64,000 bases of DNA from Acidobacteriaceae bacterium (GTDB lineage: Bacteria; Acidobacteriota; Terriglobia; Terriglobales; Acidobacteriaceae). Every line of letters begins with the position of its first letter. The stretch's first letter is position 1. Shown in pieces: positions 1 through 64,000 of the stretch. The notes beneath the pieces were generated by a model. It was given only the letters and a program-made list of their open reading frames with translations. It was not told the origin of the DNA and made no database searches. The stretch covers positions 1 to 64,000 of the forward strand of contig PLHQ01000120.1 in assembly GCA_003138975.1 (NCBI GenBank). Reading direction: 5' to 3'. The position numbers and the translations under genes were made by a program.

Positions 1-89
1 TTTGGACGATCAGTTGTTTTTTCATTGGCAGCCGGGGCGTTAAGCCACCGACGAGCCGACTGCTCAACCGCAACCCGCACAGGTTAGGC

Positions 90-467
90 TTAGGCGACAT
101 GCTGTGAGATTGACAGCACATTCCCATCGGGATCTTTGAACCACGCGACTTTGTCACCCGTCGGCGCCGTCCATATCCCAAGCTCGTCCTGCTCGAAAAA
201 TCCGAACTTCTCGCAGTGGACGCCCTTCTCCTGCAGGCCTACGACCATCTTTCCGATGTCCGCAACTTCCCATCCTAGAATCGTGAACTGTGCCGGAGTA
301 AATTGCGGCACCCTCGCCACTCGCACCATGATTCCGTTCGCATCGAGCACCATTGCGAACCCGTCATCCTTCACGAAACGAAGTCCCAACACTCCTTCGT
401 AAAAAGCTCTGGCCTTCCCCGCGTCTTTGGTAGGAACAAAAGCAACAATGTTGGTCGAACCGAGCAT
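90..467 (-). CDS. VOC/glyoxalase-fold family protein
   Basis: A 125-residue single-domain protein of the vicinal-oxygen-chelate fold. It begins with the typical 'IVAFVPTKDAGKARAFYEGVLGL' type strand-helix and ends with 'WFKDPDGNVLSISQH', the usual C-terminal metal-site strand. One VOC domain is about 120-130 residues, so the gene looks complete. A Shine-Dalgarno AGGAGA lies about 6 nt before the ATG. It follows the permease gene by 34 bp on the same strand, so co-transcription is likely. The substrate cannot be read from sequence; the family includes lyases, dioxygenases and antibiotic-binding proteins. Nothing recognisable is seen in bases 1-89 to its left. Confidence 0.85.
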   Translation of the reverse strand: MLGSTNIVAFVPTKDAGKARAFYEGVLGLRFVKDDGFAMVLDANGIMVRVARVPQFTPAQFTILGWEVADIGKMVVGLQEKGVHCEKFGFFEQDELGIWTAPTGDKVAWFKDPDGNVLSISQHVA

Positions 468-501
468 GCACTTTCTCCTGTCGCAAAACTTGCAGAATTC
501 G

Positions 502-1875
502 TTATTCTTCTGGCGGCAGCTCGAAATCGATCAGGTTGCCGCGGAATCCCCTGGTTTTGATCGCTCCAAAAGCGATTCCAACCCCCATCCAGATTGCGCC
601 GACAATTTTCGCAGGCCGGCTCAGGTTGAGCCACAGCAGCAGGCAGATCAGGAACCCTGCCAGCGGTGGAAAGAAGTTGGTAATTTTCTTTTTATCTTCC
701 CGCACGAAGTAGCGCACGAAGGCAGCCAGATTCACGCCCATGAACGCAATCAGGGCGCCGAAGTTCAGCATCTCCGCGCCCAGACCGTAGCTGATGACAA
801 ACGCTCCTGCCAAAGCGATCACGCCCACAAAAATCACATTATTGCGCGGTACGTGTCTTTTCGGATCAACCGCGCCAAAGAAAGATCGTGGCAGCGCCTT
901 GCTGCGTCCCATGCCATAGAGTAAACGTGCCGCGCCCAGCTGCGCGCCCATGCCGGAGCCGAAGTTCGCCACCAGAAGAGTGAATCCCAGAATGCCAAAC
1001 AGCGGAGCCCAAGCCCTTCCCGCCACGAAAGTGAACGCAGTGTCCACGTTCGGAAACGGCTGCGTGGCCGGCCAAATGAGCTGCCCGGCATAGACCTCGA
1101 CCGCCGAAAGAATTCCAATTACCAGGCAGGTCAGCACAGTCGCCAGTAAAATATTGCGGCGTGGATTTTCGGCTTCCTCTGAAAGCGTCGAGATCCCATC
1201 AAACCCAATGTACGTCAGCACCGCGATCGACGTCCCCCCCAAAACAGCCTTGGTATTCCACAAAACGGGATCATAAAAAGGACGCGTGAAGAAGCCTGGA
1301 TCGTTGTGAGGATGTCCAAAAATATAGTGCGCCGCCGCCAGAAAAAATAAAACGATCACCGCCCCCATACCGGCGGCGAGTCCAGTATTTACGCGGGCCG
1401 AAGTCTTCACTCCCTGGATGTTCAATCCGGTAAAGGCAGCCGCAAAGAAAACGGCCCAACCCCAGTAAGGAAGGCTCTGCACAACCGGCGTCCCGCGCGC
1501 AAAGTCCCTCGCGATCTGGCTGCACCAGATGATGCAGATCATCGGATTGAGCATGTAATCCATCACCATGCTCCAACCCGTGACATAGCCGAGCGCAGGA
1601 TTGATCTCCTGCCCCACGTAGGTGAACGCCGAGCCCGCGCTGGGATACGCCCGCGCCATCTTGCCATAGCTGATCGCCGTGAACAGCATGGCCACCATGG
1701 CGATGAGTATCGTGGTGACAACGTGCCCATGCCCACGGTCGCTGAGCACTCCGAACACCGACATGGGCGCGACCGGCTGAATCACGATCACGCCGTAAAG
1801 AATGAGATCCCAAAGTGTGAGTGTACGGCGCAAGCGGGGTGCGGACGAGACAGCAACAGCGGAAGGAGTTTCCAT
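502..1875 (-). CDS. APC-superfamily amino acid/polyamine permease
   Basis: A 457-residue polytopic membrane protein with about 12 hydrophobic segments. The N-terminal helix reads 'LTLWDLILYGVIVIQPVAPMSVFG', matching the unwound helix 1 region of APC transporters, and 'YIGFDGISTLSEEAENPRRNI' is the conserved helix 6 to loop motif. Length agrees with the family (430-500 residues). It probably imports or exchanges an amino acid or amine; the substrate is not readable. The VOC gene lies downstream on the same strand. About 97 bp separate it from the end of the TPR-CRTAC1 gene to its right, so it probably has its own promoter. Confidence 0.9.
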   Translation of the reverse strand: METPSAVAVSSAPRLRRTLTLWDLILYGVIVIQPVAPMSVFGVLSDRGHGHVVTTILIAMVAMLFTAISYGKMARAYPSAGSAFTYVGQEINPALGYVTGWSMVMDYMLNPMICIIWCSQIARDFARGTPVVQSLPYWGWAVFFAAAFTGLNIQGVKTSARVNTGLAAGMGAVIVLFFLAAAHYIFGHPHNDPGFFTRPFYDPVLWNTKAVLGGTSIAVLTYIGFDGISTLSEEAENPRRNILLATVLTCLVIGILSAVEVYAGQLIWPATQPFPNVDTAFTFVAGRAWAPLFGILGFTLLVANFGSGMGAQLGAARLLYGMGRSKALPRSFFGAVDPKRHVPRNNVIFVGVIALAGAFVISYGLGAEMLNFGALIAFMGVNLAAFVRYFVREDKKKITNFFPPLAGFLICLLLWLNLSRPAKIVGAIWMGVGIAFGAIKTRGFRGNLIDFELPPEE

Positions 1876-1972
1876 GGGTCCGCCTATTGAATTATGCGAA
1901 GGGCGGAAATGTCAATATTAAAACGTTTCTGTAGTGGACATTCTGCCGACTGGTCAACAGACAATGGTCGGG

Positions 1973-4900
1973 TCACTTCTCACTGTAGTCGAACCAGTAC
2001 GCGCGCTGCTCGTTGCCCGACATATGTCGCGTGTTGTATTCCAGAAGATAGTTCACGTGCGCGTCGTCCAGCGGGAATGATTTTCTCGGCGTATATGGAT
2101 AGTCGCCCATGCTGAGGAATGGCAGTGGCGCCACGAAGTTTCCTTCGGCGGCGTAGAAGTCCATGTCTTTCTCGTAGCCGTTGGCCGCGAAGAAATAATC
2201 GCGTACCCAGCCCTGGGGCAACGCGGGCAGTTGCGATGGATCGAAGTCGAGGCGCACCTCATCGCCCGATCCAAAGACTACTAACTGATCGTCCAGCGCC
2301 GTCAGCAGCGGCAACACATCGCCGTAGCGCGTGTAGGTCCCCGCTGGACGCGTGTACGGCCCGGTCGCGCTCACCTCTTCGTAGATGTATTGCACGTTTC
2401 CCGGCGGCGTGCCTTCGATCTTCAGCGGGAAACCGTGGAAGCCAAGATCGGCGCGAACCAGCGGAACCGGCGTCAGTCGTGCGCTCTGGGCTTTGTTTCG
2501 AAAATCTTGAGGCGTTCGGCTCACCAGAATGCTGTCCCAATAAATTTGCAGATCGGTGGTGATGCGAATCTTCTGTGTGCCCGGCGGCAGCTTGCCACTG
2601 AGATCGGCGGTCATGGTGCGCGGACCGCCTGCGGGGAATCCCATATCGTGGATCACGCGCACCCACTGGCCGTTTGCGCCGCGTGCTTCCACGTAGGGAG
2701 AGATCGCTTGCACGCCTGCTTGCGACGCGGCATACATACTGTTCGCCGAAAAGTATTCGACTTCGCCGTGCAGCAGCAGCCACAAAGGCCCTCCGCGGTA
2801 AGGTTCGCCCAGATCGAGCATCACACTGTGTGGCGTGGCAAAGCCCTGAAAGTGCGTCAACGCAAAATCGCCGATGTAGCGATGCGCCTGCAGATCGGGC
2901 AACACATTGTGCCCGTGCTCATCCCACGCGCCCGCGGGAGGACGCGCATCGCGGCTCACTACCACCTTGAACGGCGGATACGGGGGGTTCGACGCGAAAT
3001 ACTCGTTAGGATAAACCTCGAGCTCTGCTGGATGATCTACTGCCAGCACTCGCACCTGATCAAGATAAACAGCTTCCTCCAGCGGCTCCATGAAGCGGAA
3101 GCTGAGCTTGCCCTCTTTCTCGCGAATGGCGTTGCGATCGATCTTGATGTATTCGACCGGCCGCGGAACATCGCGCTGGCCGGAGCCAACCCAGTGTCCA
3201 ACAACGCCCGCGCCCAGCATGTCGCCGACGAGTTCGTAGCGTTCGCCATTCCAGACAAACAACGTGGGACAGGAACTGCCGCGGCGATCCATCTCAAGAA
3301 AATTCTGTTGCCTGTCACCCGCAACATTGATTTCGTCTTGGAGCACGCCCGTGGGCCAGGTCATGCGCACGATGTCAGCCTCTTTCGCGTCGCCGAGTCC
3401 AACCACAATGTCAGTCGAGTTCTGCCCCAGGTATCCGTTCGAACCGGCAATCTCAAACTTCTGCCGGTTCCCGCCCGCGAACACTTCCACCTTCGTGCCG
3501 ATCGCGCTCTTGTTGTCTGCCAGTCCCTTGAGCGACAAACGCAGCCAGTGATTCTGATTGCCGCCTTCATTGCGCAACAGCACGGCAGGACCGTGATTCT
3601 GCGTGATCAGCAAGTCGGTCGCGCCGTCGCCATCGTAATCGCCCGTGATGATGGCGCGTGGCTCTTTGAGTTGAATCTTGTCGAGACCAACGTCGACGGT
3701 GACGTCCTTGAAACCACCCGCCCCAAGATTGCGGAACAGCCGCACCTCGCCCTTGCCGTCTTTGGTTTCGCCAACCGCGACCAGATCGACCCAGCCGTCG
3801 TTATCGTAGTCGAAGGCAGCAACACCGAAAGCGCGGACCCAGTTCGTCTCGGGAAGTTCTACTCGATCGAAAGTCTTGCCATGGTTGTTGCGCCAAAGCG
3901 TGATCCCCGGCGCTCCCATGTGCGTGAAAACCAAGTCCATCCAGCCATCGTGGTCGAAATCGAGGACGGCGACGCCCGCAGTCTCCGAGGGCACGGGGGA
4001 AGTCCAGAGTTCACGCCGGATGAACTCTCCTTCTCTCGGATTCTCGTAGACCAGAGTGCCCATGTAACCGTTTAGCTTCGCATCGCCAGATTCGTTAGCC
4101 ATGCCGGTTGTAACAATATCGACGGCGCGATCATTGTTGTAATCGGTACCGACAGCAGAAATGTTGGGCGTGTTGCCCTGGAGGCCAAGGGATTCGGTCA
4201 CGTCAGTAAATGTGCCGTTACCGTTATTACGCCACATCACATTTGCGCCGACAGGGTGTCGGGACACCGTTCCAGGCTTATCAGTGCTGCCGGTGACAAA
4301 CAGATCAATATCGCCATCATGATCGTAGTCGATGAATGCGAGTCCACTATCTCGTACTACGCTCTGTATCCCCGCAGCCTCGGTTACGTCCTTGAAGGTT
4401 CCGTTCTTCTCGTTGTGAAGCAGGAGGAGACGTCCCTCCAAACTCACGGCTAGGTCCGCAAAGCCATCGTTGTCGTAGTCACCTGCGGCGCAGCCGACAG
4501 CGTGGAGGCTCGGATCAAGTCCCGCCTTTCTAGTCATATCTTCAAACCGGCCATTGCCCAGATTGTGATAGAGACCGAGACCTCCTTCCGGACCGTTATC
4601 CGCAACAAATAGGTCAGGCCTTCCGTCGCCGTCGTAATCCAAAAAACAAGCGCCCGGAGCTAGGAAGCTGTCGGCAATGTCCGTCTTTCGGTTTTTAGCG
4701 GCGCCTGTCACAAGCCCGGCCTGCACCGCGACATCGACAAACTGAACTTTGATGGGCGCAGGCGCTTTCAACACCGCTGACGGCGATTCGACCGCCCGCG
4801 AGTACTGTCCCTGCTCGCCGTAGGCCAGGCTCATGGGCGCGCCTATTTTGTTTTGCGTGATGTACTGGAACTTTTTCAAATGCTCGCGGGCGTGGTCAAC

Positions 4901-5458
4901 GTCGGTGGACTGCTGGTAAGCGCGTGAGAGTCCGAACTCGGCGGAAGCGTGCAGCGGGTTGAGGTGCAGCGCGTGCTGGAAGGCGTCGATGGCCTGCGGA
5001 AACTGTTTCGCCTGCACGTTGGCCGTGCCCAGGAAATACCAAGTGTCGGCGTCATTCGGGTCGATCTCGGCCACGTGGTGAAATGCCGCAATCGCGGCCT
5101 CAGCGTTGCCCGTATTTTTCGCGAGCAGGCCGAGGTTGTACCACGCATGCGGATTCTTGGGATCCTGCTTGAGCGCGTCTTCGAGCGCGGCTTTGGCTTC
5201 GTCGATCTTCTGCAGGTTCAGGAGGGCGATACCCTCATTCAGCCGGGCCATCGTCAATTCGGGATCGAGTTCGGCCGCTTGCTGGAAGGCCTTGAATCCT
5301 TTCTCGAAAAGTTGCTGGTTCATGTAGGCGGCGCCGAGGTTGTTCAGGCGCGCGGCTTCGACCGGATTTGCTTTCGGCTGAAGCTGCGGCGCGGTGGAGA
5401 ACAGGCCAAGCGCAGTCAGGAATATGCCGGCTAGAGCAACTGAAATTCGCGGAGTCAT
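1973..5458 (-). CDS. TPR + FG-GAP/VCBS + UnbV (CRTAC1-type) secreted protein
   Basis: A 1161-residue protein with an N-terminal signal peptide (about residues 1-25). Five TPR units follow (about 35-205), each with the alternating 'AWYNLGLLAKNTGNAEAAIAAF' type pattern. Then comes a long FG-GAP/VCBS beta-propeller region rich in calcium-type loops such as 'DYDGDGRPDLFVADN', and an ASPIC/UnbV domain near 'IGTKVEVFAGG'. About 450 further C-terminal residues belong to no domain I recognise. It is exported and probably acts in protein or glycan binding at the cell surface; no enzyme activity is evident. It is the last gene of a minus-strand set with the CRTAC1 gene (76 bp apart) and the pentaheme cytochrome gene. 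Confidence 0.85.
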   Translation of the reverse strand: MTPRISVALAGIFLTALGLFSTAPQLQPKANPVEAARLNNLGAAYMNQQLFEKGFKAFQQAAELDPELTMARLNEGIALLNLQKIDEAKAALEDALKQDPKNPHAWYNLGLLAKNTGNAEAAIAAFHHVAEIDPNDADTWYFLGTANVQAKQFPQAIDAFQHALHLNPLHASAEFGLSRAYQQSTDVDHAREHLKKFQYITQNKIGAPMSLAYGEQGQYSRAVESPSAVLKAPAPIKVQFVDVAVQAGLVTGAAKNRKTDIADSFLAPGACFLDYDGDGRPDLFVADNGPEGGLGLYHNLGNGRFEDMTRKAGLDPSLHAVGCAAGDYDNDGFADLAVSLEGRLLLLHNEKNGTFKDVTEAAGIQSVVRDSGLAFIDYDHDGDIDLFVTGSTDKPGTVSRHPVGANVMWRNNGNGTFTDVTESLGLQGNTPNISAVGTDYNNDRAVDIVTTGMANESGDAKLNGYMGTLVYENPREGEFIRRELWTSPVPSETAGVAVLDFDHDGWMDLVFTHMGAPGITLWRNNHGKTFDRVELPETNWVRAFGVAAFDYDNDGWVDLVAVGETKDGKGEVRLFRNLGAGGFKDVTVDVGLDKIQLKEPRAIITGDYDGDGATDLLITQNHGPAVLLRNEGGNQNHWLRLSLKGLADNKSAIGTKVEVFAGGNRQKFEIAGSNGYLGQNSTDIVVGLGDAKEADIVRMTWPTGVLQDEINVAGDRQQNFLEMDRRGSSCPTLFVWNGERYELVGDMLGAGVVGHWVGSGQRDVPRPVEYIKIDRNAIREKEGKLSFRFMEPLEEAVYLDQVRVLAVDHPAELEVYPNEYFASNPPYPPFKVVVSRDARPPAGAWDEHGHNVLPDLQAHRYIGDFALTHFQGFATPHSVMLDLGEPYRGGPLWLLLHGEVEYFSANSMYAASQAGVQAISPYVEARGANGQWVRVIHDMGFPAGGPRTMTADLSGKLPPGTQKIRITTDLQIYWDSILVSRTPQDFRNKAQSARLTPVPLVRADLGFHGFPLKIEGTPPGNVQYIYEEVSATGPYTRPAGTYTRYGDVLPLLTALDDQLVVFGSGDEVRLDFDPSQLPALPQGWVRDYFFAANGYEKDMDFYAAEGNFVAPLPFLSMGDYPYTPRKSFPLDDAHVNYLLEYNTRHMSGNEQRAYWFDYSEK

Positions 5459-5468
5459 TCGACTACGA

Positions 5469-5500
5469 TTTAACCACAGAGGACACAGAGAACACAGCGG
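5469..5500. repeat. CACAGAG-rich dispersed repeat, copy 1
   Basis: The 76-bp gap between the two CRTAC1-type genes holds an AACCACAGAGGACACAGAG element, a run of imperfect ACACAGAG units. A close variant in the same orientation lies at about 7198. Both copies sit inside one operon. Similar strings occur between genes in many soil bacteria (general knowledge, not checked here). Confidence 0.6.
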
Positions 5501-5534
5501 GATTCACTCGGCACATTCTTCGCGTGATTTTGCG

Positions 5535-7262
5535 TCACTTGATCGATTTCGGCGGCGGCCCGTATGCGCGCGAGCTCACAATGCCCTTCCCTTCCTGCAC
5601 CGTGATGGTTTGTCCGGCGTTCACGTTCGAGAGCTTGTCCACTTCGCCGCTGGGCCATTGGATTTCAACGCTGTCAGCTTTCGCTTGTGTGCCCAAACCA
5701 AACGTCAGCACCAGCTCGCTCTGCGAAAGATAACTCGAACCGGAGCGCAGCATCTTCCATTGCTTGTCTTTATTGTTGTCCGACGTGACGTGTACGACCG
5801 CGCCGATGCCATCGCGGTTCGATTTTGTTCCTACCAGTTTCAAGCGAAGACTATGGTTTGATCCGCCTTCGTTGTGGAACAAGAAAGCCGGTCCTGCGTT
5901 TGTCATGATCAGAATATCGAGAAAGCCGTCGTTATCGATATCGGCATAAGCTGCGCCCCGCGCCACTCTAGGTACGGCAAAGGCTGGTCCCATCTGCGCG
6001 GTCACCTCCTGAAACTTACCCCCGCCAAGATTGCGGAACAGATGCGAGGGCTCCGCGTAACTCACTCGCTTCTGCACACGCTCGATTGCATCTTCAATGT
6101 GGCCGTCGGCAACGAAAATATCTGGCCAGCCGTCGTTGTCATAGTCGAAGAAGAAGCAGCCGAATCCGAGAGTGACCAGCGTGGCGCGGCCTACTTCGGA
6201 TTGCGGAGCCTCATCCACGAACAGTCCGTTGCCTTCGTTGTGGTAGAGGGAAGCCATCTGATTGGCGAAGTTAGTGATGATCACGCTGGGGTGACCGCTG
6301 CGATCGTAGTCGGCGGCGTCAACGCCCATACCAGCACGCGCCACTCCATCCTCGCTGAAGCCTATACCGGCAGTCACGCCGCGCTCTTCGAAGGTTCCGT
6401 CTTTCTTATTGAGGTAAAGTTTGTTGGGCTGGGTATCGTTAGCGATCAGAATGTCGGGCCAACCATCTGCGTTGTAATCGAGGATAGCGATGCCTAAACT
6501 CTTCGAAGTGGGATCGCCGAGGCCCGCTTTCTCAGTGGCATCCTCAAACTTGCCGGCGCCGAGGTTATGCCACAAGCGTACTGACGTACCTTTATACGAC
6601 TCGGGTGTGCAATAGGATTTATGCGCGCCGTCGAGGGTGCAGTAGAGATCGGTCTGCTCGGTCCAGCGCACATAGTTTGCAACCACTAAATCGAGTTTGC
6701 CGTCGCGGTCGTAATCTACCCATGCGGCGCTGGTTGAGAACTCGCTCGGACCCAGCATTCCGGCAAGTTTGGTTACGTCTGTGAAGGTGCCGTTGCCGTT
6801 ATTGTGGAAGAGATGGCTTTGTCCTAACGCGGTGATGAAAAGATCGTCGAAGCCATCGTTGTCATAGTCGCCGACCGCGACTCCCAGTCCGAACATCGGC
6901 ACGGCCAGCCCGGCCTTGCGAGTCACATCCGTAAAGGTTCCGTCGCCATTGTTGTGATATAGCTTTGGAGTTGTCGGTCCGGCGTGCAGGTGTCCGGGCC
7001 AGTCTTCGCCGTTGACCAGGAGAATGTCGGGATATCCGTCATTGTCATAGTCAATGAAAGCGCAGCCCGGACCCATGGTTTCCGGCAGCCATTTTTTCCC
7101 GAACGCTCCGCTGTTGTGCGTGAAGTGGATTCCAGCCTGCGCCGTTACGTCGCGGAAGTGAATTTGCTGGGCTTGGCTTGTTGCTAGCGACAAGGACATC
7201 AACCACAGAGACACAGAGACGCAGAGGAATCTTATGGATTGCAGCGGAAGCCGGCAGTTCAT
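5535..7262 (-). CDS. CRTAC1-family FG-GAP/VCBS repeat protein with UnbV domain
   Basis: A 575-residue exported protein. A signal peptide (about residues 1-32) is followed by 'FRDVTAQAGIHFTHNSG', the family's start-of-propeller motif. Several VCBS/FG-GAP blades with 'DYDNDGYPDILLVNG' calcium loops follow, then a C-terminal ASPIC/UnbV domain ending near 'VEIQWPSGEVDKL'. Length matches the usual 500-600 residues of stand-alone CRTAC1 proteins. The ATG overlaps the stop codon of the upstream pentaheme gene by 4 bp (ATGA), indicating translational coupling. The hydrophobic core of the signal peptide is encoded by a CACAGAG-type repeat. No enzyme function is evident. Confidence 0.88.
   Translation of the reverse strand: MNCRLPLQSIRFLCVSVSLWLMSLSLATSQAQQIHFRDVTAQAGIHFTHNSGAFGKKWLPETMGPGCAFIDYDNDGYPDILLVNGEDWPGHLHAGPTTPKLYHNNGDGTFTDVTRKAGLAVPMFGLGVAVGDYDNDGFDDLFITALGQSHLFHNNGNGTFTDVTKLAGMLGPSEFSTSAAWVDYDRDGKLDLVVANYVRWTEQTDLYCTLDGAHKSYCTPESYKGTSVRLWHNLGAGKFEDATEKAGLGDPTSKSLGIAILDYNADGWPDILIANDTQPNKLYLNKKDGTFEERGVTAGIGFSEDGVARAGMGVDAADYDRSGHPSVIITNFANQMASLYHNEGNGLFVDEAPQSEVGRATLVTLGFGCFFFDYDNDGWPDIFVADGHIEDAIERVQKRVSYAEPSHLFRNLGGGKFQEVTAQMGPAFAVPRVARGAAYADIDNDGFLDILIMTNAGPAFLFHNEGGSNHSLRLKLVGTKSNRDGIGAVVHVTSDNNKDKQWKMLRSGSSYLSQSELVLTFGLGTQAKADSVEIQWPSGEVDKLSNVNAGQTITVQEGKGIVSSRAYGPPPKSIK
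7198..7230. repeat. CACAGAG-rich dispersed repeat, copy 2 (inside a signal-peptide coding region)
   Basis: The string CAACCACAGAGACACAGAG, followed by ACGCAGAGG, repeats the copy-1 motif. On the minus strand it encodes 'FLCVSVSLWLM', the hydrophobic core of the signal peptide of the CRTAC1 gene ending at 5535. Confidence 0.6.
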
Positions 7263-10147
7263 CTTGAGGCCCCGGCGGAAGCAGTGGCAGACGCAAGCCG
7301 CGCTTTGCCCGTCCGGACAGCCGAGGCGGCTGTCCCTACATGTTGCGATCCAAGAGCCGGCAAGGCCACTGAAACATGCTCATGCACCGCCTGCCGCTCA
7401 TTGTTGTCTTCGGGATGCAACTGGCGATACGGTCCGGTGATCGCCTGGGAAGACTCGTCGGCTTTGAAACGCATGTAGCGCACCTCGTGCTCCTTCGCAA
7501 GCTTTTCGTTTCCCAGGCCGTTGTAGCACAGCATTAAGTTGTAGTGCGCCTGCAGATCTTCGGGATCAATCGCCAACACGGACTGCAGAGTCTTCACCGC
7601 TTCTTCGTATTTGCGCTGCAGAAAGAGGACGCGTCCCAGATCATTGAGTGCGACGCGGTCGCGCGGATATTGGCTGAGAACGACGCGCAACCGAGCGGCG
7701 GCACCATCGTAGTTGCCATCCGCGCGCAGCACGCGTGCATAGAAGTAATGGGCCCGCGCCAAATTTGGGAATAAGGCCAGCGCTTTCTCGAGGACGATAC
7801 GGGCGCGGTCCATGTCACCTTCCTGCACGGCGCAGCGGCCTATATTCACCCAGCCATCGGGATTGTTCGGATCAGCCTCGGTGACTTTCTGGAACGCTAA
7901 GGCTGCACCCTTCAGATCCCCCTGCAGAAACAGGCCGATTCCATAGTCGTTCCAGCGCTGCCATTCATCTTTGCGAGTGATCGTCTTGGGCTCGAAGGCC
8001 GGGGCGTTGTGGGCCATCACGGGCAGCGTGACTTCATCTTCCGCCACAGTGACGATCGGAAGGTCAGGGATCTTTTCTTCTTTGGCGGAGACTCCCTGGA
8101 TCGACTTGGTGAATACAAAAGGACGGTCGTCGTACTCGGGTGTCACCTCGCGGCCTGACTTTTCATCAGGCTCGCCGACAAAGGCAAACTGCGTGTCCCA
8201 CCAGGCGAATTTGCGATAGCACAAGCGCGCGTGCAGCGTGATTTTATTGCCGGCGTTTTCTGGAATCGACATGCGGTAGTGCACGGTGTCGGCTGCTCCT
8301 GGAGGAATAAGCCGCACATAGACCACAGCCCGCGTAGCCCACGCGTTGCGTTTATTGATGGGGTTGCCGTGCGCATCGATCTGCAACGAGCGATAGAAGT
8401 GCGCGCCTTTTTCCACTGGACCTTTGCCATCGCCCTCGACCATGCCGCTCCAGAAGATAGTCTGGCCTTTGTCGTCCGTGCCCTTCAGTTCAAGCCACGT
8501 GTCATAGGCATCGACCGTGCCGCCGGGAAAAAAATGTCCAACCTTCTTCGTGCGGACGACTACATCCACGCGGACGGTATCACCGCGGCGCAACGCCGGC
8601 TGCACGCGGTTCAACGGCGCAGTGACTGGCGCAACTTCGCCGCCCATGCCGGGAGTGATTTTGGTCTCCGCCTCTTCGCCTACGGCAAATGTTGTGGCCA
8701 GTTCCGATTGAGTTGTTGCGCCAGTTTTCAAGGGCGCTTGCGCGGGAGACAAAGCAAAGATATCTACCGTGAGAGCTCCGCTCTTCAGAAATCCCTCGGT
8801 GAGCTTCAGCTGGGCAGCATCTTCATTCGCCGTGGGCAGAGCGGTGTTCGCTCCGGGAAAACGATGCGAGTGTACGAAGCCATTGATGTTGCCAGCATCT
8901 TTCGAAGCCTCCGCCGGCATGTGGCAATCGGCGCACTGCTGCGGCTTGGGCGGGTAGTAGAACGACCGCGCACCTTGCCCGGAAACTCCGCTGGCCTGCC
9001 AATTATCGTATTCATTAAAGCCGCGGAACCAGCGGTAGTGATTCACCGGAACGTCGAGATGGACCTTGTGGCAGGTGGAGCAGAATTCGGCGGTCTGCGT
9101 TTTCATGAACGGTTTGAGAAATACCCGCCGATGTGGCTCGGGATTCAGCCGGATCAGGAAATCATGCAGGGCGCGCGCCACGGGATTTTGCGTGGCGGCC
9201 AATTCGTGCAACTTGGGATATTCAAGATAAAAATCCGCCTGCCCCATCGTGCTTTTTACGTCAGCGATGGAGTGGCACATCATGCAACCGAGCCCAGCCT
9301 GCGATTCCGGACGGTGCACGATCTGCTTGATCGGAGTATCCATCAGTCCGCTGTAGAGCACGGCGGGGTCGTGGCATCCGCCGCACCATTTGGAAGGCTT
9401 GGTGCCGACCGTGTCCTGCATGTACTCGATCGCCTTGCGGTACCACTGATTGTTGAATGAAGAAAAATGGTGCGCGGAACTGAACCACTGGTTATAGATA
9501 TCTTCGTGGCAGCGCTTGCAGGAGTCAGACTCCATGAAAAACTTGCTGGGAATTTTCTGCTTGCCATAAACCTGGGCGGAACTAGGAAAGAACGAGCCCT
9601 CGGGCCCATCGCCTTCGCCGTTCATGTTGTCGGGCGGCATCGTGGGATTCTGGATGCGGACACGCGTCTGCCAGCTTCCGCGGACGTAGCGCGCGCCGTA
9701 GCCAATTCCTGAAAGCAGTAAGAGACAAACTGCTGCGCGCAGGGCCGCCGCGCTTGCGCTCGCCGACAGCCAGCCGAACCTTCCAAGCTTGTCGGCGATC
9801 AGAAGACCGACTCCAGCAAGAGCAATCAGGATGTGCAGATAGAGCCACTTCCATTCCGTGCGTGGAGTGCCGGTCTTGATGAGAATAAGTCCTAGAACCG
9901 CTCCAGCCGCGATGAGCAACCAACCGGTCCGCGCGATGAAGCTTCCGTTTCGCAGAAGACGAAAAAGCGCGGGGATCAGCAGAATTGCTGCGATTACGCC
10001 AGCCAAGGCGTGCAGCAGCACCACAACGGCGTAGAAAATATTCGGTTGGGGGAAGGTATAGAGGTAGGCGGCCGAGATCACAAGCAAGGGCAGCAGCCAG
10101 GACAATGCCCGACGTACGACACTTTCTGATGGTGAGCTTTCAAGCAT
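7259..10147 (-). CDS. Membrane-anchored pentaheme cytochrome c with C-terminal TPR domain
   Basis: A 962-residue protein. About five hydrophobic segments occupy residues 12-155. A periplasmic cytochrome region follows with five CXXCH heme sites: CKRCH (from about 210), CGGCH, CMMCH, CSTCH and CADCH. This layout resembles cytochrome c554/multiheme nitrite-reductase-like proteins. The middle part is beta-rich, and the C-terminal third holds about four TPR units, including 'EADPNNPDGWVNIGRCAVQEG'. It probably carries electrons at the outer face of the inner membrane and docks partners through the TPRs; the substrate is unknown. It is the first gene of the set and overlaps the next CRTAC1 gene by 4 bp. 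Confidence 0.85.
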   Translation of the reverse strand: MLESSPSESVVRRALSWLLPLLVISAAYLYTFPQPNIFYAVVVLLHALAGVIAAILLIPALFRLLRNGSFIARTGWLLIAAGAVLGLILIKTGTPRTEWKWLYLHILIALAGVGLLIADKLGRFGWLSASASAAALRAAVCLLLLSGIGYGARYVRGSWQTRVRIQNPTMPPDNMNGEGDGPEGSFFPSSAQVYGKQKIPSKFFMESDSCKRCHEDIYNQWFSSAHHFSSFNNQWYRKAIEYMQDTVGTKPSKWCGGCHDPAVLYSGLMDTPIKQIVHRPESQAGLGCMMCHSIADVKSTMGQADFYLEYPKLHELAATQNPVARALHDFLIRLNPEPHRRVFLKPFMKTQTAEFCSTCHKVHLDVPVNHYRWFRGFNEYDNWQASGVSGQGARSFYYPPKPQQCADCHMPAEASKDAGNINGFVHSHRFPGANTALPTANEDAAQLKLTEGFLKSGALTVDIFALSPAQAPLKTGATTQSELATTFAVGEEAETKITPGMGGEVAPVTAPLNRVQPALRRGDTVRVDVVVRTKKVGHFFPGGTVDAYDTWLELKGTDDKGQTIFWSGMVEGDGKGPVEKGAHFYRSLQIDAHGNPINKRNAWATRAVVYVRLIPPGAADTVHYRMSIPENAGNKITLHARLCYRKFAWWDTQFAFVGEPDEKSGREVTPEYDDRPFVFTKSIQGVSAKEEKIPDLPIVTVAEDEVTLPVMAHNAPAFEPKTITRKDEWQRWNDYGIGLFLQGDLKGAALAFQKVTEADPNNPDGWVNIGRCAVQEGDMDRARIVLEKALALFPNLARAHYFYARVLRADGNYDGAAARLRVVLSQYPRDRVALNDLGRVLFLQRKYEEAVKTLQSVLAIDPEDLQAHYNLMLCYNGLGNEKLAKEHEVRYMRFKADESSQAITGPYRQLHPEDNNERQAVHEHVSVALPALGSQHVGTAASAVRTGKARLASATASAGASR

Positions 10148-10266
10148 TCGGAAAAGAGTCAGGCGCCTACGGAACGGATTTCAGCCCGCAGTGCGTGAAC
10201 CGCGTGCGAATTAACTTACTGAGATGGAAGAGCGGTGGAAATAATACAAAGATACTACCGCGAAAC

Positions 10267-11694
10267 TTAGGACATTTTCCACGCCAGTGGCGGAACCCTC
10301 CACGCGCCGCATTCTTTCTCTAGTGCAGCGGCGACGGACAACACTTGCTCTTCTTGCCACGGCTGGCCAACGATCTGCACGCCGATGGGCAAGCCTTCGG
10401 ATGAGCTGCCCACGGGAACTACCGCGGCAGGGTTGCCTAACAAGTTAAAGAACTCTGTATAACTCCAGGCGTCGAGATAGTGGACGGTCTTGTCTCCAAT
10501 CTGCCAACTGCGCTCGCCGTGGCGGAAGGCCGGGATGGCTGCCGCAGGACACAAGAGGATAGGATACTGCTCCATTTGCGCGAGAAACGGCGCGCGGAGA
10601 ATGTCGCGCCGGATCCAAGCATCGAGCAGGGTCTCGGCGGTGAGAGCCGGCTCGGCTGCGGACCATTCCAAAAACTGCCTCAAGATAGGACTGAGATCAG
10701 ACTCGCGGCCCTTGAACATCGGTTTGATGAGCATACCGCCGGCAACGACGAAATACTTCCACCACAGTTGGCGCGCTTCTTCGAGCCCTTCCGGCCGAAA
10801 CAGGTCCACTTGAAAACCCGCGCTGCGCAAGGCTTCTGCCGCAGTGCGAACAGTTGCGCGGGTTTCCGCGGTGACCGGGGTACGCCCATCGTCTTCGAAA
10901 TAACCAACTCTCACCTCCCTGGTTTCGTCTTCACTTGGCCAGCGCAGCGGCACCGGCGCCGCATTGGTATCGCCAACGTCCGGACCTTGCATCGCCTCGA
11001 AAATAATTTTCAGGTCGGCAACGGTGCGCGCCATAGGCCCTACGACGCCGATCGATGCAAATGGACCCGCGGATACGGGAAAATGTCCGGTCGAGGGAAT
11101 ACGGCCCGGCGTCGGCTTCAGGCCGCAGATGCCGCTGAAGTGAGCGGGGACGCGAATTGAGCCGCCACCATCGCTACCTACGCCGCCAGCAGACATCCCT
11201 GCGGCAATCGCGGCCGCTTCGCCGCCACTTGAGCCGCCTGGAGTGCGCTCCAGACCCCATGGGCTGTTAGTGCGGCCATAAAGGAGATTGTCGGTTTCCC
11301 AGGCCATCAGAAGTTCCGGGGCGTTGGTTGTACCCAAGAGGATTGCGCCGGCAGCCTTCAGGCGCGTCACAAGCGGAGCATCCCGCCGCGCTAGAAATCC
11401 TGCGCGCAAGCGAGTTCCGGCCTCGCAGCGCAGCCCTGCTACGCTCATGGAACTCTTGATGCTGATGGGAACGCCGTGCAGCGGGCGGAGCGGCTCGTGG
11501 TTCATCACGCTGGACTCCGCATCCTTAGCGGATTGCCGGGCCCGTTCCGCATCAACTTGCACAAATGCGTTTAGTTTTGAATTCAGTCTCTCGATCTGCG
11601 CCAGATGAGCGTTGACTAGTTCTACCGGGGAGATTTTCTTCTTCCGAATCTGCTCGGCCATCGAGACAGCGGGAATGAAAGTCAGGTCGTTCAT
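10267..11694 (-). CDS. Amidase (amidase-signature family)
   Basis: A 475-residue serine amidase of the Ser-cisSer-Lys type. The catalytic lysine is in 'VPISIKSSMSVAG', the cis-serine is in the glycine/serine-rich 'GGSSGGEAAAIAAG' segment, and the nucleophilic serine is in 'GSDGGGSIRVPA'. The C-terminal 'GNPAAVVPVG' and 'GLPIGVQIVG' segments are typical of fatty-acid-amide-hydrolase and GatA-like amidases. No gatB or gatC is adjacent, so a general amide hydrolase is likelier than the tRNA amidotransferase subunit. Its ATG overlaps the stop codon of the upstream pseudouridine synthase by one base (TAATG), implying one transcript. Confidence 0.9.
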   Translation of the reverse strand: MNDLTFIPAVSMAEQIRKKKISPVELVNAHLAQIERLNSKLNAFVQVDAERARQSAKDAESSVMNHEPLRPLHGVPISIKSSMSVAGLRCEAGTRLRAGFLARRDAPLVTRLKAAGAILLGTTNAPELLMAWETDNLLYGRTNSPWGLERTPGGSSGGEAAAIAAGMSAGGVGSDGGGSIRVPAHFSGICGLKPTPGRIPSTGHFPVSAGPFASIGVVGPMARTVADLKIIFEAMQGPDVGDTNAAPVPLRWPSEDETREVRVGYFEDDGRTPVTAETRATVRTAAEALRSAGFQVDLFRPEGLEEARQLWWKYFVVAGGMLIKPMFKGRESDLSPILRQFLEWSAAEPALTAETLLDAWIRRDILRAPFLAQMEQYPILLCPAAAIPAFRHGERSWQIGDKTVHYLDAWSYTEFFNLLGNPAAVVPVGSSSEGLPIGVQIVGQPWQEEQVLSVAAALEKECGAWRVPPLAWKMS

Positions 11695-12476
11695 TAAGTT
11701 TTCTCTCCGGCTGCGCGATCGAGCATTCGCTTCTCATCTCCGGTGAGGGACCGGCATCCACCCTTCGCGAGATTTCCCAGTAGTAGCGGGCCAACGGCCA
11801 CGCGCACCAGCCGCAGCACCTCGACGCCCATCGCCTCCAGCATGCGCCGAATCTGGCGATTCTTTCCCTCATCCAGAATAATTTCGAGCCAGCAGTTTTT
11901 CTGCCCCGCCCGCAAGCGACGAGCTTGCTTCACCCGCAGCACTTCACCGTTTTTGGCTCGCACACCCCGAACCAGCGCCTGGATAAACTCCTCATCCGCG
12001 ACGGCCCCCACTTGCACATGGTAAGTCTTGTCCAGATGCGTTTCTGGCGCGGTGATGCGCGCGGCCCACTCGGAATCGTTAGTCAGCAGTAACAGGCCCT
12101 CGCTGGCTTTGTCCAATCGGCCAACTGGAGCGACCCAAGGCAAGTTCTTGTCTGACAGGCTCGTTATCTGAGCAGAACATGTGCTCAACATTGCGTACAC
12201 CGTCTGGCGCCCTTTTTCGTCTGACGCCGTCGTTACTAAGCCGCGTGGCTTGTTCAGCATGAGATAGATTCTGTTCTGCGGCTCTACCACTTTCTTATAG
12301 ACCGCAATCTGATCGTGCTTCACGGAAACAGGCGCCTCCGGATTGCGCAGGATTTTTCCGTTCAGGCTTACGCGCCCTGCGCGAATCAACTCTGCCGCGT
12401 TCGCCCGAGAACAGTAGCCAAGCTTCGACAACGCTCGCGCCAGGCCGACCTGCCGGGTTGGGGTTTTGGCGACCAC
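11694..12476 (-). CDS. 16S/23S rRNA pseudouridine synthase, RsuA/RluB family
   Basis: A 260-residue protein with an N-terminal S4 RNA-binding domain ('RALSKLGYCSRANAAELIRAGRV', about residues 14-60). The RsuA-family catalytic domain follows, with the active-site aspartate in 'PVGRLDKASEGLLLLTND'. The 'DEGKNRQIRRMLEAMG' motif is diagnostic of the RsuA/RluB/RluE/RluF group. It converts uridine to pseudouridine in rRNA; which site cannot be told. The start is a GTG in the ORF track; nearby ATG codons are out of frame. It is co-directional and overlapping with the amidase. Confidence 0.9.
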   Translation of the reverse strand: MVAKTPTRQVGLARALSKLGYCSRANAAELIRAGRVSLNGKILRNPEAPVSVKHDQIAVYKKVVEPQNRIYLMLNKPRGLVTTASDEKGRQTVYAMLSTCSAQITSLSDKNLPWVAPVGRLDKASEGLLLLTNDSEWAARITAPETHLDKTYHVQVGAVADEEFIQALVRGVRAKNGEVLRVKQARRLRAGQKNCWLEIILDEGKNRQIRRMLEAMGVEVLRLVRVAVGPLLLGNLAKGGCRSLTGDEKRMLDRAAGEKT

Positions 12477-12602
12477 GCATTCATGCTAACCGAGGACTCG
12501 ATGAATCACGAGGGCGGGCCTTGGTTTTCGGACTTCGGAATGCACGATCCCAGTCCGCTTGGTACGATATGGTCGCAGCGCGGCTGTTTAAAAGGAGAAG
12601 CC

Positions 12603-12986
12603 ATGGCCCATCAACATCCTCCGCGATTTCTGAAAATTGTGGACGACGCCAAAACGCGCGTGCGCGAAACCAATGTCGACGCGGTGAAGGCGAGGATGGA
12701 TCGCGGCGAGAAATTCATGCTCGTCGATGTCCGCGAGGAAAGTGAATTCGACAAAGACCATCTTCCCGGCGCTATTCATCTGGGCAAAGGCATCATTGAA
12801 CGCGACATCGAAGCGCGTGTGCCTGAACTCAACACGGAAATGATCCTGTATTGCGGCGGAGGTTTCCGCTCGGCACTGGCGGCCGACAACCTGCAGAAGA
12901 TGGGCTACACCAACGTGATTTCGATGGATGGCGGGATTCGCGACTGGCGGGAAAAGGGATATCCGCTAACGAAAGGCAATTCGTAG
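12603..12986 (+). CDS. Rhodanese-like sulfurtransferase domain protein
   Basis: A 127-residue single rhodanese domain. 'MLVDVREESEFDKDHLPGAIHLGKG' is the central rhodanese motif, and the active-site loop 'LYCGGGFRSALAA' carries the cysteine that would hold persulfide. I chose the ATG at 12603 over the longer ORF because AAAAGGAGAAGCC gives a well-spaced Shine-Dalgarno and the protein then starts just before the domain. It probably transfers sulfane sulfur or handles thiols in the cytoplasm. It is monocistronic and diverges from the pseudouridine synthase gene. Confidence 0.9.
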   Translation: MAHQHPPRFLKIVDDAKTRVRETNVDAVKARMDRGEKFMLVDVREESEFDKDHLPGAIHLGKGIIERDIEARVPELNTEMILYCGGGFRSALAADNLQKMGYTNVISMDGGIRDWREKGYPLTKGNS

Positions 12987-13255
12987 TTTTCAGTTTCTAG
13001 TCTTCGTTGTCCGCGTACCGCGCGGAACGAATCGCAGCCAATGGCTGCCGCGTCCGGCATCAGGCACCTTCTCCCCCGCGTTCTCTATAGCAATGCGGGC
13101 CCTACATTTGCGTGACGGGAGCGATACGTTTATGGTGATATCCACTCTTGGTGAACCCGGCATCGCCGGACGGTGCACGTGCGGACTATTAGCGTTCAAA
13201 CACAATCGCGATTGAATCGCCACACTTTCTTGGTAAGCGCCAGCTCTACCCACTT

Positions 13256-14581
13256 ATGAATGGTCGCATCTTTTTCTGGTCGCTCACGTCGGCTCTCGCC
13301 GGATTTCTTTTCGGTTTCGATACAGTCGTTATTTCCGGCGCCGAAAAAACAATTCAGTCGCTTTGGGGTCTGAGTCCCGGACTGCACGGCATTGCCATGG
13401 CCTCGGCCCTTTACGGCACCGTCGTTGGTTCACTGCTCGGTGGCTGGCCGGCTGACCGATTCGGACGCAAAGCCACACTGCTTTGGATCGGCGTTCTTTA
13501 CCTTGTCGGTGCGGTGGGCTCAGGTCTAGCGCCAAACGTTGGCACTTTCATCGTCGCACGCGTCATAGGCGGGTTGGGCATCGGCATCTCTACCGTGGTT
13601 GCCCCAATGTACATCTCGGAGATCGCACCGCCTAAGTATCGCGGTCGACTTGCCGGCATGTTCCAGTTCAACATTGTTTTTGGCATCCTGATCGCTTTCG
13701 TCTCGAACGCGCTGCTCGCAGGCATCGGCGAGAACGCTTGGCGCTGGATGCTGGGTGTGGCCGCGTTTCCGTCGTTGCTCTACGCTGTGTTCTGCTTTGG
13801 CCTTCCCGAAAGCCCACGTTGGCTGCTAAGCAGGAAGGGAGATCGCCAAGCCGCCCTGGAGGTCCTGCAACGCATTGAACCTGAAGCTTCGAAAGCCGAG
13901 ATTGCAGGCGAGGCGGACCAAATCATGTCCGCATCGTCGGCGGAAGGACCCTCCGGACACTTCTGGACGAGACGCCTTCGCAAACCGATCATGCTCGCCA
14001 TCTTGATCGCCTTCTTCAACCAACTCTCCGGCATCAATGCGATTTTGTACTTCGCGCCCCGCATATTTGAACTTACCGGCCTCGGTACAAAAGCCGCCCT
14101 ATTGCAATCCATCGGTATTGGCGTCACCAATCTCGTTTTCACCTTTGTCGGCCTCTGGCTGATTGACCGGCTGGGCCGACGTACCCTTCTCTATATTGGC
14201 TCGTTCGGCTACATCGCTTCCCTTGGTCTCGTCGCCTGGGCGTTCTTTACGGAGCATCTTGCGCTCGTGCCAATTTGTATCTTCGCCTTCATCGCTGCGC
14301 ACTCGATTGGGCAAGGAGCGGTCATCTGGGTTTTCATCTCCGAGATATTCCCCAATCGTCATCGTGCGGAAGGACAGACGCTCGGCAGCTTCACGCATTG
14401 GATCTTCGCCGCCTTGCTCACAACTTTCTTCCCGAAGATGGTCTCCGCCTTCCCACCCGGTTACGTTTTTTCGTTTTTCGCCGGCATGATGGTTCTCCAG
14501 CTCATTTGGGTGAAGACGCTGGTTCCGGAGACGAAGGGTGTGCCGTTGGAGCAAATCCAGAAACAACTGGGCATCGAATAG
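13256..14581 (+). CDS. MFS sugar:H+ symporter (sugar porter family)
   Basis: A 441-residue transporter with 12 predicted helices. The sugar-porter signatures are present: 'ADRFGRKATLLW' between helices 2 and 3, 'PESPRWLLSRKG' after helix 6, 'IDRLGRRTLL' in the second half, and 'PETKGVPLEQIQK' at the C-terminus. This matches the XylE/GalP/AraE group, so import of a hexose or pentose with protons is likely. No clear Shine-Dalgarno precedes the ATG. The roughly 270 bp upstream show no gene I can support. Confidence 0.92.
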   Translation: MNGRIFFWSLTSALAGFLFGFDTVVISGAEKTIQSLWGLSPGLHGIAMASALYGTVVGSLLGGWPADRFGRKATLLWIGVLYLVGAVGSGLAPNVGTFIVARVIGGLGIGISTVVAPMYISEIAPPKYRGRLAGMFQFNIVFGILIAFVSNALLAGIGENAWRWMLGVAAFPSLLYAVFCFGLPESPRWLLSRKGDRQAALEVLQRIEPEASKAEIAGEADQIMSASSAEGPSGHFWTRRLRKPIMLAILIAFFNQLSGINAILYFAPRIFELTGLGTKAALLQSIGIGVTNLVFTFVGLWLIDRLGRRTLLYIGSFGYIASLGLVAWAFFTEHLALVPICIFAFIAAHSIGQGAVIWVFISEIFPNRHRAEGQTLGSFTHWIFAALLTTFFPKMVSAFPPGYVFSFFAGMMVLQLIWVKTLVPETKGVPLEQIQKQLGIE

Positions 14582-14622
14582 GGTACGATTTGTACTCCTC
14601 CGCCGGGGCTATGCGCTCAGCG

Positions 14623-16386
14623 TTACCGTAGGACCGGAAGCGCAACTTTCTGCTGAATTCCCGCGCCCTCGACGACGGTGTAAATGAAATCCGCCGGCAC
14701 ATTCCGCAGAATTTCCGTTTCACCATTCGGCCAGCGAATACTTATTTCGGACATCTTATCGTTTGTACCCAGTCCAAAGTGCAGCCGCAAATCATTCTGA
14801 GAAAGATAACTGGAGCCGCCGCGCACTTCACTGAACTGCACCAGAGTGCCAGCCTTCACCGTCACTCGTGTGCCAATCGCGGCTTTGTTGCTTTTCATGC
14901 CCACCAGCTTGAAGAGTGCGCGGTGATTCGCGCTGTCGCTATGATTCAACAGCAGAGACGGCGGCTCACCCACGTTAAGCACCACAATGTCGACATTGCC
15001 ATCGTTGTTGATGTCACCAAATGCCGCACCCCGCCTCGATTGCGGCGGCATGTTGGCCAACGCCTGGGAAACATCGTCAAAGGTTCCGTCGCGATGATTG
15101 CGGAAAAGCAGCATCGGCTGCCGGTAGGGCGTGCCGCCGGGAATCGCATCCACCTGGGGATAGACGTGGCCACAGTCCACGAATAAATCCAGCCAGCCGT
15201 CGTTGTCCATGTCGAAGAACGAGGTGCCCCAACACACGAAAGGGTAAGTCGGCTTCATCAATTTAGCGCGCACACTCACATCCGCGAAATTTTCCTTGTC
15301 GAGGTTGTGATACAAGGTCGAGCCCTGCTCAACAAAATTGGTCACAATCATCGACAAACGGCCTTCGTGCAGATAATCGCCCCAGTCCACACCCATCGAA
15401 CCTTGCTCCATGCCGTCGCCACTCAGCGCGACTCCGGCGAGCAGGCCAACATCTTCAAACGTCCCGTCATGCTTGTTGTGATACAGAAAATTCGGGCCGG
15501 CATCGTTCGCGACATAAAGGTCGGGCCAGCCGTCGTTGTCGTAGTCGCCCCAGGTCGCTCCCAATCCGTAGTAATGATGCGGATCGTCGACGCCAGCCTT
15601 CTTCGAAACTTCTTCGAAGGTGCCATCGCCCTTGTTATGAAAGAGTAAATCCGATTCGCCGGGCATGCCCCATGGCCCGCACTGCACCAGCGTTCCCTTG
15701 AAGCGGCAGAATCGCGGATCGTTGCCGAACTGCGGCAAGTCGTTCATATCGACGTGGACATAGCGCGAGACAAAAAGATCGACCTTGCCGTCACGATCGT
15801 AGTCGGCCCAGGCAGCACCGGTGCTGAATCCACCTGCGCCCACGCCCGCCTTGTCCGTGACATCCTCAAACTTGCAGTTACCCAGATTGTGATAGAGAAC
15901 GTTGCCGCCATAGCCCGTGACGTAAATATCTTGTAGGCCGTCGTTGTCGTAATCGGCCACGGCCACGCCCATGCCCCAACCCTTGCGCGTGAGGCCCGCG
16001 GACTTGGTGATGTCGGTGAACTTGAGATCGTTATTCTTGGGATCAGTATCCTGATGATAAAGCGTGATCATCGGATCACCGCCTTGGCGATAGCGCTCCA
16101 CCGTCGATCCGTTGACGGTAATGATGTCGAGCTTGCCATCGTTGTCGCAGTCGATCAAACCCACCCCGCCGCTCATGGATTCGGTGATGAACTTCTTATC
16201 GGGAGAAGAAATGTGCGGGACGACAAGGCCGGCCTTCTGTGCGATATCTTCAAACTGCGGGAGGGGGATTTGTGTGCCTTGCTCTTGGGCTTGTGGTACC
16301 GGCACCGCAGGCTCAGAACGAGCGGCTTGTACAAACAGCAACGGGGCTAGGAGCAGTCCCGTCCACAAGGGAAGCAATGTTGGCAT
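14623..16386 (-). CDS. CRTAC1-family FG-GAP/VCBS repeat protein with UnbV domain
   Basis: A 587-residue exported protein with a signal peptide (about residues 1-24). Its opening motif is 'FEDIAQKAGLVVPHISSPDKKFI', followed by repeated calcium-loop blades such as 'DYDNDGLQDIYVTGYGG', and it ends with an ASPIC/UnbV domain ('IGTRVTVKAGTLVQFSEVRGG'). It is a paralogue of the protein encoded at 5535-7262. It stands alone, convergent with the sugar transporter (41 bp between stops) and divergent from the LolA-like gene. Likely a secreted or surface beta-propeller; no catalytic motif seen. Confidence 0.88.
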   Translation of the reverse strand: MPTLLPLWTGLLLAPLLFVQAARSEPAVPVPQAQEQGTQIPLPQFEDIAQKAGLVVPHISSPDKKFITESMSGGVGLIDCDNDGKLDIITVNGSTVERYRQGGDPMITLYHQDTDPKNNDLKFTDITKSAGLTRKGWGMGVAVADYDNDGLQDIYVTGYGGNVLYHNLGNCKFEDVTDKAGVGAGGFSTGAAWADYDRDGKVDLFVSRYVHVDMNDLPQFGNDPRFCRFKGTLVQCGPWGMPGESDLLFHNKGDGTFEEVSKKAGVDDPHHYYGLGATWGDYDNDGWPDLYVANDAGPNFLYHNKHDGTFEDVGLLAGVALSGDGMEQGSMGVDWGDYLHEGRLSMIVTNFVEQGSTLYHNLDKENFADVSVRAKLMKPTYPFVCWGTSFFDMDNDGWLDLFVDCGHVYPQVDAIPGGTPYRQPMLLFRNHRDGTFDDVSQALANMPPQSRRGAAFGDINNDGNVDIVVLNVGEPPSLLLNHSDSANHRALFKLVGMKSNKAAIGTRVTVKAGTLVQFSEVRGGSSYLSQNDLRLHFGLGTNDKMSEISIRWPNGETEILRNVPADFIYTVVEGAGIQQKVALPVLR

Positions 16387-16547
16387 GGGCAGGAGATCGA
16401 TTATACAGTGCGGATTCGGCGGTGACGGAATCGAGAAAACATAACGGAGCGATGCAAACTGTCGTGTTTCGGGAAGAATAAGGCTCTAATGTGGATATTG
16501 CGGTACTCATTTCGTTTAGACTGATAGCACGCTTCCAACGGGGAAAT

Positions 16548-17369
16548 ATGGGGAACAGACGCTTTCGACATTGTCTGGTGGGCGCTGCGCTGCTACTGTG
16601 CGCGACTTTTGTGGCGATGTGCCAAGCGCTGCCTCAACAGCTTGTCGCTGGTGGCACCTCGAATTCCGTTCCGAATACGTCCCTGACGGTTGAGCAAGTA
16701 GTCAAAAAACTGCAGGAAAGGAACGCGGAGCGGGCTGCCGCGTTAGATCAGTACAAAGCAACACGAGTCTATCGAATGCAGTATCGCGGTTTCCCGAGCG
16801 ATCGCGATGCAGAGATGGTGGTCAATGTGGACTATCATGCTCCGAATTCCAAGGAGTTCAGCGTGGTGTCGCAGACTGGTTCCAAGTTCATCATCGAGCA
16901 CGTTTTCAATAGACTCCTGGAGAGCGAGCAAGAAGCAGCCAACGAAGAGAACCGCAAGCACACAGCGCTGAGCACGGAAAACTATGATTTCGCGTTGGCT
17001 GGCTACGAATCTGCACCGGATGGCGGGCAATACGTTCTAACCCTGCTCCCCAAGACGAAGAACAAGTTTCTCTATCGCGGAAAAATATGGATTGACGCGA
17101 AAGACTTCGCGGTGGTGCGGATCAAAGGAGAGCCGGGGAAAAATCCATCGTTCTTTATCAAGAAAACCGACATCGAACACAACTACTTGAAAGTGAATGG
17201 ATTCTGGCTCCCGGCCGAGAACCGCACGGAAAGCGTGATACGCCTCGGCGGGGTGGCCATGCTGTCCATCGAATACAAAGATTACAGAGTTACAAGGGCA
17301 ACGCCGCTTCCGGGTGTGGAAAATCGTGTCGGCGCGTTGAAATCCCCGGGAACCGGGGCAGTGCGCTGA
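16548..17369 (+). CDS. Exported LolA/RseB-like (outer-membrane lipoprotein-sorting-like) protein
   Basis: A 273-residue protein with a signal peptide ('CLVGAALLLCATFVAMCQA'). The rest is a beta-rich domain with strands such as 'YRMQYRGFPSDRDAEMVVNVDY' and 'KIWIDAKDFAVVRIKGEPGK', like the half-barrel of LolA/RseB/MucB proteins. The ATG at 16548 is preferred over the track start because it is preceded by GGGGAAAT and directly begins the signal sequence. No partner genes are adjacent. The role (lipid/lipoprotein transfer or sensing) is inferred only from overall fold impression. Confidence 0.65.
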   Translation: MGNRRFRHCLVGAALLLCATFVAMCQALPQQLVAGGTSNSVPNTSLTVEQVVKKLQERNAERAAALDQYKATRVYRMQYRGFPSDRDAEMVVNVDYHAPNSKEFSVVSQTGSKFIIEHVFNRLLESEQEAANEENRKHTALSTENYDFALAGYESAPDGGQYVLTLLPKTKNKFLYRGKIWIDAKDFAVVRIKGEPGKNPSFFIKKTDIEHNYLKVNGFWLPAENRTESVIRLGGVAMLSIEYKDYRVTRATPLPGVENRVGALKSPGTGAVR

Positions 17370-17580
17370 TTTGGATTAACGTCCATCCGGCCTAGCATTG
17401 GACCCAACTCGATTCAATAAAGATCACCGTGCCAGCGGCAGTCTCCGCAGCGGCTGCGTGTTGGACGGAAAGTGATGCTGCGCTCTTGTAACGCACGCAA
17501 CTCAGGATCTTTGATTTCGTTCTTCGGAAGCACCTGGGGCCCCGGCAGAAAGAAGCAAGCTGAGGCACAAGCACAAAGGA

Positions 17581-18327
17581 CTAATTCTCCGCATACACGG
17601 GGCCAGCATTGCGGTTGGGCGGATCGGAGATTGCACGGATATACGATATCAGCGCCTGAATGTCAGACTTGCTGAGAGTGTTGCCCCAGGCCGGCATGAG
17701 CGCCGACTTATTGAGCGCAGGACCGCCATGACTGATGATGGCAGTGAGATCGGCATCACTGATTTTGTTCAGCGTATCGCCCTCGGTGAAAGGATGCGGC
17801 TTGATTTCGAGATTATCAAAGTTCGACAACCGCTCGACGGTCGACTCGGGATTGTGGCACCGGTCGCAATACTGATCGCTGAGCTGGCGCCCCAGAGTCT
17901 GCTGATAACCGAGGGCGATCTCTTCGATTCTCAGGTCGACTTTCTTTCGCGCTTTGTCGATGGTGGACGCGGTGAGTTGGTAGCGGCCCGCCATGCCGCC
18001 GAGCGTAACGTTGGTCGTGACCTGGCCGCTGGAATCTGTAAGGCCATTGGCCGGATCGAAGGTTACTCCTGGCGCGGCGCTGAATTCGACAAGCGCGCCG
18101 GGGACGGCAGTGCCTTGCTCATCATTCACCTGCACGACCAGGGGTTGCGGCAGCGACGCACCTGTTTGCGCCGTCTGCTTTCCCCCGCTGGATTCGACGA
18201 TGGCCGCACCAAATGCGGTCGGCTTGGGCGGCGGCGCGGACGCGGTCCTGTGCGAACAGGATATGGCCAGCGACATTACGAGCACGACGGCAAATAAAGT
18301 GTTGGTGGTCAACGAGTGGCGAATCAT
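17581..18327 (-). CDS. Lipoprotein with Ig-like (Big_1-type) domain and monoheme cytochrome c
   Basis: A 248-residue protein. A lipobox-like 'MSLAISC' ends the signal sequence. An Ig-like domain follows ('LVVQVNDEQGTAVPGALVEFSA', about 60-135), then a C-terminal class I cytochrome c domain with one CDRCH site, a distal region 'ALMPAWGNTLSKSDIQALISYI', and a Met axial ligand candidate in 'LMPAW'. I start at 18327 because the ATG overlaps the stop of the octaheme gene by 4 bp (ATGA); the longer ORF only reads antisense into that gene. Last gene of the bc/b6f-like operon, probably an electron carrier held at the membrane. Confidence 0.85.
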   Translation of the reverse strand: MIRHSLTTNTLFAVVLVMSLAISCSHRTASAPPPKPTAFGAAIVESSGGKQTAQTGASLPQPLVVQVNDEQGTAVPGALVEFSAAPGVTFDPANGLTDSSGQVTTNVTLGGMAGRYQLTASTIDKARKKVDLRIEEIALGYQQTLGRQLSDQYCDRCHNPESTVERLSNFDNLEIKPHPFTEGDTLNKISDADLTAIISHGGPALNKSALMPAWGNTLSKSDIQALISYIRAISDPPNRNAGPVYAEN

Positions 18328-20369
18328 TTCTTTGCCACCTCCGATTTGCCTCCGCCTTTTTGCGAGATAAGGAACGCGGTCAGAGCGCGGGCATCTTCGT
18401 CGCTCATGGCGCGGTTGGGTTCCGCCGTGCCGGGGCGCAAGGCTTGCGGATTCTTCATCCACTCGAAGATCCACGCAGCAGTGAGGCGCGAACCTACATT
18501 CGTCAGGGTCGGGCCGATGTAACCCTTGTCGGTCTTGGTATCCACGATGTGGCATCCCTGGCAGGCATACTTGCCGTAGAAGAGCTGTTTGCCCAGCTCA
18601 ACCTGGCCTTGCGGATAGCCGCTCAGCGGCATGGAATCGCGGTCGATCGCCGGATTCTGGTACACGGTCATGATGTAGTCCGTGAGTTCGTTGGCCTCCG
18701 TGTCGGTGAGGTTGAATCTTGGCATACGACGAACCAACGCGGGCCGCAGCGTGTTGGGGTTCTTCAAGAACTCCACCAGCCACTCGCGCTGCACCGAACT
18801 GCCTTCCCAGGTGAGATCGGGCGCCATGTCGCCGCCGTGGCCATTGATGCGATGGCAACTGAAGCAGGCCAGATCGGTCATCAGCTTTCCGGCTTTGCCC
18901 GCGGGCTGGTAGTCCGACTCCAGCTTCGCCGCCACCGTCAATGATGGAGGCAGGGTGGCGGCACGGTCGTTGAGCGCAAGCAGAGCAGTGGCGAGTGAAT
19001 CTATCTGCGCCGGGGTGAAGCTGTACTGCGGCATCTTCAGAGCTTGTCCAAACCAGCGCGGCTGCTTGATCTTGGCCGCGACGTAATCGGGAAGCGTGTG
19101 CTGCATGCCCGGGAGGAACACCAGCTGAGTGATCGGCTTGCTTCCGATGCGGCTGAGTTCGGGCGCAAAGTTTTCCGGCTTCTTGATGCCACCGATCTCA
19201 TGACAAGAGGCACAGCCGTAGTCGGAAACCAGGCGCTTGCCGTGTGCGATCTGCTCAGGAGTCGCAGCTTCGAGATGGACGTTCGCGAGCAGATCGGAAT
19301 CGGTTTTGGCCAGCAGGAATCCGGTGAAAGTCGCGACTTGAGGATCGTTGAAGCGGTAGTGCGGCATCGCGGTTTCTGGGTCGTAATCACGCGGATTGCG
19401 TAGCCACGCCTGCAACCACTCGGGCCTCACTTTGCTGCCAATGCGAGTCAACTCGGGGCCTAGATCGCCACCAACCAGATTGCCAGCGGCATTTTGTACC
19501 GCGTGGCATGACGCGCAGAAGGATTCTCCGTACAAGCTGGCGCCCGCCGTGGGATCAGTCGGTGCCTTCGCCGTAAGCGTGGCAGTGTCTCCGGGCAGCG
19601 GAGTACTGTTCGCAATCAAGAACGCGGATATATCCCGCACATCGTCATCGCTCAACTTGAAATTCGGCATCGTCGCCGTGCTCGCGTAGGCTTGCGGATC
19701 CTTCAACCAGGCATAAATCCACTCGCGCGTGGTCTTGTCGGCGATGTGCTCGAGAGACGGCGGATCGTCGGTTGGCTTCATGGTCGTGGCATCGGGCAGT
19801 TTCACTGTGTGGCAGCGAACGCAGCCGTAGCGGGAAAGCAGATGCCGGCCTTGATTCAGTTGAGGCACGCCCGGGAGCGGCCCGCGATGGCATTCGCCGC
19901 ACGACGACTCGATGTATTTCGCCGGCAGAATCGGCTGCTCCCACGCCAGCGTGCTGTTGTGCGCTTCGGCTACCGTAGTGGCGGCGCCCTGCCCGCGATG
20001 GCAGACGGTGCATCCGAATTGGTCGAGCTTATGTGGAATCACGGGATGCGGGCGGAATGGCTGCACGTTCACGTCGGCGAGGCTGGCTTCTTTCAAACCA
20101 ACGTGGCAACTGGTACAGCGGTCGACCACGCCGAGGTCGGGCAGCCAGATCTGCTGAATCCCTCCCTGAAAATGGCGTTGCAGAGTGACCGCATCGCTGC
20201 GGTTGCGAATCATCTTCAAATAGCCGTGCTGATAATGACGCCATTCGCTGAAGTAGTTTTTCGCGGGGGCGATGGCGAGCGAAACCAGAAACACCAGGCT
20301 GACCACACCGAAGGCGCGAACGCTGTCCCCGAACAGCTTCTGCCACAGCGATTTGAGTTTCTCTTTCAT
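18324..20369 (-). CDS. Octaheme c-type cytochrome of the b6f-like operon
   Basis: A 681-residue protein with one N-terminal membrane helix ('AFGVVSLVFLVSLAIA') and eight CXXCH sites: CTSCH, CTVCH, CGECH, CVRCH, CASCH, CASCH, CFSCH and CQGCH. The N-terminal 150 residues hold four closely spaced sites. The remainder is a chain of four class I cytochrome domains, each with a 'P.L..IG.....W...W...P' pattern and a 'MP.(F/Y)' axial methionine. It follows the subunit IV gene by 7 bp and overlaps the next cytochrome gene by 4 bp. No cytochrome c1 or f gene is present, so this protein likely takes electrons from the Rieske centre. Confidence 0.88.
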   Translation of the reverse strand: MKEKLKSLWQKLFGDSVRAFGVVSLVFLVSLAIAPAKNYFSEWRHYQHGYLKMIRNRSDAVTLQRHFQGGIQQIWLPDLGVVDRCTSCHVGLKEASLADVNVQPFRPHPVIPHKLDQFGCTVCHRGQGAATTVAEAHNSTLAWEQPILPAKYIESSCGECHRGPLPGVPQLNQGRHLLSRYGCVRCHTVKLPDATTMKPTDDPPSLEHIADKTTREWIYAWLKDPQAYASTATMPNFKLSDDDVRDISAFLIANSTPLPGDTATLTAKAPTDPTAGASLYGESFCASCHAVQNAAGNLVGGDLGPELTRIGSKVRPEWLQAWLRNPRDYDPETAMPHYRFNDPQVATFTGFLLAKTDSDLLANVHLEAATPEQIAHGKRLVSDYGCASCHEIGGIKKPENFAPELSRIGSKPITQLVFLPGMQHTLPDYVAAKIKQPRWFGQALKMPQYSFTPAQIDSLATALLALNDRAATLPPSLTVAAKLESDYQPAGKAGKLMTDLACFSCHRINGHGGDMAPDLTWEGSSVQREWLVEFLKNPNTLRPALVRRMPRFNLTDTEANELTDYIMTVYQNPAIDRDSMPLSGYPQGQVELGKQLFYGKYACQGCHIVDTKTDKGYIGPTLTNVGSRLTAAWIFEWMKNPQALRPGTAEPNRAMSDEDARALTAFLISQKGGGKSEVAKK

Positions 20370-20376
20370 GAGCGCA

Positions 20377-21084
20377 CTAAGACCCTTGCCACGGCCACAC
20401 CCAGGACCATCCCGGCCCGCGAAAAAATGTGCCGATGGCGGTCAATACCACCAGCTCAAACAAGAACCATGTCATCACCCAATAGGAGAGCGGCCTGGCC
20501 GCCAGATAGCGGCGGAAAGCCGAGGGCGACTGCGGAGAACTCTGCGCCGCCAGGAGCATCACAGCGGCCATGATCAACGTCGGGACAAGGGCCGCGTACA
20601 CCTTGAAAAACAAAAGGAACAACGACAGGGCGATTGCGACGAAATAGAAGACTCGTAGCCTCCTTAAGCGATCCTTCAAGAAGAGTCCTTCCGCTTCGAT
20701 GTTGACCTTGAAGTACGGAATAACAACCAGCGCCATCACCACCAGCCCCGGAGCCAGCACACCTGCGACGACCGGCGGGAAGTAGTGCAGCATTTCCTGC
20801 AGCCCGAGAAAATACCAGGGAGCCTTCGCCGGGTTGGGGGTGTGAGAAGGATCTGCCAGTCCTTCGAGCGGCGCATTGAACACGAGTGCAATCCATACCA
20901 GTGCAATGGCAAGCACTTGAATGGCGACGACTGCACGAAACAGTACCTCGGGGAAACTCTGTACCTGTTCTTCGTCGGCGGTCTTCACCTGCGCCGAAGT
21001 GCGGCGGGTGATGAAAACGATACGACGCGGAGATTTCTTCGCGTTGGAGTCAATGCCCGCTGTGAAGTCTTTGGAGTCGGCCAT
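20377..21084 (-). CDS. petD: Cytochrome b6f-type subunit IV (cytochrome b C-terminal half)
   Basis: A 235-residue membrane protein with about four to five hydrophobic segments. The quinol-site region reads 'NPAKAPWYFLGLQEMLHYFPP', where the classical PEWY is replaced by APWY as in many non-photosynthetic split cytochrome b proteins. The ATG at 21084 lies two bases after the stop of the cytochrome b6 gene. The longer track ORF is an antisense or out-of-frame extension. Together with the b6 subunit it forms the transmembrane quinol-oxidising core. The gene symbol is by homology of role only. Confidence 0.85.
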   Translation of the reverse strand: MADSKDFTAGIDSNAKKSPRRIVFITRRTSAQVKTADEEQVQSFPEVLFRAVVAIQVLAIALVWIALVFNAPLEGLADPSHTPNPAKAPWYFLGLQEMLHYFPPVVAGVLAPGLVVMALVVIPYFKVNIEAEGLFLKDRLRRLRVFYFVAIALSLFLLFFKVYAALVPTLIMAAVMLLAAQSSPQSPSAFRRYLAARPLSYWVMTWFLFELVVLTAIGTFFRGPGWSWVWPWQGS

Positions 21085-21086
21085 GA

Positions 21087-21881
21087 TTATTGCGCCTCCT
21101 TCGCGGTTGTGGCGACCGCGGAAGCATTCGCCCGCAGCGTCGCCGGTTCGCTGGCGTGCGAGTAGAGGCCGCCGTCTTTGCGGATGCGCCAGAAGTGGAT
21201 AGCAACGAAGAACATCGCCGTCAACGGAAGAATCATGCAGTGCAGCACATAAAAGCGCAGCAGCGCGTTGGCGTTGACCGCGTGCCCGCCGAGCAGCAGG
21301 AAATGAATCTTGTCGCCCATGACCGGGACCGCAGACGCGATATTCGATCCGACCGTAATTGCCCAGTAGGCCAGTTGGTCCCAGGGAAGCAAGTAGCCGG
21401 TGTAGCTGAGCAGCAGCGTCATTAGCAAAAGCACCACACCAATCACCCAGTTGAACTCGCGTGGAGTGCGGTAAGCGCCGCGATAAAAAACCTTGAACAT
21501 ATGCGCAAAGACCAGGAAAACCATGGCGTGCGCCGACCAGCGATGCAAATTGCGCAGAAACAGTCCGGACGAGACCACGAACTGCAAATCCTTCGTGTCG
21601 GCGTAAGCCTGCGGCGCGGATGGGTGATAGTAGAGCATCAAAGGGATTCCGGTCGCGACCAAAATAAGAAAAGTTCCCAGCGTCAGCGTGCCCAAATACC
21701 AAGTCCCGCTAAAGCTGAGCATCCGCGTGCGCACCTTGGTGGAGAACAGGTGGAGGAACACGTTCTGCTGGATGGCCAGCGCGCGATGGAGTGTGCTTGA
21801 ACCGGCGCCGCTGCGGAAGATCGAGCGCCACACCCGCGTGCCCCGCAAATCTTCGAAGTACTGGTCGAATGTTTTCGCCAT
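21087..21881 (-). CDS. petB: Cytochrome b6-like subunit (cytochrome b N-terminal half)
   Basis: A 264-residue protein with four core helices. Heme-ligand histidines are H-X13-H in helix B ('[16 protein letters not shown]') and H-X14-H in helix D ('[17 protein letters not shown]'); the 14-residue spacing in helix D is the b6f-type pattern. '[17 protein letters not shown]' is the conserved cd-helix/Qo region. I start at 21881 ('[12 protein letters not shown]'), two bases after the Rieske stop, instead of the longer ORF. It binds two b hemes and transfers electrons across the membrane from quinol. Confidence 0.92.
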
Positions 21882-21883
21882 GC

Positions 21884-22384
21884 TCAGACCCTCAAGAAGG
21901 AATCCCGCTGCAGCGGAGGAACGTCGGTGGAGCGGTCCACCAGAAGATCTCCGTCGTCGTTGAGCCAGACGCGCTTCCACGGCAGGGGCCTGGGTGCGGG
22001 GCCTTCAATCTTGACCCCGTAGCGCGTGAACTTGCTGCCATGGCACGGGCAGGCGATGATGCCCAGTTCCGGTTTCCATGCCGTGAGGCAGCCCAGATGC
22101 GTGCACACCGCGCTCAGCGCGAAGTAACCCTCCTGTGAATGGATGAGGTAGATACCGGTATTAACGTCGAGGGTGACCGAATCGAGCGGATAACGGTCCG
22201 GGTTGCCTGCGTTGACGATCGGCGAAGGCTCGTAGAGCACATTCGGCGATAGAAATTGATAGGCGAAGGCGGCCGTACCCGCGGCAGCGATACTCAAGGA
22301 GCCCAGTCCCAGCTTCGCGAAGAATTGCCTGCGGTCGACGTTGTCGTTCGGTAAAACAGGGGTCGTCTTGTTTTCCTCTGCCAT
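21884..22384 (-). CDS. petC: Rieske 2Fe-2S protein of the b6f-like complex
   Basis: A 166-residue protein. A twin-arginine-like anchor ('[20 protein letters not shown]') precedes a Rieske domain with both cluster motifs, 'CTHLGCL' and 'CPCHGSKF'. The disulfide cysteines of high-potential Rieske proteins are present within these boxes. GAGGTAGCT precedes the ATG as a Shine-Dalgarno. It sits between the FAD oxidoreductase (2-bp gap) and cytochrome b6 (2-bp gap), in line with a role as the mobile 2Fe-2S subunit passing electrons from quinol to the c-type cytochromes. Confidence 0.93.
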
Positions 22385-22386
22385 AG

Positions 22387-24369
22387 CTACCTCGAGGTTC
22401 CTGCTGTTGCCGCCGGCGTCCGCAGACCGGCACCGATCGCCTCCACGGAGATCAAACCTGTTGGTTCCGCGGGAAGCAGGTTGTACGACTCCATGGTGAT
22501 CGTGCCGACCGGACAGCGCATGGCGCAGAGGCCGCAGCGGATGCAGCGCGTCTCATCCTTCAGCATGGCGGCACCGGTTACGATGCCCAGTTCATCGGCC
22601 GCTACTTCGTCGAATTCCACGCCGAAGCATTCCTGGTTGTCGCGGATGTACTGCACAGTCTGGGGTTCGAAATCGATGCGATCGAGCGAAACCAGCTCCA
22701 GACATTTCTCCGGACAAACATCCACGCAGCCCCCGCACAGAATGCACATGCTCCCGTCTTCCGGCGTGCCTTCGAAAATCGTGTTCACCCAGCAGTGCAG
22801 GCAGCGTTGCGCTTCCGCTATCGCTTCAGGAGCGTCGTAGCCAACTTCCACTTCAGTTACGCCGGTCCTTCGCTCGAGGGGAAGCATCGGCACCGGCTGG
22901 CGGTTGATGTCCAGATAGTCCAGCGGCATGCTGTGCCGCTTTAATACTTCGACTTCGATGATGGGCTCGGGATGTTTATTTTTGCGGAGGTATTCGTCGA
23001 TTCCGACCGAGGCGCGTTTGCCATCGCCTACGCTGTCGATAATCAGGCGTGGGCCGAAGACGCAATCGCCGCCGGCGAAGATTCCAGCAGCCGAAGTCAT
23101 CAGCGTTTCTGGATTGACGGCGATCAGGCCGCGGGGAGAGAGTTCGATCTTATCTTCGAGCGTGAGGAAGTCGAGGCGCGGGGCCTGGCCGATGGCCATG
23201 ATGACGGTGTCGCACTCGATCTGGCTTTCGCTGCCCTCGAAGAACGCCGGATTGAAGCGTTTGTTCTGATCGAAAACCCATTTTGTTTTGAGCGTTTCGA
23301 GTGCAATCACCTTGCCATCTTTGCCCACCATCCGTTTGGGGCCAAGACCCGGGTGCATGCGGATGCCTTCTTGTTCGGCTTCCTCAATCTCTTCAAGGGC
23401 GGCTGGCATTTCTTCGCGGCGCTCCAGGCAGACGAGATTCACCTCGCGAGCGCCCATGCGCAGGGCGGAAAGAGAAATGTCGACCATCTCTCGCGTCGCG
23501 ACGGCGGTCATGTTTTCCGCGGAAGGCTCCGCATCCTGTACTCCGCCAGCATGTTGACGCACTACTTCGCGAGCAGCGGAGCGCGCCACGTCCATGGCCA
23601 CGTTGCCGCCCCCGATCACGATCACTTTCTTGCCAATTGTAAATTTGTAGCCGAGGTTTACATTGAGCAGAAAGTCGATGCCCTTGTGTACGCCATCGAG
23701 ATCGACTCCGGGAATGCTGAGATCGCGGCTGCGATGCGCGCCCACAGCGATGAGCACGGCGTCAAATCCCTGGCGGCGCAGATCGGAGATCGTAAAGTCG
23801 CGGCCAGCCGCGTGATTCAACTTCAGAGTGATGTCGCCAGTTTCAAGGATCTCGCGCACTTGCGCTTCGACCACATCGCGCGGCAGGCGATATTCGGGGA
23901 TTCCAAGGTACAGCATTCCGCCCGCCACCGGCGCGGCTTCGAAAATCGTCACCCCGTATCCCATGAGTGCAAGATCGTGCGCGGCCGACAGTCCCACCGG
24001 GCCGCCACCGACCACGGCCACCTTGTAAGGAAGCTTCTTCTGTCCCCGCCCTTCATTGACGTGAATGGGATGTTTCGACTCAGGCCCGAACTGCTCGGTG
24101 AGAAAACGCTTGAGAGCGCGAATGGAAATGGGCCGGTCAATCTCGCCCCGGCGGCAGGCGGTTTCGCACGGATGTGCACACACTCTCCCGCAGATGCTGG
24201 CGAGCGGATTGGGGTCGCGCGCAATGCGATAAGCCTCTTCGAAGCGGCCCTCGGCAATCAGGCCGACATAGCGTCCGGCGTTGGTGTGCGCTGGACACGC
24301 CATCATGCAAGGGAAGTTCGTATTCAGCCAATCCCCGTCCACCTTTTTGTTCTTGTATCGCTTCAGCAT
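22387..24369 (-). CDS. GltD/NfnB-like FAD-NAD(P)H oxidoreductase with C-terminal 4Fe-4S ferredoxin domain
   Basis: A 660-residue cytoplasmic-type flavoprotein. The N-terminal cysteine region ('CMMACPAHTNAGRYV', 'CGRVCAHPCETACRRGEID') matches the 4Fe-4S domain of glutamate synthase small subunits. An FAD dinucleotide fold ('VAVVGGGPVGLSAAHDLA') and an NAD(P)H fold ('VIVIGGGNVAMDVARSA') follow. The C-terminus adds ferredoxin sites 'CILCGGCVDVCPEKC' and 'CIRCGLCAMRCP'. No glutamate synthase large subunit is adjacent. It lies 2 bp upstream of the Rieske gene in the b6f-like operon, so it may link NAD(P)H or ferredoxin to this respiratory chain. Partner and direction are inference. Confidence 0.85.
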   Translation of the reverse strand: MLKRYKNKKVDGDWLNTNFPCMMACPAHTNAGRYVGLIAEGRFEEAYRIARDPNPLASICGRVCAHPCETACRRGEIDRPISIRALKRFLTEQFGPESKHPIHVNEGRGQKKLPYKVAVVGGGPVGLSAAHDLALMGYGVTIFEAAPVAGGMLYLGIPEYRLPRDVVEAQVREILETGDITLKLNHAAGRDFTISDLRRQGFDAVLIAVGAHRSRDLSIPGVDLDGVHKGIDFLLNVNLGYKFTIGKKVIVIGGGNVAMDVARSAAREVVRQHAGGVQDAEPSAENMTAVATREMVDISLSALRMGAREVNLVCLERREEMPAALEEIEEAEQEGIRMHPGLGPKRMVGKDGKVIALETLKTKWVFDQNKRFNPAFFEGSESQIECDTVIMAIGQAPRLDFLTLEDKIELSPRGLIAVNPETLMTSAAGIFAGGDCVFGPRLIIDSVGDGKRASVGIDEYLRKNKHPEPIIEVEVLKRHSMPLDYLDINRQPVPMLPLERRTGVTEVEVGYDAPEAIAEAQRCLHCWVNTIFEGTPEDGSMCILCGGCVDVCPEKCLELVSLDRIDFEPQTVQYIRDNQECFGVEFDEVAADELGIVTGAAMLKDETRCIRCGLCAMRCPVGTITMESYNLLPAEPTGLISVEAIGAGLRTPAATAGTSR

Positions 24370-24447
24370 GATTGGCGATTCGTACAGTTCTTACAGAAAG
24401 TTTGTACGCGAACGAATTGAAGAACGGAGGTCTGAGGCCACCCTCCC

Positions 24448-25047
24448 TCAGTGACCTACGGTGGCTAATTTGATCAACGTGAAATCCGCCGTGGTAGCGC
24501 CCGAAACAGTGACCGGTTTGGACTGGCCCTTCGCACCTTCATTCCATGCGGTCACGGTGTAACTCCCATCGGGGACATTCTCGATTTTGTAGGTCCCGGA
24601 TTTGTCGGTTTGTGCGAAGTAGGGAGTCGGCGAGACAATGATGTGCGCCTCCATCTCAGGATGCACGTAGCACATCAACGGAATCGCGCCGGGATTATCG
24701 AATTTGAATTCGCGCTTTTCTCCCTTCGGCCAAGTGCCCATGTTGTGTGCCAACCTCTTGTTGCCTCCGACCGAACTCCACGCGACGTTATGCGCAACGG
24801 TGTCGCTGTTCTGGAAGTCCACGGTGGTACCTTGCTGCACAACGAGAACGCTCGGTTGAAATAAAAGATTCTTCTGATCCATCAGGGCGTGCGCGGTGGG
24901 CGCTGGAAAGGTTTTCCCGGGAATGGCTTCAATGTAGACTACCGATTCACCGGAAACACCTGACACTTTGCCGCTGATCGTGCCAGCATTCGCCGCGGCG
25001 GTAAAGGTCAAGGTCACAACGAGTGCCACTAGTACTTTCCGCTTCAT
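24448..25047 (-). CDS. Cupredoxin + carboxypeptidase-regulatory-like domain protein (bc operon leader gene)
   Basis: A 199-residue exported protein with a signal peptide (residues 1-20). Its plastocyanin-like domain has copper-ligand candidates His in 'TVAHNVAW' and the Cys-His-Met group in 'CYVHPEMEAHI'. A C-terminal beta-sandwich of the carboxypeptidase-regulatory type follows ('GTYKIENVPDGSYTVTAWNEG'). I start at 25047, preceded by GAGGAGAAATC; the longer ORF adds only upstream codons. It heads the b6f-like operon, and its architecture matches the protein at 52252-52983, which heads the oxidase operon. Likely a periplasmic copper electron carrier. Confidence 0.85.
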   Translation of the reverse strand: MKRKVLVALVVTLTFTAAANAGTISGKVSGVSGESVVYIEAIPGKTFPAPTAHALMDQKNLLFQPSVLVVQQGTTVDFQNSDTVAHNVAWSSVGGNKRLAHNMGTWPKGEKREFKFDNPGAIPLMCYVHPEMEAHIIVSPTPYFAQTDKSGTYKIENVPDGSYTVTAWNEGAKGQSKPVTVSGATTADFTLIKLATVGH

Positions 25048-25184
25048 GATTTCTCCTCGCAATGACGTTTTGTCTGTTGTCACCCAGTTCAATGCGTGAC
25101 CAGTGGATCCGAGCATATTGCCATGGCAACGGCTCTACCCCACATGTGAGTTTCAAGGACTCTATCATTTTGTCAAGTGTGGGC

Positions 25185-25200
25185 TGTGACCGTGATCACA
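25185..25200. promoter_or_regulatory. CRP/FNR-family type operator upstream of the b6f-like operon
   Basis: TGTGACCGTGATCACA is an exact TGTGA-N6-TCACA dyad, the consensus of CRP-type regulators. It lies 138 bp before the cupredoxin start and just upstream of a minus-strand TTGACA, as expected for an activator site. A second exact dyad of this form lies ahead of the oxidase operon. The regulator is not encoded in this window. Confidence 0.6.
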
Positions 25201-25466
25201 CCTGAATGTGATCATGGGCAACAAGCTCTGTCGCCAGCTTGGGTTCGCTATAAATGTCGTATGGGCTGATATTGATCGACCGCGCTTGATTTAATGGCGA
25301 ATCCAGCTCGAACTGGCCCACACGTACGAGGACTTCGTCGAGGCGCTGCCGAATTGAGGTAAAAGCAACACCATCCGAGGTCCCGGGCAAATGCTCTGGG
25401 CGGGTCTTTTTTCTGCAAGCCCTCACTGTCGCCATTCAGAGGTACCTTCTGGATCTTCAAATTAGC

Positions 25467-25496
25467 TTGACAAATCCCAGGCATGGTAAGTATAAG
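25467..25496 (+). promoter_or_regulatory. Sigma-70-type promoter for the TonB-dependent receptor gene
   Basis: TTGACA (25467-25472) and TATAAG (25491-25496) are separated by 18 bp. They lie about 80 bp upstream of the receptor's ATG, which has its own GGAGGG Shine-Dalgarno. This is the best match to a consensus promoter that I found in the window. Confidence 0.6.
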
Positions 25497-25578
25497 ATCG
25501 AAATCGAAAGAAATCGTAAGCGACCCGTAACCAGCCGTAAATCGGACGTACAGAATACGATCACATGCGGAGGGCGCC

Positions 25579-28500
25579 ATGCGACTGGCCACCCCAGTTC
25601 TTTCCCGGCTTTTGGCAGCATCCTTATTGGCAGCCTGTTCTCTGTTCGTGGCAGCTCAGGGCAGCTACCGGGCGCAACTCCGAGGCGTGGTTTCCGATGC
25701 CGCTGGCGCCGTGATGACGAACGTCACGGTCACCATCACTGAGACCGGTACTGGCATCGCCACTCACACCCGCACCGACGATAAGGGCGAATACTTTTTT
25801 ACCGGACTGCGTCCCTCTACCTATTCGGTGAAAGCCGAGGCCCCCGGATTCCGCACCACGGAGCGCACGAACGTGGTTCTTGCAGTCGACCAGGAATCGT
25901 CGCTGAACTTCAAAATGCAACTGGCGGGCGTATCCACTTCCGTGGAAGTCACAACCACCGCGCCGCTGCTCGATACGGGCAACGCAACACTGGGCACGGA
26001 CGTCACCAGTGAGTACGTGAAGGAACTGCCTCTATTGAACCGCGACTTCTTCGGCTTAACCTTCCTGTCCGGAGGGGTGACGGAGGTGGCCGGGTCAGGC
26101 ACCCAGGACAACTATCCCTCGGGAACGAATTTCGTTTCCAACGGACAGCGCAATGCGACCGCCGAGGTACGGATAGACGGCGCCCTGATCAGTGCGCCGG
26201 AACAAGGCGAGGGCGGAAACTCAAATGTCTACTACGAACCGTTGGTCGAAGGAGTGCAGGAATTCAAAGTTCAGAACAACAGCTTTTCGGCGGAATTCGG
26301 TAACAACGGCGGCACCGTGGTCAACATGGTGCTGAAGAGCGGCACCAACGCCTTCCATGGCAGCGGCTGGTACTTCCTCCAGCGCTCGCAACTGGCCGCG
26401 CGTGATTTCTTCAATCCTGCTCCCAATCCCAAACCGGATAGCAAGCGCGACCAGGGAGGGTTTACCATCGGCGGCCCCATCCGAAAGAATCGCACCTTCT
26501 TCTTCGCCGATTTTGAAAAAGTGCGCAGCAATAGCGCGTTCAGCAGTCTCGCAACCGTACCAACTACCGCAGAGCGAAATGGGGATTTCTCGGCGACGGC
26601 TACCAATATTTACGACCCCACACTGCCTTTAGTCGCCTGTGCCTCCGGTTCCTGCAGGCCGCAGGTGCAGTACCAGGGCAACCCGAACATAATTCCCCCA
26701 GGCGAAATCGATCCTATCGGCAAGGGCATTCTCAATCTTTATCCGCAACCCAATTTGCCGGGCGAATTTGATAACTACATTTTTAGTGGCACGGCGGATG
26801 CCCCGGATTATCAGTTCGATATCAAAGTTGATCACCAGATCAATGACCGGAACCACATCAGCGGACGCTACAGCCGCGGTTCGTCGAATTACTACACTCC
26901 CATGATTTTCGGCGACAGCTTCGACAATAACGGATCGGGAGATGGTTTCGCGGGCAGCCCCACGCTGGCACAGAATGGTTCGATCGAATATTCAAGGACG
27001 GTGAATTCCCGCATCGTGTGGACGAGCCACTTCGCGATTGACCGGGTACACGAACTAGGGACCTCATCGATTCCTTCGATTTCCAGCTTCAATGCTACGT
27101 TGCCTTCTGGTTTCTCCCTGCCAGCCGTGTTGCAGCAGGCCAACGGAATAGATCGGATGCCGGCGTTTTACATGTCCTCTGGCGGTCAAACTGCGCCCTG
27201 GACCGACCTTTACGATCAATGCTGCATCAACACCACCTTCGCACATACGCTCTACAGTTATTCTTCTCAGGTCGTGATCTCGAGAGGCTCGCACCTGATG
27301 AAGTTTGGCGGCGAGCAGAGACTTTTCTATAACAACTTCTTTCAGCCCTCGGATCCAACCGGCGTCTTCAACTTTACCGACTACGTGACCTCCCCGACTC
27401 CGAACAGCGACGTGGACGCGAACGGCAATGCAACCGGAAATCCTTTTGCCAGCACCCTTTTTGGATACGCCGACAATATCAATCCCTTTCCTGCCGAGCC
27501 GACTGCGCTCCAAGTTTTGCCGTCAGTCGCGAATCGATCGGCGGAGACCGGCTTCTACTTCCAGGACGACTGGAAAGTTACTTCCAAACTCACGCTCAAT
27601 CTTGGCCTGCGTTATGAATGGAGCACGCCCTATGACGAGCGCTACAACCGCATCCAGTTCAGCAATTTCACCGCGCCCACGGGAGTGAATTTGGATTTGA
27701 CCGCAGCCCAGTCCGCCCTGAGTTCTTACGGCATCAATTTTCCTTCCTCCGAGCAGTTAAACGGTACGACGGAGTTTCCCACCTCGAGCATGAGACACGT
27801 TCCCGTGTACCGTAACGATGTCGGTCCGCGATTGGGGTTTGCCTATACCTTCGGTTCAAAAACTGTCGTGCGCGGCGGCGCTGGCATCTACTTCGGTATG
27901 AGCCCGGCCACGAATTTTCAATATCCCGGAACCGCCTTCAGCAAGACGGCCTCGATGTTCTTTACCAACGATAATTTTGCGACCCAGTCCGCCACGCTGG
28001 AAAATCCGTTTCCTGCAGGCTTCACCGGGCCGCAGGGCAAACAGTATGGCCAGTTTGCCGAGTGGGGATACTCGAACAACAACGATCTTGGCACCACCGC
28101 GGCGCGCGATGCCGATCTCTACCAGTGGAATGTGGGAATCCAGCGCGAATTGCCCAGCCAGATCGTCCTGGGCGTCGACTATTCCGCGAACCGCAGTACC
28201 CACCTGCCGTGGGCTGGCACCAACAACCGAGACTTCATGTCTTCGGCGTTGCTGGCCCAAATCTCGGCTGCCGTCACCCCCACCGATCCGACTTGCCAGG
28301 CCGATAGTTGCGTCACTAGCTTTCTCCAGAATCCGGTAACGAATCCGTTCCAGCCGATGTTCACCCAGCCGTGCGCCCCTACCCCTACTTCTCCCTGCTT
28401 CAATGAGCCCGATTCGCTCTACAGCACTGGGCAAATCCCGTTGGGATATCTGCTCAATCGTTACCCTCAGTTTACGGGAGATTTTGAAGGCCTGATGCTG

Positions 28501-29313
28501 GAGGAAGCGTCATCCTGGTACAACTCGATGCAGATCCGCTTCCAGAAGCGAACCACGCACCATGTCAGTTTCGAGGGCAACTACACCGTCTCCAAGTTGA
28601 CCGATAATTCTTCCGCAGGCCGAAATAATTGGGTCGGATCGCTGGCGAACGGACTTCCGCAACAATTCGACCGGCTGAATTTGGAACATAGTATCAGCGC
28701 CAATGACGCACCCCAGCGCCTGGCGGCCGCGGTGGTTGTCACTTTGCCCGTGGGCCGCAATGAATGGATTGGCGGAGGTATGAATCGTGGACTCGATGCT
28801 GTCGTGGGAGGCTGGTCGATCGCCACCCTCGTCACGGAACAATCAGGTCAACCGATCGCGATCGGCATGAGCAATCCGCGGCTCGCCAATGGCAGCCAGC
28901 GTCCTAACGTCGTCTGTTCCCAACTCAAAACCGGTCTCAGCATGAAAGATGTTGCCACGAATTGGGAGGCGAACTCGGCAGCCGAAGGAAACGGGAACCC
29001 GCCGGTTGCCCCGTTTATCAATTCCAACTGCTTCGCCGATCCTGGCGATCAGAATCCGGGCAACGCTCCACGCTATTTTCCCGGCCTGCGAGTCAACGGC
29101 ATCCATAACTTCGATATGAATCTTTACAAGTCATTCATACCGAAAGAGGGAATGACCATCGATCTCAGAGCCGAGGTTTTCAATCTGCTGAATCATCCGC
29201 GCTTTGCCCAGCCCGTTTCCGCCTTTGGAGATCCGGCTTTCGGCACGATTACTTCTGACGCGAATGGTTACTTACCCCGGTACTTCCAGTTCGGATTGAG
29301 ATTCGAGTTCTAG
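25579..29313 (+). CDS. Oar-like TonB-dependent receptor with N-terminal carboxypeptidase-regulatory domain
   Basis: A 1244-residue outer-membrane protein. A signal peptide ('LLAASLLAACSLFVAAQG') is followed by a carboxypeptidase-regulatory domain ('LRGVVSDAAGAVMTNVTVTITE', about 32-115), a plug region ('RTNVVLAVDQESSLNFKMQLAG' to 'VEGVQEFKVQNNSFSAEFGNNGG'), and a beta barrel ending in aromatic 'RYFQFGLRFEF', the usual C-terminal barrel strand. Size and order match the Oar-like receptors abundant in Acidobacteriota. It probably imports or binds a large substrate such as an oligosaccharide. The adjacent alpha-galactosidase/PfkB genes are convergent, which makes a glycan ligand plausible but unproven. 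Confidence 0.92.
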   Translation: MRLATPVLSRLLAASLLAACSLFVAAQGSYRAQLRGVVSDAAGAVMTNVTVTITETGTGIATHTRTDDKGEYFFTGLRPSTYSVKAEAPGFRTTERTNVVLAVDQESSLNFKMQLAGVSTSVEVTTTAPLLDTGNATLGTDVTSEYVKELPLLNRDFFGLTFLSGGVTEVAGSGTQDNYPSGTNFVSNGQRNATAEVRIDGALISAPEQGEGGNSNVYYEPLVEGVQEFKVQNNSFSAEFGNNGGTVVNMVLKSGTNAFHGSGWYFLQRSQLAARDFFNPAPNPKPDSKRDQGGFTIGGPIRKNRTFFFADFEKVRSNSAFSSLATVPTTAERNGDFSATATNIYDPTLPLVACASGSCRPQVQYQGNPNIIPPGEIDPIGKGILNLYPQPNLPGEFDNYIFSGTADAPDYQFDIKVDHQINDRNHISGRYSRGSSNYYTPMIFGDSFDNNGSGDGFAGSPTLAQNGSIEYSRTVNSRIVWTSHFAIDRVHELGTSSIPSISSFNATLPSGFSLPAVLQQANGIDRMPAFYMSSGGQTAPWTDLYDQCCINTTFAHTLYSYSSQVVISRGSHLMKFGGEQRLFYNNFFQPSDPTGVFNFTDYVTSPTPNSDVDANGNATGNPFASTLFGYADNINPFPAEPTALQVLPSVANRSAETGFYFQDDWKVTSKLTLNLGLRYEWSTPYDERYNRIQFSNFTAPTGVNLDLTAAQSALSSYGINFPSSEQLNGTTEFPTSSMRHVPVYRNDVGPRLGFAYTFGSKTVVRGGAGIYFGMSPATNFQYPGTAFSKTASMFFTNDNFATQSATLENPFPAGFTGPQGKQYGQFAEWGYSNNNDLGTTAARDADLYQWNVGIQRELPSQIVLGVDYSANRSTHLPWAGTNNRDFMSSALLAQISAAVTPTDPTCQADSCVTSFLQNPVTNPFQPMFTQPCAPTPTSPCFNEPDSLYSTGQIPLGYLLNRYPQFTGDFEGLMLEEASSWYNSMQIRFQKRTTHHVSFEGNYTVSKLTDNSSAGRNNWVGSLANGLPQQFDRLNLEHSISANDAPQRLAAAVVVTLPVGRNEWIGGGMNRGLDAVVGGWSIATLVTEQSGQPIAIGMSNPRLANGSQRPNVVCSQLKTGLSMKDVATNWEANSAAEGNGNPPVAPFINSNCFADPGDQNPGNAPRYFPGLRVNGIHNFDMNLYKSFIPKEGMTIDLRAEVFNLLNHPRFAQPVSAFGDPAFGTITSDANGYLPRYFQFGLRFEF

Positions 29314-29359
29314 AATCTAGGGTGTTTACTGCCCTGTATTGACACGCATGGAAGGCTTC

Positions 29360-31867
29360 TCACGGTTTTTCCTGGAAGCGCTGATAAAGCTCAGGCCGGA
29401 AAATTGTATCGATCGTTCCCGTAACCGCGACCGGGAAATCCTTTTCGAAGGGCACGCCTTCGATCCCGTCCACAGTCAAGTGAACCTTGTAACGGGCCGC
29501 GTGAGTATACGTGTGCGTTACGGCCATCCCGTCGGTGCGGGTTCCATCGCCGAAGTCCCAGTGACAGGCGAGTGCGGGTACCTGATCTCCCGAAGCTTGC
29601 GCCGAAAAGGGCACGGGCTGGCCGACTTCCATCTTCTCGGGAATCTCCACCCTTACAACCGGAGTCGCTGCGGGAATGGAGGTGTCGAGGATTTTTACGA
29701 TTCGGACGGACTGCGGAGCCAAGGTGAGAGAGAGAGAATTTACATTCTCAGCTATGGGCGCGCCCGTTGTGAAAACGTCGAGCACTTGATTATGACTCGT
29801 CCCTAGCCGGAGATCGAAAAGCGTGAACTCATGCTTCCGTTCTTTTTCCGTCCAGTTGAAGACGGCCAGAATCGATTGGCGCTTGCTCTCTCGCAGCAGA
29901 AAGATGCTGGGCATTTCATCCTCGGGGGCGTAGCTCATCAGGTCCAGAGGCGTTGCGGCGCGTCCATATCGAGCCATGTTGAGGAGATCACGATTCTGGA
30001 CCAGAACCATCCGGTCGGCGTCCGCAAACAGAGTGGGCAGATCGTCGCCAATCTCATACAGGCCGCCAGAGATCGCTGATAGAGCAATTGAAACCTTTGC
30101 TTCTTCGAATGTTAGCGGCCGCTGTGCGCCATGATTCTGGCTTTCGGCAATGATCTGCCGGGATATCGTAAAAGCGTCGGGATCGGCGATGAAGAAATTC
30201 CGGTTCATGTAATAGCGGGATGCGACGCCGGGAGCCGCGTTGCGGCTGGCTTCGAACGAATGCCCCGTGTCGCACGAAATGCGGCCGATATCGACGATGC
30301 CGACCGGATTCAGCATTACACTACCGTCCTTGTCAAGAAGCACGCCGTCTCCGACCGCTTCGCGAATGGTCTGCAGTCCAATGCGCTGCGCCTCGAGCGC
30401 CGTAGTGTTGGGACGGTAGTAATAACCCTCAATGGCACTGTCGTCCATGAAATCGAGCTTGATGTAGCGAATCCCCCAATCCCTGGTCAGCGTTCGGTAG
30501 GTTTCACGCAAGTACTGCTGCGCTTCGGGATTTGTTGTATCGAGCACATAAAGTGGATCCAGATCGGTTTTGGTATCGGGAGCCTCGGTGACGAGGCCGG
30601 CATGGATCGGCTCTCCCTTGGCATTGTGCACCAACCAATCTTTGTGATTGGCATAAACCGACGAGCGCTCGGCGACCTCGAATGGCGCAGTCCAGATCCC
30701 CGGGGTGAGGCCGAGTCCACGGACCTGGTCTTCGAGTTTCTTCACCCCATGAGGGAATTTGTAGGAGACCGGCGAAGTATAGTCGCCGCGCGCGTACTGA
30801 TAGCCTTCGTCGATATGAAAGAAGTTGAATCCGTCATCTCTCAGGTGTGCGGCGAGGAACTCCGCGTTGGTGAGAGCTGCGCCTTCCGTTATACCGAAGT
30901 AGTAAGCCGTCCAGCTCCACCAGCCGATGGGCGTGGGTGCGCTCGTTCTTGAGTGATGAAGAGCGCGGATGACCTCGCCATAGGATTCGAGTTGAGTGTG
31001 ATAGTCAGACGACAGGCTGGCCATGACCCGCTCAGAAGCCAGAGTTTGGCCTGGATCGAGGGGCAGGCTGAGTTCGATTTGGTCTTCCTTGGGCGAATTC
31101 TTAAGCGAATTCTGTTTGGCCAGTTCGGTGGTTCCTGTGGAATCGACCTCGTAGCCCGCAACCCCCCCCAGCTTGTCATCCACATGGAGATGCAGGATGG
31201 TGAGCCATCGTTCAGAGGTGAGCGCTCCCAGAAACAGGCTCTGGCGGCTCTGCCGGTTGTAGATAAGTTGGCTGCCCACGGCCAGATGGAGGCCCTCGTT
31301 GGCTTGCGCGAGATCACGAATCTCCATGTCCGGCCGGTCTTCGCTGAAACTGTCGGACAGTACGCGGTCCGAGGATGGCGGGCCGTCGAGGTTCACGAAA
31401 GGATCCACAGCTTCGAGGACACGGATGCTTTGCACGGTAGTCGGCGCAGCGGTGCTATTTCGAACTTGTACTTCGATCTCCGCGAATGCGGGCCGTGAGT
31501 GCAGGCGGATCCGACAGATCAAATCCGGATCGCCGGACCTGCCGCTGTGCGTCGCGGTAAGCTGCGGGCCGGCGTCTAGATCGTCGGCGAAAGACGTGTC
31601 TTTCACCTCATGATGCGGGTAACTGTCGGAAGAAATCCAGCGATGGTTGACCTGGGCCGCCACACGGGCGGTGATGGCAACGCGCTGATTTTCCTTGGAT
31701 CGCAGGGTATAGGTATCGCCCTGGCGATTGATCTCGACCGCGAGCTGCGCATTTTCAATCTTGCCCGAGGCTAGAGCGCCTGCCGGCGAACTTCGGGCTT
31801 CTGCAAACGCAAGAGAGGATGCAACTAGAAATCCGAGAATCAGACGGCTCAGCGCTTCAAGGTGCAT
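29360..31867 (-). CDS. GH36-like alpha-galactosidase (melibiase) with C-terminal PKD domain
   Basis: An 835-residue secreted enzyme. A signal peptide (residues 1-25) precedes an N-terminal beta-sandwich (to about residue 310) and a TIM barrel starting near 'PIGWWSWTAYYFGITEGAALTNAEF'. The likely nucleophile aspartate is in 'IRYIKLDFMDDSAIEG', the clan-D alpha-galactosidase position. A C-terminal PKD-type Ig fold follows ('CHWDFGDGTRTDGMAVTHTYTHAARYKVHLTV'-like pattern). I start at 31867, with GGAAGGA upstream, 4 bp from the kinase stop. It should release alpha-linked galactose or a related sugar; exact specificity is unknown. It belongs to a minus-strand set with the PfkB kinase and the TIM-barrel gene. 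Confidence 0.85.
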   Translation of the reverse strand: MHLEALSRLILGFLVASSLAFAEARSSPAGALASGKIENAQLAVEINRQGDTYTLRSKENQRVAITARVAAQVNHRWISSDSYPHHEVKDTSFADDLDAGPQLTATHSGRSGDPDLICRIRLHSRPAFAEIEVQVRNSTAAPTTVQSIRVLEAVDPFVNLDGPPSSDRVLSDSFSEDRPDMEIRDLAQANEGLHLAVGSQLIYNRQSRQSLFLGALTSERWLTILHLHVDDKLGGVAGYEVDSTGTTELAKQNSLKNSPKEDQIELSLPLDPGQTLASERVMASLSSDYHTQLESYGEVIRALHHSRTSAPTPIGWWSWTAYYFGITEGAALTNAEFLAAHLRDDGFNFFHIDEGYQYARGDYTSPVSYKFPHGVKKLEDQVRGLGLTPGIWTAPFEVAERSSVYANHKDWLVHNAKGEPIHAGLVTEAPDTKTDLDPLYVLDTTNPEAQQYLRETYRTLTRDWGIRYIKLDFMDDSAIEGYYYRPNTTALEAQRIGLQTIREAVGDGVLLDKDGSVMLNPVGIVDIGRISCDTGHSFEASRNAAPGVASRYYMNRNFFIADPDAFTISRQIIAESQNHGAQRPLTFEEAKVSIALSAISGGLYEIGDDLPTLFADADRMVLVQNRDLLNMARYGRAATPLDLMSYAPEDEMPSIFLLRESKRQSILAVFNWTEKERKHEFTLFDLRLGTSHNQVLDVFTTGAPIAENVNSLSLTLAPQSVRIVKILDTSIPAATPVVRVEIPEKMEVGQPVPFSAQASGDQVPALACHWDFGDGTRTDGMAVTHTYTHAARYKVHLTVDGIEGVPFEKDFPVAVTGTIDTIFRPELYQRFQEKP

Positions 31868-31871
31868 GGAT

Positions 31872-32846
31872 TTAATCCTTCCACGGAATAATTCCTCGGC
31901 CCATCGAACTCCATTGCTGGCGCATGAAAGTGGACAATTCAGCACGGTCCCGAAAGGCTTCTGTGCCCCCCGCTTTGGTTACGGAGTACGCGGCTGCAAT
32001 ATTGGCGAAAGCCAAGCAATCTTCGAGTTTGCCCTCACGCAAGTAGAGATGCATGAAGCCTGCAGCGAAAGTGTCACCGGCGCCGACATCATCCACGAAG
32101 CTTACGCGAGGTGGTGCGAGGCTCCACTGCTCATCTCCGGCGCGACAAATGGCTGATCCCGAACCGCACTTGACCACTAGGACCTTGGATAGTTCGGCAA
32201 GCCGATTGAGCGCTTGTGCAAGATCCGTCGTGCCTACAATCTTTTTCGCCTCACGTTCGTTCGGAAGGAACACGTCGACATATTTCAGAAGATCGTGCAG
32301 ATCCGATCCCCCCGGTCCCATCCGCCATTGATCTTCCGGATCGTCGTTTGTGTCAAGCGATGTGGTGAGACCGGCTTCCTTCGCCTGCCGAAACAAATTT
32401 AGGATCTGTGGCCGCAGAGCGCGGTGCAGAAAAAACGAGGAGAGATGTAGATGACGAGCTGCGAGAACGTAGTTCATGTCGATGTCGGAATACTGCATCT
32501 CAAACATGGTTCCCGGATACGTCAACATATACCGATGCCGAGTGTGAGGCAGCACGACCGTGAGCCCGGTAGATAACGTGGATCCTTGCTTCACGTGGGT
32601 GGTGTCAACCCCCACGGCGGAGAGTCGCTCTAGCGCCATTTTCCCAAGGGGATCGCTTCCAATCTTAGATACAAAGCCAACCTTTGTGCCCAGCACACAC
32701 AAATTGTGCGCGAAAATCCCCGAGGAGCTTCCCAAGGTGAATGCCATGTCGCTGGCCAGTAGCTCTCTGTCTGGGGACAGGTGCTCAGGCAGACCGTAGA
32801 GGATTAGATCCAAGTTTAGCTCGCCAACAATGCAGACCTCGATCAC
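31872..32846 (-). CDS. PfkB-family carbohydrate kinase
   Basis: A 324-residue ribokinase-fold sugar kinase. 'VCIVGELNLDLILYG' opens the fold, and the C-terminal PfkB signature is 'VDDVGAGDTFAAGFMH', containing the GAGD catalytic aspartate. It phosphorylates a sugar or nucleoside with ATP; the substrate is not readable. The GTG start is preceded by GAGAGGAAAA. Four base pairs separate it from the alpha-galactosidase, so the two are co-translated. The divergent DeoR-family regulator is in keeping with a sugar-phosphate effector made by this kinase. Confidence 0.9.
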   Translation of the reverse strand: MIEVCIVGELNLDLILYGLPEHLSPDRELLASDMAFTLGSSSGIFAHNLCVLGTKVGFVSKIGSDPLGKMALERLSAVGVDTTHVKQGSTLSTGLTVVLPHTRHRYMLTYPGTMFEMQYSDIDMNYVLAARHLHLSSFFLHRALRPQILNLFRQAKEAGLTTSLDTNDDPEDQWRMGPGGSDLHDLLKYVDVFLPNEREAKKIVGTTDLAQALNRLAELSKVLVVKCGSGSAICRAGDEQWSLAPPRVSFVDDVGAGDTFAAGFMHLYLREGKLEDCLAFANIAAAYSVTKAGGTEAFRDRAELSTFMRQQWSSMGRGIIPWKD

Positions 32847-32954
32847 TGAGTTTTCCTCTCGCCTTTGAAAATGCCAAAGCGTCCTTCGCTTAGGAATGAA
32901 TGCTGGCCTTGTTCCCAGCCGTGCCGCAGTGCGTCGGCCGAGCGTTTTCGGGAG

Positions 32955-34871
32955 TCACGGCTCATACCAAAACACTGCGCCCTTCTCAATGGATGGCAGC
33001 TTGTAACTGATGCCAGCGTTGCCCACAGTGCCGGTCAGTGGCTGAACTTCTCCGAGAAACGGAAGAAAGAAACCATGGCCGTGGGTTGCGCCAGATATCG
33101 TGACTTGAACGTCAGTTTGAGGCGTCTGAACGGGATTCACGCCACCTTGCAGCCCGGCAAAGTTCGCAAAAAAAACGTGAGGCTTGCCATCAACCCGAGC
33201 GATCGATGTAGCAGTCATAGCCGAGGCAACAACGCGAACTGGTGTCTCGGATTTCAAGCTCTCCAAAAACTCGTGTTCGCGATCTACTGCCGCTTGGTCA
33301 ATGCCTTTTTGCAGTGCCTCGTAGTAATCCCTTCCGGGGCATTTACTAAACTGTATAACATTTCGAGCCATGCCAAGCTGATCGGCATTCTCGCCTGTAA
33401 TCACCAGCCTCTTACCGGCTTGCGCATATTTGAGGAGCAACGCTCTTTCGTCGTCGCTCATGACCCGCACATCAGGCAGGATCAACGTGGGCCCATGGAA
33501 TTCTGGAAGTGTGCGCGGAGTGACAACCTCAAATTCCAAATGCTTCTGCATGAGAAGAATAAGGATTCCGCGGTAGGAAGGGATAAATTCGTGGGCATCA
33601 TAGTTTCGTGTCTCGGGAGAAAAATAAACGCCGATGGGGGCGATGGGTGTCCGTGGACGGTAGAAAGTGTCTTCATGAGCTTTGATCCAGGTAAAGATTT
33701 TCTTGCGGGTCGCAGGATCGTTCGATCCCGCCATTGAATGTCCTGGAGCATCCCAGAAGTTTGATCCGGTCGTGATTTCTGAGACGGCCAGATTCATCAT
33801 CGCCTCGCTCCGATCGACTTTTTCATCGCCATCCCAGGAGTAATTCAAGATCCACGTCGCCTTGCCCTGCGCGAAGGCGCGAAACGAATACATTCCTGCT
33901 TGATAATTGAACCAATCCAGCGCTGTTCTGGATGATGCCATGTGGTCGCCACTACCGAACTCATATTCATGAGCTATGGCGTCGACCGCCGGATACAAGC
34001 TGTAAACATCAGCTCCAACGCGAACTGCCTCTTCCTCAATGCCCGGATAGATTTCCGGAATCGTCTTAATCGAGGGATTCACGGCCTTAGCATTCGAATC
34101 GATTTCCTCCATGAAATCGGTAATCGTTTTAATTCTGAATTCGATCCACCTTCGGAAATTGGGCTGCGAGAAGTCTCCCAACTTGATGTCTTTCTTTGCA
34201 TCAAGGCCGGTCTCTTTCCAGAAGGCTGCCACTGTGTAGTCGTCGAAGCTGGCCCAAGTATCCTCCCAGCCTTCGAAGTGTGTCATCCAGTAAGGAATGT
34301 CCACATAAATTCCATCGATCCCCGTGGCTGCAATCTGTCTCACCCGTTCCATGTAAGTCTTGCGCCAGGCTGGCGCATAAGGACTGACCCACACATCCTC
34401 ATCCCCTTTGGCAATCCAGAAAGCGCTACCGCTCCCAAAGACCGCGGGTTCTCCGCTAAGCTTTTTCTGCAGCCAATCGGGATGATCTTTGGCCAGCGTA
34501 TGCGGAGCTCTGTCGGCGTTTGCCGTAATGCACTCGGTCCCGGCGATATATACGAACGCCTTGTTGCCAACTGCATGGGCCTGCTGAGCAACGGCACGAA
34601 TGGCGTTCAGCTTTTCTTCGGGACTGAGAAAGCTTTCATAGCGGCCAGGTATATCATTGTCCACTTCGATCCCGAAAACGCCGTCTTCCTGCGCTCTGCG
34701 GACAATCTCAATCGCGTTGGTACTCTGCAGCCCGTAGGCACCGATGCGCACATATTGGGTCCAATTCTGCCCTTCCGAACCGGAGCTGGCTTGCAGAATT
34801 GCAGCTAACAGGACAATGGTTGCCAAACCAGCTATAAGGGCAAATGAAAACTGCACAGACTTTCGTATCAT
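32955..34871 (-). CDS. Secreted TIM-barrel glycoside-hydrolase-like protein (family not identified)
   Basis: A 638-residue protein with a signal peptide or anchor ('FALIAGLATIVLLAAILQASSG'). Residues 35-400 read as a TIM barrel, with strand-end motifs 'VFGIEVDNDIPGRYESF', 'TGIDGIYVDIPYWMTHFEGW' and 'PSIKTIPEIYPG'. Acidic residues at strand ends (D in 'YVDIPYW', E in 'TIPEIYPG') are candidate catalytic carboxylates. A Rossmann-like domain follows (about 440-560, 'PTLILPDVRVMSDDERALLLKYAQ'), as in GH42-type trimerisation domains and GHL families. It leads the sugar operon opposite the DeoR gene. I do not recognise the exact family. Confidence 0.65.
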   Translation of the reverse strand: MIRKSVQFSFALIAGLATIVLLAAILQASSGSEGQNWTQYVRIGAYGLQSTNAIEIVRRAQEDGVFGIEVDNDIPGRYESFLSPEEKLNAIRAVAQQAHAVGNKAFVYIAGTECITANADRAPHTLAKDHPDWLQKKLSGEPAVFGSGSAFWIAKGDEDVWVSPYAPAWRKTYMERVRQIAATGIDGIYVDIPYWMTHFEGWEDTWASFDDYTVAAFWKETGLDAKKDIKLGDFSQPNFRRWIEFRIKTITDFMEEIDSNAKAVNPSIKTIPEIYPGIEEEAVRVGADVYSLYPAVDAIAHEYEFGSGDHMASSRTALDWFNYQAGMYSFRAFAQGKATWILNYSWDGDEKVDRSEAMMNLAVSEITTGSNFWDAPGHSMAGSNDPATRKKIFTWIKAHEDTFYRPRTPIAPIGVYFSPETRNYDAHEFIPSYRGILILLMQKHLEFEVVTPRTLPEFHGPTLILPDVRVMSDDERALLLKYAQAGKRLVITGENADQLGMARNVIQFSKCPGRDYYEALQKGIDQAAVDREHEFLESLKSETPVRVVASAMTATSIARVDGKPHVFFANFAGLQGGVNPVQTPQTDVQVTISGATHGHGFFLPFLGEVQPLTGTVGNAGISYKLPSIEKGAVFWYEP

Positions 34872-35024
34872 TGCGGTTAATAACTTTTACTTTCGTAATG
34901 GTTCCTCTGTCAAGTGTAAAATGCTCTCAACCAACATGAGACCATGGCCATACGAGGCAGTTTGCAAGCGATGACAACAGTTCCACTACTTGGCTGTTTG
35001 CTGGCGGCCGTAGACAAACGAAAG
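34860..35024. promoter_or_regulatory. Divergent control region with minus-strand promoter and repeated CTTTCGT boxes (candidate DeoR operator)
   Basis: For the minus-strand sugar genes, TTGACA (TGTCAA at 34908-34913) and TAAAAG (CTTTTA at 34884-34889) are spaced by 18 bp. CTTTCGT occurs at 34860-34866 and 34890-34896 and in inverse form (ACGAAAG) at 35018-35024. One copy lies between the -35 and -10 boxes, a classical repressor position. The divergent regulator gene is the obvious candidate binder. Assignment is inference. Confidence 0.45.
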
Positions 35025-35073
35025 CAGTCGCGGTAAAAAGGGAATGCCCACCAGAACTACTTGAGAGCAATGC

Positions 35074-35850
35074 TTGTCGAATAGACCTGTGCTGAACGAA
35101 GAGCGGCGCCGACATATTCTCGACATTCTGAGTCGCGACGGACGCGTTCTGGTCGTGGACCTGGCAAAACAGTTCCGCACATCCCAGGTCACCATCCGTA
35201 AAGATCTGGACATTCTTCAGGCTCACGGACGCATCCAGCGCAGTCACGGCGGAGCTTTGCCGGCTCGAGAGAGCGCACTGGATGATCCGACTCTGCGGGA
35301 GAAAGAAAAGCTGTATCGCAAGGAAAAACTTCAGATTGCGGCCGCGGCCGCCCGCATGGTGCAGGAAGGGCAGGTGGTGATCCTTGATTCCGGGACCACA
35401 ACAACAGCCATTGCACGCGCGCTGCGTGAATTTCAAAACCTCACGATCATTACCAACGCCGTAAACATCGCCGCAGAACTGTCGGGCTCCTCCCTCGAGG
35501 TCATTCTGACCGGTGGTACTTTGAGGAAGAACTCATTCTCGCTTGTGGGGCCCGTGGCGGATGAGACATTGCGACGCCTGAATGCCGATATTCTTTTTCT
35601 CGGCGTGGATGGTTTCGACGTGCAACATGGATTAACCACGCCGAATCTACTTGAGGCCAAAGTCAACCGCGCCATGATGGATGTAGCAAGAGTTGTGGTA
35701 GTGGTGTGTGACTCCAGCAAGTTTGGCCGCCGCGCCTTATCTTCGATTGCCCCGCCCTCGGCAATCCACCACTTGATCACGGATCGGGGTATTCGCAAAC
35801 CGGATTTGGCAGCACTGAGAAAATCCGGGATTCAGGTAACCGTGATCTAA
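35074..35850 (+). CDS. DeoR/GlpR-family transcriptional regulator
   Basis: A 258-residue repressor-type regulator. The N-terminal winged helix-turn-helix reads 'RRRHILDILSRDGRVLVVDLAKQFRTSQVTIRKDLDIL' and is followed by the family's 'RSHGGAL' wing. The DeoR C-terminal sensor domain contains 'LDSGTTTTAIARAL' (phosphate-binding loop) and 'LTGGTLRKNSFSLVGP'. The track start is a TTG, with weak GAGAG upstream. It diverges from the glycosidase/kinase genes and probably represses them until a sugar phosphate binds. Its end lies 27 bp from the convergent amidohydrolase. Confidence 0.92.
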   Translation: MSNRPVLNEERRRHILDILSRDGRVLVVDLAKQFRTSQVTIRKDLDILQAHGRIQRSHGGALPARESALDDPTLREKEKLYRKEKLQIAAAAARMVQEGQVVILDSGTTTTAIARALREFQNLTIITNAVNIAAELSGSSLEVILTGGTLRKNSFSLVGPVADETLRRLNADILFLGVDGFDVQHGLTTPNLLEAKVNRAMMDVARVVVVVCDSSKFGRRALSSIAPPSAIHHLITDRGIRKPDLAALRKSGIQVTVI

Positions 35851-35877
35851 ATTCAATGCTGATCTGAATTCCACCGC

Positions 35878-37068
35878 TCACTCTACTTGCCTCGCGCGAG
35901 CGCCTTTGCGAAACTGCCCGAAGATTCGCTCCGCATTCTTGTGGTAGATCTTCTCCAACACTGGATCCGGAAGGTCCAGGCCATAAATCTTCCAACGACC
36001 TTGCCCGGGATACCCCCAGTAATCGAAATACTCATCTGCCGTTTCCAGCCAGCGGAAATGATTGCGGTACATAGCTTCGTCCATTCCGTTATCGGTGCCA
36101 AACATGATGCGGTTCTGATACTTGATGAAGAATTCGCGAGCACGACGGGGTTGACGGCCCAACTCGGCTTCACGCGCTCCGAACTCAACCATCACATTCG
36201 GAAGTGTGTCCAGCAGATGAGAAACATAGTCCAGGTTCTCAGGCCAATTTGCCATGTGAAGGGCGACAAAGGTCGTGTGCGGATGCTTCGCAAACATGAG
36301 ATCTCGAGCCGCCAGGATGGACTCCTTCGATGGAAATTGTGGCCCATAAAAACTCCAGTCCGGATGCTCGGTGAGCTCTTCATATCTCTCATTGGTACTG
36401 TCCGGTGGATGGAAGAATGCTTCGGGATCGGTGGAGTGAATGGACACGGGAATGCCCAGTCTTCCGCATTCCTCCCAGACGGGATCAAGGCGCGGATCGT
36501 CAATTGCAATGAGTTTTCCTGACTTGTCGCGGACACTAAGACCAAGGTCCTTCAACTGTTTTAGACCTCGTGCTCCCCGCGCAACCGCGTCATCCAGTTG
36601 CGCCACCATTTCCTGGCTGAAGTTCGCATCGTCGATCTTTCTCCAATCAATCTGGGTGAAGACCATGAAGCGCCCCGGATATGGCTTGACCATTGTGTCG
36701 ATCACCCGCTGCAGTCTGTCACCCCACATTCCGGTGAGGATCACTACCGTCTTGACGTTGGTCTTGTTCATGATCTCCACGACGCGCTGGGGCGGCATGG
36801 GATCGTCGATACCCATGGCATCGTTCACGTGATTGTGAACGTCGATTACATAATACTTGGCCCGATCCACGGTGTGCGCTGGAGCATGCAGCATTGAAAC
36901 GGGCTGAAAGTCCCTCAACAGAAGTGTTTTCTTCTCATCGGCACCGGCGGCGGATTTGTAGCCGATCTGACCTTGGGGTTGGTCTTGTCGGGGCGACGCG
37001 ATCTGCGCCGGGGGCAGCATCAAAATAGATAGAAAACAGCACGAGGAAATAAGTGTTTTGACGGACAT
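35878..37068 (-). CDS. Exported amidohydrolase (Amidohydro_2 family)
   Basis: A 396-residue metal-dependent hydrolase with a signal peptide (residues 1-24). The first metal motif is 'YYVIDVHNHVND' (HxH). Later ligands are suggested by 'SIHSTDPEAFF' and 'FVALHMANWPENLDY', and the catalytic aspartate is in 'NRIMFGTDNGMDE'. This matches TIM-barrel amidohydrolases related to 2-pyrone-dicarboxylate lactonase and decarboxylases. The substrate is unknown. AGGATGG precedes the ATG. It is convergent with the DeoR gene and not obviously part of its operon. Confidence 0.85.
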   Translation of the reverse strand: MSVKTLISSCCFLSILMLPPAQIASPRQDQPQGQIGYKSAAGADEKKTLLLRDFQPVSMLHAPAHTVDRAKYYVIDVHNHVNDAMGIDDPMPPQRVVEIMNKTNVKTVVILTGMWGDRLQRVIDTMVKPYPGRFMVFTQIDWRKIDDANFSQEMVAQLDDAVARGARGLKQLKDLGLSVRDKSGKLIAIDDPRLDPVWEECGRLGIPVSIHSTDPEAFFHPPDSTNERYEELTEHPDWSFYGPQFPSKESILAARDLMFAKHPHTTFVALHMANWPENLDYVSHLLDTLPNVMVEFGAREAELGRQPRRAREFFIKYQNRIMFGTDNGMDEAMYRNHFRWLETADEYFDYWGYPGQGRWKIYGLDLPDPVLEKIYHKNAERIFGQFRKGARARQVE

Positions 37069-37423
37069 CTAATTCCATCCTTATGCCTGCGGTGATTGTC
37101 TTAACAAGAAAACGACAGCAAAAGTAATCGTTCGCAATATACCTGAGTGTTCTGAATTTCGGCAACCAAACTCAGCGTGAACAATTCATCCCATCGGACC
37201 GACTTTCCAGAACTACTCCTCGGGCAATAGAACACGTGACGTATTTGTGCACCCGAGCGTGGTCTTGTCTGGACGAGGTCAGTTTTGGTCAACGCGGATT
37301 CTGAATCTGCGGCTGATCTCGGATGGCTCCTGGCAGCGGTGGCCAGGTGATCTAGCTCGTAGTATAAAAATAATGCCCTAATCGTTGTCCATGCCCGAAT
37401 TGAAAGCTACTCGGCCGCACCGT

Positions 37424-37642
37424 CTAAGTTGCGTGCACTGTCGTGCTACGCATTGGCAATCGCCCTTGTATCAGCGGCGTTACTCTTGTCGCTTGTTCTG
37501 CAAAGTTCCGTTCGGCCCTTTCTGGCTCTTCTTCCCCGTCGCGGTGATTGCGAGTACATGGTTCGGTGGAGGAGGCCCTGGCTGGGTCGCAGTCGTTTAT
37601 CCGGAAATCGGCGCCATTCGCGGCGTCGACTTATGGTAGGTC
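37424..37642 (+). pseudogene. Remnant of a sensor histidine kinase N-terminus (DUF4118-type membrane domain)
   Basis: Frame 1 encodes 'CYALAIALVSAALLLSLVLQ', and from about 37502 frame 2 continues with 'PFGPFWLFFPVAVIASTWFGG' and 'GGPGWVAVV'. Together they match the order of the DUF4118 (KdpD-like) four-helix domain at the start of many sensor kinases. The two parts are joined only by a frameshift near 37500, and a TAG follows at about 37640. No kinase domain follows before the antiporter gene. The rest of the 37069-37783 gap shows no gene. Confidence 0.55.
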
Positions 37643-37783
37643 AAAACCCATTGGCGGACCCGTACCATTGTTGGTTTGCACGTATCCGGTGAAGGCATTG
37701 ACGGCATCAAGGATTCATGGAGCATCAAGCCTCGTGATTTCTAGGCAGCCAGGTTAACCGTCTGCCTCTGGAGCGTAGAAAAA

Positions 37784-39004
37784 ATGGAAACGAACCCGAT
37801 TCTGTTTCGCGATCTGACTTACATATTTGTGGCTGCCGTAATCGGAGGGCTAGTGGCATGGCGCCTTCGTCTGCCTCTAATCTTAGGGTTCGTCTTAGGC
37901 GGGATCGTTATCAGCCCATTCACCCCTGGGCCGCACTTATCTGACTTGCACACCTTCGAGATTTTTGCAGAAGTAGGCGTCGTTCTGCTGATGTTTTCGA
38001 CCGGAGTTGAGTTCTCAATTCCGGATCTGATGCGCGTGAAATGGGTTGCCCTGGTCGGCGCGCCCATCGGGATTTTATTCATCCTGGGTCTCGCAGTCGC
38101 AGTGTCAAAGGTCGCCGGATTCAGCATTAGAGAGGGCACTGTCATCGGAGCAACGGCTTCGGTTGCCAGCACAATGGTGCTGGTGCGACTGCTGAGCGAT
38201 AGCGGAAAGATCACGACAGCCTACGGCCGCGTGATGATCGGCATCACTCTCGTGGAGGATCTTGCCGTCATCTGCATGACGGTAGTTCTCCCTATTTTCA
38301 GCGGCTCCGGGGACGGCCTCTTCGCGAAGGCAGCATGGACTCTTGGTAAGGCTTTGGTGCTCCTGATTCCCCTGGTCTTTCTTGCGATAAAAGTAATCCC
38401 GCGCCTCCTCCGGCGAGTCAAGTTGACGTGTAACACGGAGCTTCTCCTGCTGGTCGCCATCGCAATCTGCCTCGGGACCGCTGCACTGGCGCAAGCAGTT
38501 GGATTTTCGGTCGCACTTGGCGCGTTCCTTGCCGGACTTTCCATCAGCGGTTTGCCGGATCTTCACGATGCGCATACTCAGCTTGTGCCCCTTCGCGATG
38601 CCTTCGTGGCGCTGTTCTTCGTTTCGCTCGGAACTCTGATTGATCCCAAGGTGCTCTTTCACAGCCTGCCGCTTCTCGGATTGATGCTTCTGCTCATCGT
38701 GGTCGGTAAATTTCTGGTCTGGACAATGATCGTGTGGATCTTCCGCTATCCGATCCGGACCGCAATTGCAGTGGCCGCGGGGCTGACGCAGATCGGCGAA
38801 CTCTCGTTCGTGGTGATGCAAGCCGCGCGTTCGTCAGGAATGATGGCCGAGAACGTCTTCAGCCCTGTGATCGCCGCATCGTTGATTTCGATATTCCTGA
38901 ACGTGTTCATCGTTCGCGGCACGTTCCGATGGCTAGGCCGAAAGTTTCCTGACCAAGGCGTAACTACCTCGGCGAATGGTGCATCTGTTCCCGCGGCGCA
39001 GTGA
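37784..39004 (+). CDS. CPA2-family cation:proton antiporter (KefB-type membrane domain)
   Basis: A 406-residue membrane protein with about 12-13 helices. Motifs include 'LRLPLILGFVLGGIVISPFTPGP', 'TGVEFSIPDLMRVKWVAL', 'GATASVASTMVLVRLL' and 'MIGITLVEDLAVICMTVVLP', all typical of KefB/KefC-like sodium or potassium/proton antiporters. The C-terminal TrkA-N regulatory domain found in KefC is absent, so this is the short form. Its stop codon overlaps the GTG of the next gene by 4 bp, beginning a chain of three coupled genes. Confidence 0.9.
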   Translation: METNPILFRDLTYIFVAAVIGGLVAWRLRLPLILGFVLGGIVISPFTPGPHLSDLHTFEIFAEVGVVLLMFSTGVEFSIPDLMRVKWVALVGAPIGILFILGLAVAVSKVAGFSIREGTVIGATASVASTMVLVRLLSDSGKITTAYGRVMIGITLVEDLAVICMTVVLPIFSGSGDGLFAKAAWTLGKALVLLIPLVFLAIKVIPRLLRRVKLTCNTELLLLVAIAICLGTAALAQAVGFSVALGAFLAGLSISGLPDLHDAHTQLVPLRDAFVALFFVSLGTLIDPKVLFHSLPLLGLMLLLIVVGKFLVWTMIVWIFRYPIRTAIAVAAGLTQIGELSFVVMQAARSSGMMAENVFSPVIAASLISIFLNVFIVRGTFRWLGRKFPDQGVTTSANGASVPAAQ

Positions 39005-39333
39005 GCGACAGTTATATGGGACGGACTTGTTTGATTGTTGTCTCCCAACGAGTTGAGGCGCTCACCGGAATCGCGCAAGAGTTGGCCCATGCGGTGTCGC
39101 TTGCCAGAACAGAAAAACCCACAGCAGCATACCTAACGATGCGCGAGTCGCAAGGACATTCTAATAACACAAACACTAGCCCAATCCACCCGGCAGCCTA
39201 TTTTTTCGCTTTGCTGTCTCTCGTCGCTCTGATGTTCGTAATCGAGCGGATAGGCTTGATCGCGTGGCTGGATCGTTGCAAAGACAATAGGCACGACAAA
39301 GCCGCAAACGAATATAGGAGGATTCACCAGTGA
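39001..39333 (+). CDS. Small single-helix membrane protein of unknown function
   Basis: A 110-residue ORF that I do not recognise. Residues 1-60 are hydrophilic with no clear motif. One membrane helix follows ('YFFALLSLVALMFVIERIGLIAWL'), then a charged tail. It is supported by its position: its GTG overlaps the antiporter stop by 4 bp, and its own stop overlaps the GTG of the EEP gene by 4 bp (GTGA both times). An internal ATG near 39139 would leave only the helical part. It might serve the antiporter as an accessory subunit, but that is guesswork. Confidence 0.55.
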   Translation: MSDSYMGRTCLIVVSQRVEALTGIAQELAHAVSLARTEKPTAAYLTMRESQGHSNNTNTSPIHPAAYFFALLSLVALMFVIERIGLIAWLDRCKDNRHDKAANEYRRIHQ

Positions 39334-40970
39334 GTAGAGCAGCAGTAGCGAGAATCGCCCTACACTGCGTCTTGGCCTTCGGGATCGCACTTTCCTCGTG
39401 CGCAGCACAGGACAAATCCCCACTGGCGCAACAGGCAGATATGTTTGCGGAACGATCGCAAAATCCGGATTTGCTTTCGTTCGACGAGCTCGCCGCGCTT
39501 GCTTCAACAGCCAAGCCAGAAGGCGCTCTGGGTGCGCGGCTCAGTGCGCTGTTGAACACTCCCTTCGTGCATAGCGAAACCGCAACCGCGAACATCCAGC
39601 CCCACCGACCGAGTGTAACGGGTCTCGGCATCGTTCTTCGGGTGGGTCTTTGGAATATTGAGAGAGGTCTCAATTTCGACCTGACTCGGTCTGCGCTCAC
39701 GGATCCCAGCGAGTTTCTGCGCATGACGAAAACCCAGGACAACATCAGTCCTCGCCAGAAGGAAATCATCGAGTCCCAACTGGCTACGCTGCAAGGAGTT
39801 GACGTTCTAGTCCTGAACGAGGCTGACTGGGGCATGAAGCGAACCGAATATAGAGACATAGCGCGGGAACTGGCGACGGCTCTACACATGAACTATGCGT
39901 ACGGAGTGGAGTTCGTGGAAGTGGATCCAGTGTTTGATCTGGACACGGAGCAAGTGCATTTGACGGATGCGCCGCAGGATCAACGTCTGCAGCAAGATTT
40001 GCAAGTAGACCGGGAGCGTTATCACGGTCTGCACGGGACAGCCATCCTGAGCCGCTATCCGATTGACCGGGCTCGCATCTTTCGTCTGCCTGTCTGCTAT
40101 GACTGGTACGGAAAGGAATACAAAGCCATCTCCAAACTCGAGCAGGGGAGGCGATGGTCCGCGCAAAAACTGTTCCGGGAACGAGTCGGGCGTGAACTCC
40201 GTCAGGGCGGACGAATGGCGCTGATCGCGGACATCTCCGTGCCCGAGTTGCCGACCGGGCGGGCTACGATCGTGGCGACCCACCTGGAGAATAAGTGCCC
40301 GCCGGAATGCCGCCGACGGCAAATACAGGCGCTGCTGGCGAACGTGAAATCGGACACAAATCCAGTGGTCGTCGCTGGCGATCTAAACACAACCAGCCGT
40401 GACAACACACCCACATCGATTCGCAACGAAATCATGACGCGCGTTACGGATTACAAATTCTGGATCGGCCAGGCTGTTTCCCACTTCAATCCACTTGGAA
40501 TTTTCCAATATATGCTTTATCCGGTCCGTTACGTTCACGGGTACAACGATCCGACGGCGTTTCACCTCCCAATTTTGTGGGACAACCGGGAGCACCCCCT
40601 ATTCAAGACCGCGGAGAAGTTTCGCTTTACCGACAATCATGCATTCGATTTTCGCGGCGAGCGGGAACGGACGCTTCCGTCCAAGCGTCGAACGCTCGCG
40701 GACAGCAACCAGCGCGGCAGGAAAGGCTTCGCTCCTACCTACGCTTTCACACGTGACTTCGGAGGACTCGTAGGACGGTTTAAGCTCGACTGGATCTTCG
40801 TCAAGCCATTCATTGACGATCCGCGGCGCGTGGAACAGAGCTACCGGTTCGCTCCACACTTCCCAGTGACGATGCGTGATCTGAACGAATCCGTTAAGGA
40901 TCGTATCTCGGATCATCCCCCGATGACCGTAGATCTGCCGCTGACGGAACCGAAGAAGTTCGTGCGCTGA
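39330..40970 (+). CDS. Exported endonuclease/exonuclease/phosphatase (EEP) family lipoprotein
   Basis: A 546-residue protein with a lipobox-like signal 'AFGIALSSCAAQ'. The EEP fold is shown by 'GLWNIERGLNFDL', the metal-binding glutamate in 'VLNEADWGMKRTEY', 'VVAGDLNTTSRDN' (GDxN) and the C-terminal 'DRISDHPPMTVDL' (SDH) motif. These residues are those of DNase I/sphingomyelinase/phosphatase-like hydrolases. The substrate may be nucleic acid or a phosphodiester lipid headgroup. It is longer than usual (250-400 residues) because of insertions in the middle. It is translationally coupled to the small membrane protein upstream. Confidence 0.8.
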   Translation: MSRAAVARIALHCVLAFGIALSSCAAQDKSPLAQQADMFAERSQNPDLLSFDELAALASTAKPEGALGARLSALLNTPFVHSETATANIQPHRPSVTGLGIVLRVGLWNIERGLNFDLTRSALTDPSEFLRMTKTQDNISPRQKEIIESQLATLQGVDVLVLNEADWGMKRTEYRDIARELATALHMNYAYGVEFVEVDPVFDLDTEQVHLTDAPQDQRLQQDLQVDRERYHGLHGTAILSRYPIDRARIFRLPVCYDWYGKEYKAISKLEQGRRWSAQKLFRERVGRELRQGGRMALIADISVPELPTGRATIVATHLENKCPPECRRRQIQALLANVKSDTNPVVVAGDLNTTSRDNTPTSIRNEIMTRVTDYKFWIGQAVSHFNPLGIFQYMLYPVRYVHGYNDPTAFHLPILWDNREHPLFKTAEKFRFTDNHAFDFRGERERTLPSKRRTLADSNQRGRKGFAPTYAFTRDFGGLVGRFKLDWIFVKPFIDDPRRVEQSYRFAPHFPVTMRDLNESVKDRISDHPPMTVDLPLTEPKKFVR

Positions 40971-41062
40971 GGAGGCGGAAAGCGAGAACAAATGCCGCGC
41001 GTGATTACCTGTCGTTCCGGCAGTCCAATAAGGCTTCCCTAACGCTGCTTAAGCTCCGCAAA

Positions 41063-42160
41063 TCAATGTTGCGACGCTTCCAATAACTCCTTCAGATACT
41101 GCTGCCACACAGCTGCCCAGGTGTGAGTGCCGTGACCGTGCGTTTCCTCGGAGATCGGAAGCAGCACGAAACGACCATTCTTCACTCTCTTAATTTCACG
41201 CTCCGCAATTCCCAGTTCCGGCGGATTGATGAAATCGTCGGCTGAATTGACGAACATCACCGGCGCGATGATTTTCTCGAGCTGCGACGACGGATCGTAA
41301 TTTCGCGAAGCATTTAGCGCGTAAAAAAGATCGTTAGCATCATGGCCCGCAATAAACCGCTTCACGTAGTCCGCCGTCGCCGCGTCGGTTGCTTCGCGGG
41401 TAGGAAAATCTTTCTGCATCTGCGCGGCTGAACCCGCAGTCATGTAGAACATCTCTGCCCCGATTTTCAGCGCCGTGCGAGGTTGTGCAGTATACTCTCC
41501 ATTGTTCCAATCAGGATCTTCTCGAATGCCGTCGATCACCATCTTGCGCCAGATTCGATTCCGTCCCGCAATCTGCACGGGTTGACAGGCCAAGGGCATA
41601 AGTGCGTCCATAAAATCGGGGTAGCTTTCGCCCCAAACCCAGGAATGCATGCAGCCCATGGAGGTGCCCAGGATCAGGCGCAGATGGTTCACGCCCAGTC
41701 CCTTTTCCAGCAACTCGTGCTGCGACGCGACCATGTCGTCATAGTCATACTGCGGAAAATGAGCGTGCATGCCGTCGCTAGGCTTGCTAGATTTTCCGTG
41801 GCCGATGTTATCCGGCAGAATGATGTAATAGCGCGTGACATCAAGGAGCTGCCCACGCCCAAAAAGCACACCCCCGAACTGCGGTGCCAGGAATTGTCCG
41901 CCGGAACCCGTGGTGCCGTGCAAAAGCAGCACGGCATTGGCAACTCTGCCGTTCGCGTCGCGTACAGGAGTACCAAAGGTTGCGTAGTGTATTCGCAACT
42001 CGGGCAACGTTTCGCCCGATTTGAAATGGAAATCGTGGGAAACGTAGTCACCTTCCTTGGGGGAGGGCAACTGGCTTGGCTGCTGCGCCGACGGAGCTGC
42101 TGGGCAAAAAAGCAGGACGGCTAGAAACGCAAACGTAGTCGCTCGAATGTAACCGCGCAT
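41063..42160 (-). CDS. Exported alpha/beta hydrolase related to homoserine O-acetyltransferase (MetX-like)
   Basis: A 365-residue protein with a signal peptide (residues 1-25). The catalytic triad candidates are the serine in 'ILGTSMGCMHSWVWGE', the aspartate in 'MFVNSADDFINPPE' and the histidine in the final 'EETHGHGTHTW'. The nucleophile region and 'NAVLLLHGTTGSGGQF' resemble the MetX/MetXA branch of alpha/beta hydrolases. Export argues against a methionine-biosynthesis role, so an esterase or acyl hydrolase is more likely. GAGGTGCGACC precedes the ATG. It follows the Rieske oxygenase gene by 84 bp and may share its transcript. Confidence 0.85.
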   Translation of the reverse strand: MRGYIRATTFAFLAVLLFCPAAPSAQQPSQLPSPKEGDYVSHDFHFKSGETLPELRIHYATFGTPVRDANGRVANAVLLLHGTTGSGGQFLAPQFGGVLFGRGQLLDVTRYYIILPDNIGHGKSSKPSDGMHAHFPQYDYDDMVASQHELLEKGLGVNHLRLILGTSMGCMHSWVWGESYPDFMDALMPLACQPVQIAGRNRIWRKMVIDGIREDPDWNNGEYTAQPRTALKIGAEMFYMTAGSAAQMQKDFPTREATDAATADYVKRFIAGHDANDLFYALNASRNYDPSSQLEKIIAPVMFVNSADDFINPPELGIAEREIKRVKNGRFVLLPISEETHGHGTHTWAAVWQQYLKELLEASQH

Positions 42161-42244
42161 GGTCGCACCTCGTTTCGGGGCAGGGTATCACCGGTGGATT
42201 GGTCGGTCCTTTTAGTCTGAGGTTTCTCATCAGGTGTCAGCCGT

Positions 42245-43363
42245 TTATAGGACCCGCTTCTTGAGTCCTTGCTTTTCGCGATCCAGCACCATTTGGTCGA
42301 AGGCGTGGGGCAGCGACTCGCAGCGGGAGTAGGGGCCAGGTTTATAGGCGCGCGACTTGATTCCAGCCTGCGAAAGCTCTGAGATGGTCCAGTCTTCACG
42401 GTTGGTTATGTCCCAGAATTCAACCGCATCATCGCCTTCGAAGTTAGGCTTGACCATTTCGTCAGGATGGAAATGCCATTCGCAGACAACGTCAGTACGA
42501 TCCACGGCACGCGGCCATAACGTGTGCGTCATTATGTAATCCGGGTGAGGGCTTAGCAACAGGTTGGGAAAAATCGCGTAGTAATAAACTTTGTTGCGTT
42601 CGTCTGCCGTGAGTCCGGGAAGGTACTCGCGCCGCAGCTTGCCATCTTTGCTCATAGTTTTGGCGCCGCCCTGAAACTCCATCGAGCCGCCGATGTATCC
42701 GCGGTGGGGCTGATCGTTCTCGCCCGAGAGGTAATTGGTGATGGCATTGAGCGCCGGATGCAGAATGGGACAGTGCAGGCACTCGTTGTAGTTGAGCATG
42801 ATCAGCTTCCAGTTGGCATTCACTTCATACTCGATGCGCCGATAGGTGCGCAGCTCAGCCATTTGCCAATGCAGGAACTTCTGAGGCATATCTTCTAACT
42901 GATTAGCAAGCAGCGTAGGCTCTGAGCTGAGGTTGATGAAGATGTGTCCGTCCCAGACGTCAGCGTGAATGCGATTGAGGGGATAATCTTCGCGGCAGAA
43001 GCCGTCGCGTGAGTGGGGAACGCCGATGAGGCTCCCGTCGAGTCCGTAGGTCCAACCGTGATAGCCGCACTGGATCCGTCCGGCGAAATGTCCTTCCGCG
43101 CGGGCGCAGATACGGGTACCGCGATGCCGGCACACATTGAAAAATGCCCGCAACGAGCCACTCTCGTCGCGAGTAATGATGATGCTTTCACCCGCGACCT
43201 CGCGGAGAAAATAGTCGCCCGGCGTTGGGACTTGGTTGGCACGCCCGGCGCAGATCCAGTCTTGGCAGTAGAAGCGTTCGAGCTCGTCGCGGAAGAGATC
43301 AGGGTCCGTGTAGTAGCGGGCGGGAAGAGTCGTGGCCGCGGATTGGGTGTCAGGAGTCGGCAT
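42245..43363 (-). CDS. Rieske non-heme iron aromatic-ring-hydroxylating oxygenase, alpha subunit
   Basis: A 372-residue protein. The Rieske cluster motif is 'CRHRGTRICARAEG' plus 'CGYHGWTYGLDG' (C-X-H and C-X2-H). The mononuclear iron site is suggested by 'NYNECLHCPILHPAL', with the second-half acidic ligand in the C-terminal domain. Length and order match single-component-alpha oxygenases acting on quaternary amines or aromatic acids. The small subunit and reductase genes are not adjacent. Its start codon lies within an ATTCAGCA-type repeat, and the Shine-Dalgarno is poor, so the start is less certain. Confidence 0.88.
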   Translation of the reverse strand: MPTPDTQSAATTLPARYYTDPDLFRDELERFYCQDWICAGRANQVPTPGDYFLREVAGESIIITRDESGSLRAFFNVCRHRGTRICARAEGHFAGRIQCGYHGWTYGLDGSLIGVPHSRDGFCREDYPLNRIHADVWDGHIFINLSSEPTLLANQLEDMPQKFLHWQMAELRTYRRIEYEVNANWKLIMLNYNECLHCPILHPALNAITNYLSGENDQPHRGYIGGSMEFQGGAKTMSKDGKLRREYLPGLTADERNKVYYYAIFPNLLLSPHPDYIMTHTLWPRAVDRTDVVCEWHFHPDEMVKPNFEGDDAVEFWDITNREDWTISELSQAGIKSRAYKPGPYSRCESLPHAFDQMVLDREKQGLKKRVL

Positions 43364-43402
43364 TCAGCATGGCACTCAGCATTCAGCACTTGGCATTCAG
43401 TT
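43357..43402. repeat. ATTCAGCA-type short direct repeat cluster
   Basis: GGCATTCAGCAT, GGCACTCAGCATTCAGCACTT and GGCATTCAGTT follow each other as imperfect repeats. They cover the start codon of the Rieske oxygenase gene and extend upstream of it. Confidence 0.55.
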
Positions 43403-43570
43403 CCCCAGTGTCGCCAGCGTAAGGATTTTATAGCAAGAATCGAGATTGTCGCTGTCGTTTAGTGCTCGGTGAGCCAGTTCAGGCAGCGTCCCAAGCCAAC
43501 ACAGTTGACTCGGCGTGATTCCTGCATCTTCCCTTGACACTCCGAGAACAAAGGAGCAATATTTTAGCCC

Positions 43571-43594
43571 CTGTATTAAACGCATTTAATACAG
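43571..43594. promoter_or_regulatory. Perfect palindrome upstream of the GH9 gene (candidate operator)
   Basis: CTGTATTAAA and TTTAATACAG form 10-bp perfect inverted arms around a 4-bp centre (CGCA). The element lies about 30 bp before the preferred TTG start of the GH9 gene. Its size and near-central CG fit a dimeric repressor site, for example of the LacI type. The binding protein is unknown. Confidence 0.5.
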
Positions 43595-43623
43595 GCCATT
43601 TCCGCGGCAAAGAGGAAGCCCTA

Positions 43624-45843
43624 TTGCCTTCCAACCGCCACCTTTCGATCCCGTTTCGGCTGGTTTCAGTCGCCAGCATCTTACTCTCACTGCTGGCGTA
43701 CACTCAGCCCGCGCCAGCGGAGTCTGCCTACGTGCGCGTTAATCAAGTTGGCTACGAGACCGGTGAGACGTCTTTTCGTGCGTATCTTATGTCCACCGCG
43801 GCAGAAAGCGGAGCGAGCTTCAAGGTGGTCAACTCGAAGGGTGTCACTGAGTATTCGGGCCAGGTCGGCGCTTTGCTGGGCAGGTGGAGCCATAGCAAGA
43901 TAGTGACCTACGACGTGTACGCGCTGGACTTCAACGTTCCGGGAGGCGACCTTTACACGATTTCGGTGTCCGGGCCAGTGGCGGCGGTTTCGCCGCGTTT
44001 TGCGGTCGATAGGCCGGACGCGCTTTATTCCGGCTTGCTCTTGAACACTTTGTTTTTCTACGAAACACAACGCGACGGACCGAACTTCGTCCACAACGCG
44101 TTGCGTTCCGAACCCGGGCACCTGAAGGACGAGAGCGCGCAGGTTTACGAAACGCCTCCGCTCGACAGCAATGACTTTATCGATAATCTGCCCCCCACGC
44201 CGCCTTTAGTATCCGCAAGGCTCCCGAACATCAATGCGTCCGGCGGATGGTGGGACGCCGGCGACTACGAGAAATACGTCGAAACGACCAGCTATACAGT
44301 GGCGCTGATGGAAATCGGAATTCGCGACTTCCCGAATCAGATGGGCGCGTACGCTCAAATGAACCCTCCGGCACCACCAGGCTCTGTTTCTTATGCTGGC
44401 GGCAGCGGATCGGGAGCGCCGACGTCATCTGACTTCACCGACGAAGCGAGGTTTGGAGTCAACTGGCTGCTGAAGATGTGGAACGACAAAACACAAACCC
44501 TCTACTACCAAGTGGACAACAGTCAAGACTGGGATTACTACGGGGAGGGTAATCCCAGTTCGGCCACGGGCAACTGTGGCGGAACCTATGTAACTCCCTA
44601 CTGTTTGATCACCGAGTACGACATCTGGACCCTGCCCCAGGCGGCCGATAATTTCGAGCAACCCGGAGATCCTCAGCCTTGCGACCCTTACACTACGTTC
44701 TTTATCTGCCATCGTCCGGTGTACGCGGCAGGGCCCGCAGGGTCGCCAATAAGCCCGAATCTAGCAGGTCGTTTGGCGGCGGACTTTGCGCTGTGCTATC
44801 AGCTCAATCGCGGCACGAACCCCTCTCTCGCCAATCGATGCCTCAAGAATGCAGAAGACATTTTTGCGCTCGCGGACCCCTCCTATCCGGACCCTGCGCC
44901 TACGGTAGGTTCGGGCACGTGCGGTACTTGCCTGCGTACCATTTCTCCTTTTGACGGCTATCCGGAGAACGTATGGGAAGATGACATGGAGCTTGGCGCA
45001 ACCGAACTATACTTTGCTCTGCAATCTGGGTCGCAATCCAACGGGGACAACCAAAACCTGCCTTCCGGACTGCCGCACACGAATCCGATGTACTACCTGC
45101 GGCAGGCGGCGGAGTTTGCTAATAGTTACATCACGAACATCTACGACGCAGGGTATGCAGACACGCTGAACCTGTACGACGTAAGCGGCCTTGCACATTT
45201 CGAATTGCACCGGGCGCTGGAAATGGCGGGAAATGCCAGCCGTTTGGCGGTGTCGAAAGCAAGCATTCGCAAACAACTCCTGCGGCAAGTTGGTGATGCG
45301 ATTGCCCAAGCCGGAACGGATTCCTGGGGTTTCGGGTATCAATGGAATTCAGGCGATACCACTTCGCACGGCGCCGGTCTGTCGGTAATGGCCAGCGAGG
45401 CGTATTACTTGACTCAGTCCAAAAGCTACGACATCTACTCGCAGAGATGGCTGGCTAACATCCTGGGTACGAATGCCTGGGGCTCGTCGTTTATCGTGGG
45501 CGACGGGAGTAGGTTTCCAAACTGTATCCAGCACCAACTGGCGAACCTGGCGGGAGCGCTGGATGGAACTTCCGGAGGTACGCCGGTACTTTGGGGCGCG
45601 GCTTCCGAGGGTCCCGCGGGCTATGCCACTTCGGGCGTAGTCGATGGCATGATTTTGTGTCCGGCAAACGGAGCAGACACGTTCAAGAAATTCAATGGAA
45701 ACGACGGCGCGTTTGATGTGTCGCAAGTAGCGGTGTACCGGGACAACATGCAGTCGTATAGCACAACTGAGCCGGCCATCGACCTCACAGCAACATCGTT
45801 TCTTATGTGGTCCTGGAGATTGGCTCAGCACCCCAGCTTCTGA
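43624..45843 (+). CDS. Secreted glycoside hydrolase family 9 endoglucanase-like enzyme
   Basis: About 739 residues. A signal peptide ('LVSVASILLSLLAYTQPAPAES') precedes a CelD-type N-terminal Ig domain ('AYVRVNQVGYETGETSFRAYL'). An (alpha/alpha)6 catalytic domain follows, with the GH9 catalytic aspartate box 'GGWWDAGDYEKYVETTSYT', 'DDMELGATELYFAL', and a C-terminal acid glutamate candidate in 'YSTTEPAIDLTATSF'. It should cut beta-1,4-glucans such as cellulose outside the cell. I prefer the TTG at 43624 (AGAGGAAG upstream) over the track start at 43534, whose extra residues precede the signal peptide and include the palindrome; this choice is uncertain. Confidence 0.87.
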   Translation: MPSNRHLSIPFRLVSVASILLSLLAYTQPAPAESAYVRVNQVGYETGETSFRAYLMSTAAESGASFKVVNSKGVTEYSGQVGALLGRWSHSKIVTYDVYALDFNVPGGDLYTISVSGPVAAVSPRFAVDRPDALYSGLLLNTLFFYETQRDGPNFVHNALRSEPGHLKDESAQVYETPPLDSNDFIDNLPPTPPLVSARLPNINASGGWWDAGDYEKYVETTSYTVALMEIGIRDFPNQMGAYAQMNPPAPPGSVSYAGGSGSGAPTSSDFTDEARFGVNWLLKMWNDKTQTLYYQVDNSQDWDYYGEGNPSSATGNCGGTYVTPYCLITEYDIWTLPQAADNFEQPGDPQPCDPYTTFFICHRPVYAAGPAGSPISPNLAGRLAADFALCYQLNRGTNPSLANRCLKNAEDIFALADPSYPDPAPTVGSGTCGTCLRTISPFDGYPENVWEDDMELGATELYFALQSGSQSNGDNQNLPSGLPHTNPMYYLRQAAEFANSYITNIYDAGYADTLNLYDVSGLAHFELHRALEMAGNASRLAVSKASIRKQLLRQVGDAIAQAGTDSWGFGYQWNSGDTTSHGAGLSVMASEAYYLTQSKSYDIYSQRWLANILGTNAWGSSFIVGDGSRFPNCIQHQLANLAGALDGTSGGTPVLWGAASEGPAGYATSGVVDGMILCPANGADTFKKFNGNDGAFDVSQVAVYRDNMQSYSTTEPAIDLTATSFLMWSWRLAQHPSF

Positions 45844-45845
45844 AA

Positions 45846-45880
45846 CAACTTTCATGCTCTCTCCACCGGAGAGAAAGTTG
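45846..45880 (+). terminator. Hairpin after the GH9 gene
   Basis: Two bases after the GH9 stop codon, CAACTTTC pairs with GAAAGTTG, and between them CTCC pairs with GGAG around an ACC loop. The hairpin position suggests a terminator or 3'-end stabiliser. There is no T-run, so intrinsic termination is uncertain. Confidence 0.4.
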
Positions 45881-45999
45881 GCTTGCGGGAGAGCTGACAG
45901 CGGAGGCAAGTGCTGGCGCTACGAATGCTTTAAAGAGCGACGCGGAGCATCACCGCATTCTTCTGGGTATATTTGTCGATGTCGCGTTGGAAATTGTGA

Positions 46000-46338
46000 G
46001 GTGAAATCCTAGCGATAGAAGTAAAGCACAACCCACTTGCCTGGATTGGGCGAGCGGCGACAGCAACGGTGATCGGCCTCTTTGAGCAGTGGGAGTGCTC
46101 GGTGGAACAGATATGCCTTGCTCCAGGAGACCTGCTCGTCATATTCAGCGACGGCGTTACCGAGGAGACTCGCGAAGAAGAAGAATTCGGCGAGGCTCGC
46201 CTGATTCACGAGTTGCAAGCGTGCCGCCACCTTCAGGCGAATGAAATCGTCCAAGCTATTCTTGCCAGCGTGCAGGAGTTCAGCGCAGGTGCTCAGTCAG
46301 ATGACCTCACCTTGCTGATCGCCAAGGCGCGCGCATAA
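46000..46338 (+). pseudogene. C-terminal remnant of an RsbU/SpoIIE-type PP2C phosphatase
   Basis: The frame gives 'CLAPGDLLVIFSDGVTEETRE', 'EEFGEARLIHELQACRH' and 'AQSDDLTLLIAKARA', which match the last 80-90 residues of SpoIIE-type serine phosphatases, including the aspartate in 'SDGVTE' and the 'DD.T' metal-binding motif. The phosphatase N-terminal half and any sensor domain are missing; a TGA closes the frame just upstream. The 89-residue ORF at 46069 is therefore a fragment, not a working enzyme. Confidence 0.65.
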
Positions 46339-46458
46339 ACACCCCGCTGATCTTCGTGAGCGGTCGCCGTCACAGGTCTGATGCCAGGAATCGCGACCAA
46401 CCGTCGGCCGGCTTCGTTCTTCCAGCCGTCTCTTTGATCATCTTTCCAAAGGAGAATT

Positions 46459-47355
46459 TCAGGCCTTCCGGGCGACGATCACTGCAAGAACGATAGGCAG
46501 GTAGATAACGGAGGCGTGCAGGACTCGGCTGGCCAAGACTTTCGAAGCTGATCTCGCCAGTTTTGTCACGTGATATAGCAAGAAGACACCCGCCAGGAAC
46601 ATGGCACTCAGATAAATCGGACCTCCGTCGACTAGCGGCAGCATCGTAGTAACTACCAGGATCACGGTGAAGGCAACGATCTCTGCGCGGGTGAAGCGGG
46701 AATCGAGATCAAACTGGGGTAGCATCTTGTACCCGGCCCTGGTGTAGTCCTCACGGTACATCAAGGCAATTGCCAGAAAGTGCGGGAACTGCCACAGGAA
46801 GAGAATGGCGAAGAGAAACCAGGCGTGCCGCCCGATACTTGCCGAGGCGCCCGCCCACCCAATCAGAACGGGCATGGCGCCCGGAAAAGCCCCGAGCATT
46901 GTGCACAGCGGCGTCTTCCGCTTCAATGGAGTATAGACAAGCAGGTACGAAAGCAGCGTTGAAATTGCGAGCAAGGCTGCTAACCCGTTGACCGCGACTG
47001 CAAGATACAGGCCCCCGGCCATGCTCAGCAGAATCCCAAATACAAAAGCTTCGCGGGCAGTTAGCCTACCAGAAGGCAGCGGCCGGGTAGCGGTACGGAG
47101 CATCTGGCCGTCCCAAACGCGTTCCATCCACTGATTCAAGGTTGCGGTACCGCTGGCGACCAGGAGCGTGCCCACGAGTGTATTAATCAGCCCGGCAATC
47201 CTGAAAGGTCCGCGGGAGGCAAGATAATAACCCGCTGACGTGGTCATAAGAATCAGCAGGTTCACTTCAGGCTTGGTCAGGATGTAATAGTGCCGGAGTT
47301 TGGAAGTGAAGCGATTGGTCAAGCTCGGTTGCATCGTTGTGGGATTCGTCGCCAT
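46459..47355 (-). CDS. ctaB: Protoheme IX farnesyltransferase (heme O synthase)
   Basis: A 298-residue UbiA-family prenyltransferase with about nine helices. The first Asp-rich motif region is 'NQWMERVWDGQMLRTATRPLPSGRL' (NxxxD..D-type), and the second is in 'MYREDYTRAGYKMLPQFD'. It converts heme b to heme O for the adjacent aa3-type oxidase. It is the last gene of the oxidase operon, 41 bp after the second subunit III. No heme A synthase (ctaA) is seen in the window. Confidence 0.93.
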   Translation of the reverse strand: MATNPTTMQPSLTNRFTSKLRHYYILTKPEVNLLILMTTSAGYYLASRGPFRIAGLINTLVGTLLVASGTATLNQWMERVWDGQMLRTATRPLPSGRLTAREAFVFGILLSMAGGLYLAVAVNGLAALLAISTLLSYLLVYTPLKRKTPLCTMLGAFPGAMPVLIGWAGASASIGRHAWFLFAILFLWQFPHFLAIALMYREDYTRAGYKMLPQFDLDSRFTRAEIVAFTVILVVTTMLPLVDGGPIYLSAMFLAGVFLLYHVTKLARSASKVLASRVLHASVIYLPIVLAVIVARKA

Positions 47356-47396
47356 GCTCTCCTGTGTTTAGTTCAGCACGCCGCCTGTCGGGTTCA

Positions 47397-48071
47397 TTAG
47401 AGATTCATCCAAAGCACCCAGAGCAGATACAGCCAAAGAATGCCCATGAAATGCCAGTATTGCGCGGCTGCGGCAAACGTGCTCCGCCGCAGGATGGAGC
47501 GATTGAGTTTGCTCATGACGTAAATCAATCCAGCCAGACCGCCCAGCACGTGCAAGGCGTGTACGCCCGTGAAGACATAGAAAAACGAACTGTTCGAGTT
47601 TGTGGCGAGATACAGCCCTTCCGCTTTCAATCGAAGCCAGGCCATGTACTGACCAGCGACGAAAAGCAGGCCGAGCGACAACGTTATCGCCAGCCAGCGC
47701 ATCGGTACCGCAATCCGGCTTTCGATCCCGCGAGCGTGGCCCACGATCCGGCGGCGCGCGATTTCCAGGGTGACGCTGCTCGCCAGCAGCACAACAGTAT
47801 TGGGGTAAAGAATGGGAGGCAGAGTCAGGTGGTGCCAGTCCAGCCCCGCACCCTGACGAACCACCAGAGCACTGGTGAGCGCGGCGAATGACATGGTAAC
47901 TGCCGCTAGCCCGACCCATACGCCGGTCTTGGCCAGCTCCGGCGAGTGGTCTTCAACCGCAGGCAAATTACCCTCAGCCGGAACCAGATTCCGACCGCCG
48001 CCATTTCCAGAGTGACCTTCACCCGGCAAGCGGCCAGCGATTTGCGGCGGTTCGTGAATCGTGGTTGCCAT
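47397..48071 (-). CDS. Second cytochrome c oxidase subunit III-like protein
   Basis: A 224-residue membrane protein with about five helices. 'FFYVFTGVHALHVLGGLAGL' and 'AAQYWHFMGILWLYLLWVLW' match the end of heme-copper oxidase subunit III. It differs from the upstream subunit III (48833-49462) and has a glycine/proline-rich N-terminus. The ATG at 48071 is chosen because AAGGAGT lies upstream at normal spacing. Having two subunit III genes in one operon suggests that one is an alternative or structural form. Confidence 0.85.
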   Translation of the reverse strand: MATTIHEPPQIAGRLPGEGHSGNGGGRNLVPAEGNLPAVEDHSPELAKTGVWVGLAAVTMSFAALTSALVVRQGAGLDWHHLTLPPILYPNTVVLLASSVTLEIARRRIVGHARGIESRIAVPMRWLAITLSLGLLFVAGQYMAWLRLKAEGLYLATNSNSSFFYVFTGVHALHVLGGLAGLIYVMSKLNRSILRRSTFAAAAQYWHFMGILWLYLLWVLWMNL

Positions 48072-48185
48072 AATCTTTAGACTCCTTGATGTTTCCAATT
48101 GACGATGTTCCCCAATTGATGCTGCTGATGCTGCGCGCTTTTTCTCGCAGGATCTTGATGACCCGGGCGCTTGCCGCAGAAATTG

Positions 48186-48461
48186 TCAAACCTTGCGGTG
48201 ATCCACGAACTCCTCATTACACAGGTTGCGCCTGCGGTACACGAGGCGCGCGAAAAAGCCTGTCATCAACAGAGGTGGAATCATCAAAATCACAATGCCG
48301 TTCTTCAGAGCGTGGATAAGACGGGCGCCCGAGGCGGCAGCGCTCTGGTAGCACATGGCACAGCCCTGCGCATGCAGGTGTGGGGGACTGATCAAGAGCA
48401 GAAACGCCACTCCGGCCAGCGCTAGCTTGAGATACGTACTCATCTGTTTTGCAGAGTTCAC
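48186..48461 (-). CDS. Small two-helix membrane protein with CAMCY motif in the oxidase operon
   Basis: A 91-residue protein with a signal-like first helix ('LKLALAGVAFLLLISPPHLHAQ'), then 'GCAMCYQSAAASGARL', then a second helix ('GIVILMIPPLLMTGFFARLVY'). The GTG at 48461 fits AAGGAG spacing. I know of no named family. The Cys-X2-Cys pair next to the membrane could bind metal or heme, or form a disulfide. Its place between subunits IV and III suggests an assembly or accessory role for the oxidase. Confidence 0.7.
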   Translation of the reverse strand: MNSAKQMSTYLKLALAGVAFLLLISPPHLHAQGCAMCYQSAAASGARLIHALKNGIVILMIPPLLMTGFFARLVYRRRNLCNEEFVDHRKV

Positions 48462-48499
48462 TCGATCTCCTTCGGAGCTGGGAGGAACGCCCGAGCGCG

Positions 48500-48802
48500 T
48501 CATCTCCCCAGACTCATTCTCGCCATGCGGTAGGCGTCCGGCCATAAGTAGTTCAGGAGCACAAGCACGAAGAGCGTGGCGGGAAATATAGTCCAGAACA
48601 AAAGCCGATTCTCATACTTCACGTGCATCAAGTACATGACGCCCACGAACGCCTCCAAAGACGCTAGGCAGAGCAAGGCGAAGAGCAAGGTTCGCACCGA
48701 CAAATGCTGATAGGTCAGAACCACCTCAATCCCCACGATGATCATCAACCCGATCACGATCCCTGCGTAAGAACCCATGCTCAGCTCTTGATTCGATGAC
48801 AT
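48500..48802 (-). CDS. Cytochrome c oxidase subunit IV (prokaryotic, COX4_pro/CyoD-like)
   Basis: A 100-residue protein with three helices: 'YAGIVIGLMIIVGIEVVLTY', 'LLFALLCLASLEAFVGVMYLMH' and 'WTIFPATLFVLVLLNYLW'. The 'MYLMHVKYENRLLFW' stretch is typical of small subunit IV proteins of heme-copper oxidases. It follows subunit III by 30 bp. It likely helps stability or assembly and has no cofactor. Confidence 0.87.
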   Translation of the reverse strand: MSSNQELSMGSYAGIVIGLMIIVGIEVVLTYQHLSVRTLLFALLCLASLEAFVGVMYLMHVKYENRLLFWTIFPATLFVLVLLNYLWPDAYRMARMSLGR

Positions 48803-48832
48803 GGCAGCTTCCTCTCCTCTTCGAACTTCCCC

Positions 48833-49462
48833 TCAACGGGCGGCGTTCATCAAATACATCAATGGAAAAACGAACATCCAGACCAGGTCGACAAAGTGCC
48901 AGTAAAGACCGGCGGTTTCGACGTGACTGCTGTCGTAGCGCCCCTGGTTATAGCCCCGCGCGATAAAGGCCAGTGCGATGACGCCGCTGATGACGTGAGT
49001 CAAATGGAGCCCCGTCACGCTAAAGAAGCACGCGCCGAACTGGGCCGCGCCGCCCAACGGGTTGTAGAACAACCGCCAGCCCTCGCCGATCATCTTGAAC
49101 CATTCCCGCAGGTGTAGGATCGCAAACACTGTACCCAAAAGCATGGTCAGACCCAGCCACTTGTTGGCCGAAGCTTTCTGTCCTGCTTGGGTGGCCCGAA
49201 CTGCCGCCAGCATGCTAAGGCTGCTCGAAAGCAGGACGAAGGTCATGATGATCCCGTTCAAGATCGACGAGAACTCGAAGGGCGTCCCCCAATTCTGGCT
49301 GCCCACGCGCATGTAGCCGTAGCCAAACAGAAATGTGGCGAATGTGCAGGCGTCGGAGACGATAAAGATCCACATCCCCAGCTTCTTTTTTTCCATGCCG
49401 TAAGGAGAACTCTCCATCAGCACTTCATGCCCGGTTGACATGGTCAGTTCGCTTTGGCTCAC
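48833..49462 (-). CDS. coxC: Cytochrome c oxidase subunit III
   Basis: A 209-residue membrane protein. 'KLGMWIFIVSDACTFATFLFGY' is the usual first-helix motif and 'HVETAGLYWHFVDLVWMFVFPLMYL' the last two helices; 'GLHLTHVISGVIAL' lies between. It is the CoxC/CyoC-type subunit that supports proton uptake in A-type oxidases. The GTG start is preceded by GAGGGAGGCACC. It lies 65 bp after subunit I on the same strand. Confidence 0.92.
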   Translation of the reverse strand: MSQSELTMSTGHEVLMESSPYGMEKKKLGMWIFIVSDACTFATFLFGYGYMRVGSQNWGTPFEFSSILNGIIMTFVLLSSSLSMLAAVRATQAGQKASANKWLGLTMLLGTVFAILHLREWFKMIGEGWRLFYNPLGGAAQFGACFFSVTGLHLTHVISGVIALAFIARGYNQGRYDSSHVETAGLYWHFVDLVWMFVFPLMYLMNAAR

Positions 49463-49527
49463 GGTGCCTCCCTCAGAGGGTTGTTAGATCCCGTTGTTAT
49501 GATGAATAGCAAGCTCCCGCCGGCGTG

Positions 49528-51294
49528 TTAGGTCCCGGCGATGGACTTTTCGGTTGAAGTCTGCATCACGAACGCGTCGCCATCGTATTCCATCGGGCCG
49601 TGGTAAACGGTCATTTGCCGGCCACCAAAATTGTCAAACGGGGGCGGCGATGTCGTATCCCATTCCAGCGTGGTGGCTTGCCACGGATTGTCCGCAGCCT
49701 TGGGTCCCTTGAAGCGGCTCCAAATCACGTTGTAGAAGAAGATGAACTGCGTCGCGCCCAGCAGCAACGCGGCGATGGTAATGAACCGGTTGGTGGGAGT
49801 CAATGGGACCATGAAGTCGGCCACAAACTGGGAATAACGGCGAACCGATCCGGTAAGACCCATCAAATGCAGGGTCATGAAAACACAGTACACGAGGACA
49901 AAACTCAGCCAGAAGTGTATTTTGCCGAGGGTCTCGTTCATCATGCGGCCCCACATTTTCGGAAACCAGTAGTAGAAGCCGGCAAAAGCCGCAAATACGG
50001 CGGAGAGGCCCATGGTGAAGTGGAAATGGCCCACCACGAAGCTGGTGGCGTGCAGATAGGAATCGACCGCCGGCTGCGCCAGGAAGAAGCCACCGATTCC
50101 GCCGCTGATAAAGAGCGAGATGAAACCGAGGCAGAACAGCATCGGAGTCGTAAAGCGCATGTTGGCGCCGTAAAGCGAGAACGCGAACACCAGCACCGCA
50201 ATGACAGACGGAATCGTGATGATGAGCGTCGGCACCGAGAACACCATCGCCATATACGGGCTCATCCCGCTCACGAACATGTGATGTCCCCAAACGACGA
50301 AGCTAAGGCCACCGATGGCGGCCATGGCATAAGTGATCACCTTCCAGCCCCCCACCAGCGGCTTCCGGGTGAACGTCGGCATCACGTGCGCGACGATCCC
50401 AAACGCCGGCAAAATGATGATGTAGACCTCCGGATGTCCGAAGAACCAGAACAGGTGCTGGAACAAGAGCGGCGAACCGCCGGAGTGCGGGAGCATCTTG
50501 TCATTGATCACGAGTCCGCCAGGAATAAAGAAGCTGGTTCCGCCGAGGCGGTCGAGCACCAGAAGAAGACAAGTGGGCAACAGCACGGCAAAAGCCAGCA
50601 AGCTCACCCACGCATTAATAAACCACGCCCATGTCGCCAGCGGCAGCCGCGACAGCGTCATACCCTTGGTACGCAGATCGATCGTGGTCACGATGAAGTT
50701 CAGGGCCCCGAGCAGCGACGCCACGCAGAAGAGTGCGATCGAAAGTCCCCAGAGGTTTTGACCCCAGCCCTGCCCCGGACCCGCTACCGCGCCCACGGCG
50801 CTCAGCGGCGCGTACGCGGTCCAGCCCGAGAGAGGCGGGCCGTCAGGAATGAAAAACGTCGCGCAGGCGAGAACGAAACCGACAAAAGTCACCCAGAACG
50901 ACGCCATGTTCAATCGTGGAAACGCCATGTCCGCCGCACCCACATGGATCGGCAGCATAAAGTTTCCGAAACCGGCCATCGGCGCTGCGGTCAACAGGAA
51001 AAACGCCATGATCGTGCCATGCATGGTCATCAACGACAAGTAGTACTCCGGCGTGGGAACGCCCCCGGGAGCGCCATTGGGAGACAGCGTACCCAGAAAA
51101 GGAATGCTCGCCGTCGGCCAGGCTAGGTGGATGCGCATGGCCCAGGAAAGCGCCATCCCGATGAACGCCGACACCAAGCCCAGGGCGGTGTACTGGATCC
51201 CGATCACTTTGTGATCCACGCTGAAGACGTACTTGCGAATGAAGCCTTGCGGCGGGGCATGGTGCGCGGCCGCGTGCGCTGTCATATCATGCAT
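49528..51294 (-). CDS. coxA: Cytochrome c oxidase subunit I (aa3-type)
   Basis: About 588 residues and 12 or more helices. Ligands are visible: heme a His in 'LMTMHGTIMAFF'; CuB His and the cross-linked Tyr in 'WFFGHPEVYIIILPAFG'; the His pair in 'VWGHHMFVSG'; and heme a/a3 His in 'VVGHFHFTMG'. The HPEVY motif with glutamate indicates the A1 type with D and K proton channels. I start at 51294 ('MHDMTAHAAAHH') because GGGGGAG is well spaced there; the track TTG is less likely. It reduces O2 to water and pumps protons. Confidence 0.95.
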   Translation of the reverse strand: MHDMTAHAAAHHAPPQGFIRKYVFSVDHKVIGIQYTALGLVSAFIGMALSWAMRIHLAWPTASIPFLGTLSPNGAPGGVPTPEYYLSLMTMHGTIMAFFLLTAAPMAGFGNFMLPIHVGAADMAFPRLNMASFWVTFVGFVLACATFFIPDGPPLSGWTAYAPLSAVGAVAGPGQGWGQNLWGLSIALFCVASLLGALNFIVTTIDLRTKGMTLSRLPLATWAWFINAWVSLLAFAVLLPTCLLLVLDRLGGTSFFIPGGLVINDKMLPHSGGSPLLFQHLFWFFGHPEVYIIILPAFGIVAHVMPTFTRKPLVGGWKVITYAMAAIGGLSFVVWGHHMFVSGMSPYMAMVFSVPTLIITIPSVIAVLVFAFSLYGANMRFTTPMLFCLGFISLFISGGIGGFFLAQPAVDSYLHATSFVVGHFHFTMGLSAVFAAFAGFYYWFPKMWGRMMNETLGKIHFWLSFVLVYCVFMTLHLMGLTGSVRRYSQFVADFMVPLTPTNRFITIAALLLGATQFIFFYNVIWSRFKGPKAADNPWQATTLEWDTTSPPPFDNFGGRQMTVYHGPMEYDGDAFVMQTSTEKSIAGT

Positions 51295-51354
51295 GTGAAT
51301 CTCCCCCAAGAGATGGTTTCGTCCGCCCCCGTTCAGGAAACGGACGTCCTTCAG

Positions 51355-52161
51355 TTACTGCATTGCCGCTTGCTGCTTCACCCAATTATCGAAGTCTGGC
51401 TGGGACATGACCTCGAGATACGCCTTCATGTTGTAATGCCCAAGACCGCAAAGCTGCGTGCACACAATTTCGAATTTTCCAGTCTGGGTCGCTGTGAAGT
51501 GGATCGGGATCACGATCCCAGGAACAAAATCTTGCTGCACACGGAGCTCCCGCACATCAAAAGAGTGCCCCATATCCTTGGAGTGCAAGGTGAGCAGCAC
51601 CGGCTTGTTCACCGGAATCGCCAGCTCAGCGGTCACGATGTCGTCCTTCGAATCCGCATCGTGGTCCGTATCGAGACCGAAGAAGTTCTGGCTTCCCTCA
51701 TTAATGAGCTCCGGATGAAGCGGGCCAAACTTGCCATCCGATCCGGGATAACGAAAGTAAAACGCAAACTGCCCAGCCTGAACATCGACGCGCACCGAGT
51801 TCGGGTCCGGTGGCGTGAAGTAGACCGAGCCCCATGCCTTGGAACCAACGAACGAGAGCACCAGAATCTCGATGCCAACCACGACAAACGCGAAGATGAT
51901 GAGAGGTTTCGCCCCACCGGGAAACGATTTCATCTTGCGCGCGCCCTTGCTGTCGCCGTACAGAAAGGAAAATGCCGCCAGCACCAGTTGCCCGGCAATA
52001 AACAAAATGCCTGCACCAAACACGGTTTCTTCTATCTGGTGGTCGATGTTGGGTCCGTGGACAGAAATATCCACCGGCATCCACCACACGTGAGCGACTA
52101 CGCAATAGCCGATGGCCAGCGTGATGATCACCACTACGACGGCAAACACTTTACCCGGCAT
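51355..52161 (-). CDS. coxB: Cytochrome c oxidase subunit II (CuA)
   Basis: About 268 residues. The first helix is 'VFAVVVVIITLAIGYCVVAHVWW', and a second helix lies near residue 60. The periplasmic cupredoxin domain ends with the CuA motif 'CTQLCGLGHYNMKAYLEVM' (C-X3-C-X3-H-X2-M), preceded by a His in 'SKDMGHSFDVRELR'. No cytochrome c domain is fused. I start at 52161 (GAGGAACAC upstream). It accepts electrons from a soluble or membrane-held donor; the nearby cupredoxin and multiheme proteins are candidates. Confidence 0.93.
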   Translation of the reverse strand: MPGKVFAVVVVIITLAIGYCVVAHVWWMPVDISVHGPNIDHQIEETVFGAGILFIAGQLVLAAFSFLYGDSKGARKMKSFPGGAKPLIIFAFVVVGIEILVLSFVGSKAWGSVYFTPPDPNSVRVDVQAGQFAFYFRYPGSDGKFGPLHPELINEGSQNFFGLDTDHDADSKDDIVTAELAIPVNKPVLLTLHSKDMGHSFDVRELRVQQDFVPGIVIPIHFTATQTGKFEIVCTQLCGLGHYNMKAYLEVMSQPDFDNWVKQQAAMQ

Positions 52162-52251
52162 GTGTTCCTCGCTTGATAGTCGTCGGAATCCCCAAATTTT
52201 CGGGGCGGCCCCACAGTCATACCGCCCCGACCGCAATTCTGTTTCGATTCT

Positions 52252-52983
52252 CTACTTTGCCTTGAAGGTGAAATTGACGGCAGCTGGCTTCCCCGCAGCA
52301 ACTGTTACATTCTGAGTCTGAGTCCCGTAAGTCTCGTGCCAGGCCGTCAGAGTGTAGGTTCCTGGCGGCACATCGAGTTTGAAAGAGCCACTGTCATCGC
52401 TTACCCCGTAGGGGCCCTTCACTACCACAACGTAGGCGTGCATCCAAGGATGAACGTTGCACTTGACGGGTATGGCGATTTCCTCGTTGGTCCACGACGC
52501 ATCGAGAGGCTGGGCTCCCGGCGGCTGCGACTTGTTCCACGGGGGATTTTTGGTGGCTTGCGCGTAAATGTTGTGCGAAGTTTGGTCAGCATTCACGATC
52601 TTCAAGTGTTGGCCCGCATCGACGACCACTACATGCGGCAAGTACTGACAACCCTTTTGCTCAAGCTGGACCGGCTGCGATGGAGCGGCCGCCTCGTTAC
52701 CGGTCAGCCCCTGGCTAATGTAGACGACGACGTTGGCCAGCCCTCCGTTGGCACCTACAACTACGTTTTCCGTGGTAACCGGCTTGTCCTTGTGGACTGC
52801 CGCGCAGATCGGCTCCTTGCCCATGTCAATCGGCTTCTGGTGTGGGGCTGTGCCGTCCAGCTTGACGGTACCTGTGACCTGGCCTGTGGAAGCCGCACTC
52901 ACAGTTCTTCCCGAATACAACAATCCGAATGCGAAAATTAGTAAGGCCGAGGTAAGTGCTACGACTTTCCGTCCAACTTTCAT
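52252..52983 (-). CDS. Cupredoxin + carboxypeptidase-regulatory-like protein heading the oxidase operon
   Basis: A 243-residue exported protein with a signal peptide (residues 1-29). Copper-ligand candidates are the His in 'QTSHNIYAQ' and the Cys-His-Met in 'VKCNVHPWMHAY'. The C-terminal beta-sandwich reads 'GSFKLDVPPGTYTLTAWHETYG'. I start at 52983 (GAGGAG upstream). It has the same architecture as the protein at 24448-25047. An insert around 'GCQYLPHVVVV' suggests a larger copper site environment. It likely supplies electrons to CuA or aids copper delivery. Confidence 0.85.
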   Translation of the reverse strand: MKVGRKVVALTSALLIFAFGLLYSGRTVSAASTGQVTGTVKLDGTAPHQKPIDMGKEPICAAVHKDKPVTTENVVVGANGGLANVVVYISQGLTGNEAAAPSQPVQLEQKGCQYLPHVVVVDAGQHLKIVNADQTSHNIYAQATKNPPWNKSQPPGAQPLDASWTNEEIAIPVKCNVHPWMHAYVVVVKGPYGVSDDSGSFKLDVPPGTYTLTAWHETYGTQTQNVTVAAGKPAAVNFTFKAK

Positions 52984-53047
52984 TGAATTCTTCTCCTCGT
53001 CATTCTGCCCTCGTGAATGTAAAGTTAAGAAATTTGATGGACCCCGT

Positions 53048-53200
53048 TCAGGTCGTTGGCGAGCGTGTCTGCGGGGCGGAGAATGCGTGAGCACCGTTGG
53101 CAAAGTCGACCACAAAGAACGCCAACAGCCAAACCCCAGTGCGATTCCTGCCGGAAGAGATCACCGAACGTCGAAGGAACCGAATCTCCAAATCGTCCAT
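53048..53200 (-). CDS. Possible 50-residue leader membrane peptide ahead of the oxidase operon
   Basis: An ATG with GGGG just upstream opens a 50-codon frame containing one hydrophobic stretch ('GVWLLAFFVVDFANGAHAF'). It lies in the leader between the candidate promoter and the first structural gene. No family is recognised and the frame could be chance, so it is listed only because of its position. Confidence 0.22.
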   Translation of the reverse strand: MDDLEIRFLRRSVISSGRNRTGVWLLAFFVVDFANGAHAFSAPQTRSPTT

Positions 53201-53249
53201 CCCCACGCACCCCACACTTGACCGCGACCCATGGCAGTCGGCGCGGAGA

Positions 53250-53316
53250 ATACTAGAACATACGTCGTGGAAAAGTCTAGGAGGTAAATCATAGATCACT
53301 GTGATCAACATCACAG
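53250..53316 (-). promoter_or_regulatory. CRP/FNR-type operator and candidate -10 box of the oxidase operon
   Basis: CTGTGAT and ATCACAG (53299-53316) form a perfect dyad that contains TGTGA-N6-TCACA. About 45-50 bp nearer the genes on the minus strand is TAGTAT (ATACTA at 53250-53255), a possible -10 box. A transcript from there would have a leader of about 260 nt. The dyad centre would be about 60-65 bp upstream of the start of transcription, close to the class I position of CRP-type activators. The start site is inferred. Confidence 0.5.
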
Positions 53317-53319
53317 ATG

Positions 53320-53798
53320 AGGGCTGAGGGTGATGGAAGTGAAGGAGCAGTGTGTCGTCCTGATACGAAACGGGGCTGGGTTTGCTTGCATTGGGAATAG
53401 GAGTTCGCCTGCCTGGATGGGGCCAGTTTTTGGCAAGCAAGGAGCCGCTGTTTACGCGTCTGATCGGTAGGTGGCGAGTGGCAACTGTCTCAACCCGATA
53501 ATGTCCGAGTTGCCCGTCAGAACGCGCGCCCCAACGCTCTGTTTCTCTCCACGCTTCTTGTCAGGGGCGCGCCTCCGATAAAGCACTAGAGTCACTCGGG
53601 CACATTGAGAGCGTTGGGCACCAACGTTTGTCGCATGTTCAGGTACGGGAGACTCCGTGACCCACTGCTGGGCAGTCCACGCACCATAAGGATATGCTGA
53701 TGATCAGGCATGCATATCCTGAACTCAGGAAACTTTCCCGTTTCGTTTAGCTGCTCGAGGTGGATGAAATCCTAAGTGATGGCAAACCATTGAAACTT
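53320..53798. other. Gene-free spacer with several inverted repeats between the hydrogenase and oxidase operons
   Basis: No ORF here looks coding. Inverted arms seen are GCGCGCCCC (53524-53532) with GGGGCGCGC (53564-53572); CCCAACGCTCT (53530-53540) with AGAGCGTTGGG (53608-53618); and AGGATATGC (53689-53697) with GCATATCCT (53712-53720), the last with an inner CTGAT/ATCAG pair. They could end the hydrogenase transcript or form a structured RNA. No T-run was seen. Confidence 0.45.
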
Positions 53799-54284
53799 TC
53801 ACATCATCAGCACCGCCGTCATCTCCGCGATAATCTCTTCAACTTGCCGGGATGCATCTACCGTGATCTCGTCCTGTCCTGGGTCGCGCGCCGCATGCGA
53901 TCCGGCAGGGAGCTCGGAGCTTACGACGCGGACTGGCCGGTCAGCGACGCGAGTGCGACCGGTCGCATGGGATGCCCCCAGACAGGCGATCTTGACCAGC
54001 GAGGACATTTTAGAGAGTTGCCTTCGATCTCTCTCCGTCAGCATCGGGCACGAAACCACCACATCCCGCCATTCATAGATCCAGAAGTTAATGGTGGTCG
54101 ATAATGTTTCTATGCTCAACGCTGGATCAGCATTAGCCAGCGAAGTGCTGCATCTCCGTCCATCAAGATTGCCAGGAGGACGGAGATTCTCCGCCACGAC
54201 AAATTCCCATCCCAAGGCTTCCGCGAGGAGCCTGCCCACGGTGTCCCTGCCTGATTCTGCAGCTCCGGTGATGATGAAGACCAT
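53799..54284 (-). CDS. Gluconokinase-like P-loop protein with degenerate Walker A motif
   Basis: A 161-residue protein whose start 'VFIITGAAESGRDTVGRLLAEALGW' copies the gluconate/shikimate kinase P-loop, but the usual GK[ST] lysine is arginine and the next residue is aspartate. A 'DVVVSCPMLTERDRRQL' segment matches the middle of gluconokinases ('VVVACSALK..YR'). Length (about 160-170) fits that family. I start at 54284 because GGAGGTGAGCAGT places the ATG correctly. It is the last gene of the hydrogenase/Hdr cluster. Its kinase activity is doubtful; a binding or regulatory role is possible. Confidence 0.65.
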   Translation of the reverse strand: MVFIITGAAESGRDTVGRLLAEALGWEFVVAENLRPPGNLDGRRCSTSLANADPALSIETLSTTINFWIYEWRDVVVSCPMLTERDRRQLSKMSSLVKIACLGASHATGRTRVADRPVRVVSSELPAGSHAARDPGQDEITVDASRQVEEIIAEMTAVLMM

Positions 54285-54314
54285 ACTGCTCACCTCCCTT
54301 TTTTCCGGAGGCGA

Positions 54315-54422
54315 TCAACCGAACGAACCTATTCTTTCGCCGAGCAGAAATCCTGCAACCGCCAGAGTAAGTGTAATGACCACCACCCAAACAATAGTCG
54401 ACACTACCCACTCGCTGATCAC
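54315..54422 (-). CDS. Possible 35-residue single-helix membrane protein
   Basis: A GTG directly after the MvhD stop (TAAGTG) opens a 35-codon frame. It reads as one helix, 'VVSTIVWVVVITLTLAVAGF', followed by 'LLGERIGSFG'. It is too short for the ORF track. It fills the gap between MvhD and the kinase-like gene on the same strand. No good Shine-Dalgarno is seen, so expression would rely on coupling with MvhD. No family is recognised. Confidence 0.4.
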   Translation of the reverse strand: MISEWVVSTIVWVVVITLTLAVAGFLLGERIGSFG

Positions 54423-54836
54423 TTACGATCTGTACGGGCTGACTCCCAGCTTCTGCACTTGCTCCGTGAACTCCCGGACAACCTGCGCAAACCTGGGCCC
54501 TTCGGCCGCTGAAACCCATTCCAAGCGAAAGCGCTCTTCCTCGATACCGAAATCCGCGAGCATCAGGCGGATGGCGTCGGCTCTTTTTTCTGCCTTCAGA
54601 TTGCCCTCCTGATAGTGACAATCTCCATGATGACAGCCACAGATGAGGACTCCGTCCGCTCCCTTGGTGAACGCATCAATCACCAAGTTGGGATGTACCA
54701 TTCCCGAGCACATGACGCGGACGATGCGGATGCTGGGCGGGTATTGGATCCGGGAGACGCCCGCCAAGTCTGCGCCGGCGTAGGAGCACCAGTTGCAACA
54801 CAGCGCGATGATCAAGGGCTGAAAGTTGTCGTCCAT
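54423..54836 (-). CDS. mvhD: MvhD-type iron-sulfur subunit (hydrogenase delta subunit family)
   Basis: A 137-residue protein. Cysteine motifs 'ALCCNWCSYAGADLAG', 'VMCSGMVHP' and 'GCHHGDCHYQEGN' are those of the MvhD/FrhD-like [2Fe-2S] domain. MvhD links hydrogenase to HdrA in methanogens, and the same domain forms the C-terminus of QmoB. The ATG overlaps the HdrA-like stop by one base (TGATG). The longer track ORF is an out-of-frame extension inside the HdrA gene. A second, partial copy lies at the window's right edge. The likely role is electron transfer between hydrogenase and the HdrA-like subunit. Confidence 0.9.
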   Translation of the reverse strand: MDDNFQPLIIALCCNWCSYAGADLAGVSRIQYPPSIRIVRVMCSGMVHPNLVIDAFTKGADGVLICGCHHGDCHYQEGNLKAEKRADAIRLMLADFGIEEERFRLEWVSAAEGPRFAQVVREFTEQVQKLGVSPYRS

Positions 54837-57800
54837 CACTCTACTCCCAAAGCAGCATGGATCTGGGCCTCGATCTGATCGAGGGTAAATCCACGGATGA
54901 ATACGCCTTTCTTTGGACACGTAGCCTGGCAGCAGCCACAGCCCTTGCAGGTGGAGTCGTTGGCTTCGACGACTTTCTTGATCGACCCCTGCCACTTGTA
55001 TTCGAGCATGGTGATCGCTTTGTAGGGACAGGTGTCCACGCAGTAGGCGCAACCGTCGCAGCTCTCGTCCACCACTTGCGAGATATTCGCCCCCAGTTCG
55101 AGGCGATCCTGGATGAGGACGGATGCTGCTCGCGCGGACGCTGCCTGCGCTTGCAGGATGGATTCCTCGATGCTCTTCGGAGAATGGGCCAGACCACACA
55201 AGAAGACGCCGTCCGTCATGAAGTCTACCGGGCGCAGTTTCATATGGGCTTCGAGGAAGAATCCCTCGCTGTTGAGCGGAACCTTGAGGAACTGCGCGAT
55301 CTTCCGGTTGTCTTCATGCGGATGAATGCCCGCGGATAGAACCACCAGGCTGGCGGAGATCATGATCGGCATCCCCAGAGTCTGGTCGTAGACGGTGACC
55401 TGAAGTCCTCCACCATTTCGTGACACCTCGGGCTTGCGGTCCTCGTCGTAGCGCACAAAGACGACGCCTTGCTGGCGCGCCTTGGTGTAGTAGCTCTCTT
55501 TGAAGCCGTAGCTGCGGATGTCGCGGTAGAGGACGTACACGTTTGTCTCGGGGGAGAGCGCCTTAATCTTCAGGGCATTCTTGATAGCGTCGGCGCAGCA
55601 CACGCGAGAACAGTAGGGGTGGTCGGCATCTCGCGAACCCACGCACTGGATCATAACGACGGTCTTTGCGGGTCGATTGCCTTCGAGCGCCAGGAAGCCG
55701 TTACCGGAAGCGAGGCGTGCTTCGAGGTCCCGCTGCGTGATGACACTGTCGTCCTGTCCATACAAGTATTCTTTTGGTTGGTACTGCTCCGCACCCGTGG
55801 CCACGACTACGACCCCGTGCATGACTTCGGTGGTTTCGCCGTCGGCCGCGATCGTTGTCTTGAAGTTGCCGATGGTTCCTTCGATCTTTTCGATGGCGGC
55901 GCCGGTAAATACATGAATCCTGCTGTTCCGTCCGATTTCTTCGCGCAGGCGCGCCAATTCGTCCTGTGGCTTTTCTCCGTTGAGCACGTAGTGGATGTGG
56001 CGCAGGTTTCCGCCCAGCTCATTCTCCTTTTCCACCAGGTAGGCATCAAAGCCCTGGCGTGCCAGCGCCAGCGCGGCGGTCATTCCCGACAGCCCTCCGC
56101 CGATGACTAGGGCGGACTTTTCTATCCTGACCGTCTGCCGATGAAGCGGCTGCAAGAGCCTGGCCTTAGCCAGCGCCATCCGGACCAGATCCTTAGATTT
56201 CTGCGTGGCTTTCTCCGGCTCGTGCATGTGCACCCAGGAGCACTGGTCGCGGATGTTGGCCATCTCAAACAGGTAGGGATTGAGACCGGCCTCGGCCAGC
56301 GTGTTGCGGAACAGAGGCTCGTGGGTTCGCGGGGTGCACGAGGCTACCACCACCCGATTCAGATTATGTTCGGAGATCTTCTCCTTGATCCGATCCTGAG
56401 TATCGTTGGAGCAGGTATAAAGATTGTTCTCCGCATACACGACGTTGGGCAGCGTCTTCGCATATTCCACGACGTCCGGGACGTTGACCACGCCGGCGAT
56501 ATTGGTCCCGCAGTGGCAGACAAAGACTCCGATGCGCGGCTCTTCTCCCGGCACCTCTCTTTCGGGCGGATAGACCTTGGGAGTGATCAGCGTGCCACGG
56601 GCTTCCCGCAAGAGCGAGAGCACCTGGGCGGCGGCCGCAGAGGCCTGCATAACAGTTTCCGGAATGTCTTTGGGCTCGGCAAACGGTCCGGCCACAAAGA
56701 TTCCTTCGCGCGAAGATTCTGCAGGCCGGAACGTGGGAGTCTGGCAGAAGTTGAACGCATTCAGCACCAAGCCGAATCGTTCGGCCAGCACTTTTACGTC
56801 TTTGGGTGGCTGCATGCCCACCGATAGGACGACCAGGTCGTATTCCTGGGAAAGTTTTCTGTCGTTCTCGCCGAGATACTGGACAATCAGGTTCCGTGTG
56901 CCAGGGACTTCCTCGATTTTCGGCACGCGAGAACGGATATAGCGCACGCCGAGCTCTTGCGCTCTGCGGTAATACTGCTCGAATCCCTTGCTGAAGGCGC
57001 GCAGGTCCATGAAGAAGATGTCGCATTGCAGACCTTCGCCGAGATGCTCTTTGGCGATGATGGCTTCTTTAGTGGCATACATGCAGCAGACGGATGAACA
57101 GTAGTCGTGGTCGAACTCTCGCGAACCAACGCACTGCAGGAAGGCAATCCGCTTCGGCTGCTGCTGGTCGAAGGGCCGGCACACATGGCCGGAGTAGGGT
57201 CCGGAGGCAGAGAGAATCCGCTCGAACTCCAGAGCTGTGAGCACGTTCGGGAAGCGGCCATAACCCAGGTCTTTCTTCAACCGTGCGTCGAAGATTTCGA
57301 ATCCGGGTGCGAGGATGATGGCTCCTACTTTTAACTCGCGAGTCTCCGCTTTCTGTGCATAGTCGATGGCATTGGCCTGGCAGGCCGTTGCACAGATATG
57401 ACAATCGCAGCAGATGCCGCAGGCAAGGCAGCGCTTGGCTTCGGCGATCGCCTGCTCGCGCGTGTAGCCTGTGTGGACCTCATCGAAGGTCCTGCCGCGG
57501 GTCGCGGGGTCGAGGGAAGGGACCGGTATTTGGCGCTGCATCAGCACGCCAGCTGTGTCCACCACGTAGTTGGTATGGTACGGCCCTTCCAGTTCGCGAT
57601 CCGCACGGAGGTCCTGGTCATTGATCCAGCGATCGATGGAGTTGGCGGCTTTCTTGCCCGCGAGCATTGCCGTCACCACCACGTCAGGACCGGTCACGCA
57701 GTCCCCGCCAGCAAACACACCGGGCAGATCTGTTTCCAGCGTCACCGGATCGGCACGGAGTGTTCCCGATTTTGTGGTCGCCATACCCAGCCGTTCACCC

Positions 57801-59305
57801 AAAGCAGTCACATCGGGGACTTGGCCAATCGTGGCCACGACGGCGTCGCAAGGAATGACGAACTCCGAGCCTGGAATCGGCACCGGAGCTGGCCGGCCGC
57901 TGGCATCGGGCCGCCCGAGTTTCATCTTGACGCATTCAAGGCCCGCAACGCACCCGCCCGGGCCCGACTGGAAGGATTTGGGCGCGGCGAGGAACATCAA
58001 CTTGACGCCTTCCCGTTCCGCGTCCTCGATCTCACGATGGCCAGCGGGCATTTCTGCTCGGGTTCGCCGATAGATGATTGTCACCTCTGCTGCTCCGCAA
58101 CGAAGGGCGGCGCGCGCCGCGTCCAGCGCGGAATTACCTCCTCCCACAACCAGCACACGATGCCCCGGCGCGACCGGATTCCCCAGATTCACTCGCCGTA
58201 GAAACTCCACGCCACCTGTGACGCCCGGCAGATTTTCTCCTGGAATCCCGAGTCTCCGTTCCACGTGAGCGCCGATCGCCACGAAAACCGCCGCGTAGGC
58301 CTTGCGCAATTCCTCGAACGTGATGCTCCGGCCTACTGGCGTCTCCAGCAGGATTTCGATTCCTATCGCGCGCATCCGGTCCAGTTCGGCATTCAACAAG
58401 GGCCGGGGTAACCGGAAAGAAGGAATGCCGACGGCCAGCATCCCGCCCGCCACTGGGAGTGCTTCGAAGATCGTCGTGCCATAGCCTTTCTGCCGGAGTT
58501 GATAGGCACACAGAAGGCCGGCCGGCCCCGACCCTACGATGGCGATCTTCTCCGGACGTTCGGGCACCGTCGATTGCGGCAGCTTGTAGTCGGAATTATG
58601 GTCGGTAATGAAGCGCTTCAACGCCGGCAAATTCACCGGATCGTCCACGTTGCTGCGTGTGCAGGCGGTGGTGCACGGATGCGTGCAGATGCGGCCGCAG
58701 ATCGACGGAATCGGGTTGTCTCGCAAAATGACCTGGAGCGCCTCTTCGAAACGTCCTTGCGCGATCAGAGTCACATAGCCCTGTGCGCTCTGATGGATGG
58801 GACATCCGGCCTCGCAGGGAGAGTTCCCGCGGCGCGAAATGCTGAAGATGTTGGGAACGGCTTGCGGGAACGGCCGGAAGATCGCCTTCCGCTCTCCCAG
58901 TCCCTGATCGAATTCGGACGGTAGCGCTACTGGACACTCCGTTGTGCAAGCGCCGCAACCCGTGCATTTCGTCGCGTCGATAAAACGCGGCTGCTGCTTG
59001 GTGCTGACTGTGAAATTGCCCGGCTGCCCCTCGACGCGTTCCACCTCAGTCAAGGTAAGAATGTCGATGTCCTTGTGCCGGCCAATCTCGACCAGGCGCG
59101 GCGCCATGGTGCACATCGCGCAATCGTTGGTGGGAAAAGTTTTGTCGAGCTGTGCCATGACCCCGCCAATGGCAGGGCCGCGCTCGGCCAAATACACCTT
59201 GATACCGCCGTTGGCCAGATCAAGGGCGGCCTGCATGCCGCCGATACCGCCTCCCACAACCAGAGCAGCGCCCACCGGTACGGTTTGGGACTCCTCAGAG
59301 CGCAT
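54836..59305 (-). CDS. Giant HdrA-like flavoprotein: two HdrA modules with an inserted GltD/NfnB-like module
   Basis: 1489 residues, about twice a normal HdrA. Residues 1-130: HdrA-type FAD start ('VVGGGIGGMQAALDLA') and 4Fe-4S box 'CTGCGACTTECP'. About 150-560: GltD-like region ('CEAGCPIHQSAQGYV', 'CGRICTHPCTTAC', FAD 'IAIVGSGPAGLL', NAD(P)H 'VLVVGGGNSALDAARAA'). About 627-642: 'CLACGICCDCHICATAC'. About 650-900: rest of HdrA module 1 with 'CVGSREFDHDYCSSVCC'. From 928 ('VFVCHCGTNIAGVVNV'): a second HdrA with FAD 'LVIGGGLSGMTAALALA' and 'CVGSRDADHPYCSRVCC'. The C-terminus has two ferredoxin boxes, 'CDGCAYCVDTCP' and 'CKGCGCCQATCP'. It overlaps the QmoC-like gene by 11 bp and the MvhD gene by 1 bp. 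Likely the electron hub of the hydrogenase complex. Confidence 0.9.
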   Translation of the reverse strand: MRSEESQTVPVGAALVVGGGIGGMQAALDLANGGIKVYLAERGPAIGGVMAQLDKTFPTNDCAMCTMAPRLVEIGRHKDIDILTLTEVERVEGQPGNFTVSTKQQPRFIDATKCTGCGACTTECPVALPSEFDQGLGERKAIFRPFPQAVPNIFSISRRGNSPCEAGCPIHQSAQGYVTLIAQGRFEEALQVILRDNPIPSICGRICTHPCTTACTRSNVDDPVNLPALKRFITDHNSDYKLPQSTVPERPEKIAIVGSGPAGLLCAYQLRQKGYGTTIFEALPVAGGMLAVGIPSFRLPRPLLNAELDRMRAIGIEILLETPVGRSITFEELRKAYAAVFVAIGAHVERRLGIPGENLPGVTGGVEFLRRVNLGNPVAPGHRVLVVGGGNSALDAARAALRCGAAEVTIIYRRTRAEMPAGHREIEDAEREGVKLMFLAAPKSFQSGPGGCVAGLECVKMKLGRPDASGRPAPVPIPGSEFVIPCDAVVATIGQVPDVTALGERLGMATTKSGTLRADPVTLETDLPGVFAGGDCVTGPDVVVTAMLAGKKAANSIDRWINDQDLRADRELEGPYHTNYVVDTAGVLMQRQIPVPSLDPATRGRTFDEVHTGYTREQAIAEAKRCLACGICCDCHICATACQANAIDYAQKAETRELKVGAIILAPGFEIFDARLKKDLGYGRFPNVLTALEFERILSASGPYSGHVCRPFDQQQPKRIAFLQCVGSREFDHDYCSSVCCMYATKEAIIAKEHLGEGLQCDIFFMDLRAFSKGFEQYYRRAQELGVRYIRSRVPKIEEVPGTRNLIVQYLGENDRKLSQEYDLVVLSVGMQPPKDVKVLAERFGLVLNAFNFCQTPTFRPAESSREGIFVAGPFAEPKDIPETVMQASAAAAQVLSLLREARGTLITPKVYPPEREVPGEEPRIGVFVCHCGTNIAGVVNVPDVVEYAKTLPNVVYAENNLYTCSNDTQDRIKEKISEHNLNRVVVASCTPRTHEPLFRNTLAEAGLNPYLFEMANIRDQCSWVHMHEPEKATQKSKDLVRMALAKARLLQPLHRQTVRIEKSALVIGGGLSGMTAALALARQGFDAYLVEKENELGGNLRHIHYVLNGEKPQDELARLREEIGRNSRIHVFTGAAIEKIEGTIGNFKTTIAADGETTEVMHGVVVVATGAEQYQPKEYLYGQDDSVITQRDLEARLASGNGFLALEGNRPAKTVVMIQCVGSRDADHPYCSRVCCADAIKNALKIKALSPETNVYVLYRDIRSYGFKESYYTKARQQGVVFVRYDEDRKPEVSRNGGGLQVTVYDQTLGMPIMISASLVVLSAGIHPHEDNRKIAQFLKVPLNSEGFFLEAHMKLRPVDFMTDGVFLCGLAHSPKSIEESILQAQAASARAASVLIQDRLELGANISQVVDESCDGCAYCVDTCPYKAITMLEYKWQGSIKKVVEANDSTCKGCGCCQATCPKKGVFIRGFTLDQIEAQIHAALGVE

Positions 59306-60464
59306 GGGGAACCACCTCCGCCGCGGGTGCCTGCTGCGCGGCTTTCTCCTTGACCGCCAGGAAATACAAAGCTAGCGGTCGATAGACCATGTGCGACCAC
59401 TTTCCGAACGACATCTCGACGAGCAGCATGGGCGTCGCGATGATGATGTGCAGGGCATACATGAAGTGACAGGTGAGTGCGAAGCCGTCATAGCGAAACG
59501 TGTGGGCCGCGATGCCACTGAACACGGTCAACACGAGCAAGATAGGAAAGATCAGATCCTGAAAGGACGACTCTTTATAGATCTCCTTCTGTGCCCGCAA
59601 ACGTCCTGCGAAGATGTCCGCTAGGCCATAAAGGATAAGACCCGTCGCGAGGTATCCCAGCCAACGCTGAGGATGGTACAACGGGTACAGATTGTCAGTT
59701 TGGAACCACCGCAAAGCGAAGACCTTGATGGTTAGCATCATGACCACGCCGCTGGCCATCATCCAATGCCCCAGCCACCGGCCTTTTTGCGGACACTTCC
59801 TCATCAGAGAGTCAGTCACTGACTGATACACGTAGACCCAGGCCTCGAGCACGTAGAGAGAAAGCGGGACGCGGGCCTGCCTTTCGCCACCCATGGTGAG
59901 CCGCCAGATGCGGAAGACACGCGAGAACAAGAGCAACAGTGGAGCCAGGATCACCGTCAGCGTGTAGTAGGTCATGAGTGGGAACATGTGATCCAAGCCA
60001 AACGGGGTGGTGGCGAAATCCTTGGCCGCCATCCCCACGTACCACAAGTGGTAGCCAACGATCAGGAACAGGACGATAAACGCCACGGATAATAAGGAAC
60101 CGAGATACCACGCCTTGGACTGGAGCAGCTTGGAGGCGATGCCCGTCCAGTCGTACTGCGCGCTGAGGAAGCGTCGCAGCGTGAGCATGGAGATCCTGGG
60201 CTCCGATTGACGCGGGCAGACAAGAGAACAGTCGCCGCAGTCATGGCAGACCCATGGGTCCAGGTTTTCGACGAGCAGTTGTCTCAGTCCCAGCAGAGCG
60301 AAGCGAAGGCTCCTGCGGGGGAAGGTCACGGAATCCCCGACGAGATCACACGAGAGCGTACAGCTTCCGCACTGATAGCAGCCTGTGGGGTCGAACTTCC
60401 CATACCGCCGGATGTCGGCTAGGAGTGTAGGGTCGCTTTGAACCGGCAATATGCCTACTGCCAT
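59295..60464 (-). CDS. QmoC-like protein: HdrC ferredoxin domain fused to a membrane cytochrome b
   Basis: A 389-residue protein. Two 4Fe-4S boxes are at residues 29-39 ('CYQCGSCTLSC') and 73-83 ('CHDCGDCSLVC'), with the HdrC-type proline replacement around the second. From about 118 to 370 there are about six helices of a NarI/HdrE-like cytochrome b; histidines in 'GHWMMASGVVMML' and 'CHFMYALHIIIATPML' are heme-ligand candidates. This is the layout of QmoC, the quinone-reducing subunit of the Qmo complex. It anchors the complex to the membrane and probably reduces quinone. No apr, sat or dsr genes of sulfate reduction are in the window. Confidence 0.88.
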   Translation of the reverse strand: MAVGILPVQSDPTLLADIRRYGKFDPTGCYQCGSCTLSCDLVGDSVTFPRRSLRFALLGLRQLLVENLDPWVCHDCGDCSLVCPRQSEPRISMLTLRRFLSAQYDWTGIASKLLQSKAWYLGSLLSVAFIVLFLIVGYHLWYVGMAAKDFATTPFGLDHMFPLMTYYTLTVILAPLLLLFSRVFRIWRLTMGGERQARVPLSLYVLEAWVYVYQSVTDSLMRKCPQKGRWLGHWMMASGVVMMLTIKVFALRWFQTDNLYPLYHPQRWLGYLATGLILYGLADIFAGRLRAQKEIYKESSFQDLIFPILLVLTVFSGIAAHTFRYDGFALTCHFMYALHIIIATPMLLVEMSFGKWSHMVYRPLALYFLAVKEKAAQQAPAAEVVPHAL

Positions 60465-60489
60465 TTGCCACCTCTAACGAAAGTGCTCG

Positions 60490-60690
60490 CTACTGCGCAG
60501 AGAATACGACTTCTTTGGCGGTCCTCCTCGTGTACAAGAGGAACTTCCCGTCTTCTTCCACCATCTGGATCTGAAAGTCTTCGTTCTGATATGACTCCGC
60601 TGCGCGGGACGCTTCTTCTCTGTTGTCGTAGAGCTGCCCATCCCACATGAACTTCATGCCATCGCTGATCATCGAGAGATTCGGGCTCAT
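60490..60690 (-). CDS. Small conserved-looking protein of the hydrogenase cluster (unknown function)
   Basis: A 66-residue protein: 'MKFMWDGQLYDNREEASRAAESY' followed by 'FQIQMVEEDGKFLLYTRR'. It reads as a small alpha+beta domain with no cysteine, signal or membrane helix. The ATG overlaps the stop of the maturation protease gene by 4 bp (ATGA), and the QmoC-like gene follows 25 bp later, so it is clearly part of the operon. I do not recognise a named family. A role in assembly or regulation of the complex is possible. Confidence 0.7.
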   Translation of the reverse strand: MSPNLSMISDGMKFMWDGQLYDNREEASRAAESYQNEDFQIQMVEEDGKFLLYTRRTAKEVVFSAQ

Positions 60691-61274
60691 ACGATGCCTC
60701 CAGCCTGCTCATACCGTGCGGCGAAAACGTTTCTCACTGGCGGCGCTGTGGCGCGGGGGAAATATTCGCGGACCAGCCACTCCGACGCCTGGGGCACAGC
60801 GCTACTGACTGCTTTCGACAAGCCCTGAGAGATCTCTTCTGGCAGTGGCCCGGTTTGGCAGGCGAGCACCCGCACTTCAACTCCACAGCTTTCTTGCAAC
60901 TCGCGCAACAAATTGGACGTGGGCAACTGGTGCATCGAGAAATCGTCGAGTTTGGCCACAGGAATCTCGGCGGGATCGATCTCGAATATCTCGCCGGCAC
61001 TGCGTCCGGCATCGATCGCGTCCAGGATGAGCAAGCGCTGCGGACGGGCGGAGCTCAGGCAAAGCGTAAATAACAGCTTGCGTACGCCCGTGCCGGCGTC
61101 CAGCAAGCAAACGGCTTCGGGCACTTGGTAGTGTGCCTCGAGATAGTCAACTACCGCGCACCCGAATCCGTCATCTCCAAACAGAATATTCCCGCAGCCG
61201 AGCACCAGGGTCGGCTTCCGACAGAAATCGGGAAGATCCGATTGATCGACCTGGGATTGATCGATCTCCCCCAT
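60687..61274 (-). CDS. [NiFe] hydrogenase maturation protease (HyaD/HycI family)
   Basis: A 195-residue endopeptidase. 'TLVLGCGNILFGDDGFGCAVVDYL' is the family's N-terminal motif with the nickel-sensing acidic residue. 'LLILDAIDAG' gives the second metal ligand and 'DDFSMHQLPTSNLL' the histidine. It trims the C-terminus of the large subunit after nickel insertion; the large subunit has about 25 residues after its last metal motif. I start at 61274 (AAGGAGGAAGC upstream). It sits 23 bp after the large-subunit gene. An extra C-terminal tail of about 35 residues is seen. Confidence 0.92.
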   Translation of the reverse strand: MGEIDQSQVDQSDLPDFCRKPTLVLGCGNILFGDDGFGCAVVDYLEAHYQVPEAVCLLDAGTGVRKLLFTLCLSSARPQRLLILDAIDAGRSAGEIFEIDPAEIPVAKLDDFSMHQLPTSNLLRELQESCGVEVRVLACQTGPLPEEISQGLSKAVSSAVPQASEWLVREYFPRATAPPVRNVFAARYEQAGGIV

Positions 61275-61297
61275 GCTTCCTCCTTGTTCGCTGCCGT

Positions 61298-62743
61298 TCA
61301 GTTGGCAAGCGAACCGAGCAGCTTGCCCTCCGCGTCGAAAATATCCAGCTTGACGGAGAGTTTCCCGTCCAGCCGGTGGGTCGCGCAGGACAAGCACGGA
61401 TCGTAGGCACGGATTGACATCTCCACTTTGTTCAGCACTCCCTGGTCGTACTTGCCGTCATGGATCAAACTCTTGGCGGCCTGTGTGACCGACATATTGA
61501 TGGGAGCGTTATTGTGAGTGGTGCCCACAATCAGGTTGACGTTGGTGATCAGGCCGTCGGCATCGGTGGTGTAGTCGTGGATCAGCGTGCCTCGCGGCGC
61601 TTCGGTGACGCCTATGCCTCGCGCTGCCCGCGGCGTAACCTTCACCCGGGTTTCAGTGCTGGTAATCTCGGGATCGTCCAGCAAGCGGATGGTGTTTTCG
61701 GCGTTGTAGAGCAGTTCGATCAGCCGCGCCCAATGATAGAGCAGCGTGAGCTGTGCGGGCCGCCCGAACTTCGCGCGAAACTCCTCCAGTTCGGCCTGCG
61801 CCAGCGGCGTGTCGATAAAGTCGCACACGTTGATGCGGGCCAGCGTGTTGGCACGATACACTCCCTTGGGATTATCGACATCCATGGAGAAACCTTCGCC
61901 CCACTGTTTGGCATATGGGAACTTCAAGTAGCTCCACGATTCAATGTGCTCGGAGATGAACTCCGTATAGCGATCGTAGGGAAAGTCCTGGTATGAGCCA
62001 TTGGAGGCCATCAGGCGAAGCTTTCCGTCGTAGAGGTTGAGCGCGCCGTTTTCTTTGACGGTGCCGATGAAGCCGGTAGTGATCACTCCCAGCGATTTCA
62101 CTACGTCGAGGTACTTGGGGAAGACATTCTCCTTGGCAAAGGCAATGGAGAACTTGGCGAGTTCGAGTGTGTCATCGGCCTGCTTGCGCAACTCGTCGCG
62201 TTCGGCAGGAGCCAGCGGCTTGCTGAATCCGCCAGGAACGGCGGCCTGGGGATGGATGGACTTGCCCGCCAAGGTTTCCAGCATCTTGGCGCACAGGTGG
62301 CGCACCTTTACCACTTTTCTTGCAATGTCCGGCGCAGCCTGCAGCACGCCGATGACATTGCGGATGGAATAGTCAGCGTCCGGACCGAGCAGGAAATCGG
62401 CTCCCGCCAGGAAGTAGAAGTGCAGGATGTGCTCTTCCATGTAGGCGATGCTGTTGCACAGCTCGCGCAGCTTCTTGCCGGCGGGCGGCGGCTCCACTCC
62501 AAAGACCGCGTCGCAAGCCTTGGCCGAGGCCAGGTGATGCGACCACGGGCACACACCGCAAATGCGGGGCGTAATGCGGGGAAGGTCTTCCACCGGGCGT
62601 CCGATGCAAAACTTTTCGAAGCCGCGCAGTTCAATGACGTTCACTCGGGCGGTGTCCACGTTGCCGGCATCATTGAGCTGAATAGTCACCTTGGCGTGGC
62701 CCTCGATGCGGGTGACAGGTTGAATGACGAGTGTCTTTGCCAT
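61298..62743 (-). CDS. mvhA: [NiFe] hydrogenase large subunit, group 3c (MvhA)-like
   Basis: A 481-residue catalytic subunit. The L1 motif is 'RITPRICGVCPWSHHLASAKACD', and the L2 motif 'AYDPCLSCATHRLDGKLS' gives the four nickel-iron cysteines. The N-terminal 'VTRIEGHAKVTIQL' is the usual lead-in. The L2 form and the MvhD/HdrA neighbours point to the F420-non-reducing (Mvh, group 3c) branch, not the membrane-bound uptake group 1; a phylogeny is needed to fix the class. Three base pairs separate it from the small subunit gene. It splits or forms H2 in the cytoplasm. Confidence 0.93.
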   Translation of the reverse strand: MAKTLVIQPVTRIEGHAKVTIQLNDAGNVDTARVNVIELRGFEKFCIGRPVEDLPRITPRICGVCPWSHHLASAKACDAVFGVEPPPAGKKLRELCNSIAYMEEHILHFYFLAGADFLLGPDADYSIRNVIGVLQAAPDIARKVVKVRHLCAKMLETLAGKSIHPQAAVPGGFSKPLAPAERDELRKQADDTLELAKFSIAFAKENVFPKYLDVVKSLGVITTGFIGTVKENGALNLYDGKLRLMASNGSYQDFPYDRYTEFISEHIESWSYLKFPYAKQWGEGFSMDVDNPKGVYRANTLARINVCDFIDTPLAQAELEEFRAKFGRPAQLTLLYHWARLIELLYNAENTIRLLDDPEITSTETRVKVTPRAARGIGVTEAPRGTLIHDYTTDADGLITNVNLIVGTTHNNAPINMSVTQAAKSLIHDGKYDQGVLNKVEMSIRAYDPCLSCATHRLDGKLSVKLDIFDAEGKLLGSLAN

Positions 62744-62746
62744 GGA

Positions 62747-63673
62747 TCACCTCCGGGGCATTGGCCGCAGACGGCCAGCGCCAGCAAAACGGTTGAAGGT
62801 TGCGGCCCGATCCGGAATCTGCTTGGGATCAAGTCCGATGGAAGAAAGCGCCCCCATCATGTCCACCATGGGATTGGCTTTGTCCGACAACGGGCCAAAG
62901 CAACCCTCGCATGGCATGTAGGCGCGGATGCAACGCGGGTTTCCCTCGCTGCCACCACAGCCAGCACGCGTCGCCGGCCCCAGACACAGGATGCCTTGCT
63001 CCATCAGGCAGCGCATTTCGCTCAGTGGCGCTCCCGGCTTGAAGTCCGGCGCATCCAGTCGGCGCTTCAGCGTAGTGACCGCCTTCTTTTCGCGTTTGGT
63101 GGGACACTCGTCGCAAACGCTCTTAGACGCCAACGCGGGCAGGGGCTTGCCTTCAAGAAGAGCAACCAGGGCCCCAGCCACCATCTCTGGCGTGGTTGGA
63201 CATCCGGGCAGATACGCATCCACCTTCACGACTTCGTGGACCGCGTAGACTCGGTCGGTCAGAGCGGGAATCTGCTCGTGGGGTAAGCCGTTCTTCTCCG
63301 TTGTCACGCTGTCGCGGTAAACCTTCTCCAGAAGCTCTTCCGTGCTGAACTGATTTGCCAGAGCCGGTATGCCGCCAAAGCAGGCACAAGAACCTAGAGA
63401 GATCAGGATCTTGCACTTCTTGCGCATTTCTTGCGCCAGTTTCTTGTGCTCTTCGCTACGGATTCCTCCAGATATCAGCCCGACATCCGCCGCGGGGATT
63501 TCCATCTCTGTACCTTCGCCCGTCTGACCGTAAAGCTTGTGGTCCATCAGGACTGGCATGTGCACGATTTCCACTTGTTTGAGTACGTCGAGTAGCGGTT
63601 CACCGATGTCGAGGATGGTTACCTCGCAACCCCCGCATATGGCGAACCATTCTTCGGCAAGTCGAGCTGCCAT
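62747..63673 (-). CDS. mvhG: [NiFe] hydrogenase small subunit, MvhG-like
   Basis: A 308-residue electron-transfer subunit. The proximal-cluster cysteines are in 'FAICGGCEVTILD' (C13, C16), 'SLGSCACFGGIPA' and 'YLPGCPTTPE'. More cysteines follow in 'SVCDECPTKREKKA', 'ILCLGPATRAGCGG' and 'MPCEGCFGPLSD', enough for three 4Fe-4S clusters as in MvhG. There is no Tat signal peptide, so the enzyme stays in the cytoplasm, unlike group 1 uptake enzymes. It begins the part of the operon visible here, 87 bp after a partial second MvhD gene. Confidence 0.92.
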   Translation of the reverse strand: MAARLAEEWFAICGGCEVTILDIGEPLLDVLKQVEIVHMPVLMDHKLYGQTGEGTEMEIPAADVGLISGGIRSEEHKKLAQEMRKKCKILISLGSCACFGGIPALANQFSTEELLEKVYRDSVTTEKNGLPHEQIPALTDRVYAVHEVVKVDAYLPGCPTTPEMVAGALVALLEGKPLPALASKSVCDECPTKREKKAVTTLKRRLDAPDFKPGAPLSEMRCLMEQGILCLGPATRAGCGGSEGNPRCIRAYMPCEGCFGPLSDKANPMVDMMGALSSIGLDPKQIPDRAATFNRFAGAGRLRPMPRR

Positions 63674-63736
63674 GCTGCACCTCCCTACCGGACTTGAATT
63701 AGTGCTGCTTCGTTCTCGTCTCCTGCGATCTGTTAC

Positions 63737-63772
63737 TTACGGCGTTTATTACGGCGTTTATTACGGCGTTCG
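63737..63772. repeat. 12-bp tandem repeat (three units) at the stop codon of the partial MvhD gene
   Basis: TTACGGCGTTTA occurs twice in a row (63737-63748, 63749-63760), followed by TTACGGCGTTCG (63761-63772). Read on the minus strand, each unit ends in TAA, so the gene's last codons and stop codon are repeated twice beyond the real end. Confidence 0.7.
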
Positions 63773-64000
63773 ATACGGGCTTGGACCGAGCTTCCTAACC
63801 TGCTCCGCCATCTCCCAAGGCACGTGGGCAAAGCGCGATTCTTCGGAAGCCGAGACCCACTGCAGCCGGAAACACTCCGGCTCCAATCCCAAATTCTCCA
63901 GTATTAGGTTGTTAGGATGGGCACGCGAGTGGGCCCACAGGTTGTCATCGCGGTAATGGCAGTGGACGGGATAACAGTCCAGAACTGGCGCGTCTTTCCA
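63761..64000 (-). CDS. Second MvhD-like iron-sulfur protein, partial (runs off the right edge)
   Basis: The last 79 codons are visible, starting in mid-protein. 'CYPVHCHYRDDN' matches the 'GCHHGDCHYQEGN' box of the other MvhD, and 'FRLQWVSASEESRFAHVPWEM' plus the end 'VRKLGPSPYRTP' align with that protein's 'FRLEWVSAAEGPRFAQVVREF' and 'VQKLGVSPYRS'. The box has drifted: the glycine-cysteine-histidine start is now Asp-Cys-Tyr. It begins upstream of the hydrogenase small subunit on the same strand, so it is probably in the same operon. Too short for the ORF track because it is cut by the edge. Confidence 0.75.
   Translation of the reverse strand, partial: WKDAPVLDCYPVHCHYRDDNLWAHSRAHPNNLILENLGLEPECFRLQWVSASEESRFAHVPWEMAEQVRKLGPSPYRTP

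Follow-up and report, generated by a model that had tools for sequence, protein, structure and literature searches.

A candidate membrane-bound hydrogenase complex of an acidobacterium combining Mvh-type subunits, a giant HdrA and a QmoC-like protein

The stretch of acidobacterial DNA analysed here (64,000 nucleotides, the window) carries a minus-strand operon in which a group-3c-like [NiFe]-hydrogenase and MvhD are combined with a giant HdrA and a QmoC-like membrane subunit, with no HdrB. This gene composition is well supported. The encoded proteins probably form a membrane-bound complex that would oxidise H2 in the cytoplasm and pass its electrons to both menaquinone and NADP+; flavin-based electron bifurcation is the most likely mechanism. 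An initial annotation had proposed an H2/NAD(P)H:quinone complex, and that remains the natural reading because the set is conserved in independent genomes, is free of HdrB and includes a module for NAD(P)H as well as a quinone subunit of the haem b type. Its view that Mvh and Qmo are merged here does not hold up. On the same core of hydrogenase, HdrA, MvhD and NAD(P)H module, relatives have HdrCB in its soluble form, and therefore the more economical reading is that a QmoC-like subunit probably replaced HdrCB in an Mvh-HdrA-NAD(P)H complex.

All hydrogenase, protease, MvhD, HdrA and QmoC-like genes named in the initial annotation are present in the operon, open and intact, and the motifs of MvhA, QmoC and HdrA are kept (Table 1). 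A 66-aa gene in the gap between protease and qmoC had been missed. Its start overlaps the protease stop (ATGA), the hdrA start overlaps the qmoC end, and the hdrA stop overlaps the mvhD start (TGATG). The 66-aa protein matches no Pfam or NCBIfam family above cut-off, and its family is unnamed. Upstream of mvhG, spanning the window edge, sits a decayed second mvhD; in the close relative L062 the mvhD end lies directly upstream of mvhG, and the decayed copy is a relic of operon permutation that marks the ancestral mvhD-mvhG junction. Two sets of neighbouring genes were excluded from the system. The gene at 53799-54293 resembles a GntK/AroL-like P-loop kinase, falls below all cut-offs and is unmatched in the relatives' loci, and the upstream NrfD/NrfC/cytochrome c genes (L004 6128-8930) are absent from the 20-kb neighbourhood of L171, a sister locus with a gene order identical to that of the window cluster.

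Table 1 Features of the hydrogenase cluster, in window coordinates.
Feature	Position	Strand	Basis or remark
mvhD, [2Fe-2S] linker hydrogenase-HdrA	54423..54836	-	FlpD 8e-56
hdrA-nfnB-hdrA fusion (HdrL-like), 1489 aa	54836..59305	-	HdrA2 model 7e-304, PDB matches
HdrA copy 2, aa 921-1489	54836..56545	-	N-terminal, FAD and C-terminal ferredoxin domains; inserted ferredoxin domain missing
NfnB/GltD-type FAD + NAD(P)H module, ~aa 161-631	57413..58825	-	inside HdrA copy 1
qmoC-like, HdrC ferredoxin domain (two 4Fe-4S) + membrane cytochrome b domain, 389 aa	59295..60464	-	qmoC model 4e-46
conserved 66-aa small protein (KKFMWDG...YTRR)	60490..60690	-	between protease and qmoC; kept in relatives
hydrogenase maturation protease (HycI/FrhD family)	60687..61274	-	HycI 1e-23, FrhD 7e-35
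mvhA, [NiFe]-hydrogenase large subunit, 481 aa, group-3c-like	61298..62743	-	VhuA 4e-134
mvhG, [NiFe]-hydrogenase small subunit, 308 aa	62747..63673	-	Oxidored_q6 3e-31, VhuG 2.7e-71
decayed second mvhD	63767..64000, runs on to contig position 64012	-	tblastn 7e-21, 46% over 82 aa

The large subunit belongs to the Mvh/Vhu family with L1 and L2 cysteine motifs, its active-site motifs being RICGVC and DPCLSCATH, and its closest PDB matches are methanogen Vhu/Mvh (1e-117 to 1e-122). In the small subunit, 13 Cys and 2 His are invariant across 12 relatives. HypD is present. Hydrogenases of group 3c are expected to be linked to HdrABC; here HdrA and MvhD are found and HdrB is missing. The window clade of the MvhA tree (100/99) is separate both from the 3c rows of methanogen PDB entries and from further 3c rows of bacteria and archaea, and is split from the 3d references at 100/98.

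The giant HdrA had been described as a double HdrA, and two copies are indeed there; it is not a plain doubling, since an NfnB/GltD module interrupts HdrA1, which is then followed by HdrA2. Alignment to an insert-free HdrA places this module exactly between the two 4Fe-4S motifs of the inserted ferredoxin domain of copy 1, with the ferredoxin-domain motifs intact on either side, and the flavin and 4Fe-4S motifs of the protein are retained. The motif GGGNSA...YRRTRAEMPA in the NfnB module is of the NADPH type, a single motif that suggests NADP rather than NAD as the pyridine nucleotide. Published markers of bifurcation in HdrA are the equivalents of E356 and K409 near the FAD, and both are kept in both copies, as E695/K746 and E1195/K1242. 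Every QmoC-core and HdrCB-core complex that was tested conserves these pairs, whereas in Qmo, type B and type D the second HdrA has lost them or varies there. QmoA retains both residues, which makes them an imperfect marker.

The QmoC-like protein, the product of the one such gene in the whole genome, keeps the 8 invariant cluster cysteines and the conserved helix histidines. It scores 158 bits on the qmoC model against an equivalog cut-off of 300 bits, and QmoCs from dsr-neighbouring Qmo loci of the same phylum (219-228 bits) likewise fall under that cut-off. In the QmoC tree the window type forms its own clade (99), outside the clade of those phylum members. The structure model is a helical membrane protein of moderate quality (pLDDT 75), and a structure search with it returned nothing significant (best E 0.27, with NarI/HdrC chains at probability 0.9-1.0), so that its fold matches are taken as evidence for topology alone. 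Within the class sample, all three type-A QmoCs adjoin this hydrogenase.

No CCG-motif ORF occurs in the window, as the initial annotation had stated, nor in the 8.8 kb that follow its right edge and were read to the contig end; an hdrB or sulfur partner immediately upstream of the operon was sought there and found absent. The three large CCG proteins of the genome all lie on other contigs, and HdrB is missing from the contig and from every contiguous QmoC-type locus. In the genome as a whole, which is 98.6% complete, aprA is absent, dsrA has no match above cut-off, and there is no second Qmo.

Comparison of gene order, which the initial annotation had recommended, shows the set to be shared in contiguous operons by other Acidobacteriota and an Ignavibacteria MAG, nearly all of these relatives being MAGs. 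The set is contiguous in 10 loci (the window, L042, L063, L064, L067, L068, L071, L087, L163 and G208, the last comprising L041+L061), and in four further genomes (G302, G303, G307, G309) QmoC and MvhA are encoded on separate contigs. The same core occurs with HdrC and HdrB instead in L073/L169, L077, L078, L083 and L085/L170, and the hydrogenase-HdrA core with soluble HdrCB is found in Chloroflexi, Actinobacteria, Planctomycetota and KSB1. In the MvhA tree the QmoC-linked subset (95/83) is nested among HdrCB-linked rows and the QmoC label changes 2 times, while the NfnB/NuoEFG label changes 5 times on the hydrogenase tree. At one and the same site in HdrA, the NAD(P)H module can be either NfnB or NuoEFG; in the NADH version HdrA1 is split at the NfnB insertion site and NuoE, NuoF and NuoG-N stand there, and in L041, L163, L166 and L169 the NuoF is BfuB-like, with two 4Fe-4S motifs at its C-terminus. 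Type B (L046, L049, L050) is a QmoC-hydrogenase without the NAD(P) module and without the E/K pair in HdrA2. A single origin of all QmoC-hydrogenases was rejected, as the type B MvhAs form a separate clade and the type B QmoC is the sister of that found in dsr-neighbouring Qmo loci. It is quite possible, if short of probable, that these loci represent a modular family of quinone-dependent bifurcating [NiFe]-hydrogenases, with a switch from HdrCB to QmoC, plug-in NfnB (NADPH) or Bfu-like NuoEFG (NADH) modules and, often, the 66-aa subunit.

We predict that the gene products assemble into one complex, although joint transcription of genes does not prove that their products form a single complex. 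Its overall reaction would be 2 H2 + MQ + NADP+ -> MQH2 + NADPH + H+. Electrons would enter at the NiFe site of MvhA and pass over three 4Fe-4S clusters of MvhG and the 2Fe-2S cluster of MvhD to the C-terminal ferredoxin domain and FAD of HdrA copy 2. The high-potential arm would then lead via the HdrC domain and haem b of the QmoC-like subunit to menaquinone, and the low-potential arm via HdrA copy 1 and the inserted ferredoxin domain carrying the NfnB module to NADP+. With assumed in-vivo potentials, we estimate that the coupled reaction would be exergonic at H2 levels at which direct NADP+ reduction is not.

This electron route, its direction, catalysis and coupling, and any participation of ferredoxin are predictions against which other routes must be weighed. 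It is rather unlikely that the complex is a dual-donor dehydrogenase, in which H2 and, separately, NADPH via NfnB would feed menaquinone through QmoC with no energetic coupling. Every tested QmoC+NfnB and QmoC+NuoEFG locus has the two E/K pairs together with a pyridine-nucleotide module, and the insert is located in the ferredoxin arm, through which low-potential electrons leave methanogen HdrA (PMC9012536). The residues prove little, however, as QmoA keeps them like HdrA1 and yet Qmo works without demonstrated bifurcation, and type B makes uncoupled H2-to-quinone wiring plausible.

Also unlikely is a four-partner complex, comparable to that postulated for Moorella MetFV-HdrABC, in which ferredoxin would be the low-potential product and NfnB would supply or confurcate NADPH. 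NfnB homologues do exchange electrons with ferredoxin (PMC5861303). The HdrA1 ferredoxin-domain motifs are retained flanking the insert, but the insert splits the ferredoxin-docking domain, and no ferredoxin gene was seen within the conserved operon. Group 3 hydrogenases are reversible, and NADPH with a low-potential donor could drive H2 formation as an outlet for reductant under anoxic conditions; this direction would fit the upregulation of acidobacterial hydrogenase genes of groups 1 and 3 in anoxic peat microcosms, in the study from which MAG SbA4, a carrier of the cluster (L087), also comes (PMC6018796). We regard it as very unlikely, since by our estimates menaquinol is too oxidising for H2 production and the QmoC arm favours outflow to quinone. 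A Qmo-like complex for APS or sulfite reduction, suggested by the resemblance of the QmoC-like subunit and the two HdrA copies to QmoABC, is highly improbable given a nearly complete genome without aprA, without a dsrA match above cut-off and without a second Qmo, and a QmoC that falls outside the clade of the phylum's dsr-neighbouring types.

If the preferred bifurcating complex operates, it would explain how respiring soil bacteria gain NADPH at H2 far under the pressure needed for direct NADP+ reduction. Were the modular-family reading true, soil acidobacteria would make NADPH from trace H2, with menaquinone reduction paying for it. The relatives form a natural series (HdrCB or QmoC; NfnB, NuoEFG or no insert; one or both E/K pairs) that offers comparisons for the determinants of bifurcation and the exits of its arms. 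Annotation of group 3c as soluble and heterodisulfide-linked is unsafe in Acidobacteriota, Ignavibacteria and Bacteroidota.

Searches of an open-access collection of papers, outside which the review of HdrA modules by Appel et al. 2021 falls, found no description of QmoC combined with Mvh/HdrA. The window cluster shares with the Mvh-Hdr complex of methanogens (MvhADG-HdrABC, group 3c) the MvhA/MvhG/MvhD/HdrA chain, an HdrC-type ferredoxin domain and E356/K409. Unlike that complex, it lacks HdrB, has HdrC fused to a membrane cytochrome b, contains two HdrA copies and an NAD(P)H module, and has an MvhA from a separate, bacterial-dominated clade. The HdrA1-NfnB-HdrA2 architecture itself has already been described (PMC2702500, PMC9430772), and the window protein shows its interrupted copy 1, C-terminal copy 2 and adjoining mvhD. 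In Moorella thermoacetica MetFV-HdrABC-MvhD, a HdrA of 162.8 kDa has its copy 1 interrupted by GltD/NfnB, its copy 2 at aa 922-1487 and E/K in both, and it oxidises NADH (PMC9430772); its partners are methylene-THF reductase and soluble HdrBC, whereas those in the window are the hydrogenase and QmoC. HdrL-MvhD of Desulfobacterium autotrophicum is a HdrA/glutamate-synthase fusion followed by mvhD (PMC2702500), and HdrL1 is reported beside dsr genes, with neither hydrogenase nor QmoC described at that locus.

Like the window cluster, QmoABC has two HdrA-like flavoproteins and an HdrC-cytochrome b leading to menaquinone; the window differs in lacking AprAB, in a QmoC-like protein of another clade, in the added hydrogenase and NAD(P)H module, and in a second HdrA that keeps E/K. 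The NADH version of the relatives resembles the Bfu family, which includes NiFe-HydABCSL, in its BfuB-like NuoF, and this is joined to HdrA as it is in Bam (BamB-I; PMC9304861). The BfuBC (HydBC/NuoF-NuoE) core of that family is absent from the window cluster, which uses NfnB, QmoC and an Mvh-type hydrogenase instead. EtfABCX and FixABCX have in common with the predicted complex electron bifurcation with quinone as the high-potential acceptor (PMC9304861). They are unrelated flavoproteins that take NADH as donor and contain no hydrogenase, and the window complex, if bifurcating, would be a hydrogenase-driven analogue of EtfABCX.

The window derives from a 5.45-Mb genome that is 98.6% complete, and the cluster runs on the minus strand in the order mvhG, mvhA, HycI-type protease gene, qmoC-like gene, 1489-aa hdrA gene and mvhD. 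All six frames are open with clear family matches, and the junctions are tight, in agreement with the single operon of the initial annotation: mvhG and mvhA are 3 bp apart, mvhA and the protease gene about 23 bp, hdrA starts within the 3′ end of qmoC, and the hdrA stop overlaps the mvhD start as TGATG. MvhA keeps both metal-binding motifs, MvhG its 13 invariant cysteines, and QmoC 8/8 cluster cysteines and the conserved helix histidines. HypD is present in the genome. The adjoining cytochrome c oxidase-like genes suggest an O2-respiring host. Elsewhere in the window, genes for multihaem cytochromes c, a cytochrome b-like protein and a 660-aa NfnB/GltD-like protein with extra ferredoxin motifs perhaps encode an NAD(P)H-linked bc-type complex.

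The contig runs on for 8.8 kb past the right edge, and no CCG-domain (HdrB-type) protein is encoded from there to its end; the three large CCG proteins of the genome are all on other contigs. Genome-wide, aprA was not found, dsrA gave no match above cut-off, and there is one QmoC-like gene. The proposed absence of HdrB and of a sulfur partner, directly upstream included, thus holds. The NrfD, NrfC-like and c-type cytochrome genes upstream possibly specify a separate quinol complex. A further hydrogenase of this genome (locus L057) groups with NiFe-HydABCSL (PDB 7t2r); next to it is a protein of 1052 aa that contains an NfnB-like domain, and part of another protein of this kind is encoded at a contig end (G000:C112, L059).

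Features in and around the cluster (L004, stretch of the window contig across the right edge)
Feature	Coordinates	Strand	Remarks
66-aa gene	window 60490-60690	minus	start in protease stop codon
Decayed second mvhD	window 63767-64000; L004 3767-4012		in front of mvhG; 46% over 82 aa
NrfD, NrfC-like, c-type cytochrome genes (DsrJOP/Ttr-like)	contig 66128-68930; L004 6128-8930	cluster's strand	upstream
DUF2339-like ORF	in 8.8 kb past window		holds assembly gap; name taken from sequence
KdpA-like ORF	in 8.8 kb past window		name taken from sequence
Cytochrome c oxidase-like genes	window 47397-52236		named from sequence
660-aa NfnB/GltD-like protein and cytochrome genes	window 18324-24369		cytochrome b-like genes named from sequence
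Further hydrogenase	G000:C84 (L057 320-6163)

A scan of named genomes places the large subunit in a clade at 57-94% identity across many phyla, below which identity falls to 49% or less; the nearest large subunit comes from a Candidatus Sulfotelmatobacter MAG. Hydrogenase, MvhD, HdrA and QmoC are contiguous at 10 loci: the window, L042, L063, L064, L067, L068, L071 (Ignavibacteriae), L087 (peat MAG SbA4), L163 and genome G208 (L041+L061). In Chloroflexi (L077, L083), Actinobacteria (L078), KSB1 (L073/L169) and Planctomycetota (L085/L170), HdrC and HdrB take the place of QmoC on this core. In a Bacteroidetes MAG, the QmoC and MvhA genes are split between two contigs, the ends of which encode an identical protein stretch; in G302, G303 and G307 they are on different contigs and their linkage is putative. 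Many large subunits read IVTSICGVC, lacking the usual R ahead of the L1 cysteines (L072-L075, L078-L081, L084-L093).

In the MvhA tree, which includes PDB references, this clade (100/99) stands apart from group 3d (100/98), methanogen 3c and other bacterial and archaeal 3c sequences. QmoC-linked MvhA sequences form a subset (95/83, also taking in L062, which lies on too short a contig to show its partner) nested among HdrCB-linked ones, which suggests that QmoC took the place of HdrCB; the Bacteroidetes MAG falls at another position, the second. QmoC from this system forms a single clade (99*), separate from the QmoC of Qmo loci that neighbour dsr genes. The outline of the initial annotation, a candidate H2/NAD(P)H:quinone complex, therefore survives, but its merger of Mvh with Qmo is better stated, from these comparisons, as the putative replacement of HdrCB by QmoC in an NAD(P)H-linked Mvh-HdrA complex of a kind already known, since relatives bear HdrCB on the same core. 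In the unrelated type B loci (L046, L049, L050), a group-3c (Mvh) hydrogenase has been joined independently, a second time, with QmoC and a pair of HdrA proteins; these loci have no NAD(P) module, and their HdrA2 has lost the E/K pair.

Exchange of NfnB for an NADH module is independent of this swap (G208, L163, L169, L170; on partial contigs L164, L165, L166), and a quick tree gives five NfnB/NuoEFG label changes and two for QmoC/HdrCB. In the NADH version, HdrA1 (HdrA copy 1) is split at the NfnB insertion site and its first part is joined to a NuoE domain; next come NuoE-like and NuoF proteins, and HdrA resumes behind a NuoG N-terminal domain. This NuoF has two C-terminal 4Fe-4S motifs, like bifurcating BfuB (PMC9304861). 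The closely related Sulfotelmatobacter MAGs G302 (L166) and G303 (L167) differ in carrying NuoEFG and NfnB, respectively, beside their qmoC genes; their QmoCs are each about 71% identical to that of the window.

The hydrogenase occurs in 6/396 Acidobacteriota genomes, with this system's QmoC in four of the five besides the window's own, and three sampled members of the window's genus have no QmoC-like match; the distribution is rare and patchy. Most relatives have the gene order qmoC-hdrA-mvhD-mvhG-mvhA-protease, and the window and L063 place the hydrogenase block first; the mvhD relic fits tandem duplication then loss, with operon permutation.

The apparent 222-bp protease-qmoC gap is filled by the 66-aa gene. 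Its product (KKFMWDG...YTRR; invariant G-K-WDG...RR in alignment A5) matches no Pfam or NCBIfam family over cut-off. Profile searches find it in 16 of 34 named clade loci and in G302 and G303, spanning QmoC forms, HdrCB forms and archaea, and in 0/46 other 3c loci. Three of 396 Acidobacteriota genomes carry it, one beside another HdrA with this hydrogenase not in view. It is an unnamed family tied to HdrA/MvhD hydrogenase operons of bacteria and archaea, and probably an accessory subunit of these complexes. Archaeal clade members with this protein are L079 (Methanomassiliicoccales) and L091 (Euryarchaeota), and their membership of the hydrogenase clade suggests inter-domain transfer.

By analogy with homologous structures, H2 electrons would pass from MvhA through MvhG and MvhD to HdrA2, the high-potential electron through the HdrC domain of QmoC and haem b to menaquinone, and the other through HdrA1-NfnB to NADP+. 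With potentials assumed from the literature range (E′ -370 mV for NADP, -74 mV for MK), reduction of NADP+ by H2 on its own is endergonic at H2 pressures up to 0.01 bar; the coupled reaction yields about -28 kJ/mol at 10 Pa H2 and is still slightly negative at atmospheric H2. The complex may also use ferredoxin, its pyridine nucleotide may be NADH rather than NADPH, and its physiological direction may be reversed. Residues E356 and K409 of methanogen HdrA serve to recognise bifurcating flavins (PMC9430772), and the window protein has both in both copies (E695/K746, E1195/K1242), as do all QmoC-core and HdrCB-core complexes tested. At these positions the second copy reads N/H in type B and I/Q or similar in type D, and QmoB is variable. 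Because QmoA keeps both residues, the pair supports bifurcation without proving it.

Residues 1-160 and about 631-905 of the giant HdrA match the FAD domain of HdrA and the ferredoxin domain inserted in it; in methanogen HdrA this ferredoxin domain is the low-potential electron exit (PMC9012536). Residues 161-631 match an NfnB/GltD-type flavoprotein, and residues 921-1489 match a second HdrA in which the inserted ferredoxin domain is absent. Alignment with insert-free HdrA proteins (L094, L113, L079, L098) puts the NfnB insertion exactly between both 4Fe-4S motifs of the copy 1 ferredoxin domain. What is unusual is the set of accompanying genes; the protein type itself is already known, having been described with the same architecture in the MetFV-HdrABC-MvhD complex of Moorella thermoacetica (PMC9430772) and as the HdrA/glutamate-synthase fusion HdrL of Desulfobacterium autotrophicum (PMC2702500).
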